This document shows positions 1 to 64,000 of a DNA stretch of 64,000 nucleotides, one piece after another. The translations under genes were made by a program, and so were the position numbers. The notes below the pieces were generated by a model. The model was not told the DNA's origin, searched no databases, and was given only the letters and a program-made list of their open reading frames with translations. The stretch is from Corallococcus macrosporus. GTDB taxonomy: Bacteria; Myxococcota; Myxococcia; Myxococcales; Myxococcaceae. Positions within the stretch are counted from its first letter, which is position 1. Every line of letters begins with the position of its first letter. Location of the stretch: assembly GCF_017302985.1 (NCBI RefSeq), contig NZ_JAFIMU010000017.1, positions 434,001 to 498,000 of the forward strand, read 5' to 3'.

Positions 1-618
1 CGTGAACTGGGTTGCTCCGGTGCAGTCATTGGACATCAGGAGCGGCTTGCCGCCCACGTGGAAGAAGAGGCTGGCGGGAAATGTCGTGTAGAACGTGTTG
101 TAGAGGGTCGAGTGCGAGCCCCCTGAGTTGAAGAAGGCCACCTTTGGTGTGGCTTGGCCCGCAGCCAGCCGTTCTCGAAAGCGTATCAGCAATGTGCTGG
201 TGGCATCGTTGAAACGCGAGTCCCCGATGTTGCTGTTCGAGTAGTCGATGGTGATGAAGTCAATTCCGGCAGCGGCAAGGAGGCTCGCGTGATTGTCGAT
301 GAGCGCATTGTTCGCGGTGCCGTCCGCCTTGCGGAATCGGTACTGGTTGATGTCCCCGTTGAACAGCGCGGGCGAGCCCCACCAGTGGTAGGACGAGTAG
401 GGGCACTCCGCCACCGACTGATCCGCTACAGGACAGCTCGCGTCGTAGGGGGCTGGAAGTTGGCACCACGCATTCGTCGGCCCGAAAATCGATAGCCAAT
501 AGTCCGCCCACGTCTCATACAAGATGGTGACGAATTTGTTCTGTGTAGGCGCCGCGTGGGCAGGGCTGGCGAGAACGAGGCAGGACACAGTCAGGGTGGA
601 CAAATTTAGAAATCTCAT
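1..618 (-). CDS. Secreted glycoside-hydrolase-like protein (partial)
   Basis: The reading frame is open from the ATG at 618 to the window edge (206 codons), so the C terminus is missing. The start is backed by GGAG about nine bases upstream. The first 22 residues form a signal peptide (MRFLNLSTLTVSC..., cleavage after AHA). The mature part is rich in Trp and Tyr, and contains a segment GIDFITIDYSNSN typical of a TIM-barrel strand ending in acidic residues, followed by KVAFFNSGG and a strand KPLLMSND. This pattern resembles GH71/GH99-like hydrolases that act on polysaccharides, but no catalytic residue can be fixed from the fragment. It is divergent from the exported carbohydrate-related protein at 2176, suggesting a shared control region now split by an insertion sequence. 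Gene reality is fairly sure; enzyme family is a guess. Confidence 0.7.
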   Translation of the reverse strand, partial: MRFLNLSTLTVSCLVLASPAHAAPTQNKFVTILYETWADYWLSIFGPTNAWCQLPAPYDASCPVADQSVAECPYSSYHWWGSPALFNGDINQYRFRKADGTANNALIDNHASLLAAAGIDFITIDYSNSNIGDSRFNDATSTLLIRFRERLAAGQATPKVAFFNSGGSHSTLYNTFYTTFPASLFFHVGGKPLLMSNDCTGATQFT

Positions 619-842
619 ATTTCAAGTTTCTCCGGTATTGCTTGGAGTGTCAAAAGGGTCGCGTCTGTTCCCCCAGGCAGGTGAGGAGGACGTTCGGCTT
701 CGACGTGTTCGCCTGCGTGCGGTGTGAAGGCAGGCGCACGCCGCTTTGGGCAAAAGGCGCCAGTAGTGCACGCTGAGAGCACATGATGAGGTTGTTTCCG
801 CCAGCCGCTCTGCGTGAGCACCGGCAACAAGTTGGGCTGCTA

Positions 843-868
843 AACGACCGCGCATGAATCCCGATCGG
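843..868 (+). repeat. Left terminal inverted repeat of the IS630 element
   Basis: Begins AACGACCG and matches the reverse complement of 2035-2060 at 20 of 26 positions. It is preceded directly by TA at 841-842. Confidence 0.85.
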
Positions 869-934
869 CTCGGAGGGTAGGCAGGCGCTGGGAGCTGAAG
901 GAAAGGGGCAGGAGCTCGCGCCGTTCGGCCTTGT

Positions 935-2032
935 GTGCGCAAGAACCGGATGAAGAAGCGAGCCCTGCCTCAGGGAAGGCAACAGCTGCGCCTGCGATGT
1001 CCTGACCGCAGGCGGCTGATTCGCTGGGGAGAGAGGACTGGCTGCCCGCTCACCCTGCGGCGGTGCCTGGCGGTAGCGAAGGTGGCCAGTGGTCAGTCAC
1101 GGGCGCAAGCAGCGCGGCAGTTGCTGTGCGCCACGTCCACGGTGGTGTCCGCGGTTCAGCGCTTCCAGAAGTCAGGCCGAGAAGGCCTCTCGGACAGGCG
1201 CGCTCAGAATGGGCCACGCAAAGTGGACGAGCGATTTCGGCAGACGCTGCGCCGGGTGCTGGAAGGCACGCCGCAGCAGTCCGGTTGGCGGCGCACGACG
1301 TGGACGCGCGAGTTGCTGGTGCGTGAGGTGCAGAGGCGAGGCCGGGTACGCGTCTCGCCCGCGACGATGGGACGCGCCTTGGCCTCGGTGGGAGCCCACA
1401 GAAGGCGTCCGCGTCCCGTGGTGCGCTGCCCTTGGCCGGAGCGCCGACGTCGACGGCGCCTCTGGCAGCTGAAATGCCGTGCGGCCTTCGCCCGGCCCGA
1501 CGAGCCCGTGCTTTTCGAGGATGAAATGGACGTGCACCTCAACCCGAAAATCGGCCCCGACTGGACGTTGCCCGGACAGCGCAGAGAGGTCGTCACTCCC
1601 GGCAACAACCAGAAGCGTTTCGTGGCAGGGGCGCTGGATGCGAGCACGGCCCGGATGACTTGGGTGCAGGGGGAGAAGAAGACGAGTGCGCTCTTCATCG
1701 ACCTGGTGCGCGCCGTGGACGCCGCCTATCCCAGAGCGAAGCGCCTACATTTCATCCTCGACAATGCCGCCACCCACTCCAGCAAAAAGACGCAGAAGGC
1801 GCTGGAGGCTCTGGGTGAGCGGCTGGTGCTGCACTTCCTGCCGCCGTACTGCCCGGAGGGCAACCGCATCGAGCGCGTGTGGTGGGACGTGCACGCCAAC
1901 GTCACCCGCAACCATCGCTGCAAGAAGATGGAGGCGCTCATGACCGAGGTGGACGCCTACCTCGACGCACGAAACACCCAGAAGTCCGCCAGCCCCTTGC
2001 TGCGCGTCGCCTCCGCTCGACGCGCAGCTTGA
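935..2032 (+). CDS. IS630-family DDE transposase
   Basis: A 365-residue protein starting at GTG 935 (an in-frame ATG follows at 950). The N-terminal third has a helix-turn-helix array (RCLAVAKVASGQSRAQAARQ, then QRFQKSGREGLSDR), as in IS630 transposases that bind the terminal repeats. The catalytic half shows the DDE triad in IS630 style: VLFEDEMDVHLNP (first Asp), HFILDNAATHSSKKT (second Asp) and LPPYCPEGNRIERVWW (Glu). Length agrees with the family (about 340-370) and there is no frameshift, so it could be active. It fills the element between the inverted repeats and ends 28 bases before the right end. Cut-and-paste at TA is known for the family. Confidence 0.93.
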   Translation: MRKNRMKKRALPQGRQQLRLRCPDRRRLIRWGERTGCPLTLRRCLAVAKVASGQSRAQAARQLLCATSTVVSAVQRFQKSGREGLSDRRAQNGPRKVDERFRQTLRRVLEGTPQQSGWRRTTWTRELLVREVQRRGRVRVSPATMGRALASVGAHRRRPRPVVRCPWPERRRRRRLWQLKCRAAFARPDEPVLFEDEMDVHLNPKIGPDWTLPGQRREVVTPGNNQKRFVAGALDASTARMTWVQGEKKTSALFIDLVRAVDAAYPRAKRLHFILDNAATHSSKKTQKALEALGERLVLHFLPPYCPEGNRIERVWWDVHANVTRNHRCKKMEALMTEVDAYLDARNTQKSASPLLRVASARRAA

Positions 2033-2034
2033 GA

Positions 2035-2060
2035 CCGTTCGAGAATCACGATCGGTCGTT
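2035..2060 (-). repeat. Right terminal inverted repeat of the IS630 element
   Basis: Reads AACGACCG inward on the minus strand, pairing with 843-868. It is followed directly by TA at 2061-2062. Confidence 0.85.
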
Positions 2061-2105
2061 TAGCCCCGGACCTGACGCAACAGGCGACCGGACGCGGGCG
2101 ATAAT

Positions 2106-2143
2106 GCACCGGCCCTGGAGAGAGCAATCTCCAGGGCCGGTGC
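2106..2143. terminator. 16-bp perfect stem-loop, terminator-like
   Basis: GCACCGGCCCTGGAGA (2106-2121) pairs perfectly with 2128-2143 around the six-base loop gagcaa. It is followed by tgtttgtg. It lies just right of the insertion sequence and 33 bases before the ATG at 2176. It could stop transcription leaving the element, end a lost older gene, or act as a leader structure for the gene at 2176. Confidence 0.6.
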
Positions 2144-2175
2144 TGTTTGTGCGCCCCACCAAGGATCCCCACCCC

Positions 2176-5100
2176 ATGCATGCCCATTTCCCGGAGCGGA
2201 CCGTTCGCTCCCTCACCGGAGCGCTCACGCTCCTCCTTTTGCTAACCCGCTGTGTCGCGCCCTCCGACGCCCCCGAGCCCACCTCCGTGCGTCAGGCGCT
2301 CGCTTGCAGTGGCGGTGGCAACATCGACCAGCACGCCGCGCAGTGCGACGGCACGGGAAAGCTCTTGTCCTGGGCGCCTCCCTCGAACCCGGGCAGCTCC
2401 GCCGCGTATGACTATGTGCTGGACCTGAATCAGAACTACCTGCTCGCGCTTCCGAACCTGTCCAACCTCACGAACCCGTCGGTGGCCAAGCCGGCCTACT
2501 ACGCGTACTCGTACGTTTGCAGCGGCACGGCACCCGGGTGTTCTCCCGCGGGTCAGCCGGTGGGCTGGCCGCACAACCCCGCGGGCCTGAACGCGATGCT
2601 CATTGAGTCCGGCCTTGCGTACTCGCCCTACAAGAACGACCCGCGTCTGCGGAACGTCGCGCTGGCGCTGCTGGATTGGCACCTGGCGCATGGCATGACG
2701 GCCGTGGGGGACCACTGGTCGAATGTGCCCTACGCGAGCGGTGCCAGCGGCACGCTGACGTACGCGGGCGCGCAGGCGGGCGGTTCAGTAGGTGTGGGTG
2801 ACGGCGTGGGCTACCTCCAGCCGGAGAAGGTGGGCGCGCTCGCTTGGGCCGCAGTGCAGGCCTTCAAGTTCAATGGCAACACGGCCTACCGCGACATGGC
2901 CATCCGCGCGGCCAATCAGCTCACCAGTCACCTGCGCACCCCGACCGCCACCGTGTCGCCGTGGCCGTACCGCGTGCGGGCCTCCGACAACGCCGTGCGT
3001 ACCGGCGCGAACATCGTGGACAACTACGCGTCCAACGTCGTGGAGCCCCTCAAGCTGTTCCAGGAACTCATCAAGCTGGGACAGGCGGGCGCGCTGAACG
3101 GCGCGCCGGGCTACAGCAGCACGCAGCTGGCCCAATGGCAGAGCACCCAGGCCACCGTCCTCGCGTGGCTGCTGGGCAGCAATGGCCCCATCGCGACGCA
3201 GAACTGGACCCAGTACTTCGAGGACGTGGGCTCGGACGCCACCAACAACCTGAACCAGCTCGTCCCCGGGGAGACCGCCAAGTTCCTGATGGACAACCCC
3301 GGGCTGGACCCGAGCTGGCAGGCGCACGTGCAGAACATCATCGCCTTCATCGAGACGAACTTCGGCGACACGCTGGAGTTCGGCGCGCGTCCCATCAAGG
3401 AGCAGTACGCCTTCCACTACAAGATGGGCAGCCACACCGCGCGGTACGCCGCCGTGAACGCGCGCTACGCGGAGCTCACCGGAGACGCGACGGCGAAGGA
3501 CAAGGCCTTCCGCGCGTTCAACTGGGCCACGTACATGGTGCGTGACAGCGGGCTCACCATCGACGGGCCGTATCCCAACAACGTCTGGTTCACGGACGGT
3601 TGGGGTGACTTCATCCGCCACTTCGTCATCGGCATGGGCGCGCAGCCGGACTGGGCACCCGCTGGACAGAACCACCTGCTGCGCTCCACCTCCGTGGTGA
3701 AGAGCGTCACGTACGGGCCCGGCAACGAGGTCCGCTACACCACCTATGACGCCAGCTCGACGGAGGTGCTGCGCCTCGCCTTCGTCCCCTCTGCGGTGAC
3801 GGCGGGCGGCACCGCCCTGTCGCAGCGCTCGGACCTGGCCGCGGACGGATGGACCTTCGACACCGGAAACAACGCGCTCCGCATCCGCCATTCGACCAGC
3901 GGGGTCATCGTCATCTCCGGGGCGCCTCCCACCGCGCCTTCCGTCGCCATCACCGCGCCCTCCGCCGGGCAGAACTTCACCGCGCCCGCGACGCTCAGCC
4001 TGGGCGCCACGGTCACGCCCACCTCGGGCCGCACGCTGGCCAGCGTCACGTTCCGCGCGGGCGCCACCGTGCTCTGCACCGTGAACGCCCCTGTCTCCAA
4101 CCCCGTCACCTGCACGGCCACGAGCAGCCTGGGCAATGGCAGCCACACCGTGAGCGCGGAGGCGGTGGACAGCCTGGGCGAGAGCGGCTCAGCGTCGGTG
4201 GCCATCACGGTCGCCGGCCCGCCCACGGTCAGCATCCTGAGTCCCGCCTCCGGCGCCACGCTGCCCACGGGGAGCACGACGCTCAGCGCTTCGGCCAGCG
4301 CGGGCGCGGGGCGGACCCTCACGCGCGTGGAGTTCTTCCAGGGCACCACGTCGCTCTGCTTCACGACGACCGGCACGGCCTGCACGTGGAACGCGACGGC
4401 CGGCACGTACTCGAATGTCTTTGCCCGCGCGACGGACAATGGCAGTCCGGCGCTCGTCACGAATTCCGCGCCGGTGAGCTTCACGGTGAGCCCCTCCGTG
4501 GGTGGCGTGCGGCTGGTGGGCGTCGACACCGTGGGGACGCAGAACGACTTCGACAACGGCGGCTCGGTGAACGCCTTCCAGTACACCGCCGTCGCCACGG
4601 GGACCCTGGGGACGCTCAAGGTCTTCGCGGCGCCGGGCAATGCCAATGCGTCGCTGTCCATTGGCGTGTACAGCGATGCCTCGGGCGCTCCGGGCACGCT
4701 GCTGTCCTCCTGCACCACCTCGGTGGTGGATCCGCTGCCGCTGGTGACGGGGCAGTGGTACGGCTGCACCGCCTCGCCGCAGGTGACGCTCACGTCGGGC
4801 ACCGTCTACTGGCTGGCGCTGCTGGGCGCGAACGGGGGCGGCGTGTTCCGCTACATGGACCTGCCCAGCGGCTCCATGCGCTACTCGCCGACGGGGCTCT
4901 CCGCGCTGCCGGGCCCCACGTTCGGCAGCTCCACGGTGTACTCGGGCGCGTCCAGCGCTTCGATGTATGGGCTCTCCGCGGGCAGCTCCACCGCACCGGC
5001 CGTGTCCATCACCCAGCCGGCCGCCAACGCCAACTTCACCGCGCCCGCGAACCTGAACCTCCAGGCCACCGCCACGGCGGGTTTGGGCCGCACGCTCACG

Positions 5101-6318
5101 AAGGTGGAGTTCTTCGACAACGGCACCACGCTGCTCTGCACGGTGAATGCGCCCACTTCTTCGTCCGTGAGCTGCGGCGTCAGCTCGCTCCTGGACGGCG
5201 CGCACAGCGTGACGGCGAAGGCCACTGACGACACGCTCCAGGCCACCACCTCCGCCGCGGTGCCCCTCACGCTGTCCACCCCTCCCACGGTGAGCCTCAC
5301 GTCTCCCTCCGCCAATGCTGCGTACACGGCGCCGGCTTCCGTGCCGCTGGCCGCGACCGCCAGCGTGGGTTTCAGCCGGAGCATCGCGCGGGTGGACTTC
5401 TACGCGGACGGCACGTCGCTCATCTGCTCGAGCACCACCAGCCCCTACGGCTGCACCTGGAGCAATCCCTCCCAGGGAAGCCACACGGTGCGCGCCGTGG
5501 CCGTGGACACGGGCAATCCCGCCGCCAGCACCAACTCCGCCACGGTCTCCATCACCGTGAACAGCGCCACCTCCGTGCCCGCGGCGCCCACGGGCCTGAC
5601 GGCGACGGCGGTGTCGTCGGGACAGATCAACCTGGCGTGGACGGATGCTTCGACCAACGAGAGCGGCTTCCTGGTGGAGCGGGCGCCGGACGTCTCCGGG
5701 GCGCCGGGCACCTTCGCCCAGGTCGGGACGCCGGGCGCCAACGTGACGACGTTCAGTGACACGGGCCGTGCCGCGAGCACCCGCTACTGGTACCGGGTCC
5801 GCGCGACCAACGCCGCGGGGAACTCGGCCTACACGGCCAACGCCAGCGCGACGACTCCCGCCGCACCCACCGCCCTGGTCGGCAACAGCACCGTGCTGAC
5901 GACGGCCGACTTCGAGAACGCTGGCGTCGCGGCGGCGTTCAACTACACGGCGAGCGCCACCGGCAACGTCACGCGGCTGAGCCTCTACGTGGATGCCCAG
6001 ACGACGGCCACCACGCTCCGGCTCGGCCTGTATGCGAATGGGAGCGGGACGCCCGGCGCGCAGCTTCGCACCTGCACCGTCACGACCGTCACGCCCGGCG
6101 CGTGGAACACCTGCACCATCACGTCACAGGCGGTGACGTCGGGCACGACGTACTGGCTGGCGGTCCTCAGTCCCTCCGGCGGCGGTGACATCTACTGGCG
6201 CCACACGAGCGGGACCGGCTCCTACAAGGTCCAGCCAGGCCTGACGACGCTGCCCGCCACCTGGTCCGGCACTGGCGGCTACCCGGGCAGCAACATGTCC
6301 GCCTACGCCGGCAACTGA
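2176..6318 (+). CDS. Large exported multidomain protein, carbohydrate-related
   Basis: The 1380-residue protein starts at ATG 2176, where a hydrophobic segment begins (LTGALTLLLLLTRCVAPS); the Cys at LTRC could be a lipidation site. Longer in-frame starts would overlap the insertion sequence. Residues of about 50-560 are a Trp/Tyr-rich all-helical region with alternating helices (ALALLDWHLAHG, VGALAWAAVQAFKFNGN, FINWATY-like segments), which resembles (alpha/alpha)-barrel glycosidases or lyases. Then follow bacterial Ig-like repeats (PSVAITAPSAGQNFTAPA and PPTVSLTSPSANAAYTAPA types, each with VEFF/VDFYADG), a fibronectin type III domain near 1140-1230 (PAAPTGLTATAVSSGQINLA), and two copies of a DUF4082-like beta-sandwich, one internal and one at the C terminus. 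The C-terminal modules probably bind surface or substrate. Catalytic function is not proven; the architecture is clear. Confidence 0.8.
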   Translation: MHAHFPERTVRSLTGALTLLLLLTRCVAPSDAPEPTSVRQALACSGGGNIDQHAAQCDGTGKLLSWAPPSNPGSSAAYDYVLDLNQNYLLALPNLSNLTNPSVAKPAYYAYSYVCSGTAPGCSPAGQPVGWPHNPAGLNAMLIESGLAYSPYKNDPRLRNVALALLDWHLAHGMTAVGDHWSNVPYASGASGTLTYAGAQAGGSVGVGDGVGYLQPEKVGALAWAAVQAFKFNGNTAYRDMAIRAANQLTSHLRTPTATVSPWPYRVRASDNAVRTGANIVDNYASNVVEPLKLFQELIKLGQAGALNGAPGYSSTQLAQWQSTQATVLAWLLGSNGPIATQNWTQYFEDVGSDATNNLNQLVPGETAKFLMDNPGLDPSWQAHVQNIIAFIETNFGDTLEFGARPIKEQYAFHYKMGSHTARYAAVNARYAELTGDATAKDKAFRAFNWATYMVRDSGLTIDGPYPNNVWFTDGWGDFIRHFVIGMGAQPDWAPAGQNHLLRSTSVVKSVTYGPGNEVRYTTYDASSTEVLRLAFVPSAVTAGGTALSQRSDLAADGWTFDTGNNALRIRHSTSGVIVISGAPPTAPSVAITAPSAGQNFTAPATLSLGATVTPTSGRTLASVTFRAGATVLCTVNAPVSNPVTCTATSSLGNGSHTVSAEAVDSLGESGSASVAITVAGPPTVSILSPASGATLPTGSTTLSASASAGAGRTLTRVEFFQGTTSLCFTTTGTACTWNATAGTYSNVFARATDNGSPALVTNSAPVSFTVSPSVGGVRLVGVDTVGTQNDFDNGGSVNAFQYTAVATGTLGTLKVFAAPGNANASLSIGVYSDASGAPGTLLSSCTTSVVDPLPLVTGQWYGCTASPQVTLTSGTVYWLALLGANGGGVFRYMDLPSGSMRYSPTGLSALPGPTFGSSTVYSGASSASMYGLSAGSSTAPAVSITQPAANANFTAPANLNLQATATAGLGRTLTKVEFFDNGTTLLCTVNAPTSSSVSCGVSSLLDGAHSVTAKATDDTLQATTSAAVPLTLSTPPTVSLTSPSANAAYTAPASVPLAATASVGFSRSIARVDFYADGTSLICSSTTSPYGCTWSNPSQGSHTVRAVAVDTGNPAASTNSATVSITVNSATSVPAAPTGLTATAVSSGQINLAWTDASTNESGFLVERAPDVSGAPGTFAQVGTPGANVTTFSDTGRAASTRYWYRVRATNAAGNSAYTANASATTPAAPTALVGNSTVLTTADFENAGVAAAFNYTASATGNVTRLSLYVDAQTTATTLRLGLYANGSGTPGAQLRTCTVTTVTPGAWNTCTITSQAVTSGTTYWLAVLSPSGGGDIYWRHTSGTGSYKVQPGLTTLPATWSGTGGYPGSNMSAYAGN

Positions 6319-6353
6319 GCCAACGCTCAGCGGACTGAATCAGGCAGGAAGCG

Positions 6354-6379
6354 GGGCCCCCGCCAGTGGCCGGGGGCCC
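6354..6379. terminator. G+C-rich stem-loop between convergent genes
   Basis: GGGCCCCCG (6354-6362) pairs with CGGGGGCCC (6371-6379) over an eight-base loop. It sits between the stop at 6318 and the stop of the minus-strand gene at 6468, as expected for a two-way terminator. There is no T run. Confidence 0.5.
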
Positions 6380-6467
6380 ACGACCTCCGGCGCCAGCGCG
6401 GCGAGGGCGCCCCATGACTCCTCGGCCGGGATTCGGGGACGCTGCTGCTGGCCCCAGACGGCTCGCG

Positions 6468-6959
6468 CTACAGGCCGAGCTCGGTGAGGCCCGGATGGCC
6501 CTCGGGCCGAGGCCCCGCGGGCCAGTGGAAGAGGCGTGCGTCCTCGGTGATGTCCACGTCGTTGATGGACGCCTCCCGGCGGGCCATGTAGCCGCTGGCA
6601 TCGAACTCCCACTGCTCGTTGCCATGCGAGCGGTACCAGCGCCCGGCGCTGTCGTGCCACTCGTAGACGAACCGGACCGCGATGCGATGCGCGTCGAAGG
6701 CCCACAGCTCCTTGATGAGCCGATAGTCCAGCTCGCGCGCCCACTTGCGCCGCAGGAAGGCCACGATGGCCTCGCGGCCCGAGAAGAACTCGGCCCTGTT
6801 GCGCCAGCGGCTGTCGGGTGTGTACGCGGCGGCCACCCGCTCGGGGTCGCGGCTGTTCCAGGCATCCTCCGCGAGGCGCGCCTTGAGCGCCGCGGACTCG
6901 CGGGTGAAGGGCGGCAAGGGCAGGCGGAGGGGAGGGGACGGTGGCGTGTGGGAGCTCAT
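6468..6959 (-). CDS. NTF2-like protein, DUF1348 family
   Basis: A 163-residue protein. The start at 6959 was chosen because family members begin shortly before the motif [20 protein letters not shown]; an ATG at 7061 would add 34 residues of low-complexity Pro/Arg sequence. The rest matches the small SnoaL/NTF2-like fold family DUF1348: [58 protein letters not shown] and [20 protein letters not shown]. These proteins form a cone-shaped pocket; several are annotated only by fold, and the substrate is unknown. No clear ribosome binding site is visible. It stands alone, convergent with the gene at 2176. Confidence 0.85.
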
Positions 6960-7174
6960 CGCGGGGAGCGTATGCGCGGCAGTGGGATGGCGGCCATGTG
7001 GTCTGGCGCCCCGCAGCCAGGTCGAGCCAGGCCGTGGGGGGCTCGAAGTGGCCTGCGCCATGTTCGGTGATAAGTGTCCCGGGTGAGTGACAGTTCCGGG
7101 GGCCAGGGGTGTTCGTCATCCCCATACGGCCTCGCGGAGGACTGGCGTCACCGCGCCATGTAGGGGGAATCCCT

Positions 7175-7711
7175 GTGTTTTCTCAATCCAGGCTCAGCAA
7201 CCTCGCCGCCGTCGCGCTGACGACCGTCGCGACCCTGGCCTCCGCGGCCGAGCCGTCGTCCCCAGCGCCGTCCGCCTTCTTCCTGACCCGGAGCGAGAAC
7301 CGGAACCAGGTCCACTACGCCCTGCGCCTGGACGAGACCTGCCGCCCCGTGGGGGCGCGTCCCGTGCAGGTGTACTGGCGGATGCTGGAGCGCGGGGCCT
7401 CGGAGGTGGAGGAGCTGCTGGGGGTCGAGCAGCCCGTGTATGGGCTGGAGGATCCGCAGCAGGTGGAGGCCACCCCGGAGGGCTGGCGGGTGCGGGTGCG
7501 CCTGCGGGCCTTTCCCTCGCGCCCCGTCGAGATCACCACCGCGCGCGTCGACGGCAAGTGCCAGGTCCACGCGTGGACGAAGCTGGGCAGCAGCGTCTCC
7601 CGGCTGGAGCACGTCTTCGTGAAGACGTCCTGGCCCTTCTCGGTCGACTTCGTGCGGCTGGATGGCGTGGGCCCGGATGGGCAGCCCGTCCATGATCTGA
7701 TCCGCCAGTAA
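7175..7711 (+). CDS. Exported protein, DUF4833-like
   Basis: A 178-residue protein. The start is GTG 7175, preceded by GGGGGAA at about -8, and it places a normal signal peptide at the N terminus (VFSQSRLSNLAAVALTTVATLASAA); the ATG at 7109 would put 22 odd residues before it. The mature part begins FFLTRSENRNQVHYALRLDETCRP and continues with PVQVYWRMLERG, which recalls the DUF4833 family of small periplasmic proteins of unknown role. Two Cys residues (in DETCRP and GKCQVH) might form a disulfide. It ends six bases before the end of the convergent LysR gene. No function is proposed. Confidence 0.8.
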   Translation: MFSQSRLSNLAAVALTTVATLASAAEPSSPAPSAFFLTRSENRNQVHYALRLDETCRPVGARPVQVYWRMLERGASEVEELLGVEQPVYGLEDPQQVEATPEGWRVRVRLRAFPSRPVEITTARVDGKCQVHAWTKLGSSVSRLEHVFVKTSWPFSVDFVRLDGVGPDGQPVHDLIRQ

Positions 7712-7717
7712 CAACCC

Positions 7718-8605
7718 TCACGCGTCGCCGGCGCCTTCCATCAGGAAGTCGATGACGGCGCGCACGGCGGGCAGCTGGCCCCGGCGATGGGGCGTCAGGA
7801 TCGTCGTCGTCACCGTGCCCGCGGTCCAGCCGGGAAGCACCCGCACCAGCCGCCCGGCCTCCTCGTGCACGCGGGTGAACGTCTCCGGCAGACAGACGAC
7901 GCCCAGCCCGGCCGTGACTGCCTGCAAGAGCACCTGCGACTCGTCGGCGGTCATGCGTGCCCGGGGCGTCACCGTCACCGTCTCCCCCGTCCGTCCGCGC
8001 AGCCGCCAGGACGTGGCCGTGGCGCTGGTCAGCAGGCCGTCGTGTTCGCTCAGGTCCTCGGGCCTGCGAATCCTGCCCCGGCTGGACAAGTAGCCCGGTG
8101 ACGCCACCAGGATGGTGGAATCCACACCGAGCCGGCGCTGCACCAGGCCCGAGGCGGGCAGGGGCGCGAAGTGGCTGCGCACGGCGATGTCGAAGCCCTC
8201 CTGCACCAGGTCCACGAAGCGGTCCGTCGCGTGAAGCTCCACGTGCACCTTGGGATGCGCCAGCGCCAGCAATGGCAGACGGTCCGCGAGCCGGAACTGC
8301 GCCGTGGGCACCGACGTGGTGATCCGCACCACGCCCGCAGGCTCCGCCTGCCTGCGGCGCACCACGTTCTCCGCGGCCTCCGCCTCCAGCACGGCGGCGC
8401 GGGCATGGTCCAGGAAGTCCCTCCCCACGTCCGTCAGCGTGAAGCTCCGCGATGTGCGCTGGATCAGCCGCGCGCCCAGCGCGTCCTCCAGTTCGGCCAC
8501 GCGCTTGCTCACCGTGGATTTGGGAATGCCCAGCCGCCGTGCCGCCGCGGCGAAGCCACCGCTCTCCACTGCCTGGACGAAGAAATGGAGGTCGTTGAGA
8601 TTCAC
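7718..8605 (-). CDS. LysR-family transcriptional regulator
   Basis: A 295-residue regulator. The GTG at 8605 is taken as start because LysR proteins begin directly at the winged helix (NLNDLHFFVQAVESGGFAAA); GAGG lies about nine bases upstream. The ATG at 8749 would run into the divergent gene. The N-terminal helix-turn-helix contains RRLGIPKSTVSKRVAELEDALGARLIQR, followed by the linker and a substrate-binding domain of two lobes (VRITTSVPTAQFRLADRLPLL, GFDIAVRSHFAPLPASGLVQ, LLQAVTAGLGVVCLPE). It is of the group that often controls a divergent oxidoreductase or transferase gene. Here the neighbour is the glutathione-S-transferase at 8736, with a palindrome between them. Confidence 0.93.
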   Translation of the reverse strand: MNLNDLHFFVQAVESGGFAAAARRLGIPKSTVSKRVAELEDALGARLIQRTSRSFTLTDVGRDFLDHARAAVLEAEAAENVVRRRQAEPAGVVRITTSVPTAQFRLADRLPLLALAHPKVHVELHATDRFVDLVQEGFDIAVRSHFAPLPASGLVQRRLGVDSTILVASPGYLSSRGRIRRPEDLSEHDGLLTSATATSWRLRGRTGETVTVTPRARMTADESQVLLQAVTAGLGVVCLPETFTRVHEEAGRLVRVLPGWTAGTVTTTILTPHRRGQLPAVRAVIDFLMEGAGDA

Positions 8606-8620
8606 GCGCCGCGCCTCATC

Positions 8621-8636
8621 GTCCACGGGTGTGGAC
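8621..8636. promoter_or_regulatory. Palindrome in LysR/GST divergent region
   Basis: GTCCAC-gggt-GTGGAC is a perfect 6-4-6 inverted repeat, 15 bases upstream of the LysR start and 100 bases before the GST start. Position and size fit a LysR-type regulator site. Assignment to this regulator is inference. Confidence 0.5.
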
Positions 8637-8735
8637 CTTGTGTTCGCGTTCCAGTGTCTACCCGGCGCGCGCTGCCACGGCCATCTTGTCTCCATCGAAG
8701 GCATCACGCCTTCCGCTTCGGACAGGAGCCTCACC

Positions 8736-9449
8736 ATGGCATTGCCCATCCTCTTCTACGGTGTCCCCTCTGGCTGCTCGTTTGGCTCCATCGTCGCGCT
8801 GGAGTGGCTGGGCCGGCCCTACCAGCTGTGCCGCATCGCCATGCCGGAGGACGTCACCTCCGCGGACTACCTCCGGATCAACCCCGTCGCGGAGACGCCC
8901 ACGCTGATGACGGAGACGGGGGCTCGCATCAGCGAGAGCATGGCCATCCTCAACCACCTGGGCGCGCGCGGCGTGGGCACCGGGCTGTCGTTCGCCCAGG
9001 GCACCGAGGACTTCGACCGGTTGAACCAGATGCTCGCGTACCTGAACACGACCTTCTTCAGTGCCTTCTCGCCGCTCTGGTACGCGCTTGAGCACGCGGA
9101 GCTGCCGGAGTCCGAGAAGCAGGCGCTGCGGAAGCTGGGAGCGCGCAAGGTGGTCTCCGCGCACGCGAAGCTGGAGACCTTGATGGCCGACTCGCCGTGG
9201 CTGCTGGGCGACCACCGCACGCTGGCGGATGCCTACTTCATCGGCATTGCCCGCTGGACCCGGTACCACGAGGTGCTGGACCGCCGCGACTACCCAAAGG
9301 TCCAAGGCCTCTTCGAGCGGCTGGAGGCGGACGCCGGGGTGCGCTTCGCCCATGCCATCGAGAAGGGCGAGACGCCCGGGGGCAGCGGCGCGTTCCAGGG
9401 GCACCTCCGCCTCGCGGAGGCCCTGCGACGCCGGCCCCCTGCTCCCTGA
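8736..9449 (+). CDS. Glutathione S-transferase family protein
   Basis: A 237-residue protein started by ATG 8736 with AGGAG at about -8. The N-terminal thioredoxin-like domain shows PILFYGVPSGCSFGSIVALEWLG, the conserved cis-Pro segment (AETPTLMTETG) and the glutathione-binding ISESMAILNHLG (Glu-Ser). The C-terminal helical domain includes SPWLLGDHRTLADAYFIGIARW, with the family N-capping box Asp. A Ser/Cys pair (PSGCS, residues about 11-14) sits where the catalytic residue of bacterial GSTs lies. Such enzymes conjugate glutathione or reduce peroxides in the cytoplasm; the substrate cannot be told. It is divergent from a LysR regulator that probably controls it. Confidence 0.92.
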   Translation: MALPILFYGVPSGCSFGSIVALEWLGRPYQLCRIAMPEDVTSADYLRINPVAETPTLMTETGARISESMAILNHLGARGVGTGLSFAQGTEDFDRLNQMLAYLNTTFFSAFSPLWYALEHAELPESEKQALRKLGARKVVSAHAKLETLMADSPWLLGDHRTLADAYFIGIARWTRYHEVLDRRDYPKVQGLFERLEADAGVRFAHAIEKGETPGGSGAFQGHLRLAEALRRRPPAP

Positions 9450-9543
9450 GCAGCCGTCGTTCCACGGAAGTGTCGCGCACGCGCAGTGGCAGGGATTCAT
9501 CACTGCAGTCCGCCTCCAACACCGCGATACTGCGAAGGTGAGG

Positions 9544-12500
9544 ATGGACGAGAAGATGGACGTGCTGCCCGGGTACACCCTGGGCGCGCTCGTGCGGCAG
9601 GGGGAGCGCGCCGTCGTCTACCGGGGCGCGTCCACCGACGGTCGCCGGGTGATCGTCACGCTGCTTCGCTCCCAGCAGCCTTCTCCCAGGGAGCTCGCGG
9701 AGCTCCGCCACGCGTTCGACTTCGGGCGTGAGCTCGACTCGCCAGCCGTGGTGCGCACGCTGTCCCTGGAAACTTCCGACGATCACTTCGCCCTGGTGGC
9801 CGAGGACGGTGGAGGCCGATTCCTCGACGAGCTGCTCGGGACTCCCATGGAGTTCGGCCGCGCGCTCAACCTGGCGGTCGGCATCGCCGAAGCGCTCACC
9901 GACCTCCACGGCCACGGTGTCATCCACAAGGACGTCTGTCCGGAGAACCTGGTCGTCGATCCCGAGACGGGCCGCGTCCAGCTTGCCGACTTCGCCTTCG
10001 CCGCGCGCGGTCCCTACCTGTCGCCCGAGCAGACAGGCCGCATGGACCGTCCCCTCGACGCACGCACGGACCTCTACTCGGCGGGTGTCGTCCTGTATCA
10101 GGTGTTCACGGGCCAGCTGCCCTTCCATGCCGAGGACGCGCTCGGGTGGATCCACAGCCACCTCGCCCGCACGCCCCGGCCGCTCGTGGAGCTTCAGCCC
10201 CACCTCCCGGCCGTGGTGTCGGACCTGGTGATGCGCCTGCTGGCGAAGGCGCCCGAGGACCGCTACCCGACCGCGCAAGGACTGCTCGTTGACCTGCTGA
10301 ACTGCCGCCAGCAATGGACCCTGAACCAGCGGATCGCGCCGTTCACCCTCAGCGCCAGCGACGCGCTGGGACTGCTGAGGACACCGCAGCTGCTCCCGCT
10401 TCGCGAGGCCGAGCTCGGGCAACTGCGCGCGGCCTTCGGGCGGGTGGTGGCCACGAAGCTCCCGGAGCTGGTCCTGGTGATGGGAGAGGGGGGCGTTGGC
10501 AAGTCGTCCCTGGTGAACCAGCTCCGGTCCACGGTCCTCGACCAGGGGGGCCTCTTCCTGACGGGCAAGTTCGACCAGCGGCAGGAGGCTCCCTACGCCG
10601 CGTTTACCCGCGCGTTCCAGCCGCTCTTCCTACAGCTCGCCGCGGAGGACGCATCCCAGAAGGCCCGGTGGCGGGAGCGTCTGGATGAAGCGCTCGGCGC
10701 GAGCGGGCAGCTGATCGCCGACGTCATCCCCGAGCTGCTCCAGGTGACCGGGCGGCTGCCAGAGGTCGCGCCGCTGGCTCCCGCCGAGGCCCAGAGCCGC
10801 TTCCTCCAGGTGTTCCGGCAGTTGCTGGAGGCGCTCACCGAGGAGCACCCGGTGACGCTCTTCCTCGACGACCTCCAGTGGGCCGACGAGGCCAGCCTGC
10901 GGCTGCTCCAGCACCTCGCGTCCCACCCCGCACCCCATCCCCTCCTCATCCTCGGCGCCTCCCGCGACCGCGACCGGGGGCCGTCCGCCGCGCTGACGCT
11001 CGCCCTGGACGCGCTCCAGAAGGGCCAGACCCGGGTGACGGAGCTCACCTTGCTCCCGCTGCCGCGCGAGGACTGCGCGCAGCTCATCGGCGACACGCTC
11101 GGCGCGGATCCACGGGCCCTCGCTCCGCTGGCGGCGCTGGTCTGTGAGAAGACCCACGGCAACCCCTTCTTCACCCTCCAGTTGCTCTCCGCGCTTCATC
11201 GCGACGGCCTGCTCACCTTCGACCGCGGACGGAGCGCCTGGCGGTGGAGCGCCCATCGCATCCGCGCGCTGGAGCTGGGCGAAGGCGTCATCGAGCTGAT
11301 GCTCGGCAAGCTGCGGCGCCTCCCCGCCCTCACGCAGGAAGCGCTCACGCTCGCGGCCTGCCTGGGCGCGACCGTCGAGCTGCCATCGCTCATCGCGGCG
11401 GGTGGCTTCGCGGAGGACGCGCTGCGCGTCGCGCTGGACGAGGCGGTGCGCGAGGGACTGCTGCTCCCGCACCTCGACGGCACCTATCGCTTCTCGCACG
11501 ACCGCGTGCAGCAGGCCGCCTACGCGCTCCTCGCGCCCGAGGTACGCGCCGCCACGCACCTGCGCATCGGCCGCCGGCTGCTCGCGCACACCTCACCGCG
11601 GCTGTTGCCCGAGCGCGTGTTCACCCTGGTGTCCCAGCTCGACCAGGGCATCGAGCTGATTGAAGCGCGCGAGGAGCGCATCTCCATCGCCCGGCTCAAC
11701 CTGCTCGCCGCCAGGCGGGCCAGGACCGCCTCCGCTCTCGGCGCGATGCGCTACCTCCAGGCGGGCCAGGCGCTGCTCGCCCCGGAGCCATGGGCGGCGG
11801 ATCACGAGCTGGCCCAGGGCCTCCACCAGGAGGAGGCCGAGAGCGAGCTGTCCGCCGGCAACCTGGACACGGCGGAGCGCCTGCTGACCGTCCTGCTGGC
11901 CCATGCGCGGACACCCACCGAGCGCGCCAGCGCCTACCGGGCGTGGATCGACCTTCATACCACCCGGGGCGCCCTGGGCTCCGCCATCGACAGCGCCAGT
12001 GCCTGCCTCCGCCAGTACGGCATCGCGCTGAGCCCCCAGCCCACGCTGGAGCAACTCGAGGAAGCGGATCGCACCGTGGAGCAGCTCCTTGGAGAGCACG
12101 CCATCGAAGCGCTGCTCAGCCTGGCGCCCATGCGGGATCCGGACATGGAGGCCGCCATGAGCGTGCTGGCCTCCTTCCTGCCGACGGCCTACTTCAGCAA
12201 CCCGCAGCTGCACCACCTGGTGGCGTGCCAGATGGTGATCCTCACGCTCCAGCATGGACTGACCTCCGCGTCCACGATGGGGCTCACCGCCTACGGCTTC
12301 GAGCTGGTCATCACCCACAAGCAGTACGCCCGGGCGGCCAGCATCGCCCGCGTGGCGCTCACGCTGGTGGAGCGGCACGGTTTCGTCGCGGACGAGGCGA
12401 AGGTGTCCCTGGTCTCGGGCGTCGCGATCCTCTCCTGGGTCGAGCCGCCGCGCTCCCTCTACACCTATGTCGAGCGGGCCCTGCGCGCGGGAAGGCGGGC

Positions 12501-14580
12501 GGGAGACGTGGTCTTCGTCTGCCTCGGGCTCACCCACCGCTGCATGCTCGCGCTGGCCGCGGGCGAACGGCTCGAAGAGGTCGACCGCGCGGCGCGCACC
12601 GCCGCCGACTTCAACCGCGGCGTCGGGAACGAGCCGCTGCTCATCTGTGTCGAGGTCGTCCAGCGCCTCACCCAGGCGCTGCGCGGCCGCCCTCCGGTGC
12701 TTTCCCAGGAGCGGCTCGAGGATGCGGCCTTCGCCGAGCGGGTGGGCCGCCAGCCGCCGTTCGCCAGCTTCTGGTACCGCGTCCGTCGCCTGGAGCTCCA
12801 CCTCGTCCTGGGCAACCGCACCGCCGCGCTCGCCGAAGCGCGACAGCTCTCCGGCCTCATCGTCGCCCAGCGGGGCCAGTACGGTGAGGCCCATGCCGTC
12901 TTCCTGGTCGCCCTGACCCTGGCGGCCCATGGAGAGGTGGCACCGGCGGAGGAGCAGGCGCAGTGGGGGGCGGAGCTCGAAGGCCATCGCGCCTTCCTCG
13001 GGAACCTGGCGGCCTTCTGTCCCGCCAACTTCCTCGCCTTCGAGGCGCTGGTGACGGCGGAGGTCGCGCGGCGGAGCGGACGCACCGAGGAGGCCGCGGA
13101 GCACTACGAGCGGGCGCTCCGGGCCGCGCGTGAGAGCGGCCTCATCCAATACGCGGCGCTGGCGGGCGAGCTGGCCGCGCGCTTCTACCATTCCCGCGGC
13201 CTGCGCACCGTCGCGGACGCCTACCTCGAGGAAGCCTGGCGCGCGTACCAGGAGTGGGGCGCCGAGACCAAGCTGCGCCAGCTGGAGCAGCTGTACCCGC
13301 GCATGAAGGAGCGCCTGTCGCGTGGGCTTCCGCATCACCTGTACGCGGAGCCCGCGCAGCTCGACGCGCGCGCGATGGTGCACGCGTCACAGGTCCTCTC
13401 CCAGGAGATCGTCCTGCCGCGGCTGCTGGAGAAGCTCTTGCGGAGCGCGTTGGAGCAGGCGGGCGCGGAGCGGGGCTACCTGATGACGCTCGAAGGAGGG
13501 CATCCCTTCGTGCGGGTCACGGCGCAGCTGACGGAGTCAGGCATCCAGGTCTCCGTCCTCGGAGAGCCCGTCGCGCCCGGCGCCGAGCTTCCGGGCTCGC
13601 TCCTGGCGCACGTGCAGCGGATGCGGCAGCCGGTCCTGCTGGACGATGCCTCCCAGCCGAGCCCCTTCTCCTCGGATCCGTACTTCGCCTCGCTGCGCGT
13701 GCACTCGGTGCTGTGCATTCCGCTCGTCCGGAACGCGGACCTCGCCGGCATGCTCTACCTGGAGAACAACCAGCTCCCGGGGGCGTTCACGTCCGAGCGG
13801 ATCCTCACCCTGGAGGTGCTGGCCGCGCAGGCCGTCATCTCCCTGGAGAACGCCCGCCTCTACCAGGCGGCCCAGGAAGCGGTCCGCGTGCGCGACGACT
13901 TCCTGGCCATTGCCTCCCACGAGCTCAAGACCCCCATCACCGCCATGCGGCTCCAGGTGCAGTCGATCCGCAAGGTGATGGGCACGCGGGCGCCGGAAGC
14001 GCCCGCCGAGGGCCGGCTCGTGACCCTGCTCGGGACCTTCGAGCGTCAGGTCAGCAGGCTCGCCTATCTGGCCGACGACATGCTCGAGGTGTCCCGGCTC
14101 AAGGAGGGAGCGCTGGCGTTGGAGCTGGACGCGTTCGACCTGTGCACCCTGGTGCGGGAGCAGGTGGACGCCCTGGCGGAGCGGCTGAAGGCCACGGGGT
14201 GTTCCGTGGAACTCGACTTCGAGGAGGCGGTGGTGGGGCAGTGGGACCACGCCCGCCTGGGACGGCTCGTCACCAGCCTGCTCCTCAACGCCATGAAGTT
14301 CGGCGCGGGCCACCCCATCACGGTGCGTGCGCGAGTGACGGGCGACTTCGCGCGGCTCGAGGTGAAGGACCGAGGAGCCGGGGTGGACCGCGCGGACCAG
14401 GCGCGCATCTTCGAGCGGTTCGAGCAGGCCGCGCCCGCGTACAACTACGGCGGGCTGGGCCTGGGTCTCTACCTCGCGCGTGAGACGGTCCGCGCCCACG
14501 GTGGCACCATCAGCGTGGAGAGCGCGCTCGGCGCCGGTGCCACGTTCGTGGTGGAGCTGCCCCTGCGGCAGGCGCGCTGA
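9544..14580 (+). CDS. Kinase-like/ATPase/GAF/histidine kinase hybrid
   Basis: A 1678-residue cytoplasmic signalling hybrid; the ATG at 9544 follows AAGGTGAGG. Residues about 8-270 have the Ser/Thr kinase fold, but the ATP-anchoring Lys is Thr39 (VIVTLL), DFG is DFA (149-151) and HRD is HKD (Asp130), so catalysis is doubtful. Residues 290-800 are an AAA/STAND-type ATPase with Walker A GEGGVGKSS (about 315) and Walker B TLFLDDLQWAD (about 440). A TPR-like helical region follows to about 1280, then a GAF domain (1285-1440, RSALEQAGAERGYLM to LENARLY). The C terminus is a histidine kinase: H-box SHELKTPITAMR with His1459, N-box LLLNAMKFG, then G boxes DRGAGVD and GLGLGLYLAR. No membrane segment or receiver domain is seen. 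Sensor input is probably soluble or via partners. No cognate regulator is adjacent. Confidence 0.93.
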   Translation: MDEKMDVLPGYTLGALVRQGERAVVYRGASTDGRRVIVTLLRSQQPSPRELAELRHAFDFGRELDSPAVVRTLSLETSDDHFALVAEDGGGRFLDELLGTPMEFGRALNLAVGIAEALTDLHGHGVIHKDVCPENLVVDPETGRVQLADFAFAARGPYLSPEQTGRMDRPLDARTDLYSAGVVLYQVFTGQLPFHAEDALGWIHSHLARTPRPLVELQPHLPAVVSDLVMRLLAKAPEDRYPTAQGLLVDLLNCRQQWTLNQRIAPFTLSASDALGLLRTPQLLPLREAELGQLRAAFGRVVATKLPELVLVMGEGGVGKSSLVNQLRSTVLDQGGLFLTGKFDQRQEAPYAAFTRAFQPLFLQLAAEDASQKARWRERLDEALGASGQLIADVIPELLQVTGRLPEVAPLAPAEAQSRFLQVFRQLLEALTEEHPVTLFLDDLQWADEASLRLLQHLASHPAPHPLLILGASRDRDRGPSAALTLALDALQKGQTRVTELTLLPLPREDCAQLIGDTLGADPRALAPLAALVCEKTHGNPFFTLQLLSALHRDGLLTFDRGRSAWRWSAHRIRALELGEGVIELMLGKLRRLPALTQEALTLAACLGATVELPSLIAAGGFAEDALRVALDEAVREGLLLPHLDGTYRFSHDRVQQAAYALLAPEVRAATHLRIGRRLLAHTSPRLLPERVFTLVSQLDQGIELIEAREERISIARLNLLAARRARTASALGAMRYLQAGQALLAPEPWAADHELAQGLHQEEAESELSAGNLDTAERLLTVLLAHARTPTERASAYRAWIDLHTTRGALGSAIDSASACLRQYGIALSPQPTLEQLEEADRTVEQLLGEHAIEALLSLAPMRDPDMEAAMSVLASFLPTAYFSNPQLHHLVACQMVILTLQHGLTSASTMGLTAYGFELVITHKQYARAASIARVALTLVERHGFVADEAKVSLVSGVAILSWVEPPRSLYTYVERALRAGRRAGDVVFVCLGLTHRCMLALAAGERLEEVDRAARTAADFNRGVGNEPLLICVEVVQRLTQALRGRPPVLSQERLEDAAFAERVGRQPPFASFWYRVRRLELHLVLGNRTAALAEARQLSGLIVAQRGQYGEAHAVFLVALTLAAHGEVAPAEEQAQWGAELEGHRAFLGNLAAFCPANFLAFEALVTAEVARRSGRTEEAAEHYERALRAARESGLIQYAALAGELAARFYHSRGLRTVADAYLEEAWRAYQEWGAETKLRQLEQLYPRMKERLSRGLPHHLYAEPAQLDARAMVHASQVLSQEIVLPRLLEKLLRSALEQAGAERGYLMTLEGGHPFVRVTAQLTESGIQVSVLGEPVAPGAELPGSLLAHVQRMRQPVLLDDASQPSPFSSDPYFASLRVHSVLCIPLVRNADLAGMLYLENNQLPGAFTSERILTLEVLAAQAVISLENARLYQAAQEAVRVRDDFLAIASHELKTPITAMRLQVQSIRKVMGTRAPEAPAEGRLVTLLGTFERQVSRLAYLADDMLEVSRLKEGALALELDAFDLCTLVREQVDALAERLKATGCSVELDFEEAVVGQWDHARLGRLVTSLLLNAMKFGAGHPITVRARVTGDFARLEVKDRGAGVDRADQARIFERFEQAAPAYNYGGLGLGLYLARETVRAHGGTISVESALGAGATFVVELPLRQAR

Positions 14581-14596
14581 CGGGACGGGGTGCGCC

Positions 14597-16237
14597 TCAG
14601 GGGTCCAGGGGCTCGAAGCGACAGGCCATGTCGCCCAGCACCGTCCCCGGCGAGGTGAAGGAGCCCGCCGAGAAATCGAGCGCGTAGGTGGCGCTCTGGG
14701 ACGCGGTGAAGTCGGCCTGCCAGCGCACGTCGTCCCGCTCCTCCAGGGTGTACGCCTGGCGCGTTCCCTTCGCGTCGAGGAAGCCCACATCCGGACGGTG
14801 CTTCGCGCCCGACACCTTCCAGGGACAGTCGAGCTGGTAGCGCCGTCCGGCGATGGCCTGGAAGGTGTAGACGTCGTGGTCGATGGCGTTGGCGATCCGG
14901 TAGGACAGCGTCTGGGGACCGTCCGGGAGGGGCGTCGCCGTGTCCAGGGTGTCCCCATGGTCGTCCAGGCCCTGGTCTTCCACCTGGAGCGTGTAGTTCC
15001 CCGTCACGTACTTCGAGTTGAGCGCGGGCGAGCCCGTCATCTGCACGGAGTGCGTCGCCTGGGACGCCTTGAAGGACGTCGAGGTGGGGATGCCCGCGGA
15101 AGCGGGGTGGGTGCCGAACGGGCCCCCCGGCGGCGCATCCTGGATCGAGCCCTGGCTCTGCCCCGTCAGGGTGAAGGACACCCGGTAGTGGTGCCCGGGC
15201 TGGACGGACAGGGCGAAGACGTCGCGGTCCCCGGGCGCTTGGATCTTCCCCTGCACGGACGCGGTACCCGCCGGCACCGGGGTGGCCGCTTCCGGGGTGT
15301 CCCCGTGGTCGTCCTGCCCCAGGTCGTTCAGCACGCAGGTGTAGGGCTGGGACGGATCCAGGAACGCGTTGGCCTGGATGGAGGCAACGTAGGTGCCTCC
15401 CAGGGACTTGATGCGGGCTTCGCCCTCGGTCTCCCGGTCGTTGGGGTCATACGCGCGGCCCTGGGCCTTCTGCTGGCTGTCGAGGATCCGCAGCTCCCAG
15501 GACGGGTTCGGGAAGGTGCAGCCGAGCGCGTAGACGTGGTCCACGGTGGTCTCGAACGACAGCAGGTCCCGCTCGCCCCAATGCTCGCTGTAGCCCGTGA
15601 AGGGCTTCTCCGACGGCGTCCAGGGCGTCGCCCGGAGGAACAGGTCCCCGTGGTCGTCCGGTCCGCGGTCCACCAGGCGGAACTGGAACGGCACGCGAGG
15701 CTGGCTGTTGTTCGGGAGCAGATAGAACGTGTGCACGGCGCCGTGCTTCAGCCCGGACCAGTGCAGCGGGCTGGGGGGATAGCTGGGGTCGTCGCTGTAC
15801 TGGTCGGCGGAGTCGAGCCGCGTGCGCGCGGCGTCCCGCAGGACCACCGAGTACCCCAGGCTCCCCGGCTCCACCGTGAAGTCGTAGTGGCGGCATCCGC
15901 GGGCGACGAAGGCGAAGTGCAGCGGCACGCCCCCTCCGGGCGGCCAGGTGAGGGTGTGCACCTCGTCCGAGGGCGTCAGCAGCGTGGCGCCATCCGGCAC
16001 GCCCGCGTCCCCGACCGGCCCATCGTCCGCGCAGGCGAAGCTCCCCGCGTCAGGCTCCGGCTCACTCCCCGCATCCGGACCGGCGTCCCCGCCCGCATCC
16101 GTCCCCGCATCCGCCCCCGCGTCCGTGCCGGCATCGAGCACGAGCGGCGGAGGCTCTGGCGTGGAATCACATCCCGCACCGAGGACGAGCCCGGCGGACA
16201 GGAGAAGGACAGATTGCCACTGCTGATTCATGTTCAT
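14597..16237 (-). CDS. DAG-linker lipoprotein with repeated PPC-like domains
   Basis: A 546-residue lipoprotein. The N terminus has a signal ending in the lipobox LGAGC, then a flexible linker of (D-A-G-x) units (residues about 34-65), common in myxobacterial surface lipoproteins. The remainder is built of four beta-sandwich-like repeats marked by DRGPDDHGD, DLGQDDHGDT and DQGLDDHGDT followed by A-T-P, with phrases such as DRDVFALSVQPGHHYRVS and DHDVYTFQAIAGRRYQL; these look like bacterial pre-peptidase C-terminal (PPC) domains. The ATG at 16237 lies one base after the stop of the gene upstream (16239), a close paralogue, so the two are co-transcribed and arose by duplication. It ends 16 bases from the convergent signalling hybrid. 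No enzymatic motif is present; a surface binding role is a guess. Confidence 0.88.
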   Translation of the reverse strand: MNMNQQWQSVLLLSAGLVLGAGCDSTPEPPPLVLDAGTDAGADAGTDAGGDAGPDAGSEPEPDAGSFACADDGPVGDAGVPDGATLLTPSDEVHTLTWPPGGGVPLHFAFVARGCRHYDFTVEPGSLGYSVVLRDAARTRLDSADQYSDDPSYPPSPLHWSGLKHGAVHTFYLLPNNSQPRVPFQFRLVDRGPDDHGDLFLRATPWTPSEKPFTGYSEHWGERDLLSFETTVDHVYALGCTFPNPSWELRILDSQQKAQGRAYDPNDRETEGEARIKSLGGTYVASIQANAFLDPSQPYTCVLNDLGQDDHGDTPEAATPVPAGTASVQGKIQAPGDRDVFALSVQPGHHYRVSFTLTGQSQGSIQDAPPGGPFGTHPASAGIPTSTSFKASQATHSVQMTGSPALNSKYVTGNYTLQVEDQGLDDHGDTLDTATPLPDGPQTLSYRIANAIDHDVYTFQAIAGRRYQLDCPWKVSGAKHRPDVGFLDAKGTRQAYTLEERDDVRWQADFTASQSATYALDFSAGSFTSPGTVLGDMACRFEPLDP

Positions 16238-16238
16238 G

Positions 16239-17819
16239 TCAGGGGTCCAGGGCCTCGAAGAGGACCGTGTGGTCGATGAGGTTCTCTCGCAGGCCGACGC
16301 TCATCCGGAAGAAGTAGGTCCCCGCCGTGGGCAGCGTGAACTCCTTCACCCAGCGCGAGCCGACGTGCTGTCCTGGCGCCCGGATGGTGCGCCCCTGCGC
16401 ATCGTAGAGCGTCGAGAACAGCTGCTCCCCGGTCGACGTGTCCCTCCAGTCGCCGCTGAGGCGATAGCGCCCCCCGGCGACGGCCTCGAAGGAGAGGTAG
16501 TCCTCGTCGATGAATTCAGAGATGTGCACGGTGACGGTCTGCGACGGTCCGGTCATCGGCGTCGCGGTCTGCCGCGTGTCGCCATGGTCGTCCAGGCCCA
16601 GGTCCTCGAACCGGAGCGTGTAGGGGGCGGACGTCCACCGCGCCCGCAGGACTCCGTCCCCCCTCACCCCCACGTAGTAGGAGGCCCCTTCCGCCTTGAA
16701 GGCCATGACGATGTCGTTGAACCCCTCGAACTCGCCGCCCGGCGGCGCCGTGAGGACCCGGCAGTCGGGGGGCGTGGCGCCGGGGTCGCAGGTGGCGCGG
16801 TAGTGGTGTCCGGGCTGGACGCTCAGCGCGAAGACGTCGAAGTCCGCACGGAAGTCGAGCCGCCCCGCGATGGACGTCGTCCCCTGGGGGAGCGCGGTCG
16901 CGGTCTCCATGCGCTCACCGTGGTCGTCCGCTCCTTCGTCCTTCAGCCTGCACTGGTAGGCGGAAGGGGACGGGGCCACCAGGGAGTTGTTGGCCTGGAC
17001 GATGGCGAGGAACCGCTCCGCCGGGGCCTTGAAGGCCGTGGAGGCCTGCAGCTCCGTGGCGTTCGCGTTGGTCACCTCGCTGACGAAGTAGTTCAGGACC
17101 GGATCAAAGAAGGACAGCCGCCAGCCCGGGTGCGAGAAGTCGCAGCCCAGTGAATAGACGTGGCCCGCCACGGTGGAGAACGAGAACACGTCGCGCTCCC
17201 CCGGGTGCTCTCCCTGTCCCATCAGGGGCTGCTCCGAAGGAGCCCAGGGGGCTGCCGTGGCGAGCAGGTCGCCGTGCGCGTCCGGCCCTTGATCCACCAG
17301 GCGGAAGACCAGGTCCCGGGGGAACTCGAACGGCTCCGTCGAGACCTCCAGCGTGTAGAAGCCCTCCTGGGTGAACCCCGACCAGTGCGTGGTCAGGGGG
17401 GGAATCGCGACGCCGCCTTCCCGGCGCTCGAGGACGGCTCCGGACGGGTCCTTCAACGTCAGGATGATCCACCGCTGGTACTCCTCGACGAGGAAGTCGT
17501 AGTGCCGCCCGGCCTGGCCCAGGAAGGCGAAGCGGAGCGTGACCTGGGGATCCGTCCACGCCACGGTGTGAACGCGCGTCGCGGACGGGCGCAGGAACGT
17601 GTGGCCCTCCGGAACGCCCGGCGGCGGGGGCCCCTCGGGCGTGTTGTCGTCCGGGCCCGCGTCCACACCGGCATCCGGACCCGCGTCGCTTCCCGCATCC
17701 ACGCTCGTGCCAGCGTCCGGCAGGGGCGTCGGCTCATCCGGAGTGGATTCGCACCCCAAGCCCATGAGCAGACAGCAACAAACGAGAAAGGCAGACAGTG
17801 AACGTGGCTTCAAAGACAT
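16239..17819 (-). CDS. DAG-linker lipoprotein, paralogue of neighbour
   Basis: A 526-residue lipoprotein. The start at 17819 has GGGAG eight bases upstream and opens a clean signal (LSAFLVCCCLLMGLGC); an ATG nine codons earlier lacks this support. A linker rich in D-A-G follows (DAGSDAGPDAGVDAG). The body repeats the neighbour's plan: DQGPDAHGD, DEGADDHGE and DLGLDDHGDT units, each after a 100-130 residue beta-rich block, and the shared phrase FALSVQPGHHYRAT. Its C terminus (VLFEALDP) parallels the neighbour's CRFEPLDP. It is the first gene of a two-gene unit. Function unknown; outer-membrane or surface location follows from the lipobox, with no Asp at +2. Confidence 0.88.
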   Translation of the reverse strand: MSLKPRSLSAFLVCCCLLMGLGCESTPDEPTPLPDAGTSVDAGSDAGPDAGVDAGPDDNTPEGPPPPGVPEGHTFLRPSATRVHTVAWTDPQVTLRFAFLGQAGRHYDFLVEEYQRWIILTLKDPSGAVLERREGGVAIPPLTTHWSGFTQEGFYTLEVSTEPFEFPRDLVFRLVDQGPDAHGDLLATAAPWAPSEQPLMGQGEHPGERDVFSFSTVAGHVYSLGCDFSHPGWRLSFFDPVLNYFVSEVTNANATELQASTAFKAPAERFLAIVQANNSLVAPSPSAYQCRLKDEGADDHGERMETATALPQGTTSIAGRLDFRADFDVFALSVQPGHHYRATCDPGATPPDCRVLTAPPGGEFEGFNDIVMAFKAEGASYYVGVRGDGVLRARWTSAPYTLRFEDLGLDDHGDTRQTATPMTGPSQTVTVHISEFIDEDYLSFEAVAGGRYRLSGDWRDTSTGEQLFSTLYDAQGRTIRAPGQHVGSRWVKEFTLPTAGTYFFRMSVGLRENLIDHTVLFEALDP

Positions 17820-17899
17820 CTCATGGGCTCCCGGGACGGAGGGCACCCTAGCCGAAGAGCGCCCGGGGTCGCCACGGCCGCCATGTCGTGGGCCGAGGC

Positions 17900-18988
17900 T
17901 CAGGTCCGGGGCGGTGGCGGCTGGAGCCCCAGCAGGGCCTTGCCGAGGAAGTCGCGGATCACCGCTGGAGACCAGGCCATCAGCGGGCCGCTCATGGCAT
18001 CGCGCAGGTAGCGCTCGATGGGGTGGCTCCGCATGTAGCCCGAGCCTCCGGCGAGCTCCATGGCCGCGGTGGTGATGGCCACGGCGGCCTCATTGGCCAC
18101 GGCCTTGGCCTGCATCTGCAGCACGGGGAAGTCCGGCTCGCGCTGATCCGTGGCGATGGCCGCGCGCATGGCCAGCGCCCGCGCCGCCTCCAGCCGGAGG
18201 CTCATCTCCGCCACCGAGAACTGGACCCACTGCATCCGTGCGATTGCCTGGTTCTCTGGAGGCAGCTTGCGCTCCCGGGCGTAGGAGATGGCGAAGGCCA
18301 GCGCCGCCTCGGCGATGCCGATGGAGATCCACGGCAGGCCCAGGGCGATGGGGTTGGGCTGGGAGGGATCCAGCCGCAGCCGCCGGGACTCCGGCAGCAG
18401 GGTGTCCTGGAAGTGCAGGAGCTGGCTGCGCGTGGCCCGCATTCCCAGGGTGTCCCAGACATCCTCCACCCGGATGGAGTCGTCCTTGTCGATGAGGAAG
18501 AAGGCGGGCTGGCCATCACACACGGCATTGGTGAGCAGGTAGCCCGCCCGCTCGCTGCCCGACACGAAGCGCTTGGCCCCGGACAGGCGCCAGCCGCCCT
18601 CGACGCGGCGGGCCTCCTGGTGGGGCATGAGGAACATGTTGCCGCTGGTGGGCTCGGACAGGGCGTTGCCGAACCAGGCTCCCTGGCGGAACCTGTCGTT
18701 GAATGAGGCCACCAGCGCGGGCTCCGGCAGCGCCAGGAAGGCGAGCCCCGAGCCCTGATGCATCAGCCAGAGCGTGCCGAAGGAGGCGCTGCCCCGGCTC
18801 AGGATGCTGACGATTCGCCCGAAGGTCAGCCACGAGGCCCCCTCCAGCAGCGCGGTGTTCAGCGGGGATGAGGCCATGGCCTCGAAGCCTTCTTCAGGCA
18901 GGGAGGTCTCCCGGTCATGCCGCGCGGCCTGCTCCGCCAGCAGCCGCTGGATCCGCTCCGCTTCGGCAAGACAGTCTGAATCGCTCAT
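17900..18988 (-). CDS. Acyl-CoA dehydrogenase family protein
   Basis: A 362-residue flavoprotein. Its ATG (18986-18988) overlaps the stop of the upstream AraC gene as ATGA, so translation is coupled. Features of the acyl-CoA dehydrogenase fold are visible: the helical N-terminal domain, the middle beta domain with NALSEPTSGN (flavin contact) and GWRLSGAKRFVSGSERAGYLL, and the C-terminal four-helix bundle with QFSVAEMSLRLEAARALAMRAA and AMELAGGSGYMRSHPIERYLRDA. The catalytic Glu cannot be placed by eye. It is shorter than fatty-acid enzymes (about 380), and nearer to the acyl-CoA dehydrogenase-like monooxygenases (DszC/HsaA type) with the same bundle. The flanking AraC regulator suggests substrate-dependent control. 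Confidence 0.88.
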   Translation of the reverse strand: MSDSDCLAEAERIQRLLAEQAARHDRETSLPEEGFEAMASSPLNTALLEGASWLTFGRIVSILSRGSASFGTLWLMHQGSGLAFLALPEPALVASFNDRFRQGAWFGNALSEPTSGNMFLMPHQEARRVEGGWRLSGAKRFVSGSERAGYLLTNAVCDGQPAFFLIDKDDSIRVEDVWDTLGMRATRSQLLHFQDTLLPESRRLRLDPSQPNPIALGLPWISIGIAEAALAFAISYARERKLPPENQAIARMQWVQFSVAEMSLRLEAARALAMRAAIATDQREPDFPVLQMQAKAVANEAAVAITTAAMELAGGSGYMRSHPIERYLRDAMSGPLMAWSPAVIRDFLGKALLGLQPPPPRT

Positions 18989-19868
18989 CGTTCGTTCTCT
19001 CCGTGACGTCGGGTGAGTTCCGTCGGGCTCATGCCCAGCAAGCGGCGCAGGCAGCGGGCCATGTGGCTTGGGTGTGAGAAGCCCGCCTCCATCGCGATCT
19101 CCGTCAGGCTCTGGCGCCCTTCCATCAAGCGCAGCCGCGCGCGCTCCACGCGACGCTCCATCACGAACCGATGCACCGGCATCCCCGTGGCCTGTTTGAA
19201 CAGCGGCTTGAAGTGAGACAGGCTGAACCCCGCCACCCCGGCCAGCTCCGCCAGCGTCAGGTCCTCGTCCAGGTGCGTCTCGATGTACTCGACCACCTGC
19301 CGCAGCCGCCACGCCGGCAATGCGTGGCGACGCCTGGGCGCCGAGGCCCCCGTGTGGGATTGCGTCGCGACCAGCCGCGCGGCGAGCGCCGTCGCCAGGC
19401 TGTCCACGAAGAGCCTTCCCCCCGGATAGCCATCGTGGTCCTCGGCCTGCATCATCCAGCCGATGCGCTCGACCTGCGGGTCCCGGATGTGGATGGCCGG
19501 ATCCAGTGCCGCCCCTTGCGCCCCCAACCCCAGGGACTCCGCGGCCTCCCGCATCAGCGCGGGCGTCAGCCGCAGGAGCAACGACCGCGCCGGGCCTGAC
19601 AACGTCCACCGCGTGCTCGACCCCGCCGGAACCACGCAGAACTGACCGTGGAGGCGCGCCCCCTGACGCTCGGCATTCCCCACGCGATACGTCACCGGCA
19701 CCGGTTCCCCCATGTGCAGACAGAGGACATGGCGGTCATCCACCGGCGAGTCGAACCGCCCGGACGGAACCGGAGACGTGAGCACGTCGAGCAACGGCAT
19801 GCGCCCCGGCCAAGGCTCGTCACCAGCGCGGCCGGAAGGCTCGGGTGGCACGAGGGTCGATCGGTCAT
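18985..19868 (-). CDS. AraC-family regulator, probable frameshift near start
   Basis: The C terminus holds two helix-turn-helix motifs (DLTLAELAGVAGFSLSHFKP and LTEIAMEAGFSHPSHMARCL) and the family PTELTRRH end. The N-terminal half has a cupin-like fold (HGQFCVVPAGSSTRW). The intact frame is open up to an ATG at 19950, but its first 50 residues look unlike protein and lack a ribosome site. In contrast, an ATG at 19868 has AAGGGGAAGG just upstream and encodes MTDRPSCHPSLPAALVTSLG before going out of frame. One extra base in the C/G run at 19804-19807 would join it to MPLLDVLTSPVP of the main frame. An indel (true or sequencing error) is therefore likely; the fallback start is ATG 19800. It is coupled to the acyl-CoA dehydrogenase gene and divergent from the hydrolase. 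Confidence 0.8.
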
Positions 19869-19923
19869 CGCGAAATCCTTCCCCTTGGGACTGCCGGGCC
19901 GCAACACGGAAGATCATCCGTTC

Positions 19924-20824
19924 ATGCCCGGGAGCCACGGCTGGCGTCACCGCGGCCCGGGTAACGGACGCGGCGGCCTGTCGCGCGGCGCGACGCTTCG
20001 CTCCGCTCCCGTTCGGAAAGATTGCCTACGTGGAGCGCGGCTCGGGCGACGCGGCCCTGTTCCTCCACGGAGCGCCCCTCAATGGCTTCCAGTGGCGCGG
20101 CGCGTTCGACCGGCTGTGCGACGTCCGGCGCTGCATCGCTCCCGACTTCATGGGCCTGGGCTCCTCGGAGGTCCCCGAGTCCCAGTCGCTGGCCGCCGCC
20201 GACCAGGTGGACATGCTCGCGGCCCTGCTCGACTCGCTCGGCGTCTCCCAGGTCGACATCGTCGCCAGTGACAGCGGCGGCGCGGTCGCCCAGCTCTTCC
20301 TGGTCAGGTTCCCGCGGCGGGTCCGGACGCTCCTCCTGACGAACTGCGACACCGAGCCGAACAGCCCTCCGCCCAAGGTGATGCCAGCCATTGAGCTGGC
20401 TCGCGCTGGGACGCTCGCGGCCTCCACCGCGGAGTGGCTCACCGACCCGGCCATGGCCCGCTCGACGTTCGGCGCGGCTGTCTTCCAGGACCCCAACACC
20501 CTCACCCAGGAGGTCATCGAGACCTACGCCTCGCCCGTCGTGAGCTCACCGAAGCGGCAGGCGCAGTACCATGCCTTCCACAAGGCGCTGCTCCCCAACC
20601 CGCTGGAGGGAATCGAGACGAAGCTGCGTCGCACCCACGTCCCGGTCCGCATCGTCTGGGGGGAGAGCGACGACTTCTTCTCGAGCGAGGACGCGCACTA
20701 CCTCGACCGCATGTTCCCCGGCTCCCAGGGGATCCGCTTCGTGCCGGGCGGGAAGCTGTTCTTCCAGGAGGAGAACCCAGACATCATCGCGGAGGAAGCC
20801 CTCCGTCTGTGGAAGGTCCACTGA
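19924..20824 (+). CDS. Alpha/beta hydrolase, probable frameshift near start
   Basis: The alpha/beta hydrolase core is clear: KIAYVERGSG, the oxyanion HGAPLNGFQWR, DFMGLGSSEVP, and the nucleophile-elbow region VDIVASDSGGAVAQLF, where the nucleophile is Asp or Ser in S-D-S-G-G. VPVRIVWGESDDFFS holds the later acid. The order resembles haloalkane dehalogenase-like hydrolases. The main frame has no plausible start: its first ATG (19712) lies deep in the divergent regulator. ATG 19924, with GGAAG upstream, is one base out of frame; dropping one G of GGG at 19929-19931 gives MPGATAGVTAARVTDAAA leading smoothly into CRAARRFAPLPFGKIAYV. It shares its upstream region with the AraC gene. The final His could not be fixed (GGKLFFQEE lies where His is usual), so activity is uncertain. 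Confidence 0.8.
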
Positions 20825-20834
20825 ACATGGACAA

Positions 20835-20852
20835 TGACGGTGGCGACCGTCA
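20835..20852. terminator. Short stem-loop after the hydrolase gene
   Basis: TGACGGT-ggcg-ACCGTCA is a perfect 7-bp stem with a four-base loop, 11 bases past the stop at 20824. There is no T run, so termination strength is doubtful. Confidence 0.35.
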
Positions 20853-20942
20853 GCCCATGGACCTTCCGTGGCGGCTGCGATTAGCCTGTTCCCCGTTCGC
20901 TTCACACCGGAAGCGGATTCCATACCAACGGGGGGAAAAACC

Positions 20943-21377
20943 ATGGGTCTTCTGAGCATGTTCCGCAGCGAAGCTCCGGCCAAGAAGGCGTCGGACGACG
21001 TGCTGTTGCTCCACACGATGCTCCTGATGGCTGGCGCCGACGGGTACCTCGACCAGGCCGAGGTGGAAGCGGTCGAGGCCTACTTCACCCAACTGCCGGA
21101 GTTCGAAGGCAAACAGTTCCAGGACGTCTACGCCGAGGCCAGGAAGCTCGTGGCCCGCTACTCCAACCTGCGTGAGTCCGTGAAGTCTCTCTCCGGCTTC
21201 TCCAGCGAGAGGGTGCGCAAGAAGGCGTTCGTGCTTGCCGCGGACCTGGCCATGGCCTCGGGGGACGTGAGCGAGACGGAGGACGAGCTGCTCACCGCCA
21301 TGCAGCGTATCCTGGAGATCGACGACGGCACCGTGCAGAAGGTGCTCGACGTGCTCTCCATGAAGTACGCCCGCTAG
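20943..21377 (+). CDS. TerB-family protein
   Basis: A 144-residue protein with ATG at 20943 behind a GGGGGGAAAAA tract. It is all-helical and carries the TerB signature twice: LLHTMLLMAGADGYLDQAEVEAVEAYF near the N terminus and LAADLAMASGDVSETEDELLTAMQRIL near the C terminus, each with the acidic A-D-G / S-G-D loop that binds metal in TerB. TerB-like proteins occur in tellurite resistance and in phage-defence or membrane-stress systems, usually as a partner of other proteins. It is followed 14 bases later by an M48 peptidase that ends in a TerB-like domain of its own, so the two probably act together. Confidence 0.88.
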   Translation: MGLLSMFRSEAPAKKASDDVLLLHTMLLMAGADGYLDQAEVEAVEAYFTQLPEFEGKQFQDVYAEARKLVARYSNLRESVKSLSGFSSERVRKKAFVLAADLAMASGDVSETEDELLTAMQRILEIDDGTVQKVLDVLSMKYAR

Positions 21378-21391
21378 ACAGGAGCTGCGCC

Positions 21392-22648
21392 ATGGCGAAC
21401 GTGAATCCGAGCTCCTTCCAGTCCACCCTCGACCGCAAGCTGCGCACCGAACTGCTGGCCGACAAGGACGTCAAATGGGCGCTGCAGCGCGTGGACAAGG
21501 TGACCACGGGGCTCGGCTTCACCGCGCGGCGACGGCTGCTCGCCAACTCGCTGCGGCTGACTCGCTCCATGGCTCCGGCGGTCGCCGAGGCCCTGGCCGA
21601 CTGCAAGGAGGTGCTTGGCTACGACAAGCCCGTCGAGGTCTTCGTCAAGCCGGACCCGATGATCAACGCCTCGGCGGTCTACAACCCGTCGGGTCATCCC
21701 CTCATCGTCCTCTCCTCGCGGCTCATCGAGGTGTTCACCGAGGCGGAGCTGCGCTTCGTCATGGGGCACGAACTGGGCCACCTGACGTTCGAGCACTTCG
21801 CCATTCCCATGCCCGCCACCGCCATCGTCGAGGACGCGGCGGGGGTCATCGTCCCACGCCACACCGCCCTCAAGCTGTACCTCTGGTGCCGGGCGGCCGA
21901 GGTCAGCGCGGACCGGGCCGGCCTGCTGTGTGGCAAGGACCCTGACGCCGCCGCCAGCGGCTTCTTCAAGCTGGCCAGCGGGCTTGCCTCCGGCTTCGTG
22001 AAGCCCGACCTGGAGGCGTATTCGCGTCAGGTGGACTCGCTCGTCTCCGCGCCCTCGGCCCGCGCGAAGCCGCACGAGGACGACGACACGCTGGACTGCT
22101 TCAGCACCCACCCCTTCAGTCCCCTTCGCGTGCGCGCCGTCGTCGCCTTCTCGAAGTCGAAGACCTACCGCGCGCTGGTGGGCCGCGCCGCTGGGGGCGA
22201 GGGCCTCTCGGACGAAGAAGTGGATTCCATCATCGAGCGAGACTTCCGGGAGATGGACGCGTCCTACCTCGAAGAGCAGTCCCCCCACGCCGAGCTGCTG
22301 CGGCGGGCCCTCTTCCTGGGAGGACTGCTGGTGGCCCACGCGCACGAGGGCGTTTCCGAGCGGGAGCTGCGGGCGCTCTCGGCGCTCCTCGGCTCCGAGC
22401 ACGTCGGCGTGCTGCCCTCCATCGACGCCGCCCGGCGGGAGCTGACGGACGTGGCGGCCCGGGTGCGCGAGAAAGCGGCCACCTCCGAGCGGGCCCGGCT
22501 GCTGCAACACCTCACCCTGGTGGCGGCCGCGGATGGCAACGTGGCGGAAGAGGAGTTCATGGAGCTGCAGGGCCTGGCCGCGGCCCTGTCCGTTCCCGTG
22601 TCGCTCGTCGATGAGACGCTGCGCGGAGCCGCCCACCCGCTGGATTGA
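21392..22648 (+). CDS. M48-type metallopeptidase fused to TerB-like domain
   Basis: A 418-residue protein with AGGAG before ATG 21392. The zinc peptidase core has VMGHELGHLTFEHF (His126, Glu127, His130) and the third ligand in AAEVSADRAGLL (Glu170), the gluzincin pattern of M48 (HtpX/Ste24-like). There is no transmembrane segment, unlike HtpX, so it should be cytosolic. Residues 320-418 are helical with ADGNVAEEEFMELQGLAAAL, a TerB-like acidic motif. This fusion, next to a free TerB protein, suggests a metal- or stress-linked proteolytic module. It is the middle gene of three packed genes (20943-22977). The substrate is unknown. Confidence 0.9.
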   Translation: MANVNPSSFQSTLDRKLRTELLADKDVKWALQRVDKVTTGLGFTARRRLLANSLRLTRSMAPAVAEALADCKEVLGYDKPVEVFVKPDPMINASAVYNPSGHPLIVLSSRLIEVFTEAELRFVMGHELGHLTFEHFAIPMPATAIVEDAAGVIVPRHTALKLYLWCRAAEVSADRAGLLCGKDPDAAASGFFKLASGLASGFVKPDLEAYSRQVDSLVSAPSARAKPHEDDDTLDCFSTHPFSPLRVRAVVAFSKSKTYRALVGRAAGGEGLSDEEVDSIIERDFREMDASYLEEQSPHAELLRRALFLGGLLVAHAHEGVSERELRALSALLGSEHVGVLPSIDAARRELTDVAARVREKAATSERARLLQHLTLVAAADGNVAEEEFMELQGLAAALSVPVSLVDETLRGAAHPLD

Positions 22649-22653
22649 GGCGC

Positions 22654-22977
22654 ATGCCCGAGGGGTGTCAGTATGACGCGCGCGAGGAGTTCCAGCGCGA
22701 CCGCGCGACCCTGGCGGACCTGGGGCTGGAGTCCTTCCTGGGGGCCGATGGGCTCACGGACCTGCTGTCACTCTTCTCCCAGGACAACCTCCCCGCGGTG
22801 GAGCTGATCCGGATGATTCAGCGCCTGCACACTCCAGGCTACGAGCAGGCGCGGTTCCATGTGAGCGCGGCTACCGCCGACGGCGTCATCGCGCCGGACC
22901 TGCCTCCCGGCTTCTACTGGCAGGACGAGCTTGCCAGGGTGCTCGACTGGGCCGAAAGCCAGGGGCGGAAGCCCTGA
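22654..22977 (+). CDS. Small hypothetical protein of the TerB/M48 operon
   Basis: A 107-residue protein from ATG 22654, six bases after the stop of the peptidase gene (TTG at 22645 overlaps that stop and is an alternative start). It is acidic and soluble with mixed helix (FQRDRATLADLGLESFLGADG, LPAVELIRMIQRLHTPGYE) and a C-terminal WQDELARVLDWAESQGRKP. I do not recognise a family. Tight spacing says it works with the TerB and M48 proteins. Confidence 0.75.
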   Translation: MPEGCQYDAREEFQRDRATLADLGLESFLGADGLTDLLSLFSQDNLPAVELIRMIQRLHTPGYEQARFHVSAATADGVIAPDLPPGFYWQDELARVLDWAESQGRKP

Positions 22978-23118
22978 AGAGACGGCGGGTGCGCCAGCGC
23001 GCCGGCGGTTCGGGTGGGGGTTTCGGACGTTTCGCGGCCCCGCGGGGCATCAATCACTTTGAGTCAGAAGGCGTTACTCCACTGGGAAGGCCGCGTCAGT
23101 GCCACCCCGGGGGAACCC

Positions 23119-24399
23119 ATGTCGCTGAAGCTCCTGTCGCGGACGGTCGCGTCCGCCTGCGTGCTGTTGCTGCTGTCGGCGTGCCAGAGCGCGGGCAATC
23201 CCATCCCGCCACCCGATGACACACCCTGCCGTGGCACCGCATCCGTCCAGACACCGGTGCGCGAGAAGTTCCTCACGGTCGCGAAGCCGGTCTCCGGTGA
23301 GTACGTCGTCGTGCTCAAGGAGCCCCGGGAAGGGGACGCCGCGCCCACGCCGGATGTGGTCGCGCGGAACCTGACCGAGCGCTTCGGCGGCAAGGCCTTC
23401 CTCGTGTACGCGCACGCGCTGCGGGGCTTCGCCGCGCGCATGAGCGACAAGCAGGCCCGTGCCATGGCCTCCGCGCCCGAGGTGGCGTACGTGCAACAGA
23501 ATGGCGTGGTGACGCTGGAGGAGAGCCAGTCGGATGCGACGTGGGGACTGGACCGCATCGACCAGCGCGACCTGCCGCTCAACCAGCTCTACCAGTACCA
23601 GACGCAGGGCCGGGGCGTGCACGTGTATGTCATCGACACGGGCCTGCGCCCCACGCACCAGGAGTTCGCCGGGCGGGCGGACATCGCCTTCGACGCCGTC
23701 AACGACGGCCGCAACGGCGTGGACTGCAACGGCCATGGCACCCACGTGGCCGCCACGGTGGGCGGCCGCGTGTATGGCATTGCCAAGAGCGCGTCGCTGC
23801 ACGCGGTGCGCGTGCTGAACTGCGAGGGCTCCGGGACGACGGCGGGCGCGGTGGCGGGCGTGGACTGGGCGACCGAGCACCACCAGTCCCCGGCGGTGGC
23901 CAACATGAGCCTGGGGGGCGGGGAGGACGCGGCGCTCGACGATGCCGTGCGCCACTCCATCGCGGCGGGCGTGATGTATGTGCTGGCGGCGGGCAACGAG
24001 AACCAGGACGCGTGCAGGCGCTCTCCCGCGCGCACCGCCGAGGCCATCACCGTGGGGGCCACCACCAGCGCGGACCGGCGGGCGTCCTTCTCCAACCATG
24101 GCGACTGCGTGGACGTCTTCGCGCCCGGCGAGGGCATCCTCTCGGCCTGGGCCAGCGATGACATGGCGACCCGGACGCTGAGCGGCACGTCCATGGCCAC
24201 GCCGCACGTCACCGGCATCGTCGCGCTCTTCCTGGAGGCCCATCCCGCCTCCGCGCCGCAGGCGGTCATCACCGCCATGACGGGCAACGCCACGCCGGAC
24301 AAGGTGGGCAACCCCGGGCGCTGCTCACCGAACCGGATGGTCTACTCGGGCTTCATCTCACCCCTGCGGGCCCCCACCGTCCGCAACGGCGGGGAGTAG
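23119..24399 (+). CDS. Subtilisin-like serine protease (S8) lipoprotein
   Basis: A 426-residue precursor; the ATG at 23119 follows GGGGGAA. The signal ends in LLLLSAC, with Cys22 in a lipobox, so it may be membrane anchored instead of freely secreted. Residues about 60-135 are an inhibitor-I9 propeptide (GEYVVVLKEPRE to VAYVQQNGVVTL). The catalytic domain has the triad Asp173 (VIDTGLRPTH), His206 (NGHGTHVAATVGG) and Ser358 (LSGTSMATPHVTG), plus the oxyanion Asn in LAAGNENQD. It belongs to the proteinase K-like group by WGLDRIDQRDLPL. The C terminus stops just after the catalytic domain. It stands as a single gene between the TerB operon and the GH15 gene. Confidence 0.95.
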   Translation: MSLKLLSRTVASACVLLLLSACQSAGNPIPPPDDTPCRGTASVQTPVREKFLTVAKPVSGEYVVVLKEPREGDAAPTPDVVARNLTERFGGKAFLVYAHALRGFAARMSDKQARAMASAPEVAYVQQNGVVTLEESQSDATWGLDRIDQRDLPLNQLYQYQTQGRGVHVYVIDTGLRPTHQEFAGRADIAFDAVNDGRNGVDCNGHGTHVAATVGGRVYGIAKSASLHAVRVLNCEGSGTTAGAVAGVDWATEHHQSPAVANMSLGGGEDAALDDAVRHSIAAGVMYVLAAGNENQDACRRSPARTAEAITVGATTSADRRASFSNHGDCVDVFAPGEGILSAWASDDMATRTLSGTSMATPHVTGIVALFLEAHPASAPQAVITAMTGNATPDKVGNPGRCSPNRMVYSGFISPLRAPTVRNGGE

Positions 24400-24531
24400 C
24401 GGCACGTCCCCCGGGCCACGGAGGGGGCGGGGAGGGGGCCGCCCGCGTGGATGGGGTGCCGGGTGCGGCCGTCGCGGAGGTCGCTACCTTGAGGCGGGAG
24501 GTCGCGCTCCTGACGCGCGACACGCCTGCCC

Positions 24532-26469
24532 ATGGACCTCTACAGCGCCGCCAGGCGGATGGCCCGCCCGTTCCGTTTCACCAACCCGGCGTCCTACCGG
24601 GAGGTCCCCCTGGCGGGCCGCGGGCTGATTGGCGATGGGTGCTCCTGCGCGCTCGTCCGGCCGGACGGCGTCATCGACTGGCTCTGCTTCCCCCGCTTCG
24701 ACAGCCCGAGCGTCTTCGCGGGCATCCTCGATGACGAGAAGGGAGGCATCACCGGCATCACGCCCGTCGTGTGGCCCTTCGAGAGCCTGCAGCGCTACGA
24801 CCCGGACACCAACGTCCTGGAGACGCTGTTCCGCTTCGAGCGCAAGGGAGCCATCCGCATCATCGACTACATGCCGTGGACCAACGACCCGCGCTCCACC
24901 GTCCACGAGGTGCACCGGCGCATCGAGTGCCTGGAGGGCCCGGTGGAGCTGAACATCGTCTTCGACCCGCGCTTCGGCTACGGCGCGTCGCGGACGCGGG
25001 TGGAGCGGGAGGAGCACGGCCTGGTCGCTCGCGGGTCGGGAGGGGAGCGGCTGGTCGCCGTGCTCAGCGGGGAGGCGGAGTGGCGGCCCTGCGAGTCGCC
25101 GCACGGCCAGGCCTGCCGGGGAGACTCGGGCCTCCAGACGCGCATCCGGATGGGGCCGGGCGAGCGGCGCTGGATGATCCTCTCGTGGGATTCCGACCGG
25201 CCGGAGCCGCTTGCCGCGTACCGGCCCTTCGACCACCTGCGGGACACGCGCCAGGCCTGGCGCGAGTGGGCGCAACAGCTCCACTACGAAGGGCCGTGGC
25301 GGCACCACGTGCTGCGCTCCGCGCTGGCGCTGAAGCTGCTGATGTACGGCCCCACGGGCGCGATGGTGGCCGCGCCCACCACCTCACTCCCCGAGTGGAT
25401 TGGAGGGCCCCGCAACTGGGACTACCGCTTCAGCTGGGTCCGCGACTCCGCGATGGCGGTGCGCGCCACCAACCTCCTTGGCTTCGAGCGGGAGTCGCGC
25501 GAGTTCTTCTACTTCGTGCGCGACACGTTGCAGCGCGGGGACGCGCTCCAGGTGATGTACTCGCTGGACGGGGCCGCCGTGCCGCCGGAGCGGGAGCTGG
25601 AGCACCTGGCGGGCTTCCAGGGCTCGCGGCCGGTGCGGCTGGGAAACGACGCGAAGGACCAGTTCCAGTTCGACACCGCGGGCGCGCTGCTCGACGCCGC
25701 GTACCTCTACGAGCGCTCCGGCGGGAAGCTGCCGCTGCGCACCTGGAGGCTGCTGCGTTCGGTCATCCAGACCACCGCCCGCCGCTGGAGCGAGCCCGAC
25801 CACGGCATCTGGGAGCCGCGACGGGAGATGCGGCACAACGTCCACTCGAAGCTCATGGGGTGGCTGGCCCTGCGCCGGGGGCAGCACCTGGCACGGCTCT
25901 TCGGGGAGACGGCGCTGGAGCAGTCCAGCGCCGCCCTGGCGGACGTCATCCGGGCGGACATCCTGCGCAACGGCGTGGATCCGGCGCGCAAGCACTTCGT
26001 CGGCTTCTACGGAGGGAACGAGCCGGACGCCGCGCTGCTCTTGCTGCCCATCGTGGGCTGCTTCCGGGGGACGGATCCGTTCATCGTGAGGACGCTCGAC
26101 TGGCTGCGCGCGGAGCTGGGCACGGGGCCGTTCCTGCGCCGATACCGGATGGATGACGGGGTGGGGGGGCCGGAGGGAGGCTTCATCCTCTGCGGTTTCT
26201 GGCTGGCGGAGGCGCTGACGCTGGCCAATCGCATCCAGGAGGCCGAGGACGTCTTCGTCGCGCACGCGGAGGCGTCGAACCACCTGGGGCTGCTGGCGGA
26301 GGAGATCCACCCGCTGACGCGCGAGCAGCTGGGAAACTTCCCGCAGGCCTTCAGCCACCTGGGCCTCATCAGCGCCGCCGCGCGCATCGACCGCGCGCTC
26401 AGGCTCCGGGACGAAGGGCAGTCGGAGCCTCCGCACCTCCTGGAGCCCGAGCCGCCAGCCATTGGCTGA
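24532..26469 (+). CDS. Glycoside hydrolase family 15 protein (trehalase/glucoamylase-like)
   Basis: A 645-residue cytoplasmic enzyme with no signal peptide. The N-terminal beta-sandwich begins GLIGDGCSCALVRPDGVIDWLCFPRFDSPSVF, the hallmark of bacterial GH15 proteins such as mycobacterial trehalase. The (alpha/alpha)6 barrel has GGPRNWDYRFSWVRDSAMAV, the general-acid region DHGIWEPRREMRHNVHSKLM (Glu428) and the base region LLAEEIHPLTREQLGNFPQAFSH (Glu590/591). Both glutamates are present, so it should be active. Such enzymes split trehalose or short alpha-glucans. The start at 24532 has no clear ribosome site; ATG 24559 is an alternative. A stem-loop follows the stop. Confidence 0.93.
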   Translation: MDLYSAARRMARPFRFTNPASYREVPLAGRGLIGDGCSCALVRPDGVIDWLCFPRFDSPSVFAGILDDEKGGITGITPVVWPFESLQRYDPDTNVLETLFRFERKGAIRIIDYMPWTNDPRSTVHEVHRRIECLEGPVELNIVFDPRFGYGASRTRVEREEHGLVARGSGGERLVAVLSGEAEWRPCESPHGQACRGDSGLQTRIRMGPGERRWMILSWDSDRPEPLAAYRPFDHLRDTRQAWREWAQQLHYEGPWRHHVLRSALALKLLMYGPTGAMVAAPTTSLPEWIGGPRNWDYRFSWVRDSAMAVRATNLLGFERESREFFYFVRDTLQRGDALQVMYSLDGAAVPPERELEHLAGFQGSRPVRLGNDAKDQFQFDTAGALLDAAYLYERSGGKLPLRTWRLLRSVIQTTARRWSEPDHGIWEPRREMRHNVHSKLMGWLALRRGQHLARLFGETALEQSSAALADVIRADILRNGVDPARKHFVGFYGGNEPDAALLLLPIVGCFRGTDPFIVRTLDWLRAELGTGPFLRRYRMDDGVGGPEGGFILCGFWLAEALTLANRIQEAEDVFVAHAEASNHLGLLAEEIHPLTREQLGNFPQAFSHLGLISAAARIDRALRLRDEGQSEPPHLLEPEPPAIG

Positions 26470-26476
26470 CCCTGCT

Positions 26477-26510
26477 CCACCTCTGACAGGGAATGCCCTG
26501 TCAGAGGTGG
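26477..26510. terminator. 15-bp perfect stem-loop between convergent genes
   Basis: CCACCTCTGACAGGG (26477-26491) pairs fully with 26496-26510 around the tetraloop aatg. It lies seven bases after the GH15 stop and 14 before the stop of the convergent small lipoprotein gene, so it can serve both strands. Confidence 0.75.
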
Positions 26511-26524
26511 TCGCCGCGGGGACC

Positions 26525-26788
26525 TCAGTTGCTCAGGCAGACCCACTTGTTGGCGGGGATCTCCTGACAGAAGCACTCGCCAAAGGTGCCATTGGCCCAC
26601 TGGCAGCCCGTCTCCGCGCCCGGAGTGCAGCGGCGGGTCTGGAGCGTCTCGCAGCTGCTGAGCAGCTCGGAGGAGGCCTGACCGGTCTGCTGCATCCCGC
26701 TCTCGGCACCGTCCGTCACCTCAGCGCCACCGCAGCCCATTCCGAAGATGGAGACGACGGCGAACATCGCGAACCCACGAAGCATCAT
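26525..26788 (-). CDS. Small Cys-rich lipoprotein
   Basis: An 87-residue protein from ATG 26788, with AAGGAG seven bases upstream. The signal ends in the lipobox FGMGC (Cys19) and is followed by GGAEVT. The mature part holds six further Cys (SSCETLQTRRCTPG, TGCQWANG, GECFCQEIPAN, KWVCLSN), which suggests a small disulfide-knotted domain outside the cytoplasm. No family is recognised; similar short Cys-rich lipoproteins are frequent in myxobacteria. It has its own promoter-like sequence and a shared terminator. Confidence 0.85.
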   Translation of the reverse strand: MMLRGFAMFAVVSIFGMGCGGAEVTDGAESGMQQTGQASSELLSSCETLQTRRCTPGAETGCQWANGTFGECFCQEIPANKWVCLSN

Positions 26789-26818
26789 GCGGTACTCCTT
26801 TTCGATGGTGAGACGCCG

Positions 26819-26847
26819 ATGCAAATGCATACGCGAATGCGGGTCAA
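26819..26847 (-). promoter_or_regulatory. Sigma-70-like promoter of the small lipoprotein gene
   Basis: On the minus strand TTGACC (26847-26842) and TTGCAT (26824-26819) are separated by 17 bases, in an A+T-rich patch 31 bases before the ATG at 26788. The -10 match is imperfect. Confidence 0.4.
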
Positions 26848-26906
26848 GGTTTGTATTTAAATCATGATGTCGTTGGAAAGCTGCGCGCGGAGCGGTCGCG
26901 ATGTTT

Positions 26907-26925
26907 GGAATTGCGGAACAATTCC
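26907..26925 (-). terminator. Stem-loop after the EamA gene
   Basis: GGAATTG-cggaa-CAATTCC is a perfect 7-bp stem, 11 bases beyond the stop (26937) of the minus-strand transporter gene. There is no strong T run. Confidence 0.4.
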
Positions 26926-26936
26926 GGTGTCCCATG

Positions 26937-27806
26937 TCAGTGATTCGCGGGAGGCCGCTGCTTTGCATGGAGGCTCAGCAGGACGCCCGTGAGCAGCGCG
27001 GCGCCACCCAGGAGCAGCCGCTGGGTGAGGGGCTCGCCGAGCAGCAGCACCGCGCCCATCGCCGCGATGACCGGGACGCACAGCTGCACCACCGCCGCAC
27101 GCGCGCTGCTCAGGTGGGGCAGCGCCGCGTACCAGAGGCTGTAGCCCACGCCGGAGGCGAGCGCGCCCGAGGTGGCCGCGAGCAGCAGCCCCTTCGACGA
27201 AAGGTGTGGGGCCGCGTCCAGCGCGGGCGAGAGCAGCACGAGCGCCAGGGCCAGCGGCACGCCGCGCAGGAAGTTGCCAGCCGTCGCCGCGAGCGGATCC
27301 GTGCTCCCGCGTCCCCGCAGGCTGTAGATGCCCCACGCCGCGCCCGCCGCGGCCATGAGCCCCGCGCCCAGCGCATCCGGCGCGCTCGCTCCAGGAAGCG
27401 TGAGCCCCGCGAGGCCCGCGAGCGCCACCGCGAGCCCGGCCCATTCGAGCGCGCGGGGCCGCTCACCGCGCGCGAGTCCCGCCGCGAGCATGGTGAGCTG
27501 CACGCAGCCGAAGAGCAGCAGGGCGCCCACGCCCGCCCCGATGCGCACGTAGGCGAAGCTGAAGCCCGCCGCGTACACGAAGAGCGCGAGCGCCGAGGCC
27601 CAGCTCCCGTGCCCCGCCGCCGTGGGTCCGCCCCGCCGGAGCCGCAGCAGCAGCGCGAGCACCAGCGCTCCCGACGCGAGCCGGACCAGCGTGAACGCGC
27701 CCGCGTCGATGCTGCGCGCCGCGCCTCCGGAGAGGGCCGCGCGGCACAGCAGCGAGTTCGCGGCGAAGCCCAGGAGGGCCAGCAGGGTGAGGAGGGGCGT
27801 GCTCAC
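26937..27806 (-). CDS. EamA/DMT-family transporter
   Basis: A 289-residue membrane protein with ten predicted hydrophobic segments in two homologous halves, as in drug/metabolite transporters. The start is GTG 27806 (VSTPLLTLLALLGFAANSLL), the first residue of the first membrane helix. The family pattern is seen in LLCRAALSGGAARSIDAGAF, FSFAYVRIGAGVGALLLFGCVQ (end of the first EamA unit) and YAALPHLSSARAAVVQLCVPVIAA with LLGEPLTQRLLLGGAALL (second unit). Such carriers export small metabolites or amino acids; the substrate is unknown. It is divergent from the giant gene at 27948. Confidence 0.9.
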   Translation of the reverse strand: MSTPLLTLLALLGFAANSLLCRAALSGGAARSIDAGAFTLVRLASGALVLALLLRLRRGGPTAAGHGSWASALALFVYAAGFSFAYVRIGAGVGALLLFGCVQLTMLAAGLARGERPRALEWAGLAVALAGLAGLTLPGASAPDALGAGLMAAAGAAWGIYSLRGRGSTDPLAATAGNFLRGVPLALALVLLSPALDAAPHLSSKGLLLAATSGALASGVGYSLWYAALPHLSSARAAVVQLCVPVIAAMGAVLLLGEPLTQRLLLGGAALLTGVLLSLHAKQRPPANH

Positions 27807-27884
27807 GCCGCAGGGACATAGCGGGCCTCGGGAGGGCCCCACCCGGCGTCCCCGCCCCGTCCGTTGAAAGGACGACAAGGATTT

Positions 27885-27937
27885 CACCCCTCCACGTTTG
27901 AGGGGTGTCGGCCGGTGGGGCACACCGGTTGAGGGGG
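27885..27937 (+). promoter_or_regulatory. Structured leader with duplicated Shine-Dalgarno-like sequence
   Basis: Two hairpins precede the giant gene: CACCCCTC (27885-27892) with GAGGGGTG (27900-27907), and CCGGTG (27912-27917) with CACCGG (27923-27928). The ribosome site GAGGGGG follows at 27931-27937. CCCCTC can pair either with GAGGGG at 27900 or with GAGGGG of the ribosome site, which would give two alternative folds. Function is inferred. Confidence 0.45.
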
Positions 27938-27947
27938 AGCCTTTTTC

Positions 27948-30900
27948 ATGCGAGCAGGGGTCGAGAGGCACGCGCTGCGTCAGTGCGGGGTCATGGCCGC
28001 GGTGCTGGTGTTGCTGTGCTCCGTGGAGGCCTTCGCGGGCCCGGAGCTGGACTGGCTGGCGTCCCAGCAGAATGTGGACGGCAGCTACGGCGACACGCCT
28101 GCTTCGCTCGCGACGCCCTCGCAGACGACCTCCGAGGTCCTGCGCGCGCAGTTGCTGCTCGACCAGGCGCTCCTGCCCGGCTTCGAGTCGGCGTTCACCT
28201 GGCTCGACTCCCGGACCGAGGTCCACGCGGAGCTGCTCGCGCGAAGGCTCACGGTCACCGCGCTCGCGGGCCGGCCGACCGTGCTCACGGCGAACGCGCT
28301 GCTCTCGCTCCAGACCCGCGGCGGGGGTTTCTCCCACCAGCTGGGTTTCGCTCCAAGCGTGCGGGACACCGCGATGGCGCTGGAGGCCCTGGCGGCGGCC
28401 AACCAGGGCGCCACGCCCCAGGCGTCCCGGGCCGTGGCCTTCCTCCTCTCGTGCCAGCTGGGCAACGGCGGCTGGGCGGAGGGCGTCAACGAGGCGTCCC
28501 CCTTCCTCTCCGCGGTGGCGCTGCGCTCGCTCTGGCCGTACCGGGCCATCTATGGAGGCGTCGCGGCGGCGCTGACCCGGGCCCAGGGGTTCCTTTGGTC
28601 CCGGCGCGGGACGGACGGACTGTGGGGCGAGGACTTCGTGAGCGCGCACGCGCTGCTCGCGTTGGTGCCCACCGTCTCGGAGGCGGCGGTGCTGGACCCG
28701 GCCGTGGCGGCCCTGAAGGGGCATCAAGCGCCGGACGGCAGCTGGGGCCAGGACGCGTACACCACCGCGCTGGTGCTCCAGGCCCTCAAGGTCCATGCGG
28801 CCCGGCAGACGGGGGAGACCCCGGCGCCCACGGGCTCCGTGGCGGGCTACGTCGTGCGCGCTCACGGCACCGAGCCCCTGCCGGGCGTCACCGTGGCCGT
28901 GGGCGGCGCCGAGGAGCTCTCCGTCACCACCAACGCGGACGGCTACTTCCTGCTGCCCCACCTGCCTCCGGGCGCCTTCACGCTGACCGCCTCCCGCGCG
29001 GGCTTCCTCCCCGCCAGCGTCGTGGTGGAGGTGCAGCCCCGGCAGGTCACCCTCGCCGGCAGGCTGGCGCTGGACGTGGCCACGCAGACGGGCCTCGTGG
29101 CGGGCTCGGTGGTGGACTCGGTGACGCGGCAGCCGCTGTCCTCCGTGCAGGTGGTCCTGCAGGGGCCCACGTCGCGCGCGGTGCTCACGGACGCGCGCGG
29201 TGACTTCGACTTCGGCCCGGTGACGCCGGGGACGTACGCGCTGGGCTTCCAGAAGGCGGGCTACCGCGCGGTGTCGGGAGAGGCCGTCGTGGTGGCGGGC
29301 GGGAGGCTGGAGGCCCACCCCGCGCTGACGCCGGACGACGTGCCCGTGGAGGACGGTCCTGGCGCGGTGTCCGGACGGGTGGTGGACGGCAAGACGGGCC
29401 TGCCGCTCGCGGGCGCACGCTTCGCGCTGAGCGCCAGCCAGCAGGTCCTCACGGGCCCGGACGGCACCTTCGCGCTCGCGTCCGTGCCGCGCGGCAGCTA
29501 CGCGGGCACGCTGAGCGCTTCGGGCTACCAGTCCCTGACCTTCAGCCTCATGTTCAGCCCGGGCGCGAGCGGTGCGCTGGGCGTGATGACGCTGTTCCCG
29601 GTGGACGTGACGCCCGCGCCCACGCGGCTGACGCTGCGGGGCAGCGTGACGGACGGCGTGAAGGGCACGCCCGTGGCCCAGGCCCACGTGACGCTGACGG
29701 AGACGGGGCAGTCCGTCACCACCGGCGCGGACGGGCGCTTCGTCCTGGCGGACCTGACGTTGCAGGCCTTCAACCTCGCGGTGGCGGCGCCGGGGTACGC
29801 CCCCGCCACCTACGCCATCCAGGTGGGGGCCTATGGCGAGGCGGTGGTGGAGCTGAAGCTGTCGCCGCCCGGCAGCAGCGCCACCACCAGCACCCTGTCC
29901 GGCCTGGTGACGGACGCGGCGCAGGGCCTGCCCCTCCAGGGGGCCCGCGTCGCCATCGCGGGCACCGCGCTGTCCGCCCTCACCGGCCCGGATGGCGCCT
30001 TCAGCCTGAGCGGCATCCCGGCGCTGGAGTTCACCGTGGAGGTCTCCGCGGTGGGTCATGCGCCCAGGACGGTGGCCGTGCAACTGGTCGCGCACGGTGG
30101 CTACACGCTGGACTCCGCGCTGGAGCCGGTGTCCACGGACGGCTTCCAGGTGGTGTCCCTGGAGGCGACGCAGCCGGAGGCGGGCGCCAACGGCACCGTC
30201 GTCTTCACAGCGCGCATCGCCAGCCTGCTGGGCGCGCCCCAGTCGGTGCTGGTGCTGGGCGTCGTCCAGGACGCGGCCGGCACGGAGGTCGCGTCGGTGA
30301 CGCCCTACGCGGTGGGCACCGAGCAGCCCGCCTCCAGCTTCAGCTTCGCGCCGGGCGAGGAGAAGACGCTCACCGTCCCGTGGAAGACGGTGCAGTTCTC
30401 TCCGGGCGTGTACCGCCTGGTGCTGCGCGTGGTGGAGCCGGGCACCGTCACGCGCGCCCTGCCCACCGGTGAGGTGCTGGCGGAGGCCGCGGCCTCCTCG
30501 CGCATCCTCCCCACCTCCGCGCTGAGTGGCGCGATGAGCCTGTCGCCCCCGCTCACCCAGGCGGGCGTCCCCACGCCGGTGGCCTTCACGGCGCTGCTGC
30601 GCAACGCGGGCAACGTGCCGCTCGCGGCGGGCGCGTACTCGCTCACCGTCGTGCACCCGGACACGTCGGAGGTGCTCTACACGGCGCAGGCCACCGCGGC
30701 CGCGCTGCCGGTGGGCGGGCTCGCCACGGTGTCGCTGGGCAGCTTCACGCCGCTCGTGGCGGGCAACCTCCAGGTGCGCGTGCGGCCCCAGACGCCGGGC
30801 GTCGCGGGTGAGGTGACGGACCGGCTCTACGTGGGCGACAAGGCCACGGGCAGCTTCACCGTCAGCCGCACCGTCGTGCCGGAGGGCACGCAGACGGTGC

Positions 30901-33900
30901 GCGGCCACATCGGTCTGCAGGGCGTGGACACCGCGCAGGGCGGCAGCACGGATCCGCTGTTCGCGTTCGTGAAGGAGGCGGTGCGCCGGGGTGGTGAATA
31001 CACCGCGCCCCAGGCGGAGGCCTGGCACCGGGCGAACCGCTGCCTGGGCTGCCACATCCAGACCCAGAGCCTGCTGGGACTCGCCAGCTCCTTCGACAAG
31101 GCCCCGGTGGACCGGCGGGCCGCGACGTCGCTCTACAACAACGTCTCCACCAGCCCGTACGCGGACGGCGCGCTGCGCATCTCCCACCCGGAGTTCACCC
31201 GCACGCAGACGACGCTGGGCCTGTGGTCGCTGTCCGCGTGGCCGGACGTGCCGGGCACCTTCCGCGCGAAGTACCGGGCGGCGCGCTTCCTCTTCGACCG
31301 CCGCCAGCAGTCCGGGGACCGGACGTGGTTCACGCCGGACTACGGCGGCTACTGGTTCGGCTCGGACGTGGGCCACACGGCCCTGACGGTGAAGGGCTTC
31401 GCCAACCTGCTGAAGGACGCCACGCGCCCGGACATGGCCGCGGGCGTCACGGACTACGCGCTCGTGCCGGTGGGCAGCGTGTCGACGGGCGCGAACGGCG
31501 TCGTCGACCTGGCCACGGGACCGGACGGCACGCTGTACGCGCTCAAGAGCCAGGGCGTCATCGACCGGCTGGACCTGGTGACGGGCGCGGCCACGACGGT
31601 GGTGACGGGCCTGCCCACGCCGGTGTCCTCGCTGTCCCTCGCGGCGGATGGCACCTTCTTCGTCACCCGGCAGTCCAACCCCACCGTCATCAAGGTGCGC
31701 GGGGACGGCACGCGCGACAACTTCTTCGCGGGCGGCTACCTCACCGACGGCGCGCTCGGGCCGGATGGCTGGCTGTACGCGCCGGACTACTACGGCCAGC
31801 GCGTGCTGCGCGTGTCCCCCACGGGCCAGGTGGAGACGTATGCGCAGGGCGGGCTCTTCAGCTACCCCCAGGGCGTGGCCTTCGACGCGGAGGGCCGCCT
31901 GCTGGTGGCAAACGCCTCCGCGTACAACCTGCTCCAGGTGGCGGCGGACCGCACCGTGTCCGTGAAGGCGGAAGGCCTGGCGTACACGCCCCAGCGGATG
32001 GTGCTCGCGCCGGACGGCAGCGTGTACGTGCTCGCGTCCCAACCGTACTCGGAGGGAGTGCTGCGCGTGCGTCCGGACGGCAGCGCAGAGCGCGTCGCGG
32101 AGCTGAGCGCGCCCCGGGCCCTGGCCTTCGTGGGAGAGCGGCTGCTCGTCGCCGCCGCCTCCGGGGCTCCGCTCCGCGAGCTCCAGCGCGCGCCGCTGGA
32201 CACGTCCGCGCTCGCGGCCTTCCGCGCGGAGGTGCCCCGGGCGGTGCGCTACCTGCTCGCCAGCCACCAGGACAACTCGACCGACAACCTCACCCACGCG
32301 CTGCGGATGATGGGGCTCGCGGAGGCGCGCCCGGTGCTGGACGACAGCGCCCTGCTCGCGCAGGTGGAGGCGGCCATCACCTACGAGGCGAACCTGCTGC
32401 GCTCGCGCCAGCGCGCGGACGGCGGTTGGGGCCGCTATGTCGGCCAGGGCAGTGACCCGCTGGTGGCGGCGATGGTGGGCATCGCGCTGGAGTACACGGA
32501 GCCGTCTCCCACCGACCCGCAGATCCGCCGCATCATCCAGTACCTGCTCGCCACCCAGCGCGCGGACGGCTCCTGGGACAACGTGAACAACGGCCTGAGC
32601 ACGCGGCTGGCCTCCACCAGCTTCGTGATGGTCTTCATGCCCAAGGCCCTGGAGCGGCTGGGCGGGCTGGACGTGGACCTGCACGTCGAGCTGCCGGCGA
32701 CGGTGGCGCTCTCCAACCCCACGGTCGCGCCCACCACGGCGGTGCCCGGACCGGACGGGAGCACCGCGTACACCTGGAAGCTGCTGGGCGTTACCCACGC
32801 CGGACGCGACGTGGACTTCGACCTCACGCTGCACGCGCTGGCGCTGGGCGAGGCGCGCCCCGTGGCGCTGCGCGCGGAGCTGGAGTTCAAGAACTCCTTC
32901 CTGGAGGAGACGGTGAAGTCGCCCCTGGACGTGCCCACCGTGCGCGCGGCCAGCGGCCTGACGCTCGCCATCGCGGCGGCCCCCGGCACGGCCCCTGCGC
33001 ACACGCCCGTGGCCCTGAGCGCCACGGTGACGAACACCGGCCTGGCGTCCGCCTCCGGCCAGGTGGCGCTGGTCATCCGTGCCGCCGGAAGCACGGAGCC
33101 CACGGCCACGCTGCCGCCCCTGATGCTGGGCGAGCTGGCCCCGGGCGCGCAGCGCGTCCTGCCCACGACCTGGGACACCGGGGACACGCTCGCGGGCCCC
33201 TATGAAGTGCACGGCCGGCTGCTGGATGCGCAGGGCCGCGTGGTCGCCGAGGGCGTGGCTCCCTTGCGCATCACCGCCCCGGAGGCCGTCGCCTCCACCG
33301 CCCTCACCACGGACAAGCCGGTGTACGGCGCGTGGGACGCGGTGCGCATCACGGGCCGCGTGGCCAACGTGGCGCCCAACGCGCTGCTGGCCCCCTCCAA
33401 GGTGGAGGTGACGGTGCGCACGCCCGGTGGCGCGGTGCTGGCCACCGAGACGCGGGACGTGCACCAGTTGATGCCCGGCACGAGCCTGGACCTGCCCTTC
33501 CCGCTGACGCTGCACGACGCCGCGTCCGGCACCTACCCGGTGACGCTCACGCTGAAGGACGCGCTCACCCGGCAGGTGCTGAGCACCCGCGCCACCACCT
33601 TCCAGGTGGAGCGGCGGGACCTGGACGGCCTCACGGGCGGCGTGACGGTGGCGCTGCCGCAGGTGTCCGCGGGCGTGCCCAACACCTGCACGGACACCGT
33701 GCGCAGCCTGTCCGCGAGCGGCGCGGCCGGGGTGACGCTGGTGCGCCAGGTGCTCGCGCTGGGCACGGGCGCGGTGGTGGCGCAGACGCGCCAGACCGTG
33801 GACCTGGTGGGCACGGCGCCCCACGTCGAGCCGCGCATGGTCGCGACGGCCGGACTCGCCACGGGCGACTACGCCTGCGCGCTCCAGGCGGAAGGGCCGG

Positions 33901-35234
33901 GGGGAACGCGCTCGCTGGGCTTCGCGCCCTTCCGCGTCGAGGCGCCGGCCGTCCGGCTGGAGGCCTCGCTCACGCCGATGAACCGGGGCCGGTTGCTGGT
34001 GCTGCTCGACGCGCCCGTCGAGGGCAGTGGCCACGACAACGACACCTACGGCCCCACGGGCGCGCCGGGACTGCTCGCCCAGAAGGCCTTCCTGGAGACC
34101 CTGCTCACCCAGGCGGGCTGGGCGTACACCCTCATCCAGCAGGACCAGGGTGAGAAGCGCTTCGGCAACGAGCTGCGCACGGGGGGCTACACCGCCTACG
34201 CCCTCTTCACGGAGTTCTTCACCCTCAACGCCCAGGTGCAGAAGGAGCTGCGCGAGGCCGTCTTCCGGGGCGAGGGGCTGCTCATCGCGGGCGACCATGA
34301 CGCGCGCAACAAGGCGGTGCAGGACGCGCTGGGGGTGCGGTACTCGAGCACCACCGTCAGCAAGGTGGAGCGCGTGATGCTGGACGCGGCGGAGTTCCCG
34401 CTGCTCAGCGGCGAGCTGGCGGTGCTGGCCAGCGAGCGGCCCCTGCGCGTGGAGCGGGTCGGCGCCCAGCGGCTGGGCACCTACGTCCTGGCCGCGGGCA
34501 CGCCGCTGCCGCCCACGCCCCTGGAGGCGCTGACGCTCAACTCCTACGGCGAGGGTGACGCGGGCTTCGCGGGCATGGACCTGCTGGCCATCGCCACGCG
34601 CGACGGGCAGGCGAGCCTGGCCGCGGATGTGCTCCGGGCCCTGCTGGAGCGGGTGCGCCCGGGCGCGCTGCCCACCGGCGCCCGCGCCGTCGTCCCGCTG
34701 CGGCTGGAGGTGACCAACCCGGGCATCGCCGTGCCCGTCACCACCGGGGTCGCGCTGCCGCCGGGCGCGGAGGTGGTGGACGCGGGAGGCGGCCAGGTGC
34801 AGGGCGGCACCGTGCGCCACGCCTTCGCGCTGGCCGCGGGGGAGACGAAGCAGGTGCGCCTCTGGGTGCGCCTGCCCCCGGAGGCCGGCCCCGCCGTCTT
34901 CCAGGCGGTGGTGGAGGGCACGCTGGGCGGGCCGCCGGTGACGGTGACCGCGAGCACCACGCTGCCGGTCACGGCGCCGCCGTCACTCCCCTCCATCCGC
35001 GCGCAGCTCAACGCGCTCGTCGCGGCGGGCCACCCGGCCTCCACGGCGCTGAAGAAGGCCAGCGCGCTGGTGGGCATGGCCATCGCGGAGACGTACCCGG
35101 ACCTCGTCATCGAGGACGTCACGCTGGCGACGGATGCGCTCCTCCCGGTGACGGACGCGCAGGGAATGGCGCCGCGCGTGGCGCTGGGCACGTGGCTGCG
35201 TCACGCGACCCTGGGCAAGGAGGCCCCCCACTAG
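27948..35234 (+). CDS. Giant exported protein with toroid, regulatory-like and propeller domains
   Basis: A 2428-residue protein; ATG 27948 follows GAGGGGGAG. A signal peptide ends at VEAFA. Residues 30-290 form an alpha/alpha-toroid with prenyltransferase/squalene-oxidase-type repeats (QNVDGSYGD, GNGGWAEG, GTDGLWGED, PDGSWGQD). Five carboxypeptidase-regulatory-like beta domains start near 297, 383, 473, 561 and 648 (e.g. SGRVVDGKTGLPLAGARF). Extracellular CARDB-like beta domains follow to about 1010. RCLGCH (Cys1032, Cys1035, His1036) is a single c-type haem motif. A propeller-like region spans about 1185-1390 (GPDGTLYALKSQG, GPDGWLYAPDYYGQ), then a second toroid at 1425-1580 (RADGGWGRY, RADGSWDN). 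More beta domains follow, and near 2010-2240 an alpha/beta domain (RGRLLVLLDAPVEGSG) of amidotransferase-like look. It is followed by the transglutaminase-fold gene. No enzyme activity is assigned; the layout suggests a surface recognition or scaffold protein. Confidence 0.88.
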   Translation: MRAGVERHALRQCGVMAAVLVLLCSVEAFAGPELDWLASQQNVDGSYGDTPASLATPSQTTSEVLRAQLLLDQALLPGFESAFTWLDSRTEVHAELLARRLTVTALAGRPTVLTANALLSLQTRGGGFSHQLGFAPSVRDTAMALEALAAANQGATPQASRAVAFLLSCQLGNGGWAEGVNEASPFLSAVALRSLWPYRAIYGGVAAALTRAQGFLWSRRGTDGLWGEDFVSAHALLALVPTVSEAAVLDPAVAALKGHQAPDGSWGQDAYTTALVLQALKVHAARQTGETPAPTGSVAGYVVRAHGTEPLPGVTVAVGGAEELSVTTNADGYFLLPHLPPGAFTLTASRAGFLPASVVVEVQPRQVTLAGRLALDVATQTGLVAGSVVDSVTRQPLSSVQVVLQGPTSRAVLTDARGDFDFGPVTPGTYALGFQKAGYRAVSGEAVVVAGGRLEAHPALTPDDVPVEDGPGAVSGRVVDGKTGLPLAGARFALSASQQVLTGPDGTFALASVPRGSYAGTLSASGYQSLTFSLMFSPGASGALGVMTLFPVDVTPAPTRLTLRGSVTDGVKGTPVAQAHVTLTETGQSVTTGADGRFVLADLTLQAFNLAVAAPGYAPATYAIQVGAYGEAVVELKLSPPGSSATTSTLSGLVTDAAQGLPLQGARVAIAGTALSALTGPDGAFSLSGIPALEFTVEVSAVGHAPRTVAVQLVAHGGYTLDSALEPVSTDGFQVVSLEATQPEAGANGTVVFTARIASLLGAPQSVLVLGVVQDAAGTEVASVTPYAVGTEQPASSFSFAPGEEKTLTVPWKTVQFSPGVYRLVLRVVEPGTVTRALPTGEVLAEAAASSRILPTSALSGAMSLSPPLTQAGVPTPVAFTALLRNAGNVPLAAGAYSLTVVHPDTSEVLYTAQATAAALPVGGLATVSLGSFTPLVAGNLQVRVRPQTPGVAGEVTDRLYVGDKATGSFTVSRTVVPEGTQTVRGHIGLQGVDTAQGGSTDPLFAFVKEAVRRGGEYTAPQAEAWHRANRCLGCHIQTQSLLGLASSFDKAPVDRRAATSLYNNVSTSPYADGALRISHPEFTRTQTTLGLWSLSAWPDVPGTFRAKYRAARFLFDRRQQSGDRTWFTPDYGGYWFGSDVGHTALTVKGFANLLKDATRPDMAAGVTDYALVPVGSVSTGANGVVDLATGPDGTLYALKSQGVIDRLDLVTGAATTVVTGLPTPVSSLSLAADGTFFVTRQSNPTVIKVRGDGTRDNFFAGGYLTDGALGPDGWLYAPDYYGQRVLRVSPTGQVETYAQGGLFSYPQGVAFDAEGRLLVANASAYNLLQVAADRTVSVKAEGLAYTPQRMVLAPDGSVYVLASQPYSEGVLRVRPDGSAERVAELSAPRALAFVGERLLVAAASGAPLRELQRAPLDTSALAAFRAEVPRAVRYLLASHQDNSTDNLTHALRMMGLAEARPVLDDSALLAQVEAAITYEANLLRSRQRADGGWGRYVGQGSDPLVAAMVGIALEYTEPSPTDPQIRRIIQYLLATQRADGSWDNVNNGLSTRLASTSFVMVFMPKALERLGGLDVDLHVELPATVALSNPTVAPTTAVPGPDGSTAYTWKLLGVTHAGRDVDFDLTLHALALGEARPVALRAELEFKNSFLEETVKSPLDVPTVRAASGLTLAIAAAPGTAPAHTPVALSATVTNTGLASASGQVALVIRAAGSTEPTATLPPLMLGELAPGAQRVLPTTWDTGDTLAGPYEVHGRLLDAQGRVVAEGVAPLRITAPEAVASTALTTDKPVYGAWDAVRITGRVANVAPNALLAPSKVEVTVRTPGGAVLATETRDVHQLMPGTSLDLPFPLTLHDAASGTYPVTLTLKDALTRQVLSTRATTFQVERRDLDGLTGGVTVALPQVSAGVPNTCTDTVRSLSASGAAGVTLVRQVLALGTGAVVAQTRQTVDLVGTAPHVEPRMVATAGLATGDYACALQAEGPGGTRSLGFAPFRVEAPAVRLEASLTPMNRGRLLVLLDAPVEGSGHDNDTYGPTGAPGLLAQKAFLETLLTQAGWAYTLIQQDQGEKRFGNELRTGGYTAYALFTEFFTLNAQVQKELREAVFRGEGLLIAGDHDARNKAVQDALGVRYSSTTVSKVERVMLDAAEFPLLSGELAVLASERPLRVERVGAQRLGTYVLAAGTPLPPTPLEALTLNSYGEGDAGFAGMDLLAIATRDGQASLAADVLRALLERVRPGALPTGARAVVPLRLEVTNPGIAVPVTTGVALPPGAEVVDAGGGQVQGGTVRHAFALAAGETKQVRLWVRLPPEAGPAVFQAVVEGTLGGPPVTVTASTTLPVTAPPSLPSIRAQLNALVAAGHPASTALKKASALVGMAIAETYPDLVIEDVTLATDALLPVTDAQGMAPRVALGTWLRHATLGKEAPH

Positions 35235-35298
35235 GGGGGCCGTGGCGCACGCGAACCGGGTCGGCAATCTCTTTCATCCACACGATTCATGGACCGAG

Positions 35299-35317
35299 GT
35301 CCCTCCCCGCGAGGGAC
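35299..35317 (+). promoter_or_regulatory. Stem-loop upstream of the transglutaminase-fold gene
   Basis: GTCCCTC-cccgc-GAGGGAC is a perfect 7-bp stem located 19 bases before ATG 35337 and 64 bases after the giant gene's stop. It could trim transcription between the two genes or hold the leader of the second. Confidence 0.35.
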
Positions 35318-35336
35318 GCGCAGCAGGGAGTCCGTC

Positions 35337-38300
35337 ATGCAGCAGCAGCTTCGTGAAGCATCCCGCCAGCCGGGCACCCCCTGGATGCGGGCATTGTCGA
35401 TGGCGGTGACGGTGGCCATGGTCTTCCTGTCGCTCCGGCCCATGGCCGCGGCGGCGGAGACGGAGGCGCGGCAGGCCCAGGCCCACGAGGCGTGGCGGGC
35501 GCGGGTGGCCTCGGCCTCCAGCGCGGACCCCGCCCCCTCGTTCCTGGCCTCCCTCCAGAGCGCGAGCACGACGGGACAGCGCTGCTCGGTGGCGTCGCTC
35601 CAGAAGCCCGTGCTGACCGCGGAGGAGCAGCACAGCCAGCGGCTGGACGCGGTGGCGGAGCTGGCGAAGCGGGCCCGCCCTGGAGCGCTCCGCACGGGAC
35701 GCGCCCACCCGGTGGCGGCGCTGCGCGCGAAGCTCGACGAAGCCGCGAGCTCGGGCGCGGCGCTGGAGGCGTCCTTCGCGTCCGCGGAGCAGACCCTGAA
35801 GGACGCGAAGCTTCCCTCCGTCCTGCTGGAGCGGCACCGCGCGGCGGTGAAGGAGGCCCGCGCACGGCAGGCGCAGCTCCTGCGCCTGGCCCGGCAGTTG
35901 GACCGGGCGGACGACGCGGGGCTGGACGCGGAGCGCGCGCGGGCCGTGGAGGCCGTGGTGGCCTTCTTCGACCAGCATCCGCAGGGAGAGAAGCACCGGC
36001 CCACGCCGCCGGGGCCCTTGCCGTTCCGCAGCCCCGAGCCGACGAAGCGGCTGCCCGCCACGTCCTCCCAGGAACTTCCCCCGGCACTGACGCGCCTGGC
36101 GGCGAAGTCCTCCTCGCTCGCGAGGACTGGCGTCAGCGCCGCGCCGGCGGACACGCTGACGGCCACCGAGGACGTGCAGCTCACCCCGGCCATCGTGGCG
36201 CTCGCCGCCCAGCTCCATCACCACCCGGTGGAGCTCTACAACTGGGTGCGCAACCACATCGAGTGGGTGCCCACCTATGGCTCCATCCAGGGCAGCGACC
36301 TCACCCTGCTCAACCGCCGGGGCAATGCCTTTGACACCGCGAGCCTGCTGATTGCCCTCTACCGCGCCTCCGGCATCCCGGCGCGCTACGTCTACGGCTC
36401 CATCGATGTGCCCACCGCCCAGATGCTCAACTGGGTGGGCAACGTCACGCGCGTCGAGGCCGCGCAGCAGTTGCTGAGCCAGGGTGGCATCCCCGCCACC
36501 GCGCTCGTGCAGGACGGCGCCATCCGCGCCGTGCGCATGGAGCACGTCTGGGTGGAGGCGCAGGTGGACTTCGAGCCGTCGCGCGGCGCCGTCCACCACA
36601 CGCCCGACACCTGGGTGCCGGTGGATGCGTCCTTCAAGCAGTACTCCTTCCCGGCGCGGGTGGACGTGAGGGCGGCGCTCCCCCAGGACGTGCAGGCGGA
36701 GACGCAGAAGATTGTCGCCAACGTGGTGAAGGACCCCGCGACTGGCTCCGTCACGGGGCTGGACCAGGTGGCCTATGACGCCTGGCTCACGACGATGCGG
36801 GAGGACGCCAACGACCGCTTCGGCAGCCAGCCTTCGCTGGAGGACTTCACCGGCCGGCGCGTCATCCTCCCGGAGACGGCCCAGGTGCTGGCGGGGACGC
36901 TCCCCTATGCGGTCGTGGCCCGCTCCCAGAGCTTCGCGCGGCTGCCGGACGCCCTGCGGCACCAGGTCCAGTTGACGCTGTACGCGTCCGCGTTCGACCG
37001 GATGACGGGGGATGCGTCGCTCACCTGGACCGTGGACCTGCCCTCGCTCGCGGGCCGGCGGCTGGGCGTGACGTATGTGCCCGCCTCCGCCGCGGATGCG
37101 GCGGCGCTCGCGGCCTACCGCGCGGCACCGGGTGACAGCCTGCCGCTGTACCAGCTGAATGTCCGGCCGGTCATCCAGATCGACGGCGTGGACCAGGCTC
37201 AGGGGCCCGGCGGCCGCATGGGCGAGGACCAGACCTGGGAGGCCCGGTTCCTGTCACCGGGAGACCCCGGCAGCGAGCCGGTGTCGTTCGACGTGACGGC
37301 GGGCGAGGAGATGGTGTTCGGCATCGATGGCCAGGGCGTGACCCAGGAGATGATCCACGCGCGGTTCCAGAAGCAGCCGTCGGACACCGCGGCGGAGAAC
37401 CTGCACACGGTCGCGCTGTACTACTGGGCCCAGTACGACGCCCTGAACGAGGCCGTCGCCGCCGCGCGCGACGCGCGGGTGGTCCGCCTGCCCTCCATCG
37501 GTCTGTTCTCCGTGCCGCTGAGCATCCAGTACTACTTCGGCATTCCCCGCCTGGGCTCCTACAGCTCCCGGCAGATGGACGTCGCCCGGTCGCTCATCGC
37601 GGTGGTGGACCGGGCCGGCGGACCCACGGCCGAGGTCCACCGCCTGACCGGGACGTTCGCCTCCCTGCTGGAGGGCAGGACGTTCGACGCGCTCTTCCAG
37701 CGCGAGCCGGGCTCGGGCGTGTCCGCGGTGCAGCTGCTCCGCGACGCCAACACCCAGAACATTCCCATCTACCGCATCACGGCGGCCAACTACGCGCAGA
37801 TCGCTCCCCGGCTGGACATCGACGCGGACGTGGCCCAGGAGATCGCCAATGCCGTGCAGGCGGGCCAGCACGTCGTGGTGTCCGAGCGCGCGCCGGCCCA
37901 CGGCAACTGGTCCGGTCTGGGCTACATCATCGAGGACCCTGACAACGGCACGGCGGCCTATCTCATCAAGGGCGGGCTCAATGGCGGCGCGGACAATCCC
38001 TGCAACCGGGAGCGGGCCAAGGAGCCCCAGCGCGTGCCTGTCCTTGAAATCGTCCTGGTGGCCATCCTCATCATCGCCCTCATCTTGTTGCTGCTGATGC
38101 TGCCGGAGATCCTCATCGCCATCGGTGGCGCGCTGGAGCCCGCGTTCGCCAGCCTGATGGTCTTCCTGGGCCTGGGGGCCGCGCCCGCCATGGCCGCCAC
38201 CCCGCCGCCCGGCGCCGGGATGAGCCCTCCCGGGGACTGCACGTCCATCCAACACCGCGAGCTCAAGAGGGCGGTCGGCCTCGCCTGCAAATCCGTGCCA

Positions 38301-38513
38301 TTCTCCTGCGCGAGCTTCCCGAACACCGGAGCGAACTGCTTGGAGCTGGCGAATCGGCGCAACCTGGGACTCGCCTGCGCGGCGGCACGGCAGGCCATCA
38401 ACGACACCTGCTTCCGCGGGGGTGATGCGGCCCACATCGACGAGCTGAGCAAGGCCTTCGCGGCCGTCGCGACGTGCGAGTGCAAGCTCATCGCCAATGG
38501 GTGTCCCCCATGA
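35337..38513 (+). CDS. Transglutaminase-fold exported protein with C-terminal toxin-like domain
   Basis: A 1058-residue protein. ATG 35337 is chosen because GGGAG lies eight bases upstream; ATG 35289 lacks this. A signal peptide ends near MAAAA. Residues 30-230 are Ala/Glu-rich helices. Residues 280-435 are transglutaminase-like (LYNWVRNHIEWVPTYG, RGNAFDTASLLIALYRASG, MEHVWVEAQVDF, TWVPVDASF): His403 and Asp430 are in place, but the catalytic Cys position is Ala331. A long middle region follows, then two hydrophobic segments (903-955). The last 90 residues (CTSIQHRELKRAVGLACKS, ARQAINDTCFRGGDAAH, CECKLIANGC) hold about ten Cys and resemble Ntox16 of polymorphic toxins. The stop overlaps the next gene as ATGA. 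I read it as a contact- or surface-delivered toxin; the toxin call is moderate. Confidence 0.85.
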   Translation: MQQQLREASRQPGTPWMRALSMAVTVAMVFLSLRPMAAAAETEARQAQAHEAWRARVASASSADPAPSFLASLQSASTTGQRCSVASLQKPVLTAEEQHSQRLDAVAELAKRARPGALRTGRAHPVAALRAKLDEAASSGAALEASFASAEQTLKDAKLPSVLLERHRAAVKEARARQAQLLRLARQLDRADDAGLDAERARAVEAVVAFFDQHPQGEKHRPTPPGPLPFRSPEPTKRLPATSSQELPPALTRLAAKSSSLARTGVSAAPADTLTATEDVQLTPAIVALAAQLHHHPVELYNWVRNHIEWVPTYGSIQGSDLTLLNRRGNAFDTASLLIALYRASGIPARYVYGSIDVPTAQMLNWVGNVTRVEAAQQLLSQGGIPATALVQDGAIRAVRMEHVWVEAQVDFEPSRGAVHHTPDTWVPVDASFKQYSFPARVDVRAALPQDVQAETQKIVANVVKDPATGSVTGLDQVAYDAWLTTMREDANDRFGSQPSLEDFTGRRVILPETAQVLAGTLPYAVVARSQSFARLPDALRHQVQLTLYASAFDRMTGDASLTWTVDLPSLAGRRLGVTYVPASAADAAALAAYRAAPGDSLPLYQLNVRPVIQIDGVDQAQGPGGRMGEDQTWEARFLSPGDPGSEPVSFDVTAGEEMVFGIDGQGVTQEMIHARFQKQPSDTAAENLHTVALYYWAQYDALNEAVAAARDARVVRLPSIGLFSVPLSIQYYFGIPRLGSYSSRQMDVARSLIAVVDRAGGPTAEVHRLTGTFASLLEGRTFDALFQREPGSGVSAVQLLRDANTQNIPIYRITAANYAQIAPRLDIDADVAQEIANAVQAGQHVVVSERAPAHGNWSGLGYIIEDPDNGTAAYLIKGGLNGGADNPCNRERAKEPQRVPVLEIVLVAILIIALILLLLMLPEILIAIGGALEPAFASLMVFLGLGAAPAMAATPPPGAGMSPPGDCTSIQHRELKRAVGLACKSVPFSCASFPNTGANCLELANRRNLGLACAAARQAINDTCFRGGDAAHIDELSKAFAAVATCECKLIANGCPP

Positions 38514-39127
38514 GCAGTCCGTCGGACTCCGCCCGGGACCTGGCGGCCCTGGCCCGGGTGCGTCAGGCCTTCGCCGCCACTCCGCCGCCCCCGGCTTCCG
38601 TGGGGCGGCCCGGGCTCTGGTTCGATGAGCACGGCGCGCCCCACACCTACGACGACCCGGAGTCGGAAGAGGCGGCGGGCCACTTCGCGGGCCGGCCGTG
38701 GACGGACTTCGCCAACGCGGCGCTCCTCCAGTGGGAGTCGACGCAGTCGGGGCTTCTGCACCTGTCGTCCCAGGGCCGCGCCTACTACCTGCCCGCGTAC
38801 CTCATCGCGCTGCTCACCGAGGTGCTCGACGTGGACACGTTCTCCGCGCTGGAGACGGTGGTGGACGTGCTGATGCCCCCGGATCCGCGGGCCCCGCGCA
38901 GTGTGCCGGGCGGGCAGGGCGAAGCGCAGTGGAAGGCCCTGGTCCAGGCGCGCATCACCGCGTTCCAGGACTTCGTCGCCGCGCTGGACGGCCCCCAGCG
39001 CGCGGCGGTCGCGGCCTTCCTGGACGCCATGGTCCCCCGGTTCGGGAACACCCCGCCGCCCAATCCGGCACGCGTGGCGCTGGATGAGTTCTGGGCCACC
39101 TGGCTCCCGGCACTGTCTGGCGTTTGA
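38510..39127 (+). CDS. Candidate immunity protein (DUF6714-like)
   Basis: A 205-residue soluble protein starting at 38510, four bases before the upstream stop (ATGA overlap), so it is translated with the toxin-like gene. There is no signal or membrane segment, as needed to neutralise a toxin in the cytoplasm. It reads ALARVRQAFAATPPPPASVG, GRPWTDFANAALLQWES, then LHLSSQGRAYYLPAYLIALL, a pattern reminiscent of DUF6714 proteins, which are often found behind toxin domains. The Tyr-rich YYLPAYL segment is its best marker. The position and lack of other partners support immunity; no experiment or structure is implied. Confidence 0.82.
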   Translation: MSSPSDSARDLAALARVRQAFAATPPPPASVGRPGLWFDEHGAPHTYDDPESEEAAGHFAGRPWTDFANAALLQWESTQSGLLHLSSQGRAYYLPAYLIALLTEVLDVDTFSALETVVDVLMPPDPRAPRSVPGGQGEAQWKALVQARITAFQDFVAALDGPQRAAVAAFLDAMVPRFGNTPPPNPARVALDEFWATWLPALSGV

Positions 39128-39361
39128 TCAGTAGCCGGTGCCGCCGCAGTGATTGTTCATGCCGTCCTCGGTGCCGTACGGGATGCCGTCCTCGCAGACC
39201 TGGTGGCTGGGCGCGTAGATGTCCTGCCAGATCATGCCTCCGGGGGAAGAGACCAGGGTGAAGGAGGAGCCGCCGAAGTTCGACGTCCAGAAGCCCATGA
39301 CGTCGGGGCTGCCCTCCACGGCATCGAGCAACTCGGAGATGTTCTTGCGCGTGTAACGCAT
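39128..39361 (-). CDS. Small hypothetical protein, possible peptide product
   Basis: A 77-residue protein from ATG 39361 with AAGGA about nine bases upstream. No signal peptide. The N-terminal third is helical (YTRKNISELLDAVEGSPDVM), the rest is rich in Gly, Ser, Trp, Tyr and Asp, with two Cys in the C-terminal 22 residues (HQVCEDGIPYGTEDG, NNHCGGTGY). The split between a charged helical leader-like start and a Gly/Cys-rich tail is like a ribosomal peptide precursor, but no modifying enzyme is next to it. It ends one base from the stop of the immunity candidate on the opposite strand. Confidence 0.7.
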   Translation of the reverse strand: MRYTRKNISELLDAVEGSPDVMGFWTSNFGGSSFTLVSSPGGMIWQDIYAPSHQVCEDGIPYGTEDGMNNHCGGTGY

Positions 39362-39442
39362 GGCGGGGTTCCTTGAGAGGAGATGAATTCGCGGATTCAC
39401 CGTATCCGTGCTCCAGTGGAGTTTCCTCTCCCCTTTTTGTCC

Positions 39443-40774
39443 ATGACCACCGGAACCCATTCGTCTCCTTCTGAGCCGGGCATGCGGCGCGCGGTATCGC
39501 GCTGGGAAATCGTCGGGTTCTCCATCAACGACGTCATCGGCAGCGGCGTCTACCTGCTGCCCGCGGCGGCCGCCGCGAACCTGGGCTCGGCCAGCACGGG
39601 CGCGGTCGTGCTCGCGGGGCTGGCGGTGCTGCTGCTCGTGCTCTGCTTCGCGGAGGCGGCCAGCTACTTCGACAAGCCCGGCAGCGCCTATCTCTACACG
39701 CGTGAAGCCTTTGGCGAACGGGTGGGGTTCCAGGTCGGCTGGATGACGTGGCTGGCGCGCGTCTCGTCCGTGGCCTCGCTGTCCGTGGGCTTCTCCCGCG
39801 CGCTGGGCTTCCTGTGGCCCGCGGCGAACTCGGGTCTGGGCCAGGGCCTGGCCATCGCCGTGCCCCTGCTCGCGCTCACCGCCATCAACGTCGTGGGCGT
39901 GAAGGGCGGCGCTCGCACCGCGGTGTTCCTCGCCGTCACCAAGACGGTGCCCCTGCTGGTGTTCATCGCCGTGGGCCTCTTCTCCGTGTCCGTGCCGCTG
40001 GCGACGTCGGTGGCTCCCAGGGAGGGCGGCAACCTGGGGGCCGCGGTGCTGCTGCTGCTGTTCGCCTACGCCGGCTTCGAGAACACGGCGGCTCCGGCGG
40101 GTGAGTTCAAGAACCCCCGCCGCGACGTGCCCTTCGCGCTCGTCGTGCAGATTGGCGTGGTCACGCTCATCTACACGGCGGTGCAGTGGGTGGCGCTGGG
40201 CACGCTGCCCGGGGTCGCGGACGCGCAGACGCCGCTCGCGAACGCCGCCGCGCGGTTCCTTGGCGGCTGGGGTGGGCTCCTCATGACGGTGGGCGGGGTG
40301 CTGTCCATCCTGGGGACCAACAGCAACACCGTGCTCGCCGGGCCGCGCTACCTGTACGCGCTGGCACAGGATGGCTTTGGTCCCGCCGCGCTCGCCACGC
40401 TGCATCCGCGCTTCCGCACGCCGACGGCCGCCATCCTCACGCAGACGGCCATCGCGCTGCCCCTCGCGTTCTCCGGCTCGTTCGAGGTGCTCGCCACGCT
40501 CTCCGTGGTGGCCCGGCTGGCCACGTACTTCGGCACGGCCATGGCGGTGCCCGTGCTGCGCCGCAAGCTCCAGGCGCCCGCGAACGCGTTCCGCATCCCG
40601 GGCGGTCCGGTGATTCCCTTCGCCGCCGCCGCTCTGTGCGTCGTCTTCGCGCTGAGCGCGGAGCGGGAGAACCTCATCGCCGGGGCCGTCGCGCTCGCGG
40701 TGGGCTTCGTGCTCTACAGGTTCCAGCGCAAGCCGGACGGCAAGGCCGCGCTGACCTCCCGGGAGACGTCATGA
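39443..40774 (+). CDS. APC-family amino acid permease
   Basis: A 443-residue membrane protein with about twelve hydrophobic helices. ATG 39443 is taken as start; ATG 39482 is also possible, and neither has a strong ribosome site. The APC pattern is plain in helix 1 (SRWEIVGFSINDVIGSGVYLL, with the unwound G-S-G), then FAEAASYFDKPGSAYLYTREAFG, the helix-6 region YAGFENTAAPAGEFKNPRRDVP and GTNSNTVLAGPRYLYALAQDG. It imports or exchanges amino acids; the substrate is unknown. Its stop overlaps the next small gene as ATGA. Confidence 0.92.
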   Translation: MTTGTHSSPSEPGMRRAVSRWEIVGFSINDVIGSGVYLLPAAAAANLGSASTGAVVLAGLAVLLLVLCFAEAASYFDKPGSAYLYTREAFGERVGFQVGWMTWLARVSSVASLSVGFSRALGFLWPAANSGLGQGLAIAVPLLALTAINVVGVKGGARTAVFLAVTKTVPLLVFIAVGLFSVSVPLATSVAPREGGNLGAAVLLLLFAYAGFENTAAPAGEFKNPRRDVPFALVVQIGVVTLIYTAVQWVALGTLPGVADAQTPLANAAARFLGGWGGLLMTVGGVLSILGTNSNTVLAGPRYLYALAQDGFGPAALATLHPRFRTPTAAILTQTAIALPLAFSGSFEVLATLSVVARLATYFGTAMAVPVLRRKLQAPANAFRIPGGPVIPFAAAALCVVFALSAERENLIAGAVALAVGFVLYRFQRKPDGKAALTSRETS

Positions 40775-41016
40775 GTCGGAAGAGGATGCTCGCCATCGTC
40801 GGTGCGGTCCTCCTTGCCGGCGTGGCCGTGGCCGTGGTCGTGCTTCGCGGTCAGGCCCGCGCACCCGGGGACGACGACAACTTCGCCGCCGACCTGGACG
40901 CGCGCCCGAAGTGCTGGGTGAAGATGAAGCCGTCCGCGACAGGGAAGTGCTCGGGGCGGGTTTACAAGGGGCAGTGCTACATGGCCAACTGGTCTGAGTG
41001 CGCGAAGTACTACTGA
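40771..41016 (+). CDS. Small membrane-anchored or exported Cys-containing protein
   Basis: An 81-residue protein that starts within the stop of the permease gene (ATGA at 40771). Residues 6-27 are a hydrophobic helix (MLAIVGAVLLAGVAVAVVVL) acting as signal or anchor. The outer part is short, basic and has four Cys (PKCWVKMKPS, GKCSGRV, GQCYMAN, SECAKYY), enough for two disulfides. No family is recognised. Coupling with the permease suggests an accessory role or simple co-transcription. Confidence 0.75.
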   Translation: MSRKRMLAIVGAVLLAGVAVAVVVLRGQARAPGDDDNFAADLDARPKCWVKMKPSATGKCSGRVYKGQCYMANWSECAKYY

Positions 41017-41155
41017 AGGGCGCGCGACTGCGTTCGGCTGCAACGCGCGCCGCGTGTGCTGCGCACGCGACCCGCGCACGGCGCGCGGCACCGGTCTGAT
41101 GAAACACACCGGGCCGCCATGAGCAGCGGTCTGGCGCCCGCCTTGCTTCGCCAGC

Positions 41156-41201
41156 GTCACATCCCAGGTCGCGGTGCACGCGACCCCAGCGGGGATGTGA
41201 C
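41156..41201. other. Two-tier stem-loop in non-coding DNA
   Basis: An outer stem GTCACATCCC (41156-41165) pairs with GGGATGTGAC (41192-41201), and an inner stem GGTCGCG (41167-41173) pairs with CGCGACC (41179-41185) over a five-base loop. Both stems are perfect. It could be a structured RNA or a protein-binding site. Confidence 0.45.
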
Positions 41202-41443
41202 ATGGAGAATGCCTGTCTGCTGCTCGCGGTGGTGCCCATCCGCTCCCTCGCGGACGAAGAGCCGCGCGACGTGGAGACGACCTGCAACCACGGGAAGCAC
41301 GCTGACCTGCGGTCGGTGCCGCTGCCCGACCCCGCGACGTCGACCCGGTGCCGAGCCTGGGCTGGAGGCCGCGCCGGATGAGGCCCGGGCTGCCGTCTGG
41401 AATGACTTCGCGTCTCAAGACACCTCGGTTGCTGTGCCGACAG

Positions 41444-41461
41444 GCAGGCGACGACGCCTGC
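41444..41461 (+). terminator. Short hairpin followed by TTT
   Basis: GCAGGCG-acga-CGCCTGC is a perfect 7-bp stem followed by tttgac. It may end transcription from the permease unit, 428 bases after the stop of the small protein, before the RiPP cluster promoter. Confidence 0.35.
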
Positions 41462-41549
41462 TTTGACATCACGCACCGTGCAGTCATTCCGGGCCCTTCA
41501 GGCTTGAAGACGTGTGAGAAAAGAATGCGACCCTGCCTCGTTTCGGCAC

Positions 41550-41600
41550 ATTGTCTGACCACAAACTGGATTCGCTATTGTCTGAGTAAGTCCGTATAGT
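41550..41600 (+). promoter_or_regulatory. Promoter region of RiPP cluster with repeated ATTGTCTG
   Basis: The octamer ATTGTCTG occurs at 41550-41557 and 41577-41584, 27 bases apart on the same face. TATAGT at 41595-41600 is a good -10 element only nine bases before the ATG at 41610, so the transcript could begin almost at the start codon (leaderless). No ribosome site is present, in agreement. Confidence 0.45.
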
Positions 41601-41609
41601 TCCGTATTA

Positions 41610-42569
41610 ATGGTGTTCCGACGACTCGCCAGTGCACTGGGTCTCCTGCTCCTTGTCGTCGTGGCCACGATGGTTGGCTTGCGGGCCCGCACGCCCGAGG
41701 GCTCGATGGACCCACGGCCTTCCCAGCCGGAGCCCCAACTCCTGACGCCCGATCCCCTGGCCGCGACGAGCAGCTGGCTGGGCGTCGTCATCGCCGAGGA
41801 ATCCGTCGACCTGGCCGCATCCCGGGAAGGGCGCGTGGCGAACATTCGCGTCCAGGTGGGGGATGCGGTGAAACAAGGTGAAGTGGTCGCGACGCTGGAC
41901 GTCACGGCGGCCCAGCAGGAGCTGGCCGTCGCCGAGGCCGAGTTGCTGTCGAGCCGTGCCGAGCTGCGCACCTCGCAGCTCGCCCTGGACGAGGCGCGGG
42001 AGCGGCTGGTGCGGCGTGACTCCCAGGAGCAGCTGCGGACCGGGGCCGTTTCCCACGAAGAGGTGTCCACGGCCCGCTATCAGGAACAGACGGCTTCCGC
42101 GAAGCTGGAGGTCGCGCAGGCGCAGATCCTCGAGCGCGAAGCGAAGGTGGCCCAGCTTCGCCGCAACGTGACGGAGACCTCCATCCGCGCGCCCTTTCAA
42201 GGCGTGGTCGCGAGCCGGTTCGTGGCGACAGGGGCCCAGATCCAGGCGGGCCAGCCCATCCTCCACCTGTTGCGCAGTGGGGCCGTGCAGGTGCGCTTCG
42301 CCCTTCCTCCCGCGGATGCACGGCACGTCGCGGTGGGGCAACGGTTGTTGCTGGAGGCGACCGATCAACAACCGATGGTCAGGGGGCGCGTCATTCGCGT
42401 CGCGCCCGAAGTCGATGTCGCCGCGATGAAGGTCTTCGCGGTCGCGGAGCTGGAGGCCGGGCCTGACGCCGCGCCGCCAGCGGGCACGGTGGTGCATGTG
42501 CGGGTGGAGCCCGGGTCCTCACCCATCGGGCTGCCAACCGTAGCGGGGACTGCCTCGAACCATCCTTGA
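41610..42569 (+). CDS. HlyD-like periplasmic adaptor protein (first)
   Basis: A 319-residue protein anchored by an N-terminal hydrophobic segment (ALGLLLLVVVATMVGL). It has the adaptor plan: a lipoyl half (EGRVANIRVQVGDAVKQGEVVATLD), a coiled-coil hairpin (residues about 95-190, Ala/Glu/Arg-rich), the second lipoyl half (SIRAPFQGVVASRFVATGAQIQAGQPILHL) and a beta-barrel domain (VRFALPPADARHVAVGQRLLLEAT). This is like RND/HlyD membrane fusion proteins that join an inner-membrane exporter to the outer membrane. It is the first gene of the peptide cluster, followed by a second adaptor and the C39 exporter, so it probably serves release of the modified peptide. It starts without a ribosome site, behind a close -10 element. 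Confidence 0.9.
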   Translation: MVFRRLASALGLLLLVVVATMVGLRARTPEGSMDPRPSQPEPQLLTPDPLAATSSWLGVVIAEESVDLAASREGRVANIRVQVGDAVKQGEVVATLDVTAAQQELAVAEAELLSSRAELRTSQLALDEARERLVRRDSQEQLRTGAVSHEEVSTARYQEQTASAKLEVAQAQILEREAKVAQLRRNVTETSIRAPFQGVVASRFVATGAQIQAGQPILHLLRSGAVQVRFALPPADARHVAVGQRLLLEATDQQPMVRGRVIRVAPEVDVAAMKVFAVAELEAGPDAAPPAGTVVHVRVEPGSSPIGLPTVAGTASNHP

Positions 42570-42630
42570 GACACAGCATGCCCGCCGTTGTGGCACGGCC
42601 CTTCGTGCCGGCGGGATCAGGAGCCACACC

Positions 42631-43575
42631 GTGGGAGGCAATCCATCCATTTTCCGCAAGGAGGCGCTGGAGCACTACCAGCAGCATGGGCGGCAGGACG
42701 GGGATGTGCTGCGCATCGCTCCGGAATGGACCCGGGCGGCCTACGTGCTGCTGGTCGGCTTGCTGGTGGTGGCCGCGGTGCTCTGCGCGGTAGGCACCGT
42801 GTCCGAGTACGCCTCCGGGACCGCGCTCGTGCGGGTGGAGCGCCGCACGGACGTGGCTGCCCCCCTGGGGGGCGTCGTGGTGTCCGTCGCGGTCCAACCC
42901 GGCCAGCGCGTGTCCCAGGGCCAGCTGCTGGTGACGCTCATGTCCGACGACGAGCGCAACTCGCTGGCACGCATCCAGTACGAGTCAGACCTGCACCTGG
43001 TGCGATACATGCGCGACCTGTCGGATGTGTCGGCCCGTCAGTCATTGACCGCCCTGCGAGCGGAGCTGGAGCTGGCCCGCTCCAAGCTGGACGCGCGGTC
43101 GCTGCGAGCCCCGGTGACGGGCGTCGTGGGGGACCTGCGCATCCAGCCGGGGCAATACCTGACGCCGGGCGCGCAGGTGGCCTCGCTGGTGGAGGACGAC
43201 GCTCCCGTGTACCTGCTGGCCTTGCTGCCCGGCTACTACCGCCCCTTCCTGCGTCCCGGCATGCCGCTGCGGGTCGAGCTGGACGGCTTCCGCTACGACT
43301 ACCGGGAAGTGCCCATCGAGTCGGTGGGTGATCAGATCATCGGCCCGGGGGAGCTGCAGCGCTACCTGGGGCCCGACCTGGCGGACGCGGTCAAACCCGA
43401 GGGGCCGCTCGTGCTGGTGCGGGCCCGGCTGCCTTCGCGCACCTTCTCCCGGGAGGGGAGGGTGTTCGGGTACTTCGACGGCATGCCCGCCCACGCGGAG
43501 GTGGCGGTCCGCTCCGAGCCCATCTTCCTGACCCTCATCCCTGGACTCAAGGTGCTCTTCCCCCATGACGGTTGA
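42631..43575 (+). CDS. HlyD-like periplasmic adaptor protein (second)
   Basis: A 314-residue protein from GTG 42631 with AGGAG eight bases upstream. It begins with a cytoplasmic stub containing FRKEALEHYQQH, typical for adaptors of peptide exporters (NHLM/bacteriocin type), then one membrane helix (AAYVLLVGLLVVAAVLCAVG). Next come the lipoyl halves (DVAAPLGGVVVSVAVQPGQRV and SLRAPVTGVVGDLRIQPGQY) with only a short coiled coil between them, and a C-terminal beta domain (FLRPGMPLRVELDGFRYDY). It overlaps the C39 exporter gene by 11 bases, so it is the likely dedicated partner of that transporter. Confidence 0.92.
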   Translation: MGGNPSIFRKEALEHYQQHGRQDGDVLRIAPEWTRAAYVLLVGLLVVAAVLCAVGTVSEYASGTALVRVERRTDVAAPLGGVVVSVAVQPGQRVSQGQLLVTLMSDDERNSLARIQYESDLHLVRYMRDLSDVSARQSLTALRAELELARSKLDARSLRAPVTGVVGDLRIQPGQYLTPGAQVASLVEDDAPVYLLALLPGYYRPFLRPGMPLRVELDGFRYDYREVPIESVGDQIIGPGELQRYLGPDLADAVKPEGPLVLVRARLPSRTFSREGRVFGYFDGMPAHAEVAVRSEPIFLTLIPGLKVLFPHDG

Positions 43576-45805
43576 ACAGGACGCGCCGGGTCCGCGCAAG
43601 CCGAGGTTGTCGGAGCGCTTCCCTGCGATGAAGCGGTTGCAGCGGCGCTCGCGCCGGCTCATCGAGGTGCGCCAGCTGTCGGCGACCGACTGCGGCGCGG
43701 CGTGCCTCACCATCGTGCTGCACTACCACGGCCGGGAGATGACCCTGGACGCGGTCCGCGAGCTGACCGGCGCGGGCCGCGATGGCGTGGGGGCCCGCAC
43801 GCTGCTGGACACGGCGCGAAGGCTCGGATTGAGGGGGCGCGCCATCTCCATCGACCTGGATCGCCTGCCCCACCTCCCCGTGGGCGCCATCCTCCACTGG
43901 GACTTCAACCACTACGTCGTCTTCGAGAAGATCGACGGCGACCTCGTGTCCATCGTGGATCCCGCCCAGGGACGCCGCACGGTGGCGATGGAGAACTTCC
44001 GGCAGCGCTTCACGGGCGTGGTCCTGGTCTTCGAGCCCGCGGCGGACTTCCAGCCCATGGCCCCCGAGCGGCGCAACAGCCTGCGCTACCTGTTGCCCCT
44101 GCTGGGACAGGCGGACTCGCTGGGGCGCATCGTCCTGCTGTCCGCCGCGCTGCAGCTCTTCGCGCTCGGGGTTCCCGCGCTCACCGGAATCATCGTGGAC
44201 CGGGTCGTCCCCCGCGGCGACTACCACCTGCTGCTGGTGCTGGGCGTGTCGCTGGCCAGCCTGGTGTTCTTCCACTTCATGGCCTCGCTCATCCGGGGCC
44301 ACCTGCTGCTGGAGATGCGGACCCGCCTGGACCTGACCATGGGGCTCGGGTTCCTGGATCACCTGGTGGACCTGGCCTACTCCTTCTTCCAGGTCCGCTC
44401 CGCGGGCGACCTGATGATGCGCATGAACTCCCAGGCGCACATCCGGGAAATCCTCTCGTCCACGACCATCTCCACCCTGCTCGACGGGACGATGGTGCTG
44501 CTCTACTTCGCCATGCTGTTCATCGCGAGCCCCTGGATGGGACTCGCCGTGTTCATCCTGGGATTGAGCCAGGTGCTGCTCTTCGTGCTGACGCGCAACA
44601 AGCGCCGCAGCCTCCTGTCGGAAGGGCTGGAGCTGGATGCGAAGAGCCAGAGCTATCAAATCTCCATGTTGACGGGCATCCAGACCCTCAAGGCCTTTGG
44701 CGCGGAGCGGCGGTCGGTGGAGAGCTACTCGCACCTGCTGGTGGACGTGCTGAACGCCTCCCTGGTGCGTGGACGGCTGACCCTGTGGGTGGACTCCGTG
44801 ATGGCAGCCCTGCGGCTGGCGTCGCCGCTGGCGCTGCTCAGCCTGGGCGCCTTCCTGGTGCTGGAGAAACACCTGACGCTGGGAGAGATGCTGAGCCTCA
44901 ACGCGCTGACCGCCGCGCTGCTCGTCCCCCTGTCCCAGTTGATTGGTTCCGCGGGCCAGTTCCAGCTGCTGGGCACCTACCTGGACCGCATCAACGACGT
45001 GCTGGACACGCCGCCGGAGCAGCCCGCGCTGGGCGTGGGCCGTGCGCCGCAGCTGCTGGGCGGCATCGAGCTGGACAGGGTTTCCTTCCGGCACAGCGCG
45101 GCGGCACCCCTGGTCGTGGAGGATGTCTCCCTGCGCATCGAACCCGGGCAGATGGTCGCCATCGTCGGGCGCTCGGGCGCGGGCAAGAGCACCATGGCCA
45201 ACCTGTTGCTCGGGCTGTACCTGCCGACCTCCGGACGGGTCATCTACGACGGCGTGGACCTGACCCGCATGGACCTGCGCCTGCTGCGCAGCCAGATGGG
45301 CGTCGTCCTCCAGGACCCGGCCTTCTTCCCCGCCTCCCTTCGGGAGAACATCTCGCTGGGGTCGCGCGAGCTGCCCATGAAGGCCGTGATTGAAGCGACG
45401 AAACTCGCGCACATCCACGACGACATCATGGCGATGCCCATGCAGTACGACACGCTGATGGTGGACCGGGGCTCTTCGCTGTCAGGCGGCCAGCGGCAGC
45501 GGCTGGCACTGGCCCGGGCGCTGATGCACAAGCCCGCGGTGCTCCTGCTGGACGAAGCAACCAGCGCGCTGGATGCCACCACGGAAAGCCAGGTGCAGGG
45601 AGCGCTGACGTCGCTGAAGTGCACGCGCATCGTCATCGCTCACCGGCTCAGCACCATCCGCAGCGCGGATGTCATCGTCGTCATGGACAAGGGCCGCGTC
45701 GTCGAAACGGGCTCGCATGAGACGCTGCTTGCGCTGGGAGGTGTCTATTCCCGGCTGGTCCATTCCCAGATGGAAGAAACACCCGCCATGGCTCGTGGCG
45801 CCTGA
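43565..45805 (+). CDS. Peptidase-C39 ABC exporter (PCAT) for double-glycine peptides
   Basis: A 746-residue transporter. Residues 30-165 are a C39 peptidase with Cys43 (QLSATDCGAACL), His116 (HWDFNHYVVFEKI) and Asp132 (IVDPAQG); it cuts leaders after Gly-Gly. Residues 175-470 are six membrane helices of ABC type. The nucleotide-binding domain has Walker A GRSGAGKS (535-542), Q-loop VVLQDPAFF, signature LSGGQRQR (639), Walker B AVLLLDEATSALD and switch His in IVIAHRLST. All parts needed for processing and export are intact. The substrate is likely the peptide encoded at 46950, which has the matching Gly-Gly. It overlaps the adaptor gene upstream. Confidence 0.95.
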   Translation: MTVEQDAPGPRKPRLSERFPAMKRLQRRSRRLIEVRQLSATDCGAACLTIVLHYHGREMTLDAVRELTGAGRDGVGARTLLDTARRLGLRGRAISIDLDRLPHLPVGAILHWDFNHYVVFEKIDGDLVSIVDPAQGRRTVAMENFRQRFTGVVLVFEPAADFQPMAPERRNSLRYLLPLLGQADSLGRIVLLSAALQLFALGVPALTGIIVDRVVPRGDYHLLLVLGVSLASLVFFHFMASLIRGHLLLEMRTRLDLTMGLGFLDHLVDLAYSFFQVRSAGDLMMRMNSQAHIREILSSTTISTLLDGTMVLLYFAMLFIASPWMGLAVFILGLSQVLLFVLTRNKRRSLLSEGLELDAKSQSYQISMLTGIQTLKAFGAERRSVESYSHLLVDVLNASLVRGRLTLWVDSVMAALRLASPLALLSLGAFLVLEKHLTLGEMLSLNALTAALLVPLSQLIGSAGQFQLLGTYLDRINDVLDTPPEQPALGVGRAPQLLGGIELDRVSFRHSAAAPLVVEDVSLRIEPGQMVAIVGRSGAGKSTMANLLLGLYLPTSGRVIYDGVDLTRMDLRLLRSQMGVVLQDPAFFPASLRENISLGSRELPMKAVIEATKLAHIHDDIMAMPMQYDTLMVDRGSSLSGGQRQRLALARALMHKPAVLLLDEATSALDATTESQVQGALTSLKCTRIVIAHRLSTIRSADVIVVMDKGRVVETGSHETLLALGGVYSRLVHSQMEETPAMARGA

Positions 45806-45852
45806 ATTGTTGCCAGGTGTGTGTTGACTGGGGTCGAGGTGAGCTGAACTCA

Positions 45853-45892
45853 AACGATCGTTCGTCATTTCTGGTTCTGCGGGTTGTTGACA
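45853..45892 (+). promoter_or_regulatory. Palindrome and -35-like element before the PhyH gene
   Basis: A perfect ten-base palindrome AACGATCGTT lies at 45853-45862, and a consensus -35 hexamer TTGACA at 45887-45892. No good -10 box at the right spacing is visible. The gap of 149 bases after the exporter stop suggests a second transcription unit begins here. Confidence 0.35.
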
Positions 45893-45954
45893 TTTCTCAT
45901 GCTCTGATAGACCATTGCTTTCCCTTCAGCGCTCGGCACGTGAGGCTTTCGAAC

Positions 45955-46851
45955 ATGAGTCTGTCCGACCATTGGCCTACCGGTGACGAGCGAGCCTTTT
46001 TCGAGCGTGAAGGCTATCTCGTCGTTCCGGATGCCCTCTCACCCGCGCAGGTCAGCAGCCTGACGGAAGCCATTGAGAGGTGCCGCCAGCGGGAGGAGAG
46101 CCCTCCGGAGGCGTTCTACAACCGGCTCGACATCCTGGGACAGGACGACGCGTTCCTGGAGTTGGTCGACAATCCGGCGGTGCTGGGGAAGATCAGTGGC
46201 CTGCTGGGCTGGAATATCTGGGTCAATCACACCCATTACAATGTGCGGCCGCCGGACACCTCCGCCGAGAAGTATCGCTATGACTGGCATGTGGACGGCG
46301 GGATGTTCAGCCAGGACCTTCAATTCCAGGCGCCGATGACCGCCATCAAGGTGGGGTTCTACCTCACCGACCTGGTGGAGCCCGGCCGGGGGCAGACGTT
46401 CATCTTCCCGCTGTCGCTCATGGAGGAGCGCAACTGGCGGGAGGAGTTCAGGCCCTTCACCCCTCCGCCGTCAGAGGCCCGGCCCCTGACCGTGAAGGCA
46501 GGCTCCGCGGTCCTGTTCCAGCAGCGCACCCTGCACAGCCAGGGGAGCCCGAACCTGTCCGCGTTCACCCGGAAGGCCATCTTCGTCCAGTGGGCGTTCC
46601 GCTGGCTGTTCCCCGTGGATGAGATGTCCGTCGATACATTGGATGCGCGCGTCCAGGACCCGGTGCGCAGGCAGTTGTTGGGACTGGATCGCAAGCGTCC
46701 CTTTGGAAGGCTGTCCCCGAAGTACTACCCCCGCCCCGAGGATCTGCCCTTGAAGAACCGGCTGATCGAACAGGTGGGCATTTCGCGGATGTGTGAGTTG
46801 GGGCCCGCCGCCACGCGCCATCTCACGCAATTGCTCAAATTCGAGCTGTAG
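45955..46851 (+). CDS. PhyH-family Fe(II)/2-oxoglutarate oxygenase
   Basis: A 298-residue enzyme from ATG 45955, with GAGG ten bases upstream. It has the phytanoyl-CoA dioxygenase plan: start ERAFFEREGYLVVPDALSPAQV, metal ligands His112 and Asp114 (YDWHVDGGMF), distal His194 (RTLHSQGSPNLS) and a following Arg for 2-oxoglutarate (AFTRKAIFVQWAFR). All residues needed for activity are present. Members hydroxylate small molecules or peptides. Lying directly before the precursor peptide gene, it probably hydroxylates the core peptide. A weak stem-loop follows the stop. Confidence 0.92.
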   Translation: MSLSDHWPTGDERAFFEREGYLVVPDALSPAQVSSLTEAIERCRQREESPPEAFYNRLDILGQDDAFLELVDNPAVLGKISGLLGWNIWVNHTHYNVRPPDTSAEKYRYDWHVDGGMFSQDLQFQAPMTAIKVGFYLTDLVEPGRGQTFIFPLSLMEERNWREEFRPFTPPPSEARPLTVKAGSAVLFQQRTLHSQGSPNLSAFTRKAIFVQWAFRWLFPVDEMSVDTLDARVQDPVRRQLLGLDRKRPFGRLSPKYYPRPEDLPLKNRLIEQVGISRMCELGPAATRHLTQLLKFEL

Positions 46852-46853
46852 CC

Positions 46854-46875
46854 CAGGTGTAGCACGCAGCACCTG
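46854..46875 (+). terminator. Weak stem-loop after the PhyH gene
   Basis: CAGGTG (46854-46859) pairs with CACCTG (46870-46875) over a ten-base loop directly after the stop at 46851. The stem is short and has no T run. Confidence 0.3.
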
Positions 46876-46949
46876 TCGTCCTTACGCCCGAGGTGTATCT
46901 CAAGGCAATGGGCCGGCAATTCAACCCCACAACGAGAGGGAGTACCCCC

Positions 46950-47165
46950 ATGAGCAACGTCAAGAGCATCATCCAGAACATGTCTGGTGAGACCCGCGCC
47001 CGCGCTGAGGCGTTCGCGAGCGCCAAGGGCCTGTCCCTCGAGGCGGCCGTCGCCTCGCAGCTCGAGGTGGAGCTCACCGAGAGCGACCTGTCCGGCGTCG
47101 TCGGCGGCCTGCAGGCCATCGAGAACGTCGAGCTGCCGGACGGCACCGAAGTCATCGAGGGCTGA
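46950..47165 (+). CDS. Double-glycine RiPP precursor peptide
   Basis: A 71-residue peptide with GAGGGAG about eight bases before ATG 46950. The leader (residues 1-53) is helical and charged (KSIIQNMSGETRARAEAFAS, ASQLEVELTESDLSGVVGG) and ends in Gly52-Gly53, with Leu at -7 and hydrophobic spacing usual for C39 sites. The core is the last 18 residues, LQAIENVELPDGTEVIEG: five acidic residues plus Asn, Gln, Pro and one Thr, no Cys, Ser, Lys, Trp or Tyr. It therefore cannot form lanthionines, thiazoles or sactionine links. Neighbours are a PhyH oxygenase, a JmjC-cupin oxygenase, a degenerate cupin, an FkbM methyltransferase and a C39 exporter, so hydroxylation and methylation are the likely changes. 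I do not recognise the leader as a named family. Confidence 0.85.
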   Translation: MSNVKSIIQNMSGETRARAEAFASAKGLSLEAAVASQLEVELTESDLSGVVGGLQAIENVELPDGTEVIEG

Positions 47166-47180
47166 GACGGCTGACCGCGG

Positions 47181-47204
47181 CGGGCCCTCTTTCGGGGGGG
47201 CCCG
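47181..47204 (+). terminator. Stem-loop between precursor and cupin genes
   Basis: CGGGCCC (47181-47187) pairs with GGGCCCG (47198-47204), 16 bases after the precursor stop. There is no T run. A partial terminator here would give more precursor than enzyme mRNA, as in many peptide clusters. Confidence 0.5.
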
Positions 47205-47267
47205 TCGTGGGTCGGGTCGCTCAACCTGAGCTGAGACACCTGTCTGATCCCGGGATCCGATGTGAGA

Positions 47268-48461
47268 ATGCCAGACCTGTCCGCGCTCGAGTTCATCCTC
47301 CATCCGATGTCGGTCGAGGTGTTCCTGTCCGAGTACTGGGAGAAGAAGGTCCTCCACATCCCCAGGAACCGGCCGGACTACTACTCGCACCTGTTCAGCC
47401 TCGGGGAGCTGGATTCGTTCCTGGGTCATTCGATGACGAATGACGAGGTCCGGATGGCCAGGTCGGGGAGCGTCACCCATCCCAACGTGGAGGGTGACAA
47501 CAAGACGACCCTCTATCAGTTCTACGAGCGCTACCGCGACGGCCACACCATCGTCATCCGGAACATCCATCAGTGCTGGCCGCCCGTGGGGGAGATCGCG
47601 AACGCGCTGGCGCGCGCCTTCGGCTGCTACATCAGCACGTTCTCCTACGCGACCCCGGAGAACGCGCAGGGGTTCAAGACCCACTGGGATGATCACGACA
47701 TCTTCGCCCTCCAACTGGAAGGGGAGAAGGAATGGCGCCTGTATGACTCGGGCCCCGAACTCCCCCGCTACAGCAAGGAGCGCGGCGAATACGAGCGTCA
47801 GAGCAAGCCCGCGGACGGGCCCTCCCACGTCATCAACCTCAAGGCCGGGGACCTGCTCTATTTCCCAAAGGGGGTCATCCACGAGCCCCGGACCCGGACC
47901 TGCTCCTCGCTGCATGTGACGTTCGGCCTGTTCCCGGACACCTGGGAGAAGATCCTCACGGAGTCCGTGATGGACCTCGCGGATCGGGATCCTCGCTTCC
48001 AGGAGAGCCTCCCCTTTGGCTATTCCGTGGAGAAGGCTCACGCCTCGCGGCTGTTCGAGCGGGCCCAGGAACTGGCGGAGGAGGTGTCGGGCGCGGCCCA
48101 CTTCGAGGCGTCACGCAACCGGCTCGCGGCGAAGTTCCTGGACCGGATCGCCCCGCTGGCGGACGGGCACTTCTCCCGCCTGGGGAGCGGCACGCAGGTG
48201 CATGCGGGGACCCCGCTGGAAAGGCGCAGGAGCATGGAAGGCGTCGTGCTCGCCCAGGGCGGCAAGGTGAAGCTCCACTTCCCGGGCGGCCACTACCTGG
48301 CGGCTCGCGAAAGCGAGGCGGCGCTGCGCTTCGTGGCCATGGAGGAGCGGTTCCTCGCGGGAGACATTCCCGGCCGCGGCGAGCCCGAGCGGTTGGCCCT
48401 GGTTCGCGACCTCATCCAGGTGGGTTTCTTGAAGGTCGCGGAGCCGAAGGGCGAACGCTGA
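47268..48461 (+). CDS. JmjC/cupin-type Fe(II) oxygenase, intact metal site
   Basis: A 397-residue enzyme; ATG 47268 is taken (GTG 47262 is in frame two codons earlier). The N terminus has the cupin_4/ribosomal-oxygenase pattern (EYWEKKVLHIPRNRPDYYSHL). The jelly roll carries His139 and Asp141 (KTHWDDHDIFALQLEGEKEW) and distal His205 (LLYFPKGVIHEPRT), the Fe(II) triad of JmjC oxygenases such as YcfD/RoxA, followed by SSLHVTFGLF. The C-terminal half is a winged-helix-like region. YcfD-type enzymes hydroxylate Arg or His of ribosomal proteins; here the target is probably the precursor peptide encoded just before it. The next gene is a paralogue that lost these ligands. Confidence 0.92.
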   Translation: MPDLSALEFILHPMSVEVFLSEYWEKKVLHIPRNRPDYYSHLFSLGELDSFLGHSMTNDEVRMARSGSVTHPNVEGDNKTTLYQFYERYRDGHTIVIRNIHQCWPPVGEIANALARAFGCYISTFSYATPENAQGFKTHWDDHDIFALQLEGEKEWRLYDSGPELPRYSKERGEYERQSKPADGPSHVINLKAGDLLYFPKGVIHEPRTRTCSSLHVTFGLFPDTWEKILTESVMDLADRDPRFQESLPFGYSVEKAHASRLFERAQELAEEVSGAAHFEASRNRLAAKFLDRIAPLADGHFSRLGSGTQVHAGTPLERRRSMEGVVLAQGGKVKLHFPGGHYLAARESEAALRFVAMEERFLAGDIPGRGEPERLALVRDLIQVGFLKVAEPKGER

Positions 48462-48489
48462 CGGCAGCGCCCTCTTCCGGAAGACAGCC

Positions 48490-49701
48490 ATGAGCCATTG
48501 CGAAAACCTCCAAGCCGTCCTCTCGCCTACGCCCCTGGAGCAGTTCGCCAGTGACATCTGGGAGCGCAACGCCCTCGTCGTCAGGCGCGACGCGCCCGAC
48601 TACTTCCGCTCCCTGTTCTGCTCCGCGGAGCTTGACGGGCTCATCAACGCGTCCTTCACCAACAACAGCATCCACCTCATCCAGGGGACCCAGTTCGCCG
48701 CGGCCTGGCCCCGCCGGCCGCGCAAGACGACGCTCTCCGAGTTCTACAAGGAGTTCTCGGACGGAAAGAGCCTGGCCCTCCGGGAGATGCACGTCCGCTG
48801 GAAGCCCATCACCCGGCTGGTCAGCGCCATCGCGCGGCAGTCTGGCTTTGTCATCACCGCGGATTTGATCGCGGCGCCGCCCCGCTCGTGCAACGCCGGC
48901 GCCTGGAACGACAGCCGCAGCTTCTTCGTGCTCCAGTTGGAGGGGACGTCCACCTGGCGCCTTCCGCCCGGCCGGTTCAAGCCCCTGCCTCCGGAAGAGG
49001 GGGGCGGCGAGTCGCTGTCCCTGAAGGCGGGTGACACCCTGTACCTGCCTTTCGCCAACCTGCCGGGGGGCGCTTCGTCGAGCGACGCACTCCCCATGGT
49101 GGAGACCCAGGACTCGCACTCCCTGCACCTCGTGTTCACCGTGCAGCGGGTGACGTACGCGGACCTGCTGGGCCGCGCCGTCGCGGCGGCCAGCGTCAAG
49201 GACATCGAGCTGCGACGGGCGATGGGCTTTGGTGGCCCGCTGCGCCCGTCCGGCAAGGCGAAATCGGAGCCCTGGTTCCGCGAGCTGGCCGCGAAGACCT
49301 TCGAGGTCCCGGACTGGGAGGGCGCGCTCCAGGCGCTCAAGCGCGAGCACCGGAAACGGTTGCCCTTCCTTCCGGATGGGCACTTCGAGTTGCTGCGCCA
49401 TGTGGAGAGCGTTGACGCGACGACGGTCGTCAAGCGGAGGCCGGGAATCGAGGTGCAGGCGCACCTCTTCGAGGGCCAGACCGAGCTCATCTTCCCGGGC
49501 TATTACTACCACGGGCCGGAGAAGCTCCTCCTCGCCCTGGACTTCATCAGCGCGACCCCGCAGTTCGCGGTCAAGGACATCCCGGGCTGGTACACGGATC
49601 CGGAGCGCGTCCGCCTTGTGAAGCACTTGATTTCAATGGGCATCCTGACGTTCGCGACCTCACCGGCCGCGAAGTCCGAAGTCCGGCCTGAGAGCGCATG
49701 A
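48490..49701 (+). CDS. Degenerate JmjC/cupin paralogue
   Basis: A 403-residue protein clearly homologous to its neighbour through FASDIWERNALVVRRDAPDY, FFVLQLEGTSTWRLP, LKAGDTLYLPFANLPGG and HSLHLVFTVQRVTYADLLG. The metal ligands are gone: the HWD triad is Ala138-Trp-Asn140 (GAWNDSRS) and the distal His aligns with Pro192 (LPFANLPGG). It should therefore not bind Fe(II) in the usual way. The fold core and C-terminal domain remain, and the frame is full length, so it is kept by selection; a leader-binding or scaffolding partner of the active oxygenase is plausible. Its stop overlaps the FkbM start as ATGA. Confidence 0.88.
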   Translation: MSHCENLQAVLSPTPLEQFASDIWERNALVVRRDAPDYFRSLFCSAELDGLINASFTNNSIHLIQGTQFAAAWPRRPRKTTLSEFYKEFSDGKSLALREMHVRWKPITRLVSAIARQSGFVITADLIAAPPRSCNAGAWNDSRSFFVLQLEGTSTWRLPPGRFKPLPPEEGGGESLSLKAGDTLYLPFANLPGGASSSDALPMVETQDSHSLHLVFTVQRVTYADLLGRAVAAASVKDIELRRAMGFGGPLRPSGKAKSEPWFRELAAKTFEVPDWEGALQALKREHRKRLPFLPDGHFELLRHVESVDATTVVKRRPGIEVQAHLFEGQTELIFPGYYYHGPEKLLLALDFISATPQFAVKDIPGWYTDPERVRLVKHLISMGILTFATSPAAKSEVRPESA

Positions 49702-50513
49702 ACAAGCCGAGCATCTACCACGAGCATTCTCCCCAGCTGGACACGCTCTGGAAGAAGTCTGTCGCGCGAATCTGGAGCCCTGACGGGGAGACCGGCTGGT
49801 ACGACCAGTCCCTGCGCGAGGTGATGGTCCTCGGCACGCTCTTGAGGAAGTTCCGCATCGAGCCCCAGGGCGTACTCTACCTGGGCGCGCATTCCGGATA
49901 CCTGCTGTGGGTGTGGCTGCTGTTGGGCTACCGGAACGTGCTGATGGTCGAGCCGCAGGAAGACGTCTTCAAGCGGCTGGCCACCGTGGCCAAGGCCACC
50001 AGCGCGATGGCGATGGTGCGTGACCAGATGCTGGACTGCGAGGAGCCAACGCAGATCCACGTGGCCCAGTGTGCCATCAGCGACCATGACGGAGAGGCGG
50101 ACTTCTTCGTCATGGCCCACAGCATGTTGAGCTCGCTGCAAGCACCCAACGTGACGGAGTTCGGGCAGCAGCGTCTGCGGGAGGCCATGTCCGTCAACGA
50201 GCGCGTGACGGTTCCCGTGCGGACGCTCGATAGCCTTCTGCGGGAGTTGGCGGAGGGCGGGAGCGACACCCGCTACAACACGCTCTACCTGAACATCCAG
50301 GGCGCGGAGCTGAAGGCGCTCCAGGGCGCACGGCAGACCCTCAAGCACATCGAGTTCATCCATCTGGAGGTCAACATCAAGGAGCGCTACGTCGGCGCTC
50401 CCACGGCGGAGGACATCGATACGTTCCTCGGTGAGCTGGGCTTCGAGCCGGGATGGGGCATGCGCTATCCCACCATTGGCAATGGCCACACGGCCTACGT
50501 GAGGAAGCGGTAA
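49698..50513 (+). CDS. FkbM-family methyltransferase
   Basis: A 271-residue protein coupled to the cupin paralogue through ATGA at 49698. The SAM-binding start is GVLYLGAHSGYLLWVWLLLG with VLMVEPQEDVFKRL as the second strand acid, followed by the family block TVPVRTLDSLL and LYLNIQGAELKALQGARQTL. In most FkbM proteins that block reads D-x-Q-G-A-E; here the Asp is Asn199. The C terminus has IHLEVNIKERYVGAPTAEDID. FkbM enzymes O-methylate sugars, hydroxy groups or carboxyls. Position at the end of the peptide cluster suggests O-methylation of a hydroxylated residue or of an acidic side chain of the core. Confidence 0.9.
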   Translation: MNKPSIYHEHSPQLDTLWKKSVARIWSPDGETGWYDQSLREVMVLGTLLRKFRIEPQGVLYLGAHSGYLLWVWLLLGYRNVLMVEPQEDVFKRLATVAKATSAMAMVRDQMLDCEEPTQIHVAQCAISDHDGEADFFVMAHSMLSSLQAPNVTEFGQQRLREAMSVNERVTVPVRTLDSLLRELAEGGSDTRYNTLYLNIQGAELKALQGARQTLKHIEFIHLEVNIKERYVGAPTAEDIDTFLGELGFEPGWGMRYPTIGNGHTAYVRKR

Positions 50514-50524
50514 CGCCGCGCGGC

Positions 50525-52048
50525 TCACCTCAGCGAGTAGGAGCGCACCTGTCCGTCGTCGTAGAGGGGCGGCGGCAGCCGGGCCCGCGTCGCTTCCGGG
50601 AGCCATCCTCCGAACGAGGACTCCACCAGGAGCGTGGCCCCTTCGCGGCGCAGCTCCTCCAGCCGCTCGGGGGTGAGGGACGCCGGGGGCAGTGACCAGC
50701 CCTGGCGTCGCAGCGTCACCAGCGAGACGACGGGCGTGCTCAGGTCCGTGGCCACCGTCAGTCCTGGCGGGCCCAGCTTCGGCACGGCCGCGTCGAGCCG
50801 GGCGACATCGAGCTCCGGGGGCTTCGTATAGGACAGCGTGCGCAACAGCGCGGTGACCGCGAACACCGCCAGGAACGCCAGCCGCCAGCGCTCCGGGGCG
50901 CGGCGCTCGCGCGTGGCCGCCACGACGAAGGCGCCAATGAGCAGGCTGGTCGCGAGCGTGAGCGGGATGGCGTAGTACTGGTGCTGGAAGTTGTGGCGGC
51001 CGAAGAGGACCACCACGCCGAGCGAGGCCGCGAACCACGCGGTCACCACCGGGTGTTCCTTCAGCACGCGCCCCGTCGTCCGCCAGGACACGAGCATCCA
51101 GAGGAAGGTGGGCAGCAGGAAGAAGAGGTGGATGCAGCGGCCGAACACCACGGAGATGAACGTCCAGGTGAAGAGCTCCCGCGTCCACTCCCACCAGTCG
51201 TGCTTCAGCTTGAAGAGCGGCAGACCGTAGGTCTCTTCCAGCACGTGGGCATGGCGGAACCAGACGAGCACCGCGACGACCGGAATCAGGCCGATGAGCG
51301 AGGACCGGGCGAGCACCCACTTCCTCTCCGGACCCGGCGCTCCCTTCCACGCCGCCAGCACCCACGCCGTGGCGGGGACCGCCGCCGCCACGCCGGTGGG
51401 CTTGAGCACGGCCGCGAGCGCCAGCAGCACGCCCGCCAGCAGCGCCCGTCCCCAGCTCGCACGGATGCCGTCGAAGGCCATGCACAGGCCCCAGCAGAGC
51501 AGGGTCAGCATGGGCACCTCGGGCATCAGCTTGCGTGAGAACACCAGCACCAGCGGCTGGAGCAGGAGACACACCGCGGCCACCCGCGCCGTGTCCTCGT
51601 CCCGCAGCATGCGCCGGCCCAGGGCGAGCCCGCCGAACGCCAGGGGAATGAGACACAGCCACACGGGCAGGCGCGCCCAGGTGTCGTGCTCGCCGAAGAG
51701 GGCCATGGCCGCCGCGCCCAGCCAGTTCACCAGCGGGAACTCCATGCCGACGATGCCGGTCAGCCCGCCGCGCTCCGCCACGCGCGGGTAGAGGATGTTC
51801 CAGCCCTCGTGGAGGAACGCGCGCGCCACGCCGAGCCCGTCCGCGTCACGCCAGGGATGCACGCCGTGGGGCGGCAGCGCCAGGGTCCACACCTTCCACG
51901 CGAGCGCGAGGAGCAGGGCCCCCGAGAAGACGGCCGGCCAGGTGCGCTGGCCGCGCCGGAGCGGAGGCGACGCGGCCTCCTGGGGGAGCCCTGAGGTGTC
52001 GAGCATGGGGGATGGCGAACGCATGCGGGGCGCGACCCTACCCTCCAT
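50525..52048 (-). CDS. ArnT/GT39-like membrane glycosyltransferase
   Basis: A 507-residue protein with about eleven hydrophobic helices and a soluble C-terminal region. After the first helix comes PPHGVHPWRDADGLGVARAFL, the periplasmic Asp-containing loop of GT-C glycosyltransferases, then GMEFPLVNWLGAAAMALFG. Further markers are LVFSRKLMPEVPMLTLLCWG and HNFQHQYYAIPLTLA. Such enzymes move a sugar from a polyprenyl carrier to lipid or protein outside the membrane. The start is uncertain; ATG 52048, 52024 and 52006 are all in frame. It is convergent with the peptide cluster (11 bases between stops) and on the same strand as the cyd genes, 57 bases downstream of cydC. Confidence 0.85.
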   Translation of the reverse strand: MEGRVAPRMRSPSPMLDTSGLPQEAASPPLRRGQRTWPAVFSGALLLALAWKVWTLALPPHGVHPWRDADGLGVARAFLHEGWNILYPRVAERGGLTGIVGMEFPLVNWLGAAAMALFGEHDTWARLPVWLCLIPLAFGGLALGRRMLRDEDTARVAAVCLLLQPLVLVFSRKLMPEVPMLTLLCWGLCMAFDGIRASWGRALLAGVLLALAAVLKPTGVAAAVPATAWVLAAWKGAPGPERKWVLARSSLIGLIPVVAVLVWFRHAHVLEETYGLPLFKLKHDWWEWTRELFTWTFISVVFGRCIHLFFLLPTFLWMLVSWRTTGRVLKEHPVVTAWFAASLGVVVLFGRHNFQHQYYAIPLTLATSLLIGAFVVAATRERRAPERWRLAFLAVFAVTALLRTLSYTKPPELDVARLDAAVPKLGPPGLTVATDLSTPVVSLVTLRRQGWSLPPASLTPERLEELRREGATLLVESSFGGWLPEATRARLPPPLYDDGQVRSYSLR

Positions 52049-52105
52049 GACCCTCCGCTGGCCTGGAGAAGCGCTCCCGGCTTCCTGGAGGGTGACGCGC
52101 GGGTG

Positions 52106-53752
52106 TCAGGCCGGCGCGAGGGCGTGGACGCTGTCCAGCACGCGTGCCACGTCCGCGTCATGCGTGACGACCACCAGGCCGCGCCCGTGCGCCTTCATCC
52201 CATCCAGGTCTCGCATCACGCGTGCGGCGGTGCGCGGGTCGAGATGCTCGGTGGGCTCGTCGAGCAGGAGCCAGGGGGCCTCTGAAAGCCAGGCGCGCGC
52301 GAGGAGGACGCGCCGCCGCTCGCCTCCCGAAAGGGCCTCACCCCCGCGGCCGAGGGGCGTGTCGAGCCCCTGGGGTTGCCGCGCGTACCATTCACCCAGG
52401 CCGGCCTTGTGCAGCGCCGCGACGGCCTCGTCGTCGGTGAGCGCCGCGCGCACGACCCGGAGGTTCTCTCGCAGGGTGGTGTCGAAGAGGTGCGCATCCT
52501 CGGCGCAGTAGTGCAGCAGCTCGACCCGGCGTTGCTCGCTCACGTCCGCGAGCGAGACGTCGCCCAGCTTCACCGTCCCGGCCTTCGGAGGCAGGTGCCC
52601 CGCGAGGCTGAGCAGCAGCGTCGTCTTCCCGCTCCCACTGGGCCCGGTGAGGGCGAGTGACCGTCCTCGCCGCAGGGTGAGGTCGATGCCCGGGACCGCG
52701 GCGCTTCGCTCCGGCCAGCCGCACGCGAGCCCCTCCGCGCGCAGGTGCATGGCCGGCGCGGGGGCAGGGGACACGGTGGCCGGGGTCTCGGCTTCGGTCG
52801 CATCGAGGAAGGGAAGCAGCCGCCGGGCCGCCTCGGTGGAGCGCAGCAACTGGGTCAGCGCCGCGGGCATGGACTGGAGGGCCTCGAACGCACCCAGCGG
52901 CACGAGCACGACGACGCAGAGCTCCACCTGGGAGAGCGCTCCGCGTCCGAGTGCCGCGAAGCCGAGGACGAGCGCCGCCCCCACGCTCGCGCTCCATGCG
53001 GCATGCATCAGGAAGGTGGCGGCGGCGGTCCAGCGCGCGGCCCTGGCCAAGAGGCGCTCCAGACGAAGGTCGTCCTCGCGCAGGGCCCCCAGCAGGACCG
53101 GTGCTTGTCCCGACACCCGCCACTCCGCCGCGCCTTCGAGCAGCTCCAGCGCGGTGGCCATCTGGTGCGACCGGGTGGCCGACGCCGCCTTCTCCGAGAG
53201 GGCCAGCGCGCGCGCGCTCATCCAGGGCGCCACGCCCCCCGCGACGGCCAGACTCACGGCCAGGGCCCCCGCCGCCGCCGGGAGGAAGAGGGCGAGCAGC
53301 GCGACGCCGCCGGCGCCGACACCGGCCGCGATGGCCATGGGCACGAGCGCGCGGATGACCGCCTCGCCCACCGCGTCCACGTCACCGCCGAGCCTCGCGA
53401 CGAGGTCTCCGCGCTTGAGGCCCAGGACCCGGGTGAGCGGCCCGCGCGCGAGCGCGTCCACGAGCCGGGCCCGCAGCCGTGCCACGCCCCCGAAGGCCAG
53501 CTCGTGCGCGACGAGCCGGTGGGCGTAGCGCAGGCCCGCGCGAGAGAGCCCCAGGGCCCGCACGCCGACGATGGCGAGCGTGAGGTCGAGCACGGGTGGC
53601 ATCTCGGCGGCGCGCGCGATGAGCCACGCGGACAACGCGCCCAGCGCCGTCGACGCGAAGAGCGCGGCCGGCCCGAGCGCGACCGCGAACCCCACCGCGC
53701 GGGGACGCAGCCCGAGCCCCGACAGCACCTGACGCAAGGGATGGCGGCTCAT
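52106..53752 (-). CDS. cydC: CydC subunit of the thiol-reductant ABC exporter
   Basis: A 548-residue ABC half-transporter. Six membrane helices precede a nucleotide-binding domain with Walker A TGPSGSGKTTLLL, signature LSGGERRRVLLARA, Walker B PWLLLDEPTEHLD and switch His VVVTHDADV. The N-terminal run VRALGLSRAGLRYAHRLVAHE is typical of CydC. It pairs with CydD to move glutathione or cysteine to the periplasm, which is required to assemble cytochrome bd. Start overlaps the cydD stop by four bases (ATGA). It is last of the hemN-cydABDC run. Confidence 0.93.
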   Translation of the reverse strand: MSRHPLRQVLSGLGLRPRAVGFAVALGPAALFASTALGALSAWLIARAAEMPPVLDLTLAIVGVRALGLSRAGLRYAHRLVAHELAFGGVARLRARLVDALARGPLTRVLGLKRGDLVARLGGDVDAVGEAVIRALVPMAIAAGVGAGGVALLALFLPAAAGALAVSLAVAGGVAPWMSARALALSEKAASATRSHQMATALELLEGAAEWRVSGQAPVLLGALREDDLRLERLLARAARWTAAATFLMHAAWSASVGAALVLGFAALGRGALSQVELCVVVLVPLGAFEALQSMPAALTQLLRSTEAARRLLPFLDATEAETPATVSPAPAPAMHLRAEGLACGWPERSAAVPGIDLTLRRGRSLALTGPSGSGKTTLLLSLAGHLPPKAGTVKLGDVSLADVSEQRRVELLHYCAEDAHLFDTTLRENLRVVRAALTDDEAVAALHKAGLGEWYARQPQGLDTPLGRGGEALSGGERRRVLLARAWLSEAPWLLLDEPTEHLDPRTAARVMRDLDGMKAHGRGLVVVTHDADVARVLDSVHALAPA

Positions 53753-55431
53753 GCGGCCTCCGGGAGGGTGTCCGGCGAAGACGCGTGCGAATGGAGCGTG
53801 AGGACGTCGTCCGCGATGGCCAGCGTCCGCGCGCGGTGGCTGACCAGGAGGAGGGTCGTTCCCTTGCGGGCCCGCCGCTTCAGCGCTTCGAGGACGCGCT
53901 GCTCGGAGACTTCATCCAGGTGCGCCGTGGGCTCGTCGAGGAGCAGCAACCGCTCGTCTCCCACGAGGACCCGCGTGAGCGCGAGCCGCTGCCGCTGCCC
54001 GAGCGAGAGGCCCTGACCGTCCCGCCCCAGCTTCGTGTCCCAGCCGTCGGGAAGCCGCGCGACGACGGCGTCGAAGCCGGTGGCCTCCGCGGCGGCCGCC
54101 AGGGCCGAGGGCGGAATCACGCGCCCCCGGCAGACGCTCTCCCGCACCGTGCCCGGCTCCAGGTGGAGCTGTTGCGGCAGCCACGCGAGCTGGGGCCAGT
54201 ACGTCGTCAGGTCGAGCGCCCCGAGCGCCAGCGCCGCCCCGCCTTCGGGGCGCAGGAAGACGCCCCCGCGCGTGGGCGGCAGGAGCCCGAGCATCACCGC
54301 CAGGGCCGTGCTCTTGCCCGCGCCGCTCTCCCCGCGCAGCCCGAGGATGCGTCCCTGCCCCAACGGCAGCACGAACGACAGCCCGTCCGGTGCACAGCAC
54401 CCGGCGTCGCGCGTGGCGACCGAGACGTCCCGCAGCTCCAGCGTCCCGGAGGTGAGCGGGGGCGCGCTGAGCGTGCCGCGTGCGGGCTGGGGGGCTTCGA
54501 GCCGCGCGATGGCCTGCGCCGCCGCCTCGGCTCCCTCCGCGGACGCATGGAAGAGCGCCCCTACCTGGCGCAGCGGCGCGTAGACCTCCGGCGCGAGCAG
54601 CAGCACGAAGAGGCCCGTCTCCAGCGCCATGGCCCCGTCGAGCAGCCGCAGGCCAATCCCCACCGCGACACTCGCGATGGAGAGCGTGGTGATGAGCTCC
54701 AGCACGAAGCTGGAGAGGAAGGCCCGCCGCAGCGCCTGGAGCGTCGTCCGCGCGTGCGCCTCGCTCAGCCGCAGGACCTGGGCCGCGACGCCGCGGTGCC
54801 GGCCGAGCGCCCGGAGCGTGGCGAGCCCGGTGATGAGGTCCAGCACCCGCGCGCTCAGTTGCTGCATGCTCGCGAGCTGCCGCATCGTGGCCTCGCGCGT
54901 GAAGCGGCCCACCAGGACCATGAAGAGCGGGATGAGCGGCAGCGAGCCCGCCATCAGGGCCGCGGAGACCGGATCCGCGCGCCACACGCAGACGAGCAGG
55001 GCCGGTGTCGCGAGCGCCGTGAGCAGCAGCTGCGGCACGTAGCCCTCCAGGTACGGCTGCAGCGCGTCCAGTCCCCGGGTCGCGAGCTCCACCTGCGCCA
55101 CCCCCGCCGAGGCGCGCTCCCGCTCCGGGCCGGACGCCAGCCGCGCCAGCAGGCCCGCTCGCAGCTGCGCGATGACCCGGTGCGCGCTCCGCTTCCCCGC
55201 CCATTCCTGGAGCCCCGCCAGCGCCGCGCGCAGGAGCCACACGCCGCCCAGCCAGAGGAGGGCTGTCCCGGAGGATCCGGCCGCCTCGCGTGCATGGCCC
55301 AGCAGCCGCGCCAGTCCCCGCGCCTGCAGGACCGTGAGCGCGACCATCCCGAGTCCCAGGCCCGCGGTGAGCAGCACGTAGCGCCGCGCGGCGCTCGCGT
55401 GCCGCAGGAGCTTCGGGTCGAGCGGCTTCAT
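53749..55431 (-). CDS. cydD: CydD subunit of the thiol-reductant ABC exporter
   Basis: A 560-residue ABC half-transporter. The start at 55431 lies seven bases after the cydB stop. Membrane-domain markers include GKRSAHRVIAQLRAGLLARL and RGLDALQPYLEGYVPQLLLT, usual in CydD. The nucleotide-binding domain has Walker A GESGAGKSTALAV, a signature of LSLGQRQRLALTR instead of LSGGQ, Walker B RLLLLDEPTAHLDE and LLLVSHRAR. It forms the heterodimer with CydC. The order cydB-cydD-cydC matches other bacteria. Confidence 0.94.
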   Translation of the reverse strand: MKPLDPKLLRHASAARRYVLLTAGLGLGMVALTVLQARGLARLLGHAREAAGSSGTALLWLGGVWLLRAALAGLQEWAGKRSAHRVIAQLRAGLLARLASGPERERASAGVAQVELATRGLDALQPYLEGYVPQLLLTALATPALLVCVWRADPVSAALMAGSLPLIPLFMVLVGRFTREATMRQLASMQQLSARVLDLITGLATLRALGRHRGVAAQVLRLSEAHARTTLQALRRAFLSSFVLELITTLSIASVAVGIGLRLLDGAMALETGLFVLLLAPEVYAPLRQVGALFHASAEGAEAAAQAIARLEAPQPARGTLSAPPLTSGTLELRDVSVATRDAGCCAPDGLSFVLPLGQGRILGLRGESGAGKSTALAVMLGLLPPTRGGVFLRPEGGAALALGALDLTTYWPQLAWLPQQLHLEPGTVRESVCRGRVIPPSALAAAAEATGFDAVVARLPDGWDTKLGRDGQGLSLGQRQRLALTRVLVGDERLLLLDEPTAHLDEVSEQRVLEALKRRARKGTTLLLVSHRARTLAIADDVLTLHSHASSPDTLPEAA

Positions 55432-55438
55432 CGGACGC

Positions 55439-56446
55439 TCAGCCCTCTCCCATCGCCGGCGTGAGCTCGTCCACGGTGACGCGCTGGCGGAAGACCCAGT
55501 AGGTCCAGCCCTGGTAGGCCAGCACGAACGGCACCAGCGCGACGGCGACGTAGGTCATGATCCGCAGCGTGTAGGGGGTGCTCGACGCGTTCTGGACGGT
55601 GAGCGAGTGCGCCGGCTCCAGCGCTGGCATCACGTCCGGGAAGAGCGAGCCGAAGAGCAGCACGACCACGCCCGCGATGGCCAGACAGCTGAAGGTGAAG
55701 GACCAGCCCTCCCGCTCCCGCCAGACACTCAGCGCCGCCGCTCCCAGCGCCAGGGCCACGAACCCCAGCACCGGCCACGTCCAGGCCACCGAGTACCGCA
55801 CCTGCGTCCACAGGCCGAAGGCACCGCTGACGCCCAGCGTGGGCAGCGCCATCCGCTTCGCCCAGCCGAGCGCCCGCGTCCGCAGCGTGCCCTGGGTCTT
55901 CAGCGCGACGAAGACCGCGCCGTGGCTGAGGAAGAGCAGGGTGGTGGCCAGGCCGCCGAGCAGCGCGAACGGGGAGAGCAGGCCGAGGAACGTCCCGGTG
56001 AACTGATGGTCCGCGTCCAGGGGCACTCCGCGCACGATGTTCGCGAAGGCGACGCCCCAGAGCAGCGCGGGAATCCACGACCCCACCTGGATGGCCTGCT
56101 CCCAGCGGCGCTGCCACGTGGGGTCCTCCAGCTTGGAGCGGAACTCGAGCCCGATGCCTCGGACAATCAACGCGACGAGGATGAGGAAGAGCGGCAGGTA
56201 GAAGCCGGAGAAGAGCGTCGCGTACCACTCCGGGAAGGCCGCGAACGTCGCGCCCCCGGCGGTGAGCAGCCACACCTCGTTGCCATCCCAGACCGGGCCA
56301 ATCGTGCGCAGCACCGCGCGGCGCTCCGCGGGAGTCCTTCCCAGCACGGAGAGCCACATCCCCACGCCGAAGTCGAAACCCTCCAGCACGAGGTAGCCCG
56401 TCCAGAGGACCGCGATGAGACAGAACCAGAGTGTGTTCAGTTCCAT
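55439..56446 (-). CDS. cydB: Cytochrome bd ubiquinol oxidase subunit II
   Basis: A 335-residue membrane protein with eight to nine helices. The family start is complete: LWFCLIAVLWTGYLVLEGFDFGVGM, then TIGPVWDGNEVWLLTAGGATFAAFP, with the Asp and Glu that support haem and proton transfer. GSWIPALLWGVAFANIVRGVP follows. Together with CydA it reduces O2 to water with high affinity and without proton pumping. It starts 36 bases after the cydA stop. Confidence 0.96.
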   Translation of the reverse strand: MELNTLWFCLIAVLWTGYLVLEGFDFGVGMWLSVLGRTPAERRAVLRTIGPVWDGNEVWLLTAGGATFAAFPEWYATLFSGFYLPLFLILVALIVRGIGLEFRSKLEDPTWQRRWEQAIQVGSWIPALLWGVAFANIVRGVPLDADHQFTGTFLGLLSPFALLGGLATTLLFLSHGAVFVALKTQGTLRTRALGWAKRMALPTLGVSGAFGLWTQVRYSVAWTWPVLGFVALALGAAALSVWREREGWSFTFSCLAIAGVVVLLFGSLFPDVMPALEPAHSLTVQNASSTPYTLRIMTYVAVALVPFVLAYQGWTYWVFRQRVTVDELTPAMGEG

Positions 56447-56482
56447 GATGGTTTGTCGAAGCCAGTCAAAGAGGGCAGGGGC

Positions 56483-57934
56483 TCAGTAGCCAAACGACAG
56501 CGGCGCGGTTTCAGGGTGGCGGTCCTCGCTCGGGACGGCCGCCGGATGTTTCAGGCTGGCACGGACGAAGTGCCGCATCAGGTAGAACCAGACCGCCGCC
56601 AGCACGCCGTAGACGCAGGTGAAGCCAATCAGCGTCGTCCAGACCATGGCGGGTGAAACGGCGGTGGAGACGCCGCTGGCCGTCAACAGGCGGAGCGTGT
56701 CCACCCCGGTGGGGTTGGGCGCCACCAGCCAGGGCTGCCGCCCCATCTCGGTGAAGATCCACCCGAAGGAACACGCGAGGAACGGGGTGGGCAGCGCCGC
56801 GAGGCTGAGCCGCGCGAACCGCTCCGAGTTGCTCGCCGCGCCTCCGCGCGTGAGCCAGAACCCGAACAGCGCCAGCGCCGCGCTCCCCACGCCCAGCCCA
56901 ATCATCAGACGGAAGGACCAGTAGGTGACGGCGAGGTTCGGCGCGTAGTCCGGCCCCGTCCCGTAGCGCTGCTCGTAGCGCTTCTGGACGTCATTGACGC
57001 CCTCGAGCGATGCCTGGAAGTCACCGCGCGCCAGGTAGGACGTGAAGCCGGGAACCTCCAGCAGGTGGCGCACGCCCTGGCAGTCGTTGTTCAGGTCTCC
57101 CACCGCGAGCAGCGAGAAGGGCGCCCCGGCGCGGCCGTCGCAGAGCGCTTCGGCCGCGGCCATCTTCATGGGCTGCTGCTCGAACATCAGCTTCGCCTGG
57201 GCATCTCCGCTCACCGCCACGCCGATGCCGGAGACGACGACGGTGACGAGCCCGAGCCGCAGCCCGCCGCGAAAGGTCTGGGCCGCCGCCGCTTCACCCG
57301 ACTGGCTGGAGCGCACCATCAGCCAGCCGCAGACGCCCGCCACGAAGGTGCCCGCGACCAGGAAGGCCGAGGTCACCGTGTGGGGGAAGGCCACGAGCGC
57401 CGTGTTGTTGGTCAGCACCGCCAGGATGTCCGTCATCTCCGCGCGCCCGGTGGCGGGGTTGAAGCGCGCCCCGACGGGGTGCTGCATGAAGGAGTTGGCC
57501 GCGAGGATGAAGTAGGCCGACAGGTTCACGGCGAACGCCACCAGCCAGATGGAGGCGAGGTGCAGCGCGCGCGGCAGTTGCTTCCAGCCGAAGATCCAGA
57601 GCCCCAGGAACGTGGACTCGATGAAGAAGGCCGCCAGCGCCTCCATCGCGAGCGGGGCGCCGAACACGTCCCCCACGAAGCGCGCGTACTCGCTCCAGTT
57701 CATCCCGAACTGGAACTCCTGGACGATGCCCGTCACCACGCCGAGCGCGAAGTTGATGAGGAACAGCTTGCCGAAGAGCCGCGTCAGCCGCAGCCACCCC
57801 GGCTTTCCCGTCACCACCCAGAGCGTCTGCAGCAGCGCGACGAGCGGCGCGAGCCCGATGGTGAGGGGGACGAAGATGAAGTGATAGACCGTGGTGATTC
57901 CGAACTGCCACCGCGCGAGCTCTAGGCTGGTCAT
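56483..57934 (-). CDS. cydA: Cytochrome bd ubiquinol oxidase subunit I
   Basis: A 483-residue membrane protein. ATG 57934 is chosen because CydA begins close to LARWQFGITTVYHFIFVPLTIGL; His18 is the haem b595 ligand. Further landmarks are QFGMNWSEYARFVGDVFGAPLAMEALAAFF, the haem b558 His in FPHTVTSAFLVAG, and FTEMGRQPWLVAPNPTGVDTLR, the G-R-Q-P-W quinol loop. The Q-loop is short (length about 480 rather than 520), as in CIO-type oxidases. It is the first structural gene of cydABDC. No good ribosome site is visible. A palindrome lies about 100 bases upstream, and hemN precedes it on the same strand. Confidence 0.96.
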   Translation of the reverse strand: MTSLELARWQFGITTVYHFIFVPLTIGLAPLVALLQTLWVVTGKPGWLRLTRLFGKLFLINFALGVVTGIVQEFQFGMNWSEYARFVGDVFGAPLAMEALAAFFIESTFLGLWIFGWKQLPRALHLASIWLVAFAVNLSAYFILAANSFMQHPVGARFNPATGRAEMTDILAVLTNNTALVAFPHTVTSAFLVAGTFVAGVCGWLMVRSSQSGEAAAAQTFRGGLRLGLVTVVVSGIGVAVSGDAQAKLMFEQQPMKMAAAEALCDGRAGAPFSLLAVGDLNNDCQGVRHLLEVPGFTSYLARGDFQASLEGVNDVQKRYEQRYGTGPDYAPNLAVTYWSFRLMIGLGVGSAALALFGFWLTRGGAASNSERFARLSLAALPTPFLACSFGWIFTEMGRQPWLVAPNPTGVDTLRLLTASGVSTAVSPAMVWTTLIGFTCVYGVLAAVWFYLMRHFVRASLKHPAAVPSEDRHPETAPLSFGY

Positions 57935-58029
57935 GACGGAGCAGGCGTCATTGCAATCCCCCCGCCGTTCACGCTGCCTCGGGGGCTCGCTCGTGCCCAC
58001 GCAACCCCTGCGCCGCGTCACGGGGGCCC

Positions 58030-58044
58030 GCGCAGTTTCTGCGC
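58030..58044. promoter_or_regulatory. Palindrome upstream of cydA
   Basis: GCGCAG-ttt-CTGCGC is a perfect 6-3-6 inverted repeat, 96 bases before the cydA start. It might be an operator for oxygen-responsive control; it does not match the FNR consensus. Confidence 0.3.
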
Positions 58045-58060
58045 TCCCTCGCGACGGTTG

Positions 58061-58086
58061 GAGGCCCCACCGGCCCCGGGGGCCTC
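58061..58086 (-). terminator. Stem-loop at the end of hemN
   Basis: GAGGCCCC (58061-58068) pairs with GGGGCCTC (58079-58086), beginning inside the hemN stop codon. Without a T run it may only reduce read-through into cydA. Confidence 0.4.
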
Positions 58087-59455
58087 ACACCGTCCGGGAG
58101 AAGCGGGGATTCGCGGCCCGGGCGAGGTGGGCGTCGAACACCATGGCCACGTTGCGCACGAAGAGGCGGCCGAGCGGCGTCAGCTCCAGTTGGGGGCCGT
58201 CGCGCACCAGGAGCCCGTCGGCCTCGAAGGCGCGCAGCCGCTCCAGCTCCGGGGCGAAGTACGCCGCGCCCTCGTCGCCGAGGTCCGCCCAGAAGTTGCA
58301 CATGAGCTGGGTGATGACGGCGCGGCGGCGCCGGTCATCCCCGGTGAGGACGATGCCCCGCTCGGTGGCCAGGCGTCCCTCGGCCACGCGGGCGTAATAG
58401 GACGGCAGCGGCCGCACGTTCTGGGCATACGCCCCGCCCACGTCGCTGATGCCGGTGCTGCCCAGCGCCACCACGTCCGACGCGGCTTTCACTGTATAGC
58501 CCTGGAAGTTGCGGCCCAGGCGGCGCCCGGCCTGCGCGCGCGCCAGCTCGTCCTCGGGGAGCGCGAAGTGGTCCATGCCGATGGGCCGGTAGCCCGCCGT
58601 CACGAAGGCCTCGCGGGCGGCGCGGAACAGCTCCAGCCGGGTGCGTGCATCCGGAAGGGCCTCCGCGGGCATGCGCTTCTGGTGCTTGAGCACGTCCGGC
58701 ATGAAGGCGAACGCGTAGACGGCGAGCCGGTCCGGCCGCATCTCCAGCACCGTCTCCAGGGTGCGGGCCCAGCGCTCCGCGTCCTGGTGGGGCAGGCCGT
58801 GGATGAGGTCGAAGTTCACGCCGCTGAAGCCCAGCGCGCGCGCATGCTCCAGCAGCGCGCGCGTCTGCTCCGGCGTCTGGAGGCGGTTCGTGGTCCGCTG
58901 CACCTGGGGGTCGAAGTCCTGGAGCCCCATGGACACGCGGTTGAAGCCCAGCTGGCGCAGCAGTGACAACTGGCCCGGCGTGGTCAGCGCGGGGTGGACC
59001 TCGATGGCCACCTCCGCGTCCGGCAGCGGCGTGAAGCGGCGGGTGAGCTCCGTCCACAGCCGCTCCAGCTGCGCCTCGGTGAGGAAGGTGGGCGTGCCGC
59101 CGCCCCAGTGGAGCTGCGACAGGCTCCGCCGCGCGCCCAGCCGCCGGGCGACCAGGTCCATCTCCATGACCAGGTGGTCGATGTACCGGTCCGCCGCGCT
59201 CGGGTCCTGGCTGATGACGACGTTGCAGCCGCAGTACCAGCAGAGGCTGCGGCAGAAGGGCAGGTGGACGTAGAGGGACAGCGGCTCGGAGGCCTCCCGC
59301 GCGCCGGCCAGGGTCAGGCGCTCCGCGAGGGCGTCGGGGCCGAAGTCGCCGCGCCACTCGGGGGCGGTGGGGTAGCTGGTGTAGCGGGGCCCGGCGACGT
59401 TGTACCGGGCCAGCAGCTCCGCGGACGGCGTGGGGAGGTCGAGGCAGGGTTGCAT
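58085..59455 (-). CDS. hemN: Oxygen-independent coproporphyrinogen III oxidase
   Basis: A 456-residue radical-SAM enzyme. ATG 59455 matches the usual HemN start just before LLARYNVAGPRYTSYPTAPEW. The Fe-S cluster motif is Cys68-x3-Cys72-x2-Cys75 (LPFCRSLCWYCGC); LHWGGGTPTFLTEAQ and RVSMGLQDFDPQVQ are typical. It turns coproporphyrinogen III into protoporphyrinogen IX without oxygen. An additional ATG 30 codons earlier would add an Arg-rich extension without support. Its place before cydA-B-D-C makes sense because cytochrome bd holds three haems and works at low oxygen. Confidence 0.96.
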   Translation of the reverse strand: MQPCLDLPTPSAELLARYNVAGPRYTSYPTAPEWRGDFGPDALAERLTLAGAREASEPLSLYVHLPFCRSLCWYCGCNVVISQDPSAADRYIDHLVMEMDLVARRLGARRSLSQLHWGGGTPTFLTEAQLERLWTELTRRFTPLPDAEVAIEVHPALTTPGQLSLLRQLGFNRVSMGLQDFDPQVQRTTNRLQTPEQTRALLEHARALGFSGVNFDLIHGLPHQDAERWARTLETVLEMRPDRLAVYAFAFMPDVLKHQKRMPAEALPDARTRLELFRAAREAFVTAGYRPIGMDHFALPEDELARAQAGRRLGRNFQGYTVKAASDVVALGSTGISDVGGAYAQNVRPLPSYYARVAEGRLATERGIVLTGDDRRRRAVITQLMCNFWADLGDEGAAYFAPELERLRAFEADGLLVRDGPQLELTPLGRLFVRNVAMVFDAHLARAANPRFSRTV

Positions 59456-59554
59456 GGCATCCCTGCCCCAATCCAAACCCCGTGCCAGCCACCGTCCGAG
59501 GAAGGCCCCGGGAGCAGGCGCGCAACGCCTGCGCCCCCTCCTCATGCCACGGTG

Positions 59555-62527
59555 CTAGGGCGTGTACAGCTCGCACTTCCGGACGGGGGTGTTGTAGTCG
59601 TCGCTCCCGGCGACCAGCACCTTGCCATTGGACAGCAGCGCCGCCGTATGCCCCCTGCGCCCGCGAGTCATCGGCGTCGTCGGGGTCCAGGTTCCCGTCG
59701 TCGGGTCGAACAGCTCCGCTTCACGGATGAGCCTGTTCGATCCTTCGCCCCCGGTGAGGAGCACCCGGCCATCCGGCAGGAGTGTCGCCGTGGGCCCGTT
59801 GCGGTACATGGAAGGGTCGCCGACGCGGGTCCAGCTGCCGGTGATGGGGGCGTAGACCCACGCGCGCGACAGGCCCGCGATCAACACCCGGTCATCCGCG
59901 AGCCGCGTCGCCGTGTGTTTCACGAACGGATCGCCAGGCGGGGGAATCTCGGTCCAGGTGTTCATCACGGGGTCGAAGAGCAGGGCACGAGGGGTATTCG
60001 AGTCGCCGCCCACCACCAGCACCTTGCCATTGTGGAGCCGCGTGGCCGTGTGCTGCGACAGCCTCCAGGGCAGTGGCGACACGGAGGTCCATGCGTTGCT
60101 CACCGGATCATACACCTCCACCAGCTTGCCGGAGCTGGTGTTGGGGTCGGAATCACTGCCGACCACGAGCACCCGGCCATCCGCGAGCAGCGTCGCCGTG
60201 TGGTCGAAGCGGGGCTGGGCCAGGGAGCCGGCCCCCGTCCAGGTGCCCGTGGCCGGGTCATACAGCTCCGTCTCAGGGAAGAAGACGGAGCCCTTGGCTC
60301 CGCCCACCAGCAGGACCTTGCCATCCGCGAGCAGCGTCATCGTGTAGCGGGCGCGGGACTGCATCGTGGGGCCGGTGTAGCTCCACTGGCCCGTGGCCGG
60401 GTCGTACAGCTCCGTGGTCCTGGCGCTCCACATGGGCCCTACCAGCACCTTCCCGTCCTTCAGCACGACCATGTCGTGGTTCATGCGGCCCTCGTTCAGC
60501 AGGCCCGTTTCCGTCCAATGGAGGCCCGTCTGAAGCCGGAGTCCCAGGGCCACGCCGCCCAGGCCGCTCCCGCCCGTGCCGCTGTAGGGCGTGGCCATGA
60601 GCGTGTGGACGCCTTGCCCCGCCAGCGCCGCTGCCTCCACGGTGTAGGGCGCGGCATCGGCGTGCGTGGTGACGCCGTCGCAGACGATGCGCACGCTGCC
60701 CACGTTGGCCGGGAACGTGTTCACCTGGAGCTTCCAGCCTGGAGGCAGGGCGCCCGTCTCCAGCGTCATGTCATTGCGCAGGGATTCGTGGCCGGGCACG
60801 AGCTGGCCATTGGCGTCGACGATGGAGAAGCCCGTGACGGCGCTGACGTGGTTGGGAAGCGCCGTCACGGTGTTGATGGTCAGCGTGTTGCCGCCGAAGG
60901 TCCGCACCTGGAAGCCCGGGAAGGTCTCGTTGTACGTGCGCGAGTGGTCCTGCAGCACCCGCAGCGCGATGAGCTCGCCCAGCCGCACCGCGTGCTCGTG
61001 GTCGGAGCGCCAGTGGACGCCCGCGAACAGCCGTCCGACGCCGATGTTCATGGCCAGCTTGTCCAGCTCGTTCTCGATGGTCAGGGCCGGCCCGGTGTAG
61101 CGCACCAGGGACAGCCCATCCGCGCTCGGCACCACCGGCTCCTGCACCGGCAGGTCCGTCTTGAAGAAGGCCTTGAGCATCGTCACGCCCGCCCCCACGT
61201 AGGTGGAGTGACCGGAGCCGTAGGCCGGGTGGAGGGGCGAGCCCTCGGGGAAGGCAAGGGGCAGCAGGTACGTGCCGCTACCGCCAGCTCCACCGTTGAG
61301 CGTGCGGTTGCGGTCCAGCACCCGGGACAGCACCGGCGAGCCGAGCAGCTCCGGATGAACGGGGTAGGTGCGCGTGTTGGACTTCGTGTTGTGGACGCGG
61401 CCGGCGAACTCCTCCGGCCGCAGGCGGCGGTGCACCTGCCACTTCTGGAACCAGATGCCCAGCAGGGCCAGCTTCATCACGCGGCCGATGAGGTCCTGCC
61501 CGTCCGCGTTGCCGAAGGTCGCGAACGCGTCCTGCTTGAGGTACTGGCGGTAGGGATTGTTCTCGTCGTGCACCGGCGGCGAGGATTTGCCATCGGTGTC
61601 CGTGTCGTTGCGTCCCGCCAGGAGGAGCAGGGCATTGAGGCTGGATTGCAGCGGGAAGTCGTGGTGGACGAACTCGGCCAGGTCCCGCCCGTTGCGTAAG
61701 TAGCGCGGCGTCGGGTCCGTCGTCTCCGGTTGGGCGGGAGGCTCGCCGTTCTGGATGCGCAGCCATTCAGCGAAGGTGGAGACGCGGTCGTCCCCGGGCA
61801 CCCGGGTGCGGATGCGCTGGGACACGCTCTGCGCGCCGTAGGGCACGTCCTGCAGCAGGAACTGCGAGACGAAGGGCCCCACCGTGCTCCCGGGCAGCGA
61901 GTCCCGGAAGAGCGTGTCCGCCGTCACCTGCCCGTTCACCCGCGGCCCCCGGTGGACGCCGAGCAGGTTGAGGCGCTGCAGGGCTTCGGTGATGACGGCG
62001 GGGGCCGAGGCGCTGGAGTAGTCCTGGAAGGACACGTCGCGGGCCAGCGCCATCCAGTACAGCTCCTCCATCTCCCCGGAGACCTCCAGTCCCGCGAACG
62101 CGGGGGCGGGAGCGATGGCGAGCGCATGCGAGTCCGCGCCCTCCAACTGGTAGGCCTGCGCGGCCTGCGGGTTGACGAACTTGCGGCTGCCGCCCAACGG
62201 AACGGCCTCGAAGAAGTCGGGGACTCCGCTGACGATGCTGCTCGCCAGGCGGCTGTAGTCGGCCGGGATGACGTCCCCGTAGGCGTCGTGCGGCAGTCCC
62301 TTGGAGTAGTTGGCGAAGCGGCTGGTGTAGCGCACCTCATCGCCGTTGTCGGGGTGCTCGGGGAGGGGGACGCCGCGCTGGAAGGTGGCGGCATCCACCC
62401 GGACCTTCAGCGCGTCGTCGGCGCGCTCGGGGCCCGGGTTGGGAACGGGACGAAGGGATTCGGTGTCCTCTGCAATGTCTGACTTTTCTTCCTGCTGGGG
62501 CGTGGCTGCGGAAGCTTGGGATGACAT
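59555..62527 (-). CDS. Vanadium haloperoxidase-like enzyme fused to kelch repeats
   Basis: A 990-residue protein. ATG 62527 has GGAG eight bases upstream; an ATG at 62626 lacks support. There is no clear signal peptide. Residues 60-600 are vanadium-dependent haloperoxidase/PAP2-like, with KWQVHRRLRPEEF (Lys and Arg for vanadate), HPAYGSGHSTYVGAGV (Ser438-Gly-His440, the acid-base His) and RLFAGVHWRSDHEHAVRLGE (Arg and the vanadate-binding His). Residues 600-690 form a beta link. From about 690 to the end there are six kelch-type repeats (ELYDPATGQWSYTG, HTATLLADGRVLVVGSD, RGHTAALLSNGKVLVAG), a complete propeller. The fusion suggests a halogenating or phosphatase-like enzyme with a binding propeller. 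It is divergent from a collagen-like lipoprotein gene. Confidence 0.9.
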   Translation of the reverse strand: MSSQASAATPQQEEKSDIAEDTESLRPVPNPGPERADDALKVRVDAATFQRGVPLPEHPDNGDEVRYTSRFANYSKGLPHDAYGDVIPADYSRLASSIVSGVPDFFEAVPLGGSRKFVNPQAAQAYQLEGADSHALAIAPAPAFAGLEVSGEMEELYWMALARDVSFQDYSSASAPAVITEALQRLNLLGVHRGPRVNGQVTADTLFRDSLPGSTVGPFVSQFLLQDVPYGAQSVSQRIRTRVPGDDRVSTFAEWLRIQNGEPPAQPETTDPTPRYLRNGRDLAEFVHHDFPLQSSLNALLLLAGRNDTDTDGKSSPPVHDENNPYRQYLKQDAFATFGNADGQDLIGRVMKLALLGIWFQKWQVHRRLRPEEFAGRVHNTKSNTRTYPVHPELLGSPVLSRVLDRNRTLNGGAGGSGTYLLPLAFPEGSPLHPAYGSGHSTYVGAGVTMLKAFFKTDLPVQEPVVPSADGLSLVRYTGPALTIENELDKLAMNIGVGRLFAGVHWRSDHEHAVRLGELIALRVLQDHSRTYNETFPGFQVRTFGGNTLTINTVTALPNHVSAVTGFSIVDANGQLVPGHESLRNDMTLETGALPPGWKLQVNTFPANVGSVRIVCDGVTTHADAAPYTVEAAALAGQGVHTLMATPYSGTGGSGLGGVALGLRLQTGLHWTETGLLNEGRMNHDMVVLKDGKVLVGPMWSARTTELYDPATGQWSYTGPTMQSRARYTMTLLADGKVLLVGGAKGSVFFPETELYDPATGTWTGAGSLAQPRFDHTATLLADGRVLVVGSDSDPNTSSGKLVEVYDPVSNAWTSVSPLPWRLSQHTATRLHNGKVLVVGGDSNTPRALLFDPVMNTWTEIPPPGDPFVKHTATRLADDRVLIAGLSRAWVYAPITGSWTRVGDPSMYRNGPTATLLPDGRVLLTGGEGSNRLIREAELFDPTTGTWTPTTPMTRGRRGHTAALLSNGKVLVAGSDDYNTPVRKCELYTP

Positions 62528-62574
62528 GCACGGCTCCGTTGCAAGGTTGCGCGTGCATCCTGCGGGAGGGGTCT

Positions 62575-62587
62575 GACAATGATTGTC
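62575..62587. promoter_or_regulatory. Inverted repeat upstream of the haloperoxidase-like gene
   Basis: GACAAT-g-ATTGTC is a perfect 6-1-6 repeat, 47 bases before the ATG at 62527, in the 211-base gap between divergent genes. Its right arm is part of ATTGTCTG, the octamer also found twice before the RiPP cluster. It is a possible operator. Confidence 0.4.
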
Positions 62588-62738
62588 TGTGTTTGTTGAT
62601 GGACTGTCTTTGGGTAGGGAATGCACTGCGTGGGGTCACCCGGGACTTGCGCGCTGGGAGAGGGATGTCCCGCCCCGGCGAGTCCACTGGCGAACAGCGG
62701 GCTACTGCGGGCAGAATGCGCGCCCTGGGGGAGGAATC

Positions 62739-64000
62739 ATGCGCATCCATTTCGCGACAGGTGTTCTTCGTTCACACGTGCTTCGGGCCACGCTCTCGGC
62801 GGGGCTGCTCGGCGTCGCCGCGTGCAAGGGCTCGGCGGGTTCGGAGGGCTCGCAGGGCCCCGCGGGACCTCAGGGGCCGCCGGGTGCCCAGGGGCCTCAG
62901 GGGCCCGCGGGTCCCGAGGGCGGCCCGCCGGGTCCACAGGGGCTGAGTGCCCTGCTGCTCACCACGCCCGAGCCCGCGGGCGCCAACTGCGGCTTCGGTG
63001 GCGTCAAGCTGGAGTCCGGCATCGACCGCAACGGCGACGGCGACCTGCTGGATGACGGCGAGGTGAACGCGTCCGCCACGAAGTACCTCTGCAACGGCGC
63101 CCAGGGCCCCAAGGGCGACACCGGCGCGGTGGGCGCGGTGGGGGAGACGGGGCCCCAGGGGCCCCAGGGCGATACCGGCGCCACGGGCCCGACGGGTCCG
63201 CAGGGGCCCAAGGGCGACACGGGCTCGCAAGGGGCCCAGGGGGAGTCCGGAGCGCTCGCGCTCGCCTACGGCGACGGCTCCGCGGGGGACTTCAACCTCC
63301 CCGCCTTCTCGAATACGCGGTTCTTCACGGCCGGGAACTTCCCGGCCGCTGGCGCCAACCTGATGTTCCACGACGTGACCATCGACGGCATGCTCATCGT
63401 GTCGAGCGGGACGATGATTCGCGCCACGGGTGACATCGTCATCGGTCAGGGCGGCAGCATCATCGTCAGCCCCGACTTCCAGATCCAGACCCTGAACCCG
63501 TCCCAGAAGGGCATCGCCATGTCCGCCTCCTTCAACCACCTGGGGGGCAGGGGGCTGGACCGGGGGCGCACGTCCCTGGTCACCCGCGCCGACGTGTTGG
63601 GGGGCGGCAGCGGGTTCCGCTCCACGACGAACCCCGACATCCTCGGCGGCGACGGGGGTGGGCGGCTCATCCTCGCCGCCAGGGGCAACATCATCATCCG
63701 CGGCACCGTCGAGGCGAACGCCTACCAGGGCATCAACAACAGCATTTCCACCATCAACCGCCCCGGCGGTTCGCCGACCCCCGTGGCGGGTGGCGGCGGT
63801 GGAGGTGGCGGTGTCATCAGCCTCATCTCCCGCGGCACCATCACCGTGGAGAGCACCGGCAAGGTCCTGGCCAATGGAGGCAATGGCGCCGTGGGCTGGA
63901 ATGGCGCCACTCCGGTCGCGGGGCAGATGTATGGCGGCGGCGGGGGTGGCGGAGGAGGCATCATCCAGTTCCTCGGCGCGAACACGCCCGTCATCGTGAA
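62739..64000 (+). CDS. Collagen-like lipoprotein (partial)
   Basis: The frame from ATG 62739 (GGGGGAGGAA just upstream) is open to the window edge, 420 codons. The signal ends in LLGVAACKG, a lipobox. Two blocks of Gly-x-y collagen repeats follow (residues about 36-68 with [16 protein letters not shown], and about 122-170 with [10 protein letters not shown]), separated by [15 protein letters not shown] and ATKYLCNG, a short calcium-loop-like unit often found with such repeats. After residue 170 a beta-rich Gly-rich region with [12 protein letters not shown] and [12 protein letters not shown] suggests a beta-helix. It likely forms a surface stalk. The C terminus is outside the window. Confidence 0.85.

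Follow-up and report, generated by a model that had tools for sequence, protein, structure and literature searches.

The locus analysed here, from the predatory soil bacterium Corallococcus, probably makes a RiPP whose short acidic core is matured by hydroxylation and methylation, with the pseudo-oxygenase JmjB serving as a partner protein. What usually identifies a RiPP class is a single enzyme that forms rings or alters the backbone, and a peptide defined by oxygenases and a methyltransferase only would escape finders that are keyed to class enzymes. Such a peptide would offer encoded hydroxylated, possibly N-methylated linear peptides, and the conserved pairing of an active with an inactive JmjC protein would clearly exemplify how a 2OG oxygenase can become a recognition partner.

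Gene content of the cassette

In the window (the whole stretch of DNA that was analysed, 64 kb), eight open reading frames with high third-position GC lie at positions 41610–50513, all on the + strand. The initial annotation described eight packed genes with these functions, and the reading frames and Pfam domain calls bear this out: seven genes have Pfam matches, one of them sub-threshold, and the precursor matches no Pfam family. The first two encode HlyD1, a periplasmic adaptor (41610..42569), and HlyD2, a membrane-fusion adaptor (42631..43575), both with an HlyD_3 domain (E-values of 9.4e-15 and 1.1e-15); HlyD1 also matches TIGR01730 (RND_mfp) at 110.6 bits, above the cut-off of 94.9. They are followed by a C39 peptidase–ABC exporter (43565..45805; Peptidase_C39, 4.2e-33; ABC_membrane; ABC_tran, 4.5e-35), predicted from its sequence to cleave after Gly-Gly and to export the core. 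A PhyH-type Fe(II)/2OG oxygenase comes next (45955..46851; PhyH, 6.8e-15), its start set at 45955, matching the starts of homologues (the longest reading frame would begin at 45817), and then the precursor peptide of 71 aa (46950..47165), with a leader of 53 aa and a core of 18 aa. JmjA, a NO66/MINA-like JmjC oxygenase (47262..48461; JmjC_2, 3.1e-26), and JmjB, a conserved pseudo-oxygenase (48490..49701) whose JmjC_2 match is sub-threshold (1.9e-4; 21.4 bits against a cut-off of 22), precede an FkbM-family SAM methyltransferase (49698..50513; FkbM, 1.7e-13). A promoter scan (0 sites) and a terminator scan (2 sites) showed no excess over shuffles, and an Rfam search over 40000–51000 gave no match.

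The order of the cassette is kept in two further myxobacterial genomes, G072 (locus L015) and G066 (locus L016, which is without HlyD1). Protein identity between the window and these loci is 54–76% for the non-precursor genes, including HlyD2 (76% and 57%) and the exporter (76% and 71%); HlyD1 has a 56% identical orthologue in L015 and no match in L016. All three loci have the precursor gene placed between those for PhyH and JmjA, so that homologous loci without a precursor, the case that the initial annotation had held up against its own reading, are not found among them. Searches with the precursor (E up to 0.001), PhyH (1e-30) and full-length FkbM return the same three of 195 genomes of the phylum and no others. 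The JmjC proteins are more widespread: JmjA at 1e-15 matches in 16 of 145 genomes of the order, and a search with JmjA/B at 1e-30 likewise gives 16 genomes out of 195, 13 of these sixteen being without the cassette. A search of genome contigs gave one relative, in Corallococcus sp. CA053C, which is probably L016 itself.

The precursor peptide

The leader (46950–47108) ends in VVGG and is followed by the core (47109–47162), LQAIENVELPDGTEVIEG. Between 40 and 42 of the 53 residues of this double-glycine leader are identical among the three loci, while the cores, of 15–18 residues, have diverged and are still acidic. A precursor whose leader is conserved and whose core varies, encoded beside modifying enzymes, and genes for a leader protease and for export (C39-ABC and HlyD by Pfam, with predicted cleavage) are what is expected of a RiPP in general, and the ribosomal peptide logic that was first read from precursor and exporter is upheld. 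Leader pN/pS values of 0.81, 0.58 and 0.40 count against our explanation. An NCBIfam search of the precursor gave chance-level matches only (best E 0.02), and a search of plasmids gave none. At E up to 0.1, a first precursor search matched in 12 of 145 genomes of the order. Three of these matches are the cassettes; the remaining nine had E of 0.027–0.099, fell within long reading frames and were regarded as chance.

None of the three cores contains Cys, Ser or an aromatic residue, which argues against lanthionine rings and biaryl links, and each has a single Thr. For two pairs of cores the alignment is no better than shuffles, 884 and 231 of which, out of 1000, attain the real score; for the third pair it is weakly better (64 of 1000). 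Apart from acidic residues and the single Thr, no modification site conserved across the three cores is visible.

A strong RNA hairpin begins at the precursor stop codon (47163..47222, + strand), with a z-score of −5.1 for stretches picked after the fold of the gap was seen. In L015 and L016, too, hairpins follow the precursor gene. The terminator scan found no T run at the hairpin in the window.

Relation to described RiPP classes

Scans of the eight genes and the nearest flanking genes revealed no LanM, YcaO, radical SAM or ATP-grasp protein. The initial claim that no class-defining enzyme is present thus stands for the conserved cassette, on the evidence of domain scans. Individual classes were rejected for lack of their enzymes in the cluster, for the make-up of the core or for the score of the exporter. 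A lanthipeptide lacks support in that no LanM, LanB or LanC match occurs in the eight genes and no Cys in any core; a graspetide would call for an ATP-grasp ligase, which is not among the eight genes; and a biphenomycin-type RiPP for an MNIO, a B12 radical SAM enzyme and an aromatic core motif, whereas neither enzyme is among them and the core has no aromatics. An NHLP-type system was also set aside: the precursor matches no Nif11 or NHLP leader family, and the best NCBIfam match of the exporter, NHLM_micro_ABC1, reaches 589.6 bits, below the cut-off of 853.3.

The cassette could instead serve to tailor a RiPP of a known class, with the class-defining enzyme encoded elsewhere in the genome and acting in trans. 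LanC-like genes do occur elsewhere in all three cassette genomes (three matches in the genome of the window, two in G066 and five in G072), and relatives of JmjA lie beside class enzymes in other organisms. In three myxobacterial LanM loci (L046 by Pfam, L047 and L048 by gene calls), a PhyH gene is followed by two adjacent JmjC genes, as here; in Pseudanabaena a JmjC gene adjoins LanM together with a Nif11 precursor, and in Rhizobium and Mycetohabitans the neighbours of JmjC are radical SAM genes. Against this, none of the LanC-like matches (the genome-wide scan covered LanC) is on the contig of the cassette, the flanking proteins scanned include no class enzyme, and the three cores are devoid of Cys, Ser and aromatics. 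The LanM loci differ further in that LanM is present, both JmjC proteins have Fe ligands and the short peptide is unrelated; their stretches show no similarity to the PhyH, FkbM or exporter of the window at 1e-3. We judge a trans-acting class enzyme quite improbable.

The oxygenases and the pseudo-oxygenase JmjB

PhyH retains an HVD motif and a downstream His in all three loci, and has weak matches to EasH and phytanoyl-CoA dioxygenase in the PDB. JmjA, which begins with GTG and then K/R-V/M-PDLS in every locus, has a JmjC_2 domain with the HxD...H ligands retained (Fe(II) ligands H139, D141 and H205, numbered from 47268). In JmjB both His ligands are gone in all three loci, where the ligand columns read W-D-P, F-D-P and F-G-P, the Asp column being alignment-dependent; the degenerate cupin of the initial annotation is thereby confirmed. 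The other 16 rows of the alignment, which was made of nine of the 17 rows of an earlier alignment and ten plasmid rows, keep HDH, and the eight rows not carried over (the two genes each of L047 and L048, and the single genes of L042–L045) have H, D and H in the earlier one. From these residues, JmjA and PhyH are the only ones predicted to be active among the three proteins with an oxygenase fold.

JmjB may not be a partner at all, and could have a different activity or be in mere decay, a reading that overlaps with the explanation preferred here in its other steps. In a midpoint-rooted tree of 23 myxobacterial rows, which carries a long-branch warning, JmjA and JmjB group together in a single clade (97/98) and the JmjB branch is long (1.53); mean pair identity in the catalytic part is 0.57 for JmjB and 0.78 for JmjA. 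Decay is nevertheless argued against, since JmjB is open and full length in all three loci (54–60% identical to the window copy), the FkbM start overlaps its stop codon in the window (ATGA), and its C-terminal domain is more conserved than that of JmjA (mean pair identity 0.65 against 0.52; ranges 62–70% against 49–57%) and is the best conserved part of JmjB. Across three loci this shift in conservation exceeds every one of the 20,000 column permutations, but no more than 274 of the 294 circular shifts. On balance, a JmjB without a partner role seems somewhat unlikely.

Human NO66 and MINA53 are the best relatives of JmjA and JmjB among solved structures by sequence (E about 1e-34) and also by fold, with a Z of 17.6 and an rmsd of 9.7 over 310 aligned residues for JmjA and 14.8, 12.8 and 286 for JmjB; the predicted structures have low mean pLDDT (55.7 and 64.2) and a large rmsd to NO66. 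The C-terminal domain of both proteins is modelled as strands followed by helices (block pLDDT 66–91), with one strand in addition. RRE-like folds fused to JmjC have been reported (PMC12710340).

The methyltransferase and its substrate

The last gene product scores 51.5 bits against a cut-off of 22.7 for Methyltransf_21 and 49.7 against one of 37.7 for TIGR01444, as an FkbM enzyme should, and has no relative in the PDB. Hydroxylation and O-methylation had been proposed at the outset; the methyltransferase is confirmed, but the O-linkage is not established, given that EreM of the pythonamide (ere) pathway is a backbone N-methyltransferase and, according to its authors, the sole FkbM enzyme then characterised in a RiPP cluster (PMC9259500). 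Most EreM methyl groups are reported to require a co-expressed oxygenase (PMC11285071). Pythonamide is the nearest described parallel in that EreM and the 2OG oxygenase EreI act with one precursor, although it is a proteusin with epimerisation, C-methylation and a 46-residue core, none of which is indicated here (PMC9259500, PMC11285071).

Alternatively, the peptide might be an unmodified double-glycine secreted peptide, with the oxygenases and the methyltransferase acting on another substrate, for instance a host protein or a small molecule. Apart from EreM, the FkbM enzymes covered in PMC9259500 are documented or likely O-methyltransferases, mostly of PKS, NRPS or other pathways; two plasmid relatives of this FkbM were found, and the one readable neighbourhood holds glycosyltransferases and is not RiPP-like; and NO66 and MINA hydroxylate ribosomal proteins, according to PDB titles, whereas the pair here, one active and one inactive, lies in a peptide cluster. 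What makes this reading improbable is the fixed place of the precursor between PhyH and JmjA, neither precursor nor PhyH being found elsewhere in the 195 genomes, and the several JmjC relatives that adjoin peptide-modifying genes.

A model for maturation

If the locus makes a hydroxylated and methylated peptide, the precursor would be made in excess, perhaps aided by the hairpin after its gene. The conserved leader would dock on the JmjA–JmjB pair, in which JmjA provides catalysis and the dead JmjB, judging from ligand loss and shifted conservation, may bind the leader or its partner through a C-terminal winged-helix-like domain. JmjA and PhyH would hydroxylate core side chains, most likely acidic or aliphatic ones given the families and the core composition, and FkbM would methylate the product, with either a newly made hydroxyl or a carboxyl group (O) as acceptor or, as with EreM, the backbone (N). 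By domain logic, C39 would then cut after Gly-Gly, and the ABC–HlyD system would secrete a linear acidic peptide of about 15–18 residues, for which a secreted antagonist, a signal and a metal-binding peptide are candidate roles.

JmjC enzymes in other peptide loci

Since relatives of JmjA occur in several other RiPP-like loci, JmjC tailoring as such is already known; the new part is the cassette and its dead JmjB partner. JmjC hydroxylases act on RiPP precursors in biphenomycin-type pathways, where PbsQ, BpmG and BipG are the counterparts, but these clusters are described with an MNIO and a B12 radical SAM enzyme, pbs also with an arginase, and with a motif that contains aromatic residues, none of which was found here (PMC12257519, PMC12707348). 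The corallotide cluster, also from Corallococcus, is likewise described with a 2OG oxygenase, together with a partner protein; it has a graspetide synthetase, absent here, a large repetitive precursor and Lys-Asp isopeptide rings (PMC13097080). No described cluster with this gene set was found in the open-licence literature, so the early statement that no described class has the exact set holds to that extent, although the enzyme types themselves are known in RiPPs.

Among plasmids, JmjA matches 47 records; of the 25 listed, eight neighbourhoods were read, one of them unannotated. In a Streptomyces clavuligerus plasmid locus (S. clavuligerus, L085), a JmjC gene directly follows a short acidic peptide (48 aa) and, as here, no class-defining enzyme is annotated in the 19 kb read; unlike here, there is no double glycine, the JmjC gene is single, an S9 peptidase and another ABC transporter are present, and no PhyH or FkbM is annotated. 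A scan for GG leaders near the JmjC genes of L041–L048 gave one poor candidate, in L047, and none in the others; these neighbourhood readings leave out six single genes of the genus (L049–L054). We tentatively propose, as a possibility that falls short of being probable, a new RiPP class with a JmjC/pseudo-JmjC heterodimer, PhyH and FkbM as primary maturases and the dead oxygenase as leader-recognition subunit, of whose oxygenase-first logic the S. clavuligerus locus would be a minimal distant form.

Genomic surroundings

No flanking protein is common to the window and either other locus. The amino acid permease upstream of the cassette occurs in 13 of 16 genomes of the genus, that of the window included; in four permease regions (L079–L082) the match stops at window position 40752, and the stretches read show no similarity past that point. 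A DNA search of the 16 genomes for the downstream glycosyltransferase-like gene gave a match in no genome but that of the window. These two flanks mark a synteny break, and insertion into a clean site is unproven. Two of the three loci have a MacB-type permease upstream (66% identity), so the cassette may be larger there.

Conservation of the cassette

The eight genes proposed in the initial annotation are all present on the + strand at window positions 41610-50513 with the domains it named: two HlyD adaptors, a C39-ABC exporter, a PhyH oxygenase, a precursor, two JmjC (cupin) proteins (JmjA and JmjB) and an FkbM methyltransferase. JmjB matches its Pfam family only marginally (21.4 bits; cut-off 22). 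Across 145 genomes from the order and 195 from the phylum, the cassette is found in two further genomes, one from a different genus of the same family (locus L015, genome G072) and one from the same genus as the window (locus L016, genome G066). A scan of genome contigs yields one relative, in Corallococcus sp. CA053C, which is probably the L016 locus itself. The order HlyD1-HlyD2-ABC-PhyH-precursor-JmjA-JmjB-FkbM is common to the window and L015, and is kept in L016 without HlyD1; protein identity to the window lies between 54% (JmjB, L016) and 76% (HlyD2 and the ABC exporter, L015). Of the 195 phylum genomes, three match the precursor model (E up to 0.001), three the PhyH model (1e-30) and eight the FkbM model (1e-20). 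Full-length FkbM matches are those of the same three cassette genomes (4.5e-161 or better), the remaining five being partial (6.5e-30 to 5.2e-21).

None of the flanking open reading frames called (13 in the window, 7 in L015, 6 in L016) is common to the window and either other locus, and one is common to L015 and L016: a MacB/FtsX-type permease (66% identity; L015 14858-17284, +; L016 11120-13645, +), divergent and just upstream of the cassette on the opposite strand, which is absent from the window's called flanking genes. The cassette common to these loci therefore comprises the eight genes, possibly with one more in two of them. No RiPP class enzyme turned up when seven neighbours in the window and nine flanking proteins of L015 and L016 were scanned with Pfam. 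All three cassette genomes carry LanC-like genes, in every case on contigs other than that of the cassette.

Position 40752 of the window is a synteny break: the upstream amino acid permease is 92-96% identical across the genus, and the DNA past it differs from the window in four fetched genomes. The stretch 35289-39127 encodes a protein of 1074 residues, which combines a transglutaminase core with Ntox16 at its C terminus, and after it a DUF6714 protein; the former looks like a polymorphic toxin and the gene of the latter is perhaps its immunity gene.

The precursor peptide

The precursor (46950-47165, +) has 71 residues: a leader of 53, which ends in VVGG, and a core of 18 (LQAIENVELPDGTEVIEG). 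Pfam gives no match for it, and its NCBIfam matches are at chance level only. Leaders of the three locus pairs are identical at 41, 40 and 42 of 53 positions. Core alignments in two pairs are no better than composition-matched shuffles (884 and 231 of 1000 reach the score) and the third is weakly better (64 of 1000). All three cores, of 15-18 residues, contain four to five acidic residues and one Thr, and lack Cys, Ser and aromatic residues.

Taken alone, leader pN/pS (0.81, 0.58 and 0.40 in the three pairs) gives weak evidence of coding, because the leader (46950-47108) holds few silent differences. Its pS is 0.15 (window-L015), 0.31 (window-L016) and 0.27 (L015-L016), below the 0.40-0.64 found over the whole length of five neighbouring genes. 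Only the value of 0.15 is lower than in any 50-codon window of these genes, the minimum for that pair being 0.24; the other two fall inside the range of such windows. High third-position GC (0.94) with codon bias could account for this, as could recombination of the leader. Hairpins lie between the precursor and JmjA in all three loci (z -5.1, -4.4 and -2.4; matched by 0, 0 and 3 of 200 shuffles), in stretches chosen once the fold of the gap was known. The L015 hairpin starts some 70 or more bases 3′ of the precursor stop codon.

The JmjA-JmjB pair

JmjA keeps the His, Asp and His ligands. The corresponding columns of JmjB read W-D-P, F-D-P and F-G-P, so that both His are gone in all three loci, bearing out its earlier description as a degenerate cupin; Asp is gone in one, a status that depends on the alignment, having been one column off in an earlier version. 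The triad is kept in all 16 other aligned rows (JmjA of the three loci, three other myxobacterial and ten plasmid rows). A midpoint-rooted tree, with long branches flagged, takes in six solitary JmjC genes from the genus. It groups JmjA and JmjB in a single clade (97/98) with a JmjB branch of 1.53, a pattern that fits duplication followed by loss of catalysis in JmjB. LanM-associated JmjC pairs form a separate clade (100/97), both copies intact.

Mean pair identity among JmjA orthologues is 0.78 in the catalytic part and 0.52 in the C-terminal domain; for JmjB it is 0.57 and 0.65. This contrast exceeds all 20,000 column permutations; of 294 circular shifts it exceeds only 274, and it is therefore no more than suggestive. 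In predicted structures, both proteins are modelled best in the C-terminal domain, where strands are followed by helices. In fish and algae, JmjC domains are reported to be fused to RRE-like folds, the closest bacterial JmjC proteins lying in RiPP-like contexts (PMC12710340). We infer that JmjB is a putative recognition or scaffold partner of JmjA.

Methylation and proposed pathway

The pythonamide enzyme EreM methylates backbone nitrogens and was, according to the authors of that work, the only FkbM enzyme from a RiPP cluster to have been characterised by then (PMC9259500). Most of its methyls need the oxygenase EreI for installation (PMC11285071). The cassette FkbM may thus carry out O- or N-methylation. 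One of the two plasmid relatives of the cassette FkbM sits among glycosyltransferases, a setting that speaks against a peptide role; the other record is unannotated.

Most likely, the leader would be held by the JmjA-JmjB pair, the part of JmjB being inferred, while the acidic core would be hydroxylated by JmjA and PhyH, judging from active-site conservation, and methylated by FkbM. By family logic, the C39-ABC exporter and HlyD adaptors would most likely cut after Gly-Gly and secrete the product.

JmjC proteins in other loci

JmjA relatives (about 25-33% identity) occur in other RiPP-like loci. In the myxobacterial locus L046 (4383-15719), Pfam places JmjC beside LanM, PhyH, a second intact JmjC and an S41 peptidase; gene calls give the same layout in the matching regions of L047 and L048. 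A short reading frame ending in GSCTWGANCGK is present in L046 and L048, and all three are probable hydroxylated lanthipeptide clusters. A C39-ABC gene adjoins JmjC in L041 (by Pfam) and L042-L045 (by similarity), no precursor being found near the JmjC genes of these five loci. In Pseudanabaena, JmjC is accompanied by LanM, an NHLP exporter and a Nif11 precursor, and in Rhizobium etli and Mycetohabitans by radical SAM genes. JmjC proteins are also reported to hydroxylate ornithine in biphenomycin-type RiPPs (PMC12257519, PMC12707348); RiPP tailoring by JmjC enzymes is therefore already known. The earlier view that no described class has this exact set of genes is borne out within the open-licence literature, where no conserved cassette of oxygenases and methyltransferase only, with one oxygenase dead, was found. 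That the cassette is a new RiPP class is possible, though we lean against it.

The plasmid neighbourhoods cover eight of 47 matching records, chosen from 25 listed. The JmjC locus most like that of the window is on a Streptomyces clavuligerus plasmid (L085, 8793-10188), where a 48-aa acidic, Asp/Pro-rich peptide directly precedes JmjC. An ABC transporter and an S9 peptidase are encoded nearby, and the annotation of the stretch read lists no class enzyme; the locus is a candidate oxygenase-only RiPP. A Dolichospermum plasmid (L083, 7682-10167) carries, between transposases, a JmjC gene together with genes for a 251-aa protein that lacks a firm Pfam match and a 71-aa peptide that contains an LNGG motif. 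Two Streptomyces plasmids (L099, 4760-13149; L100, 4672-12474) carry intact JmjC genes in tandem pairs, near MFS transporters, TPR proteins and peptidases of the M13 and S9 families; L099 also has a YcaO gene.
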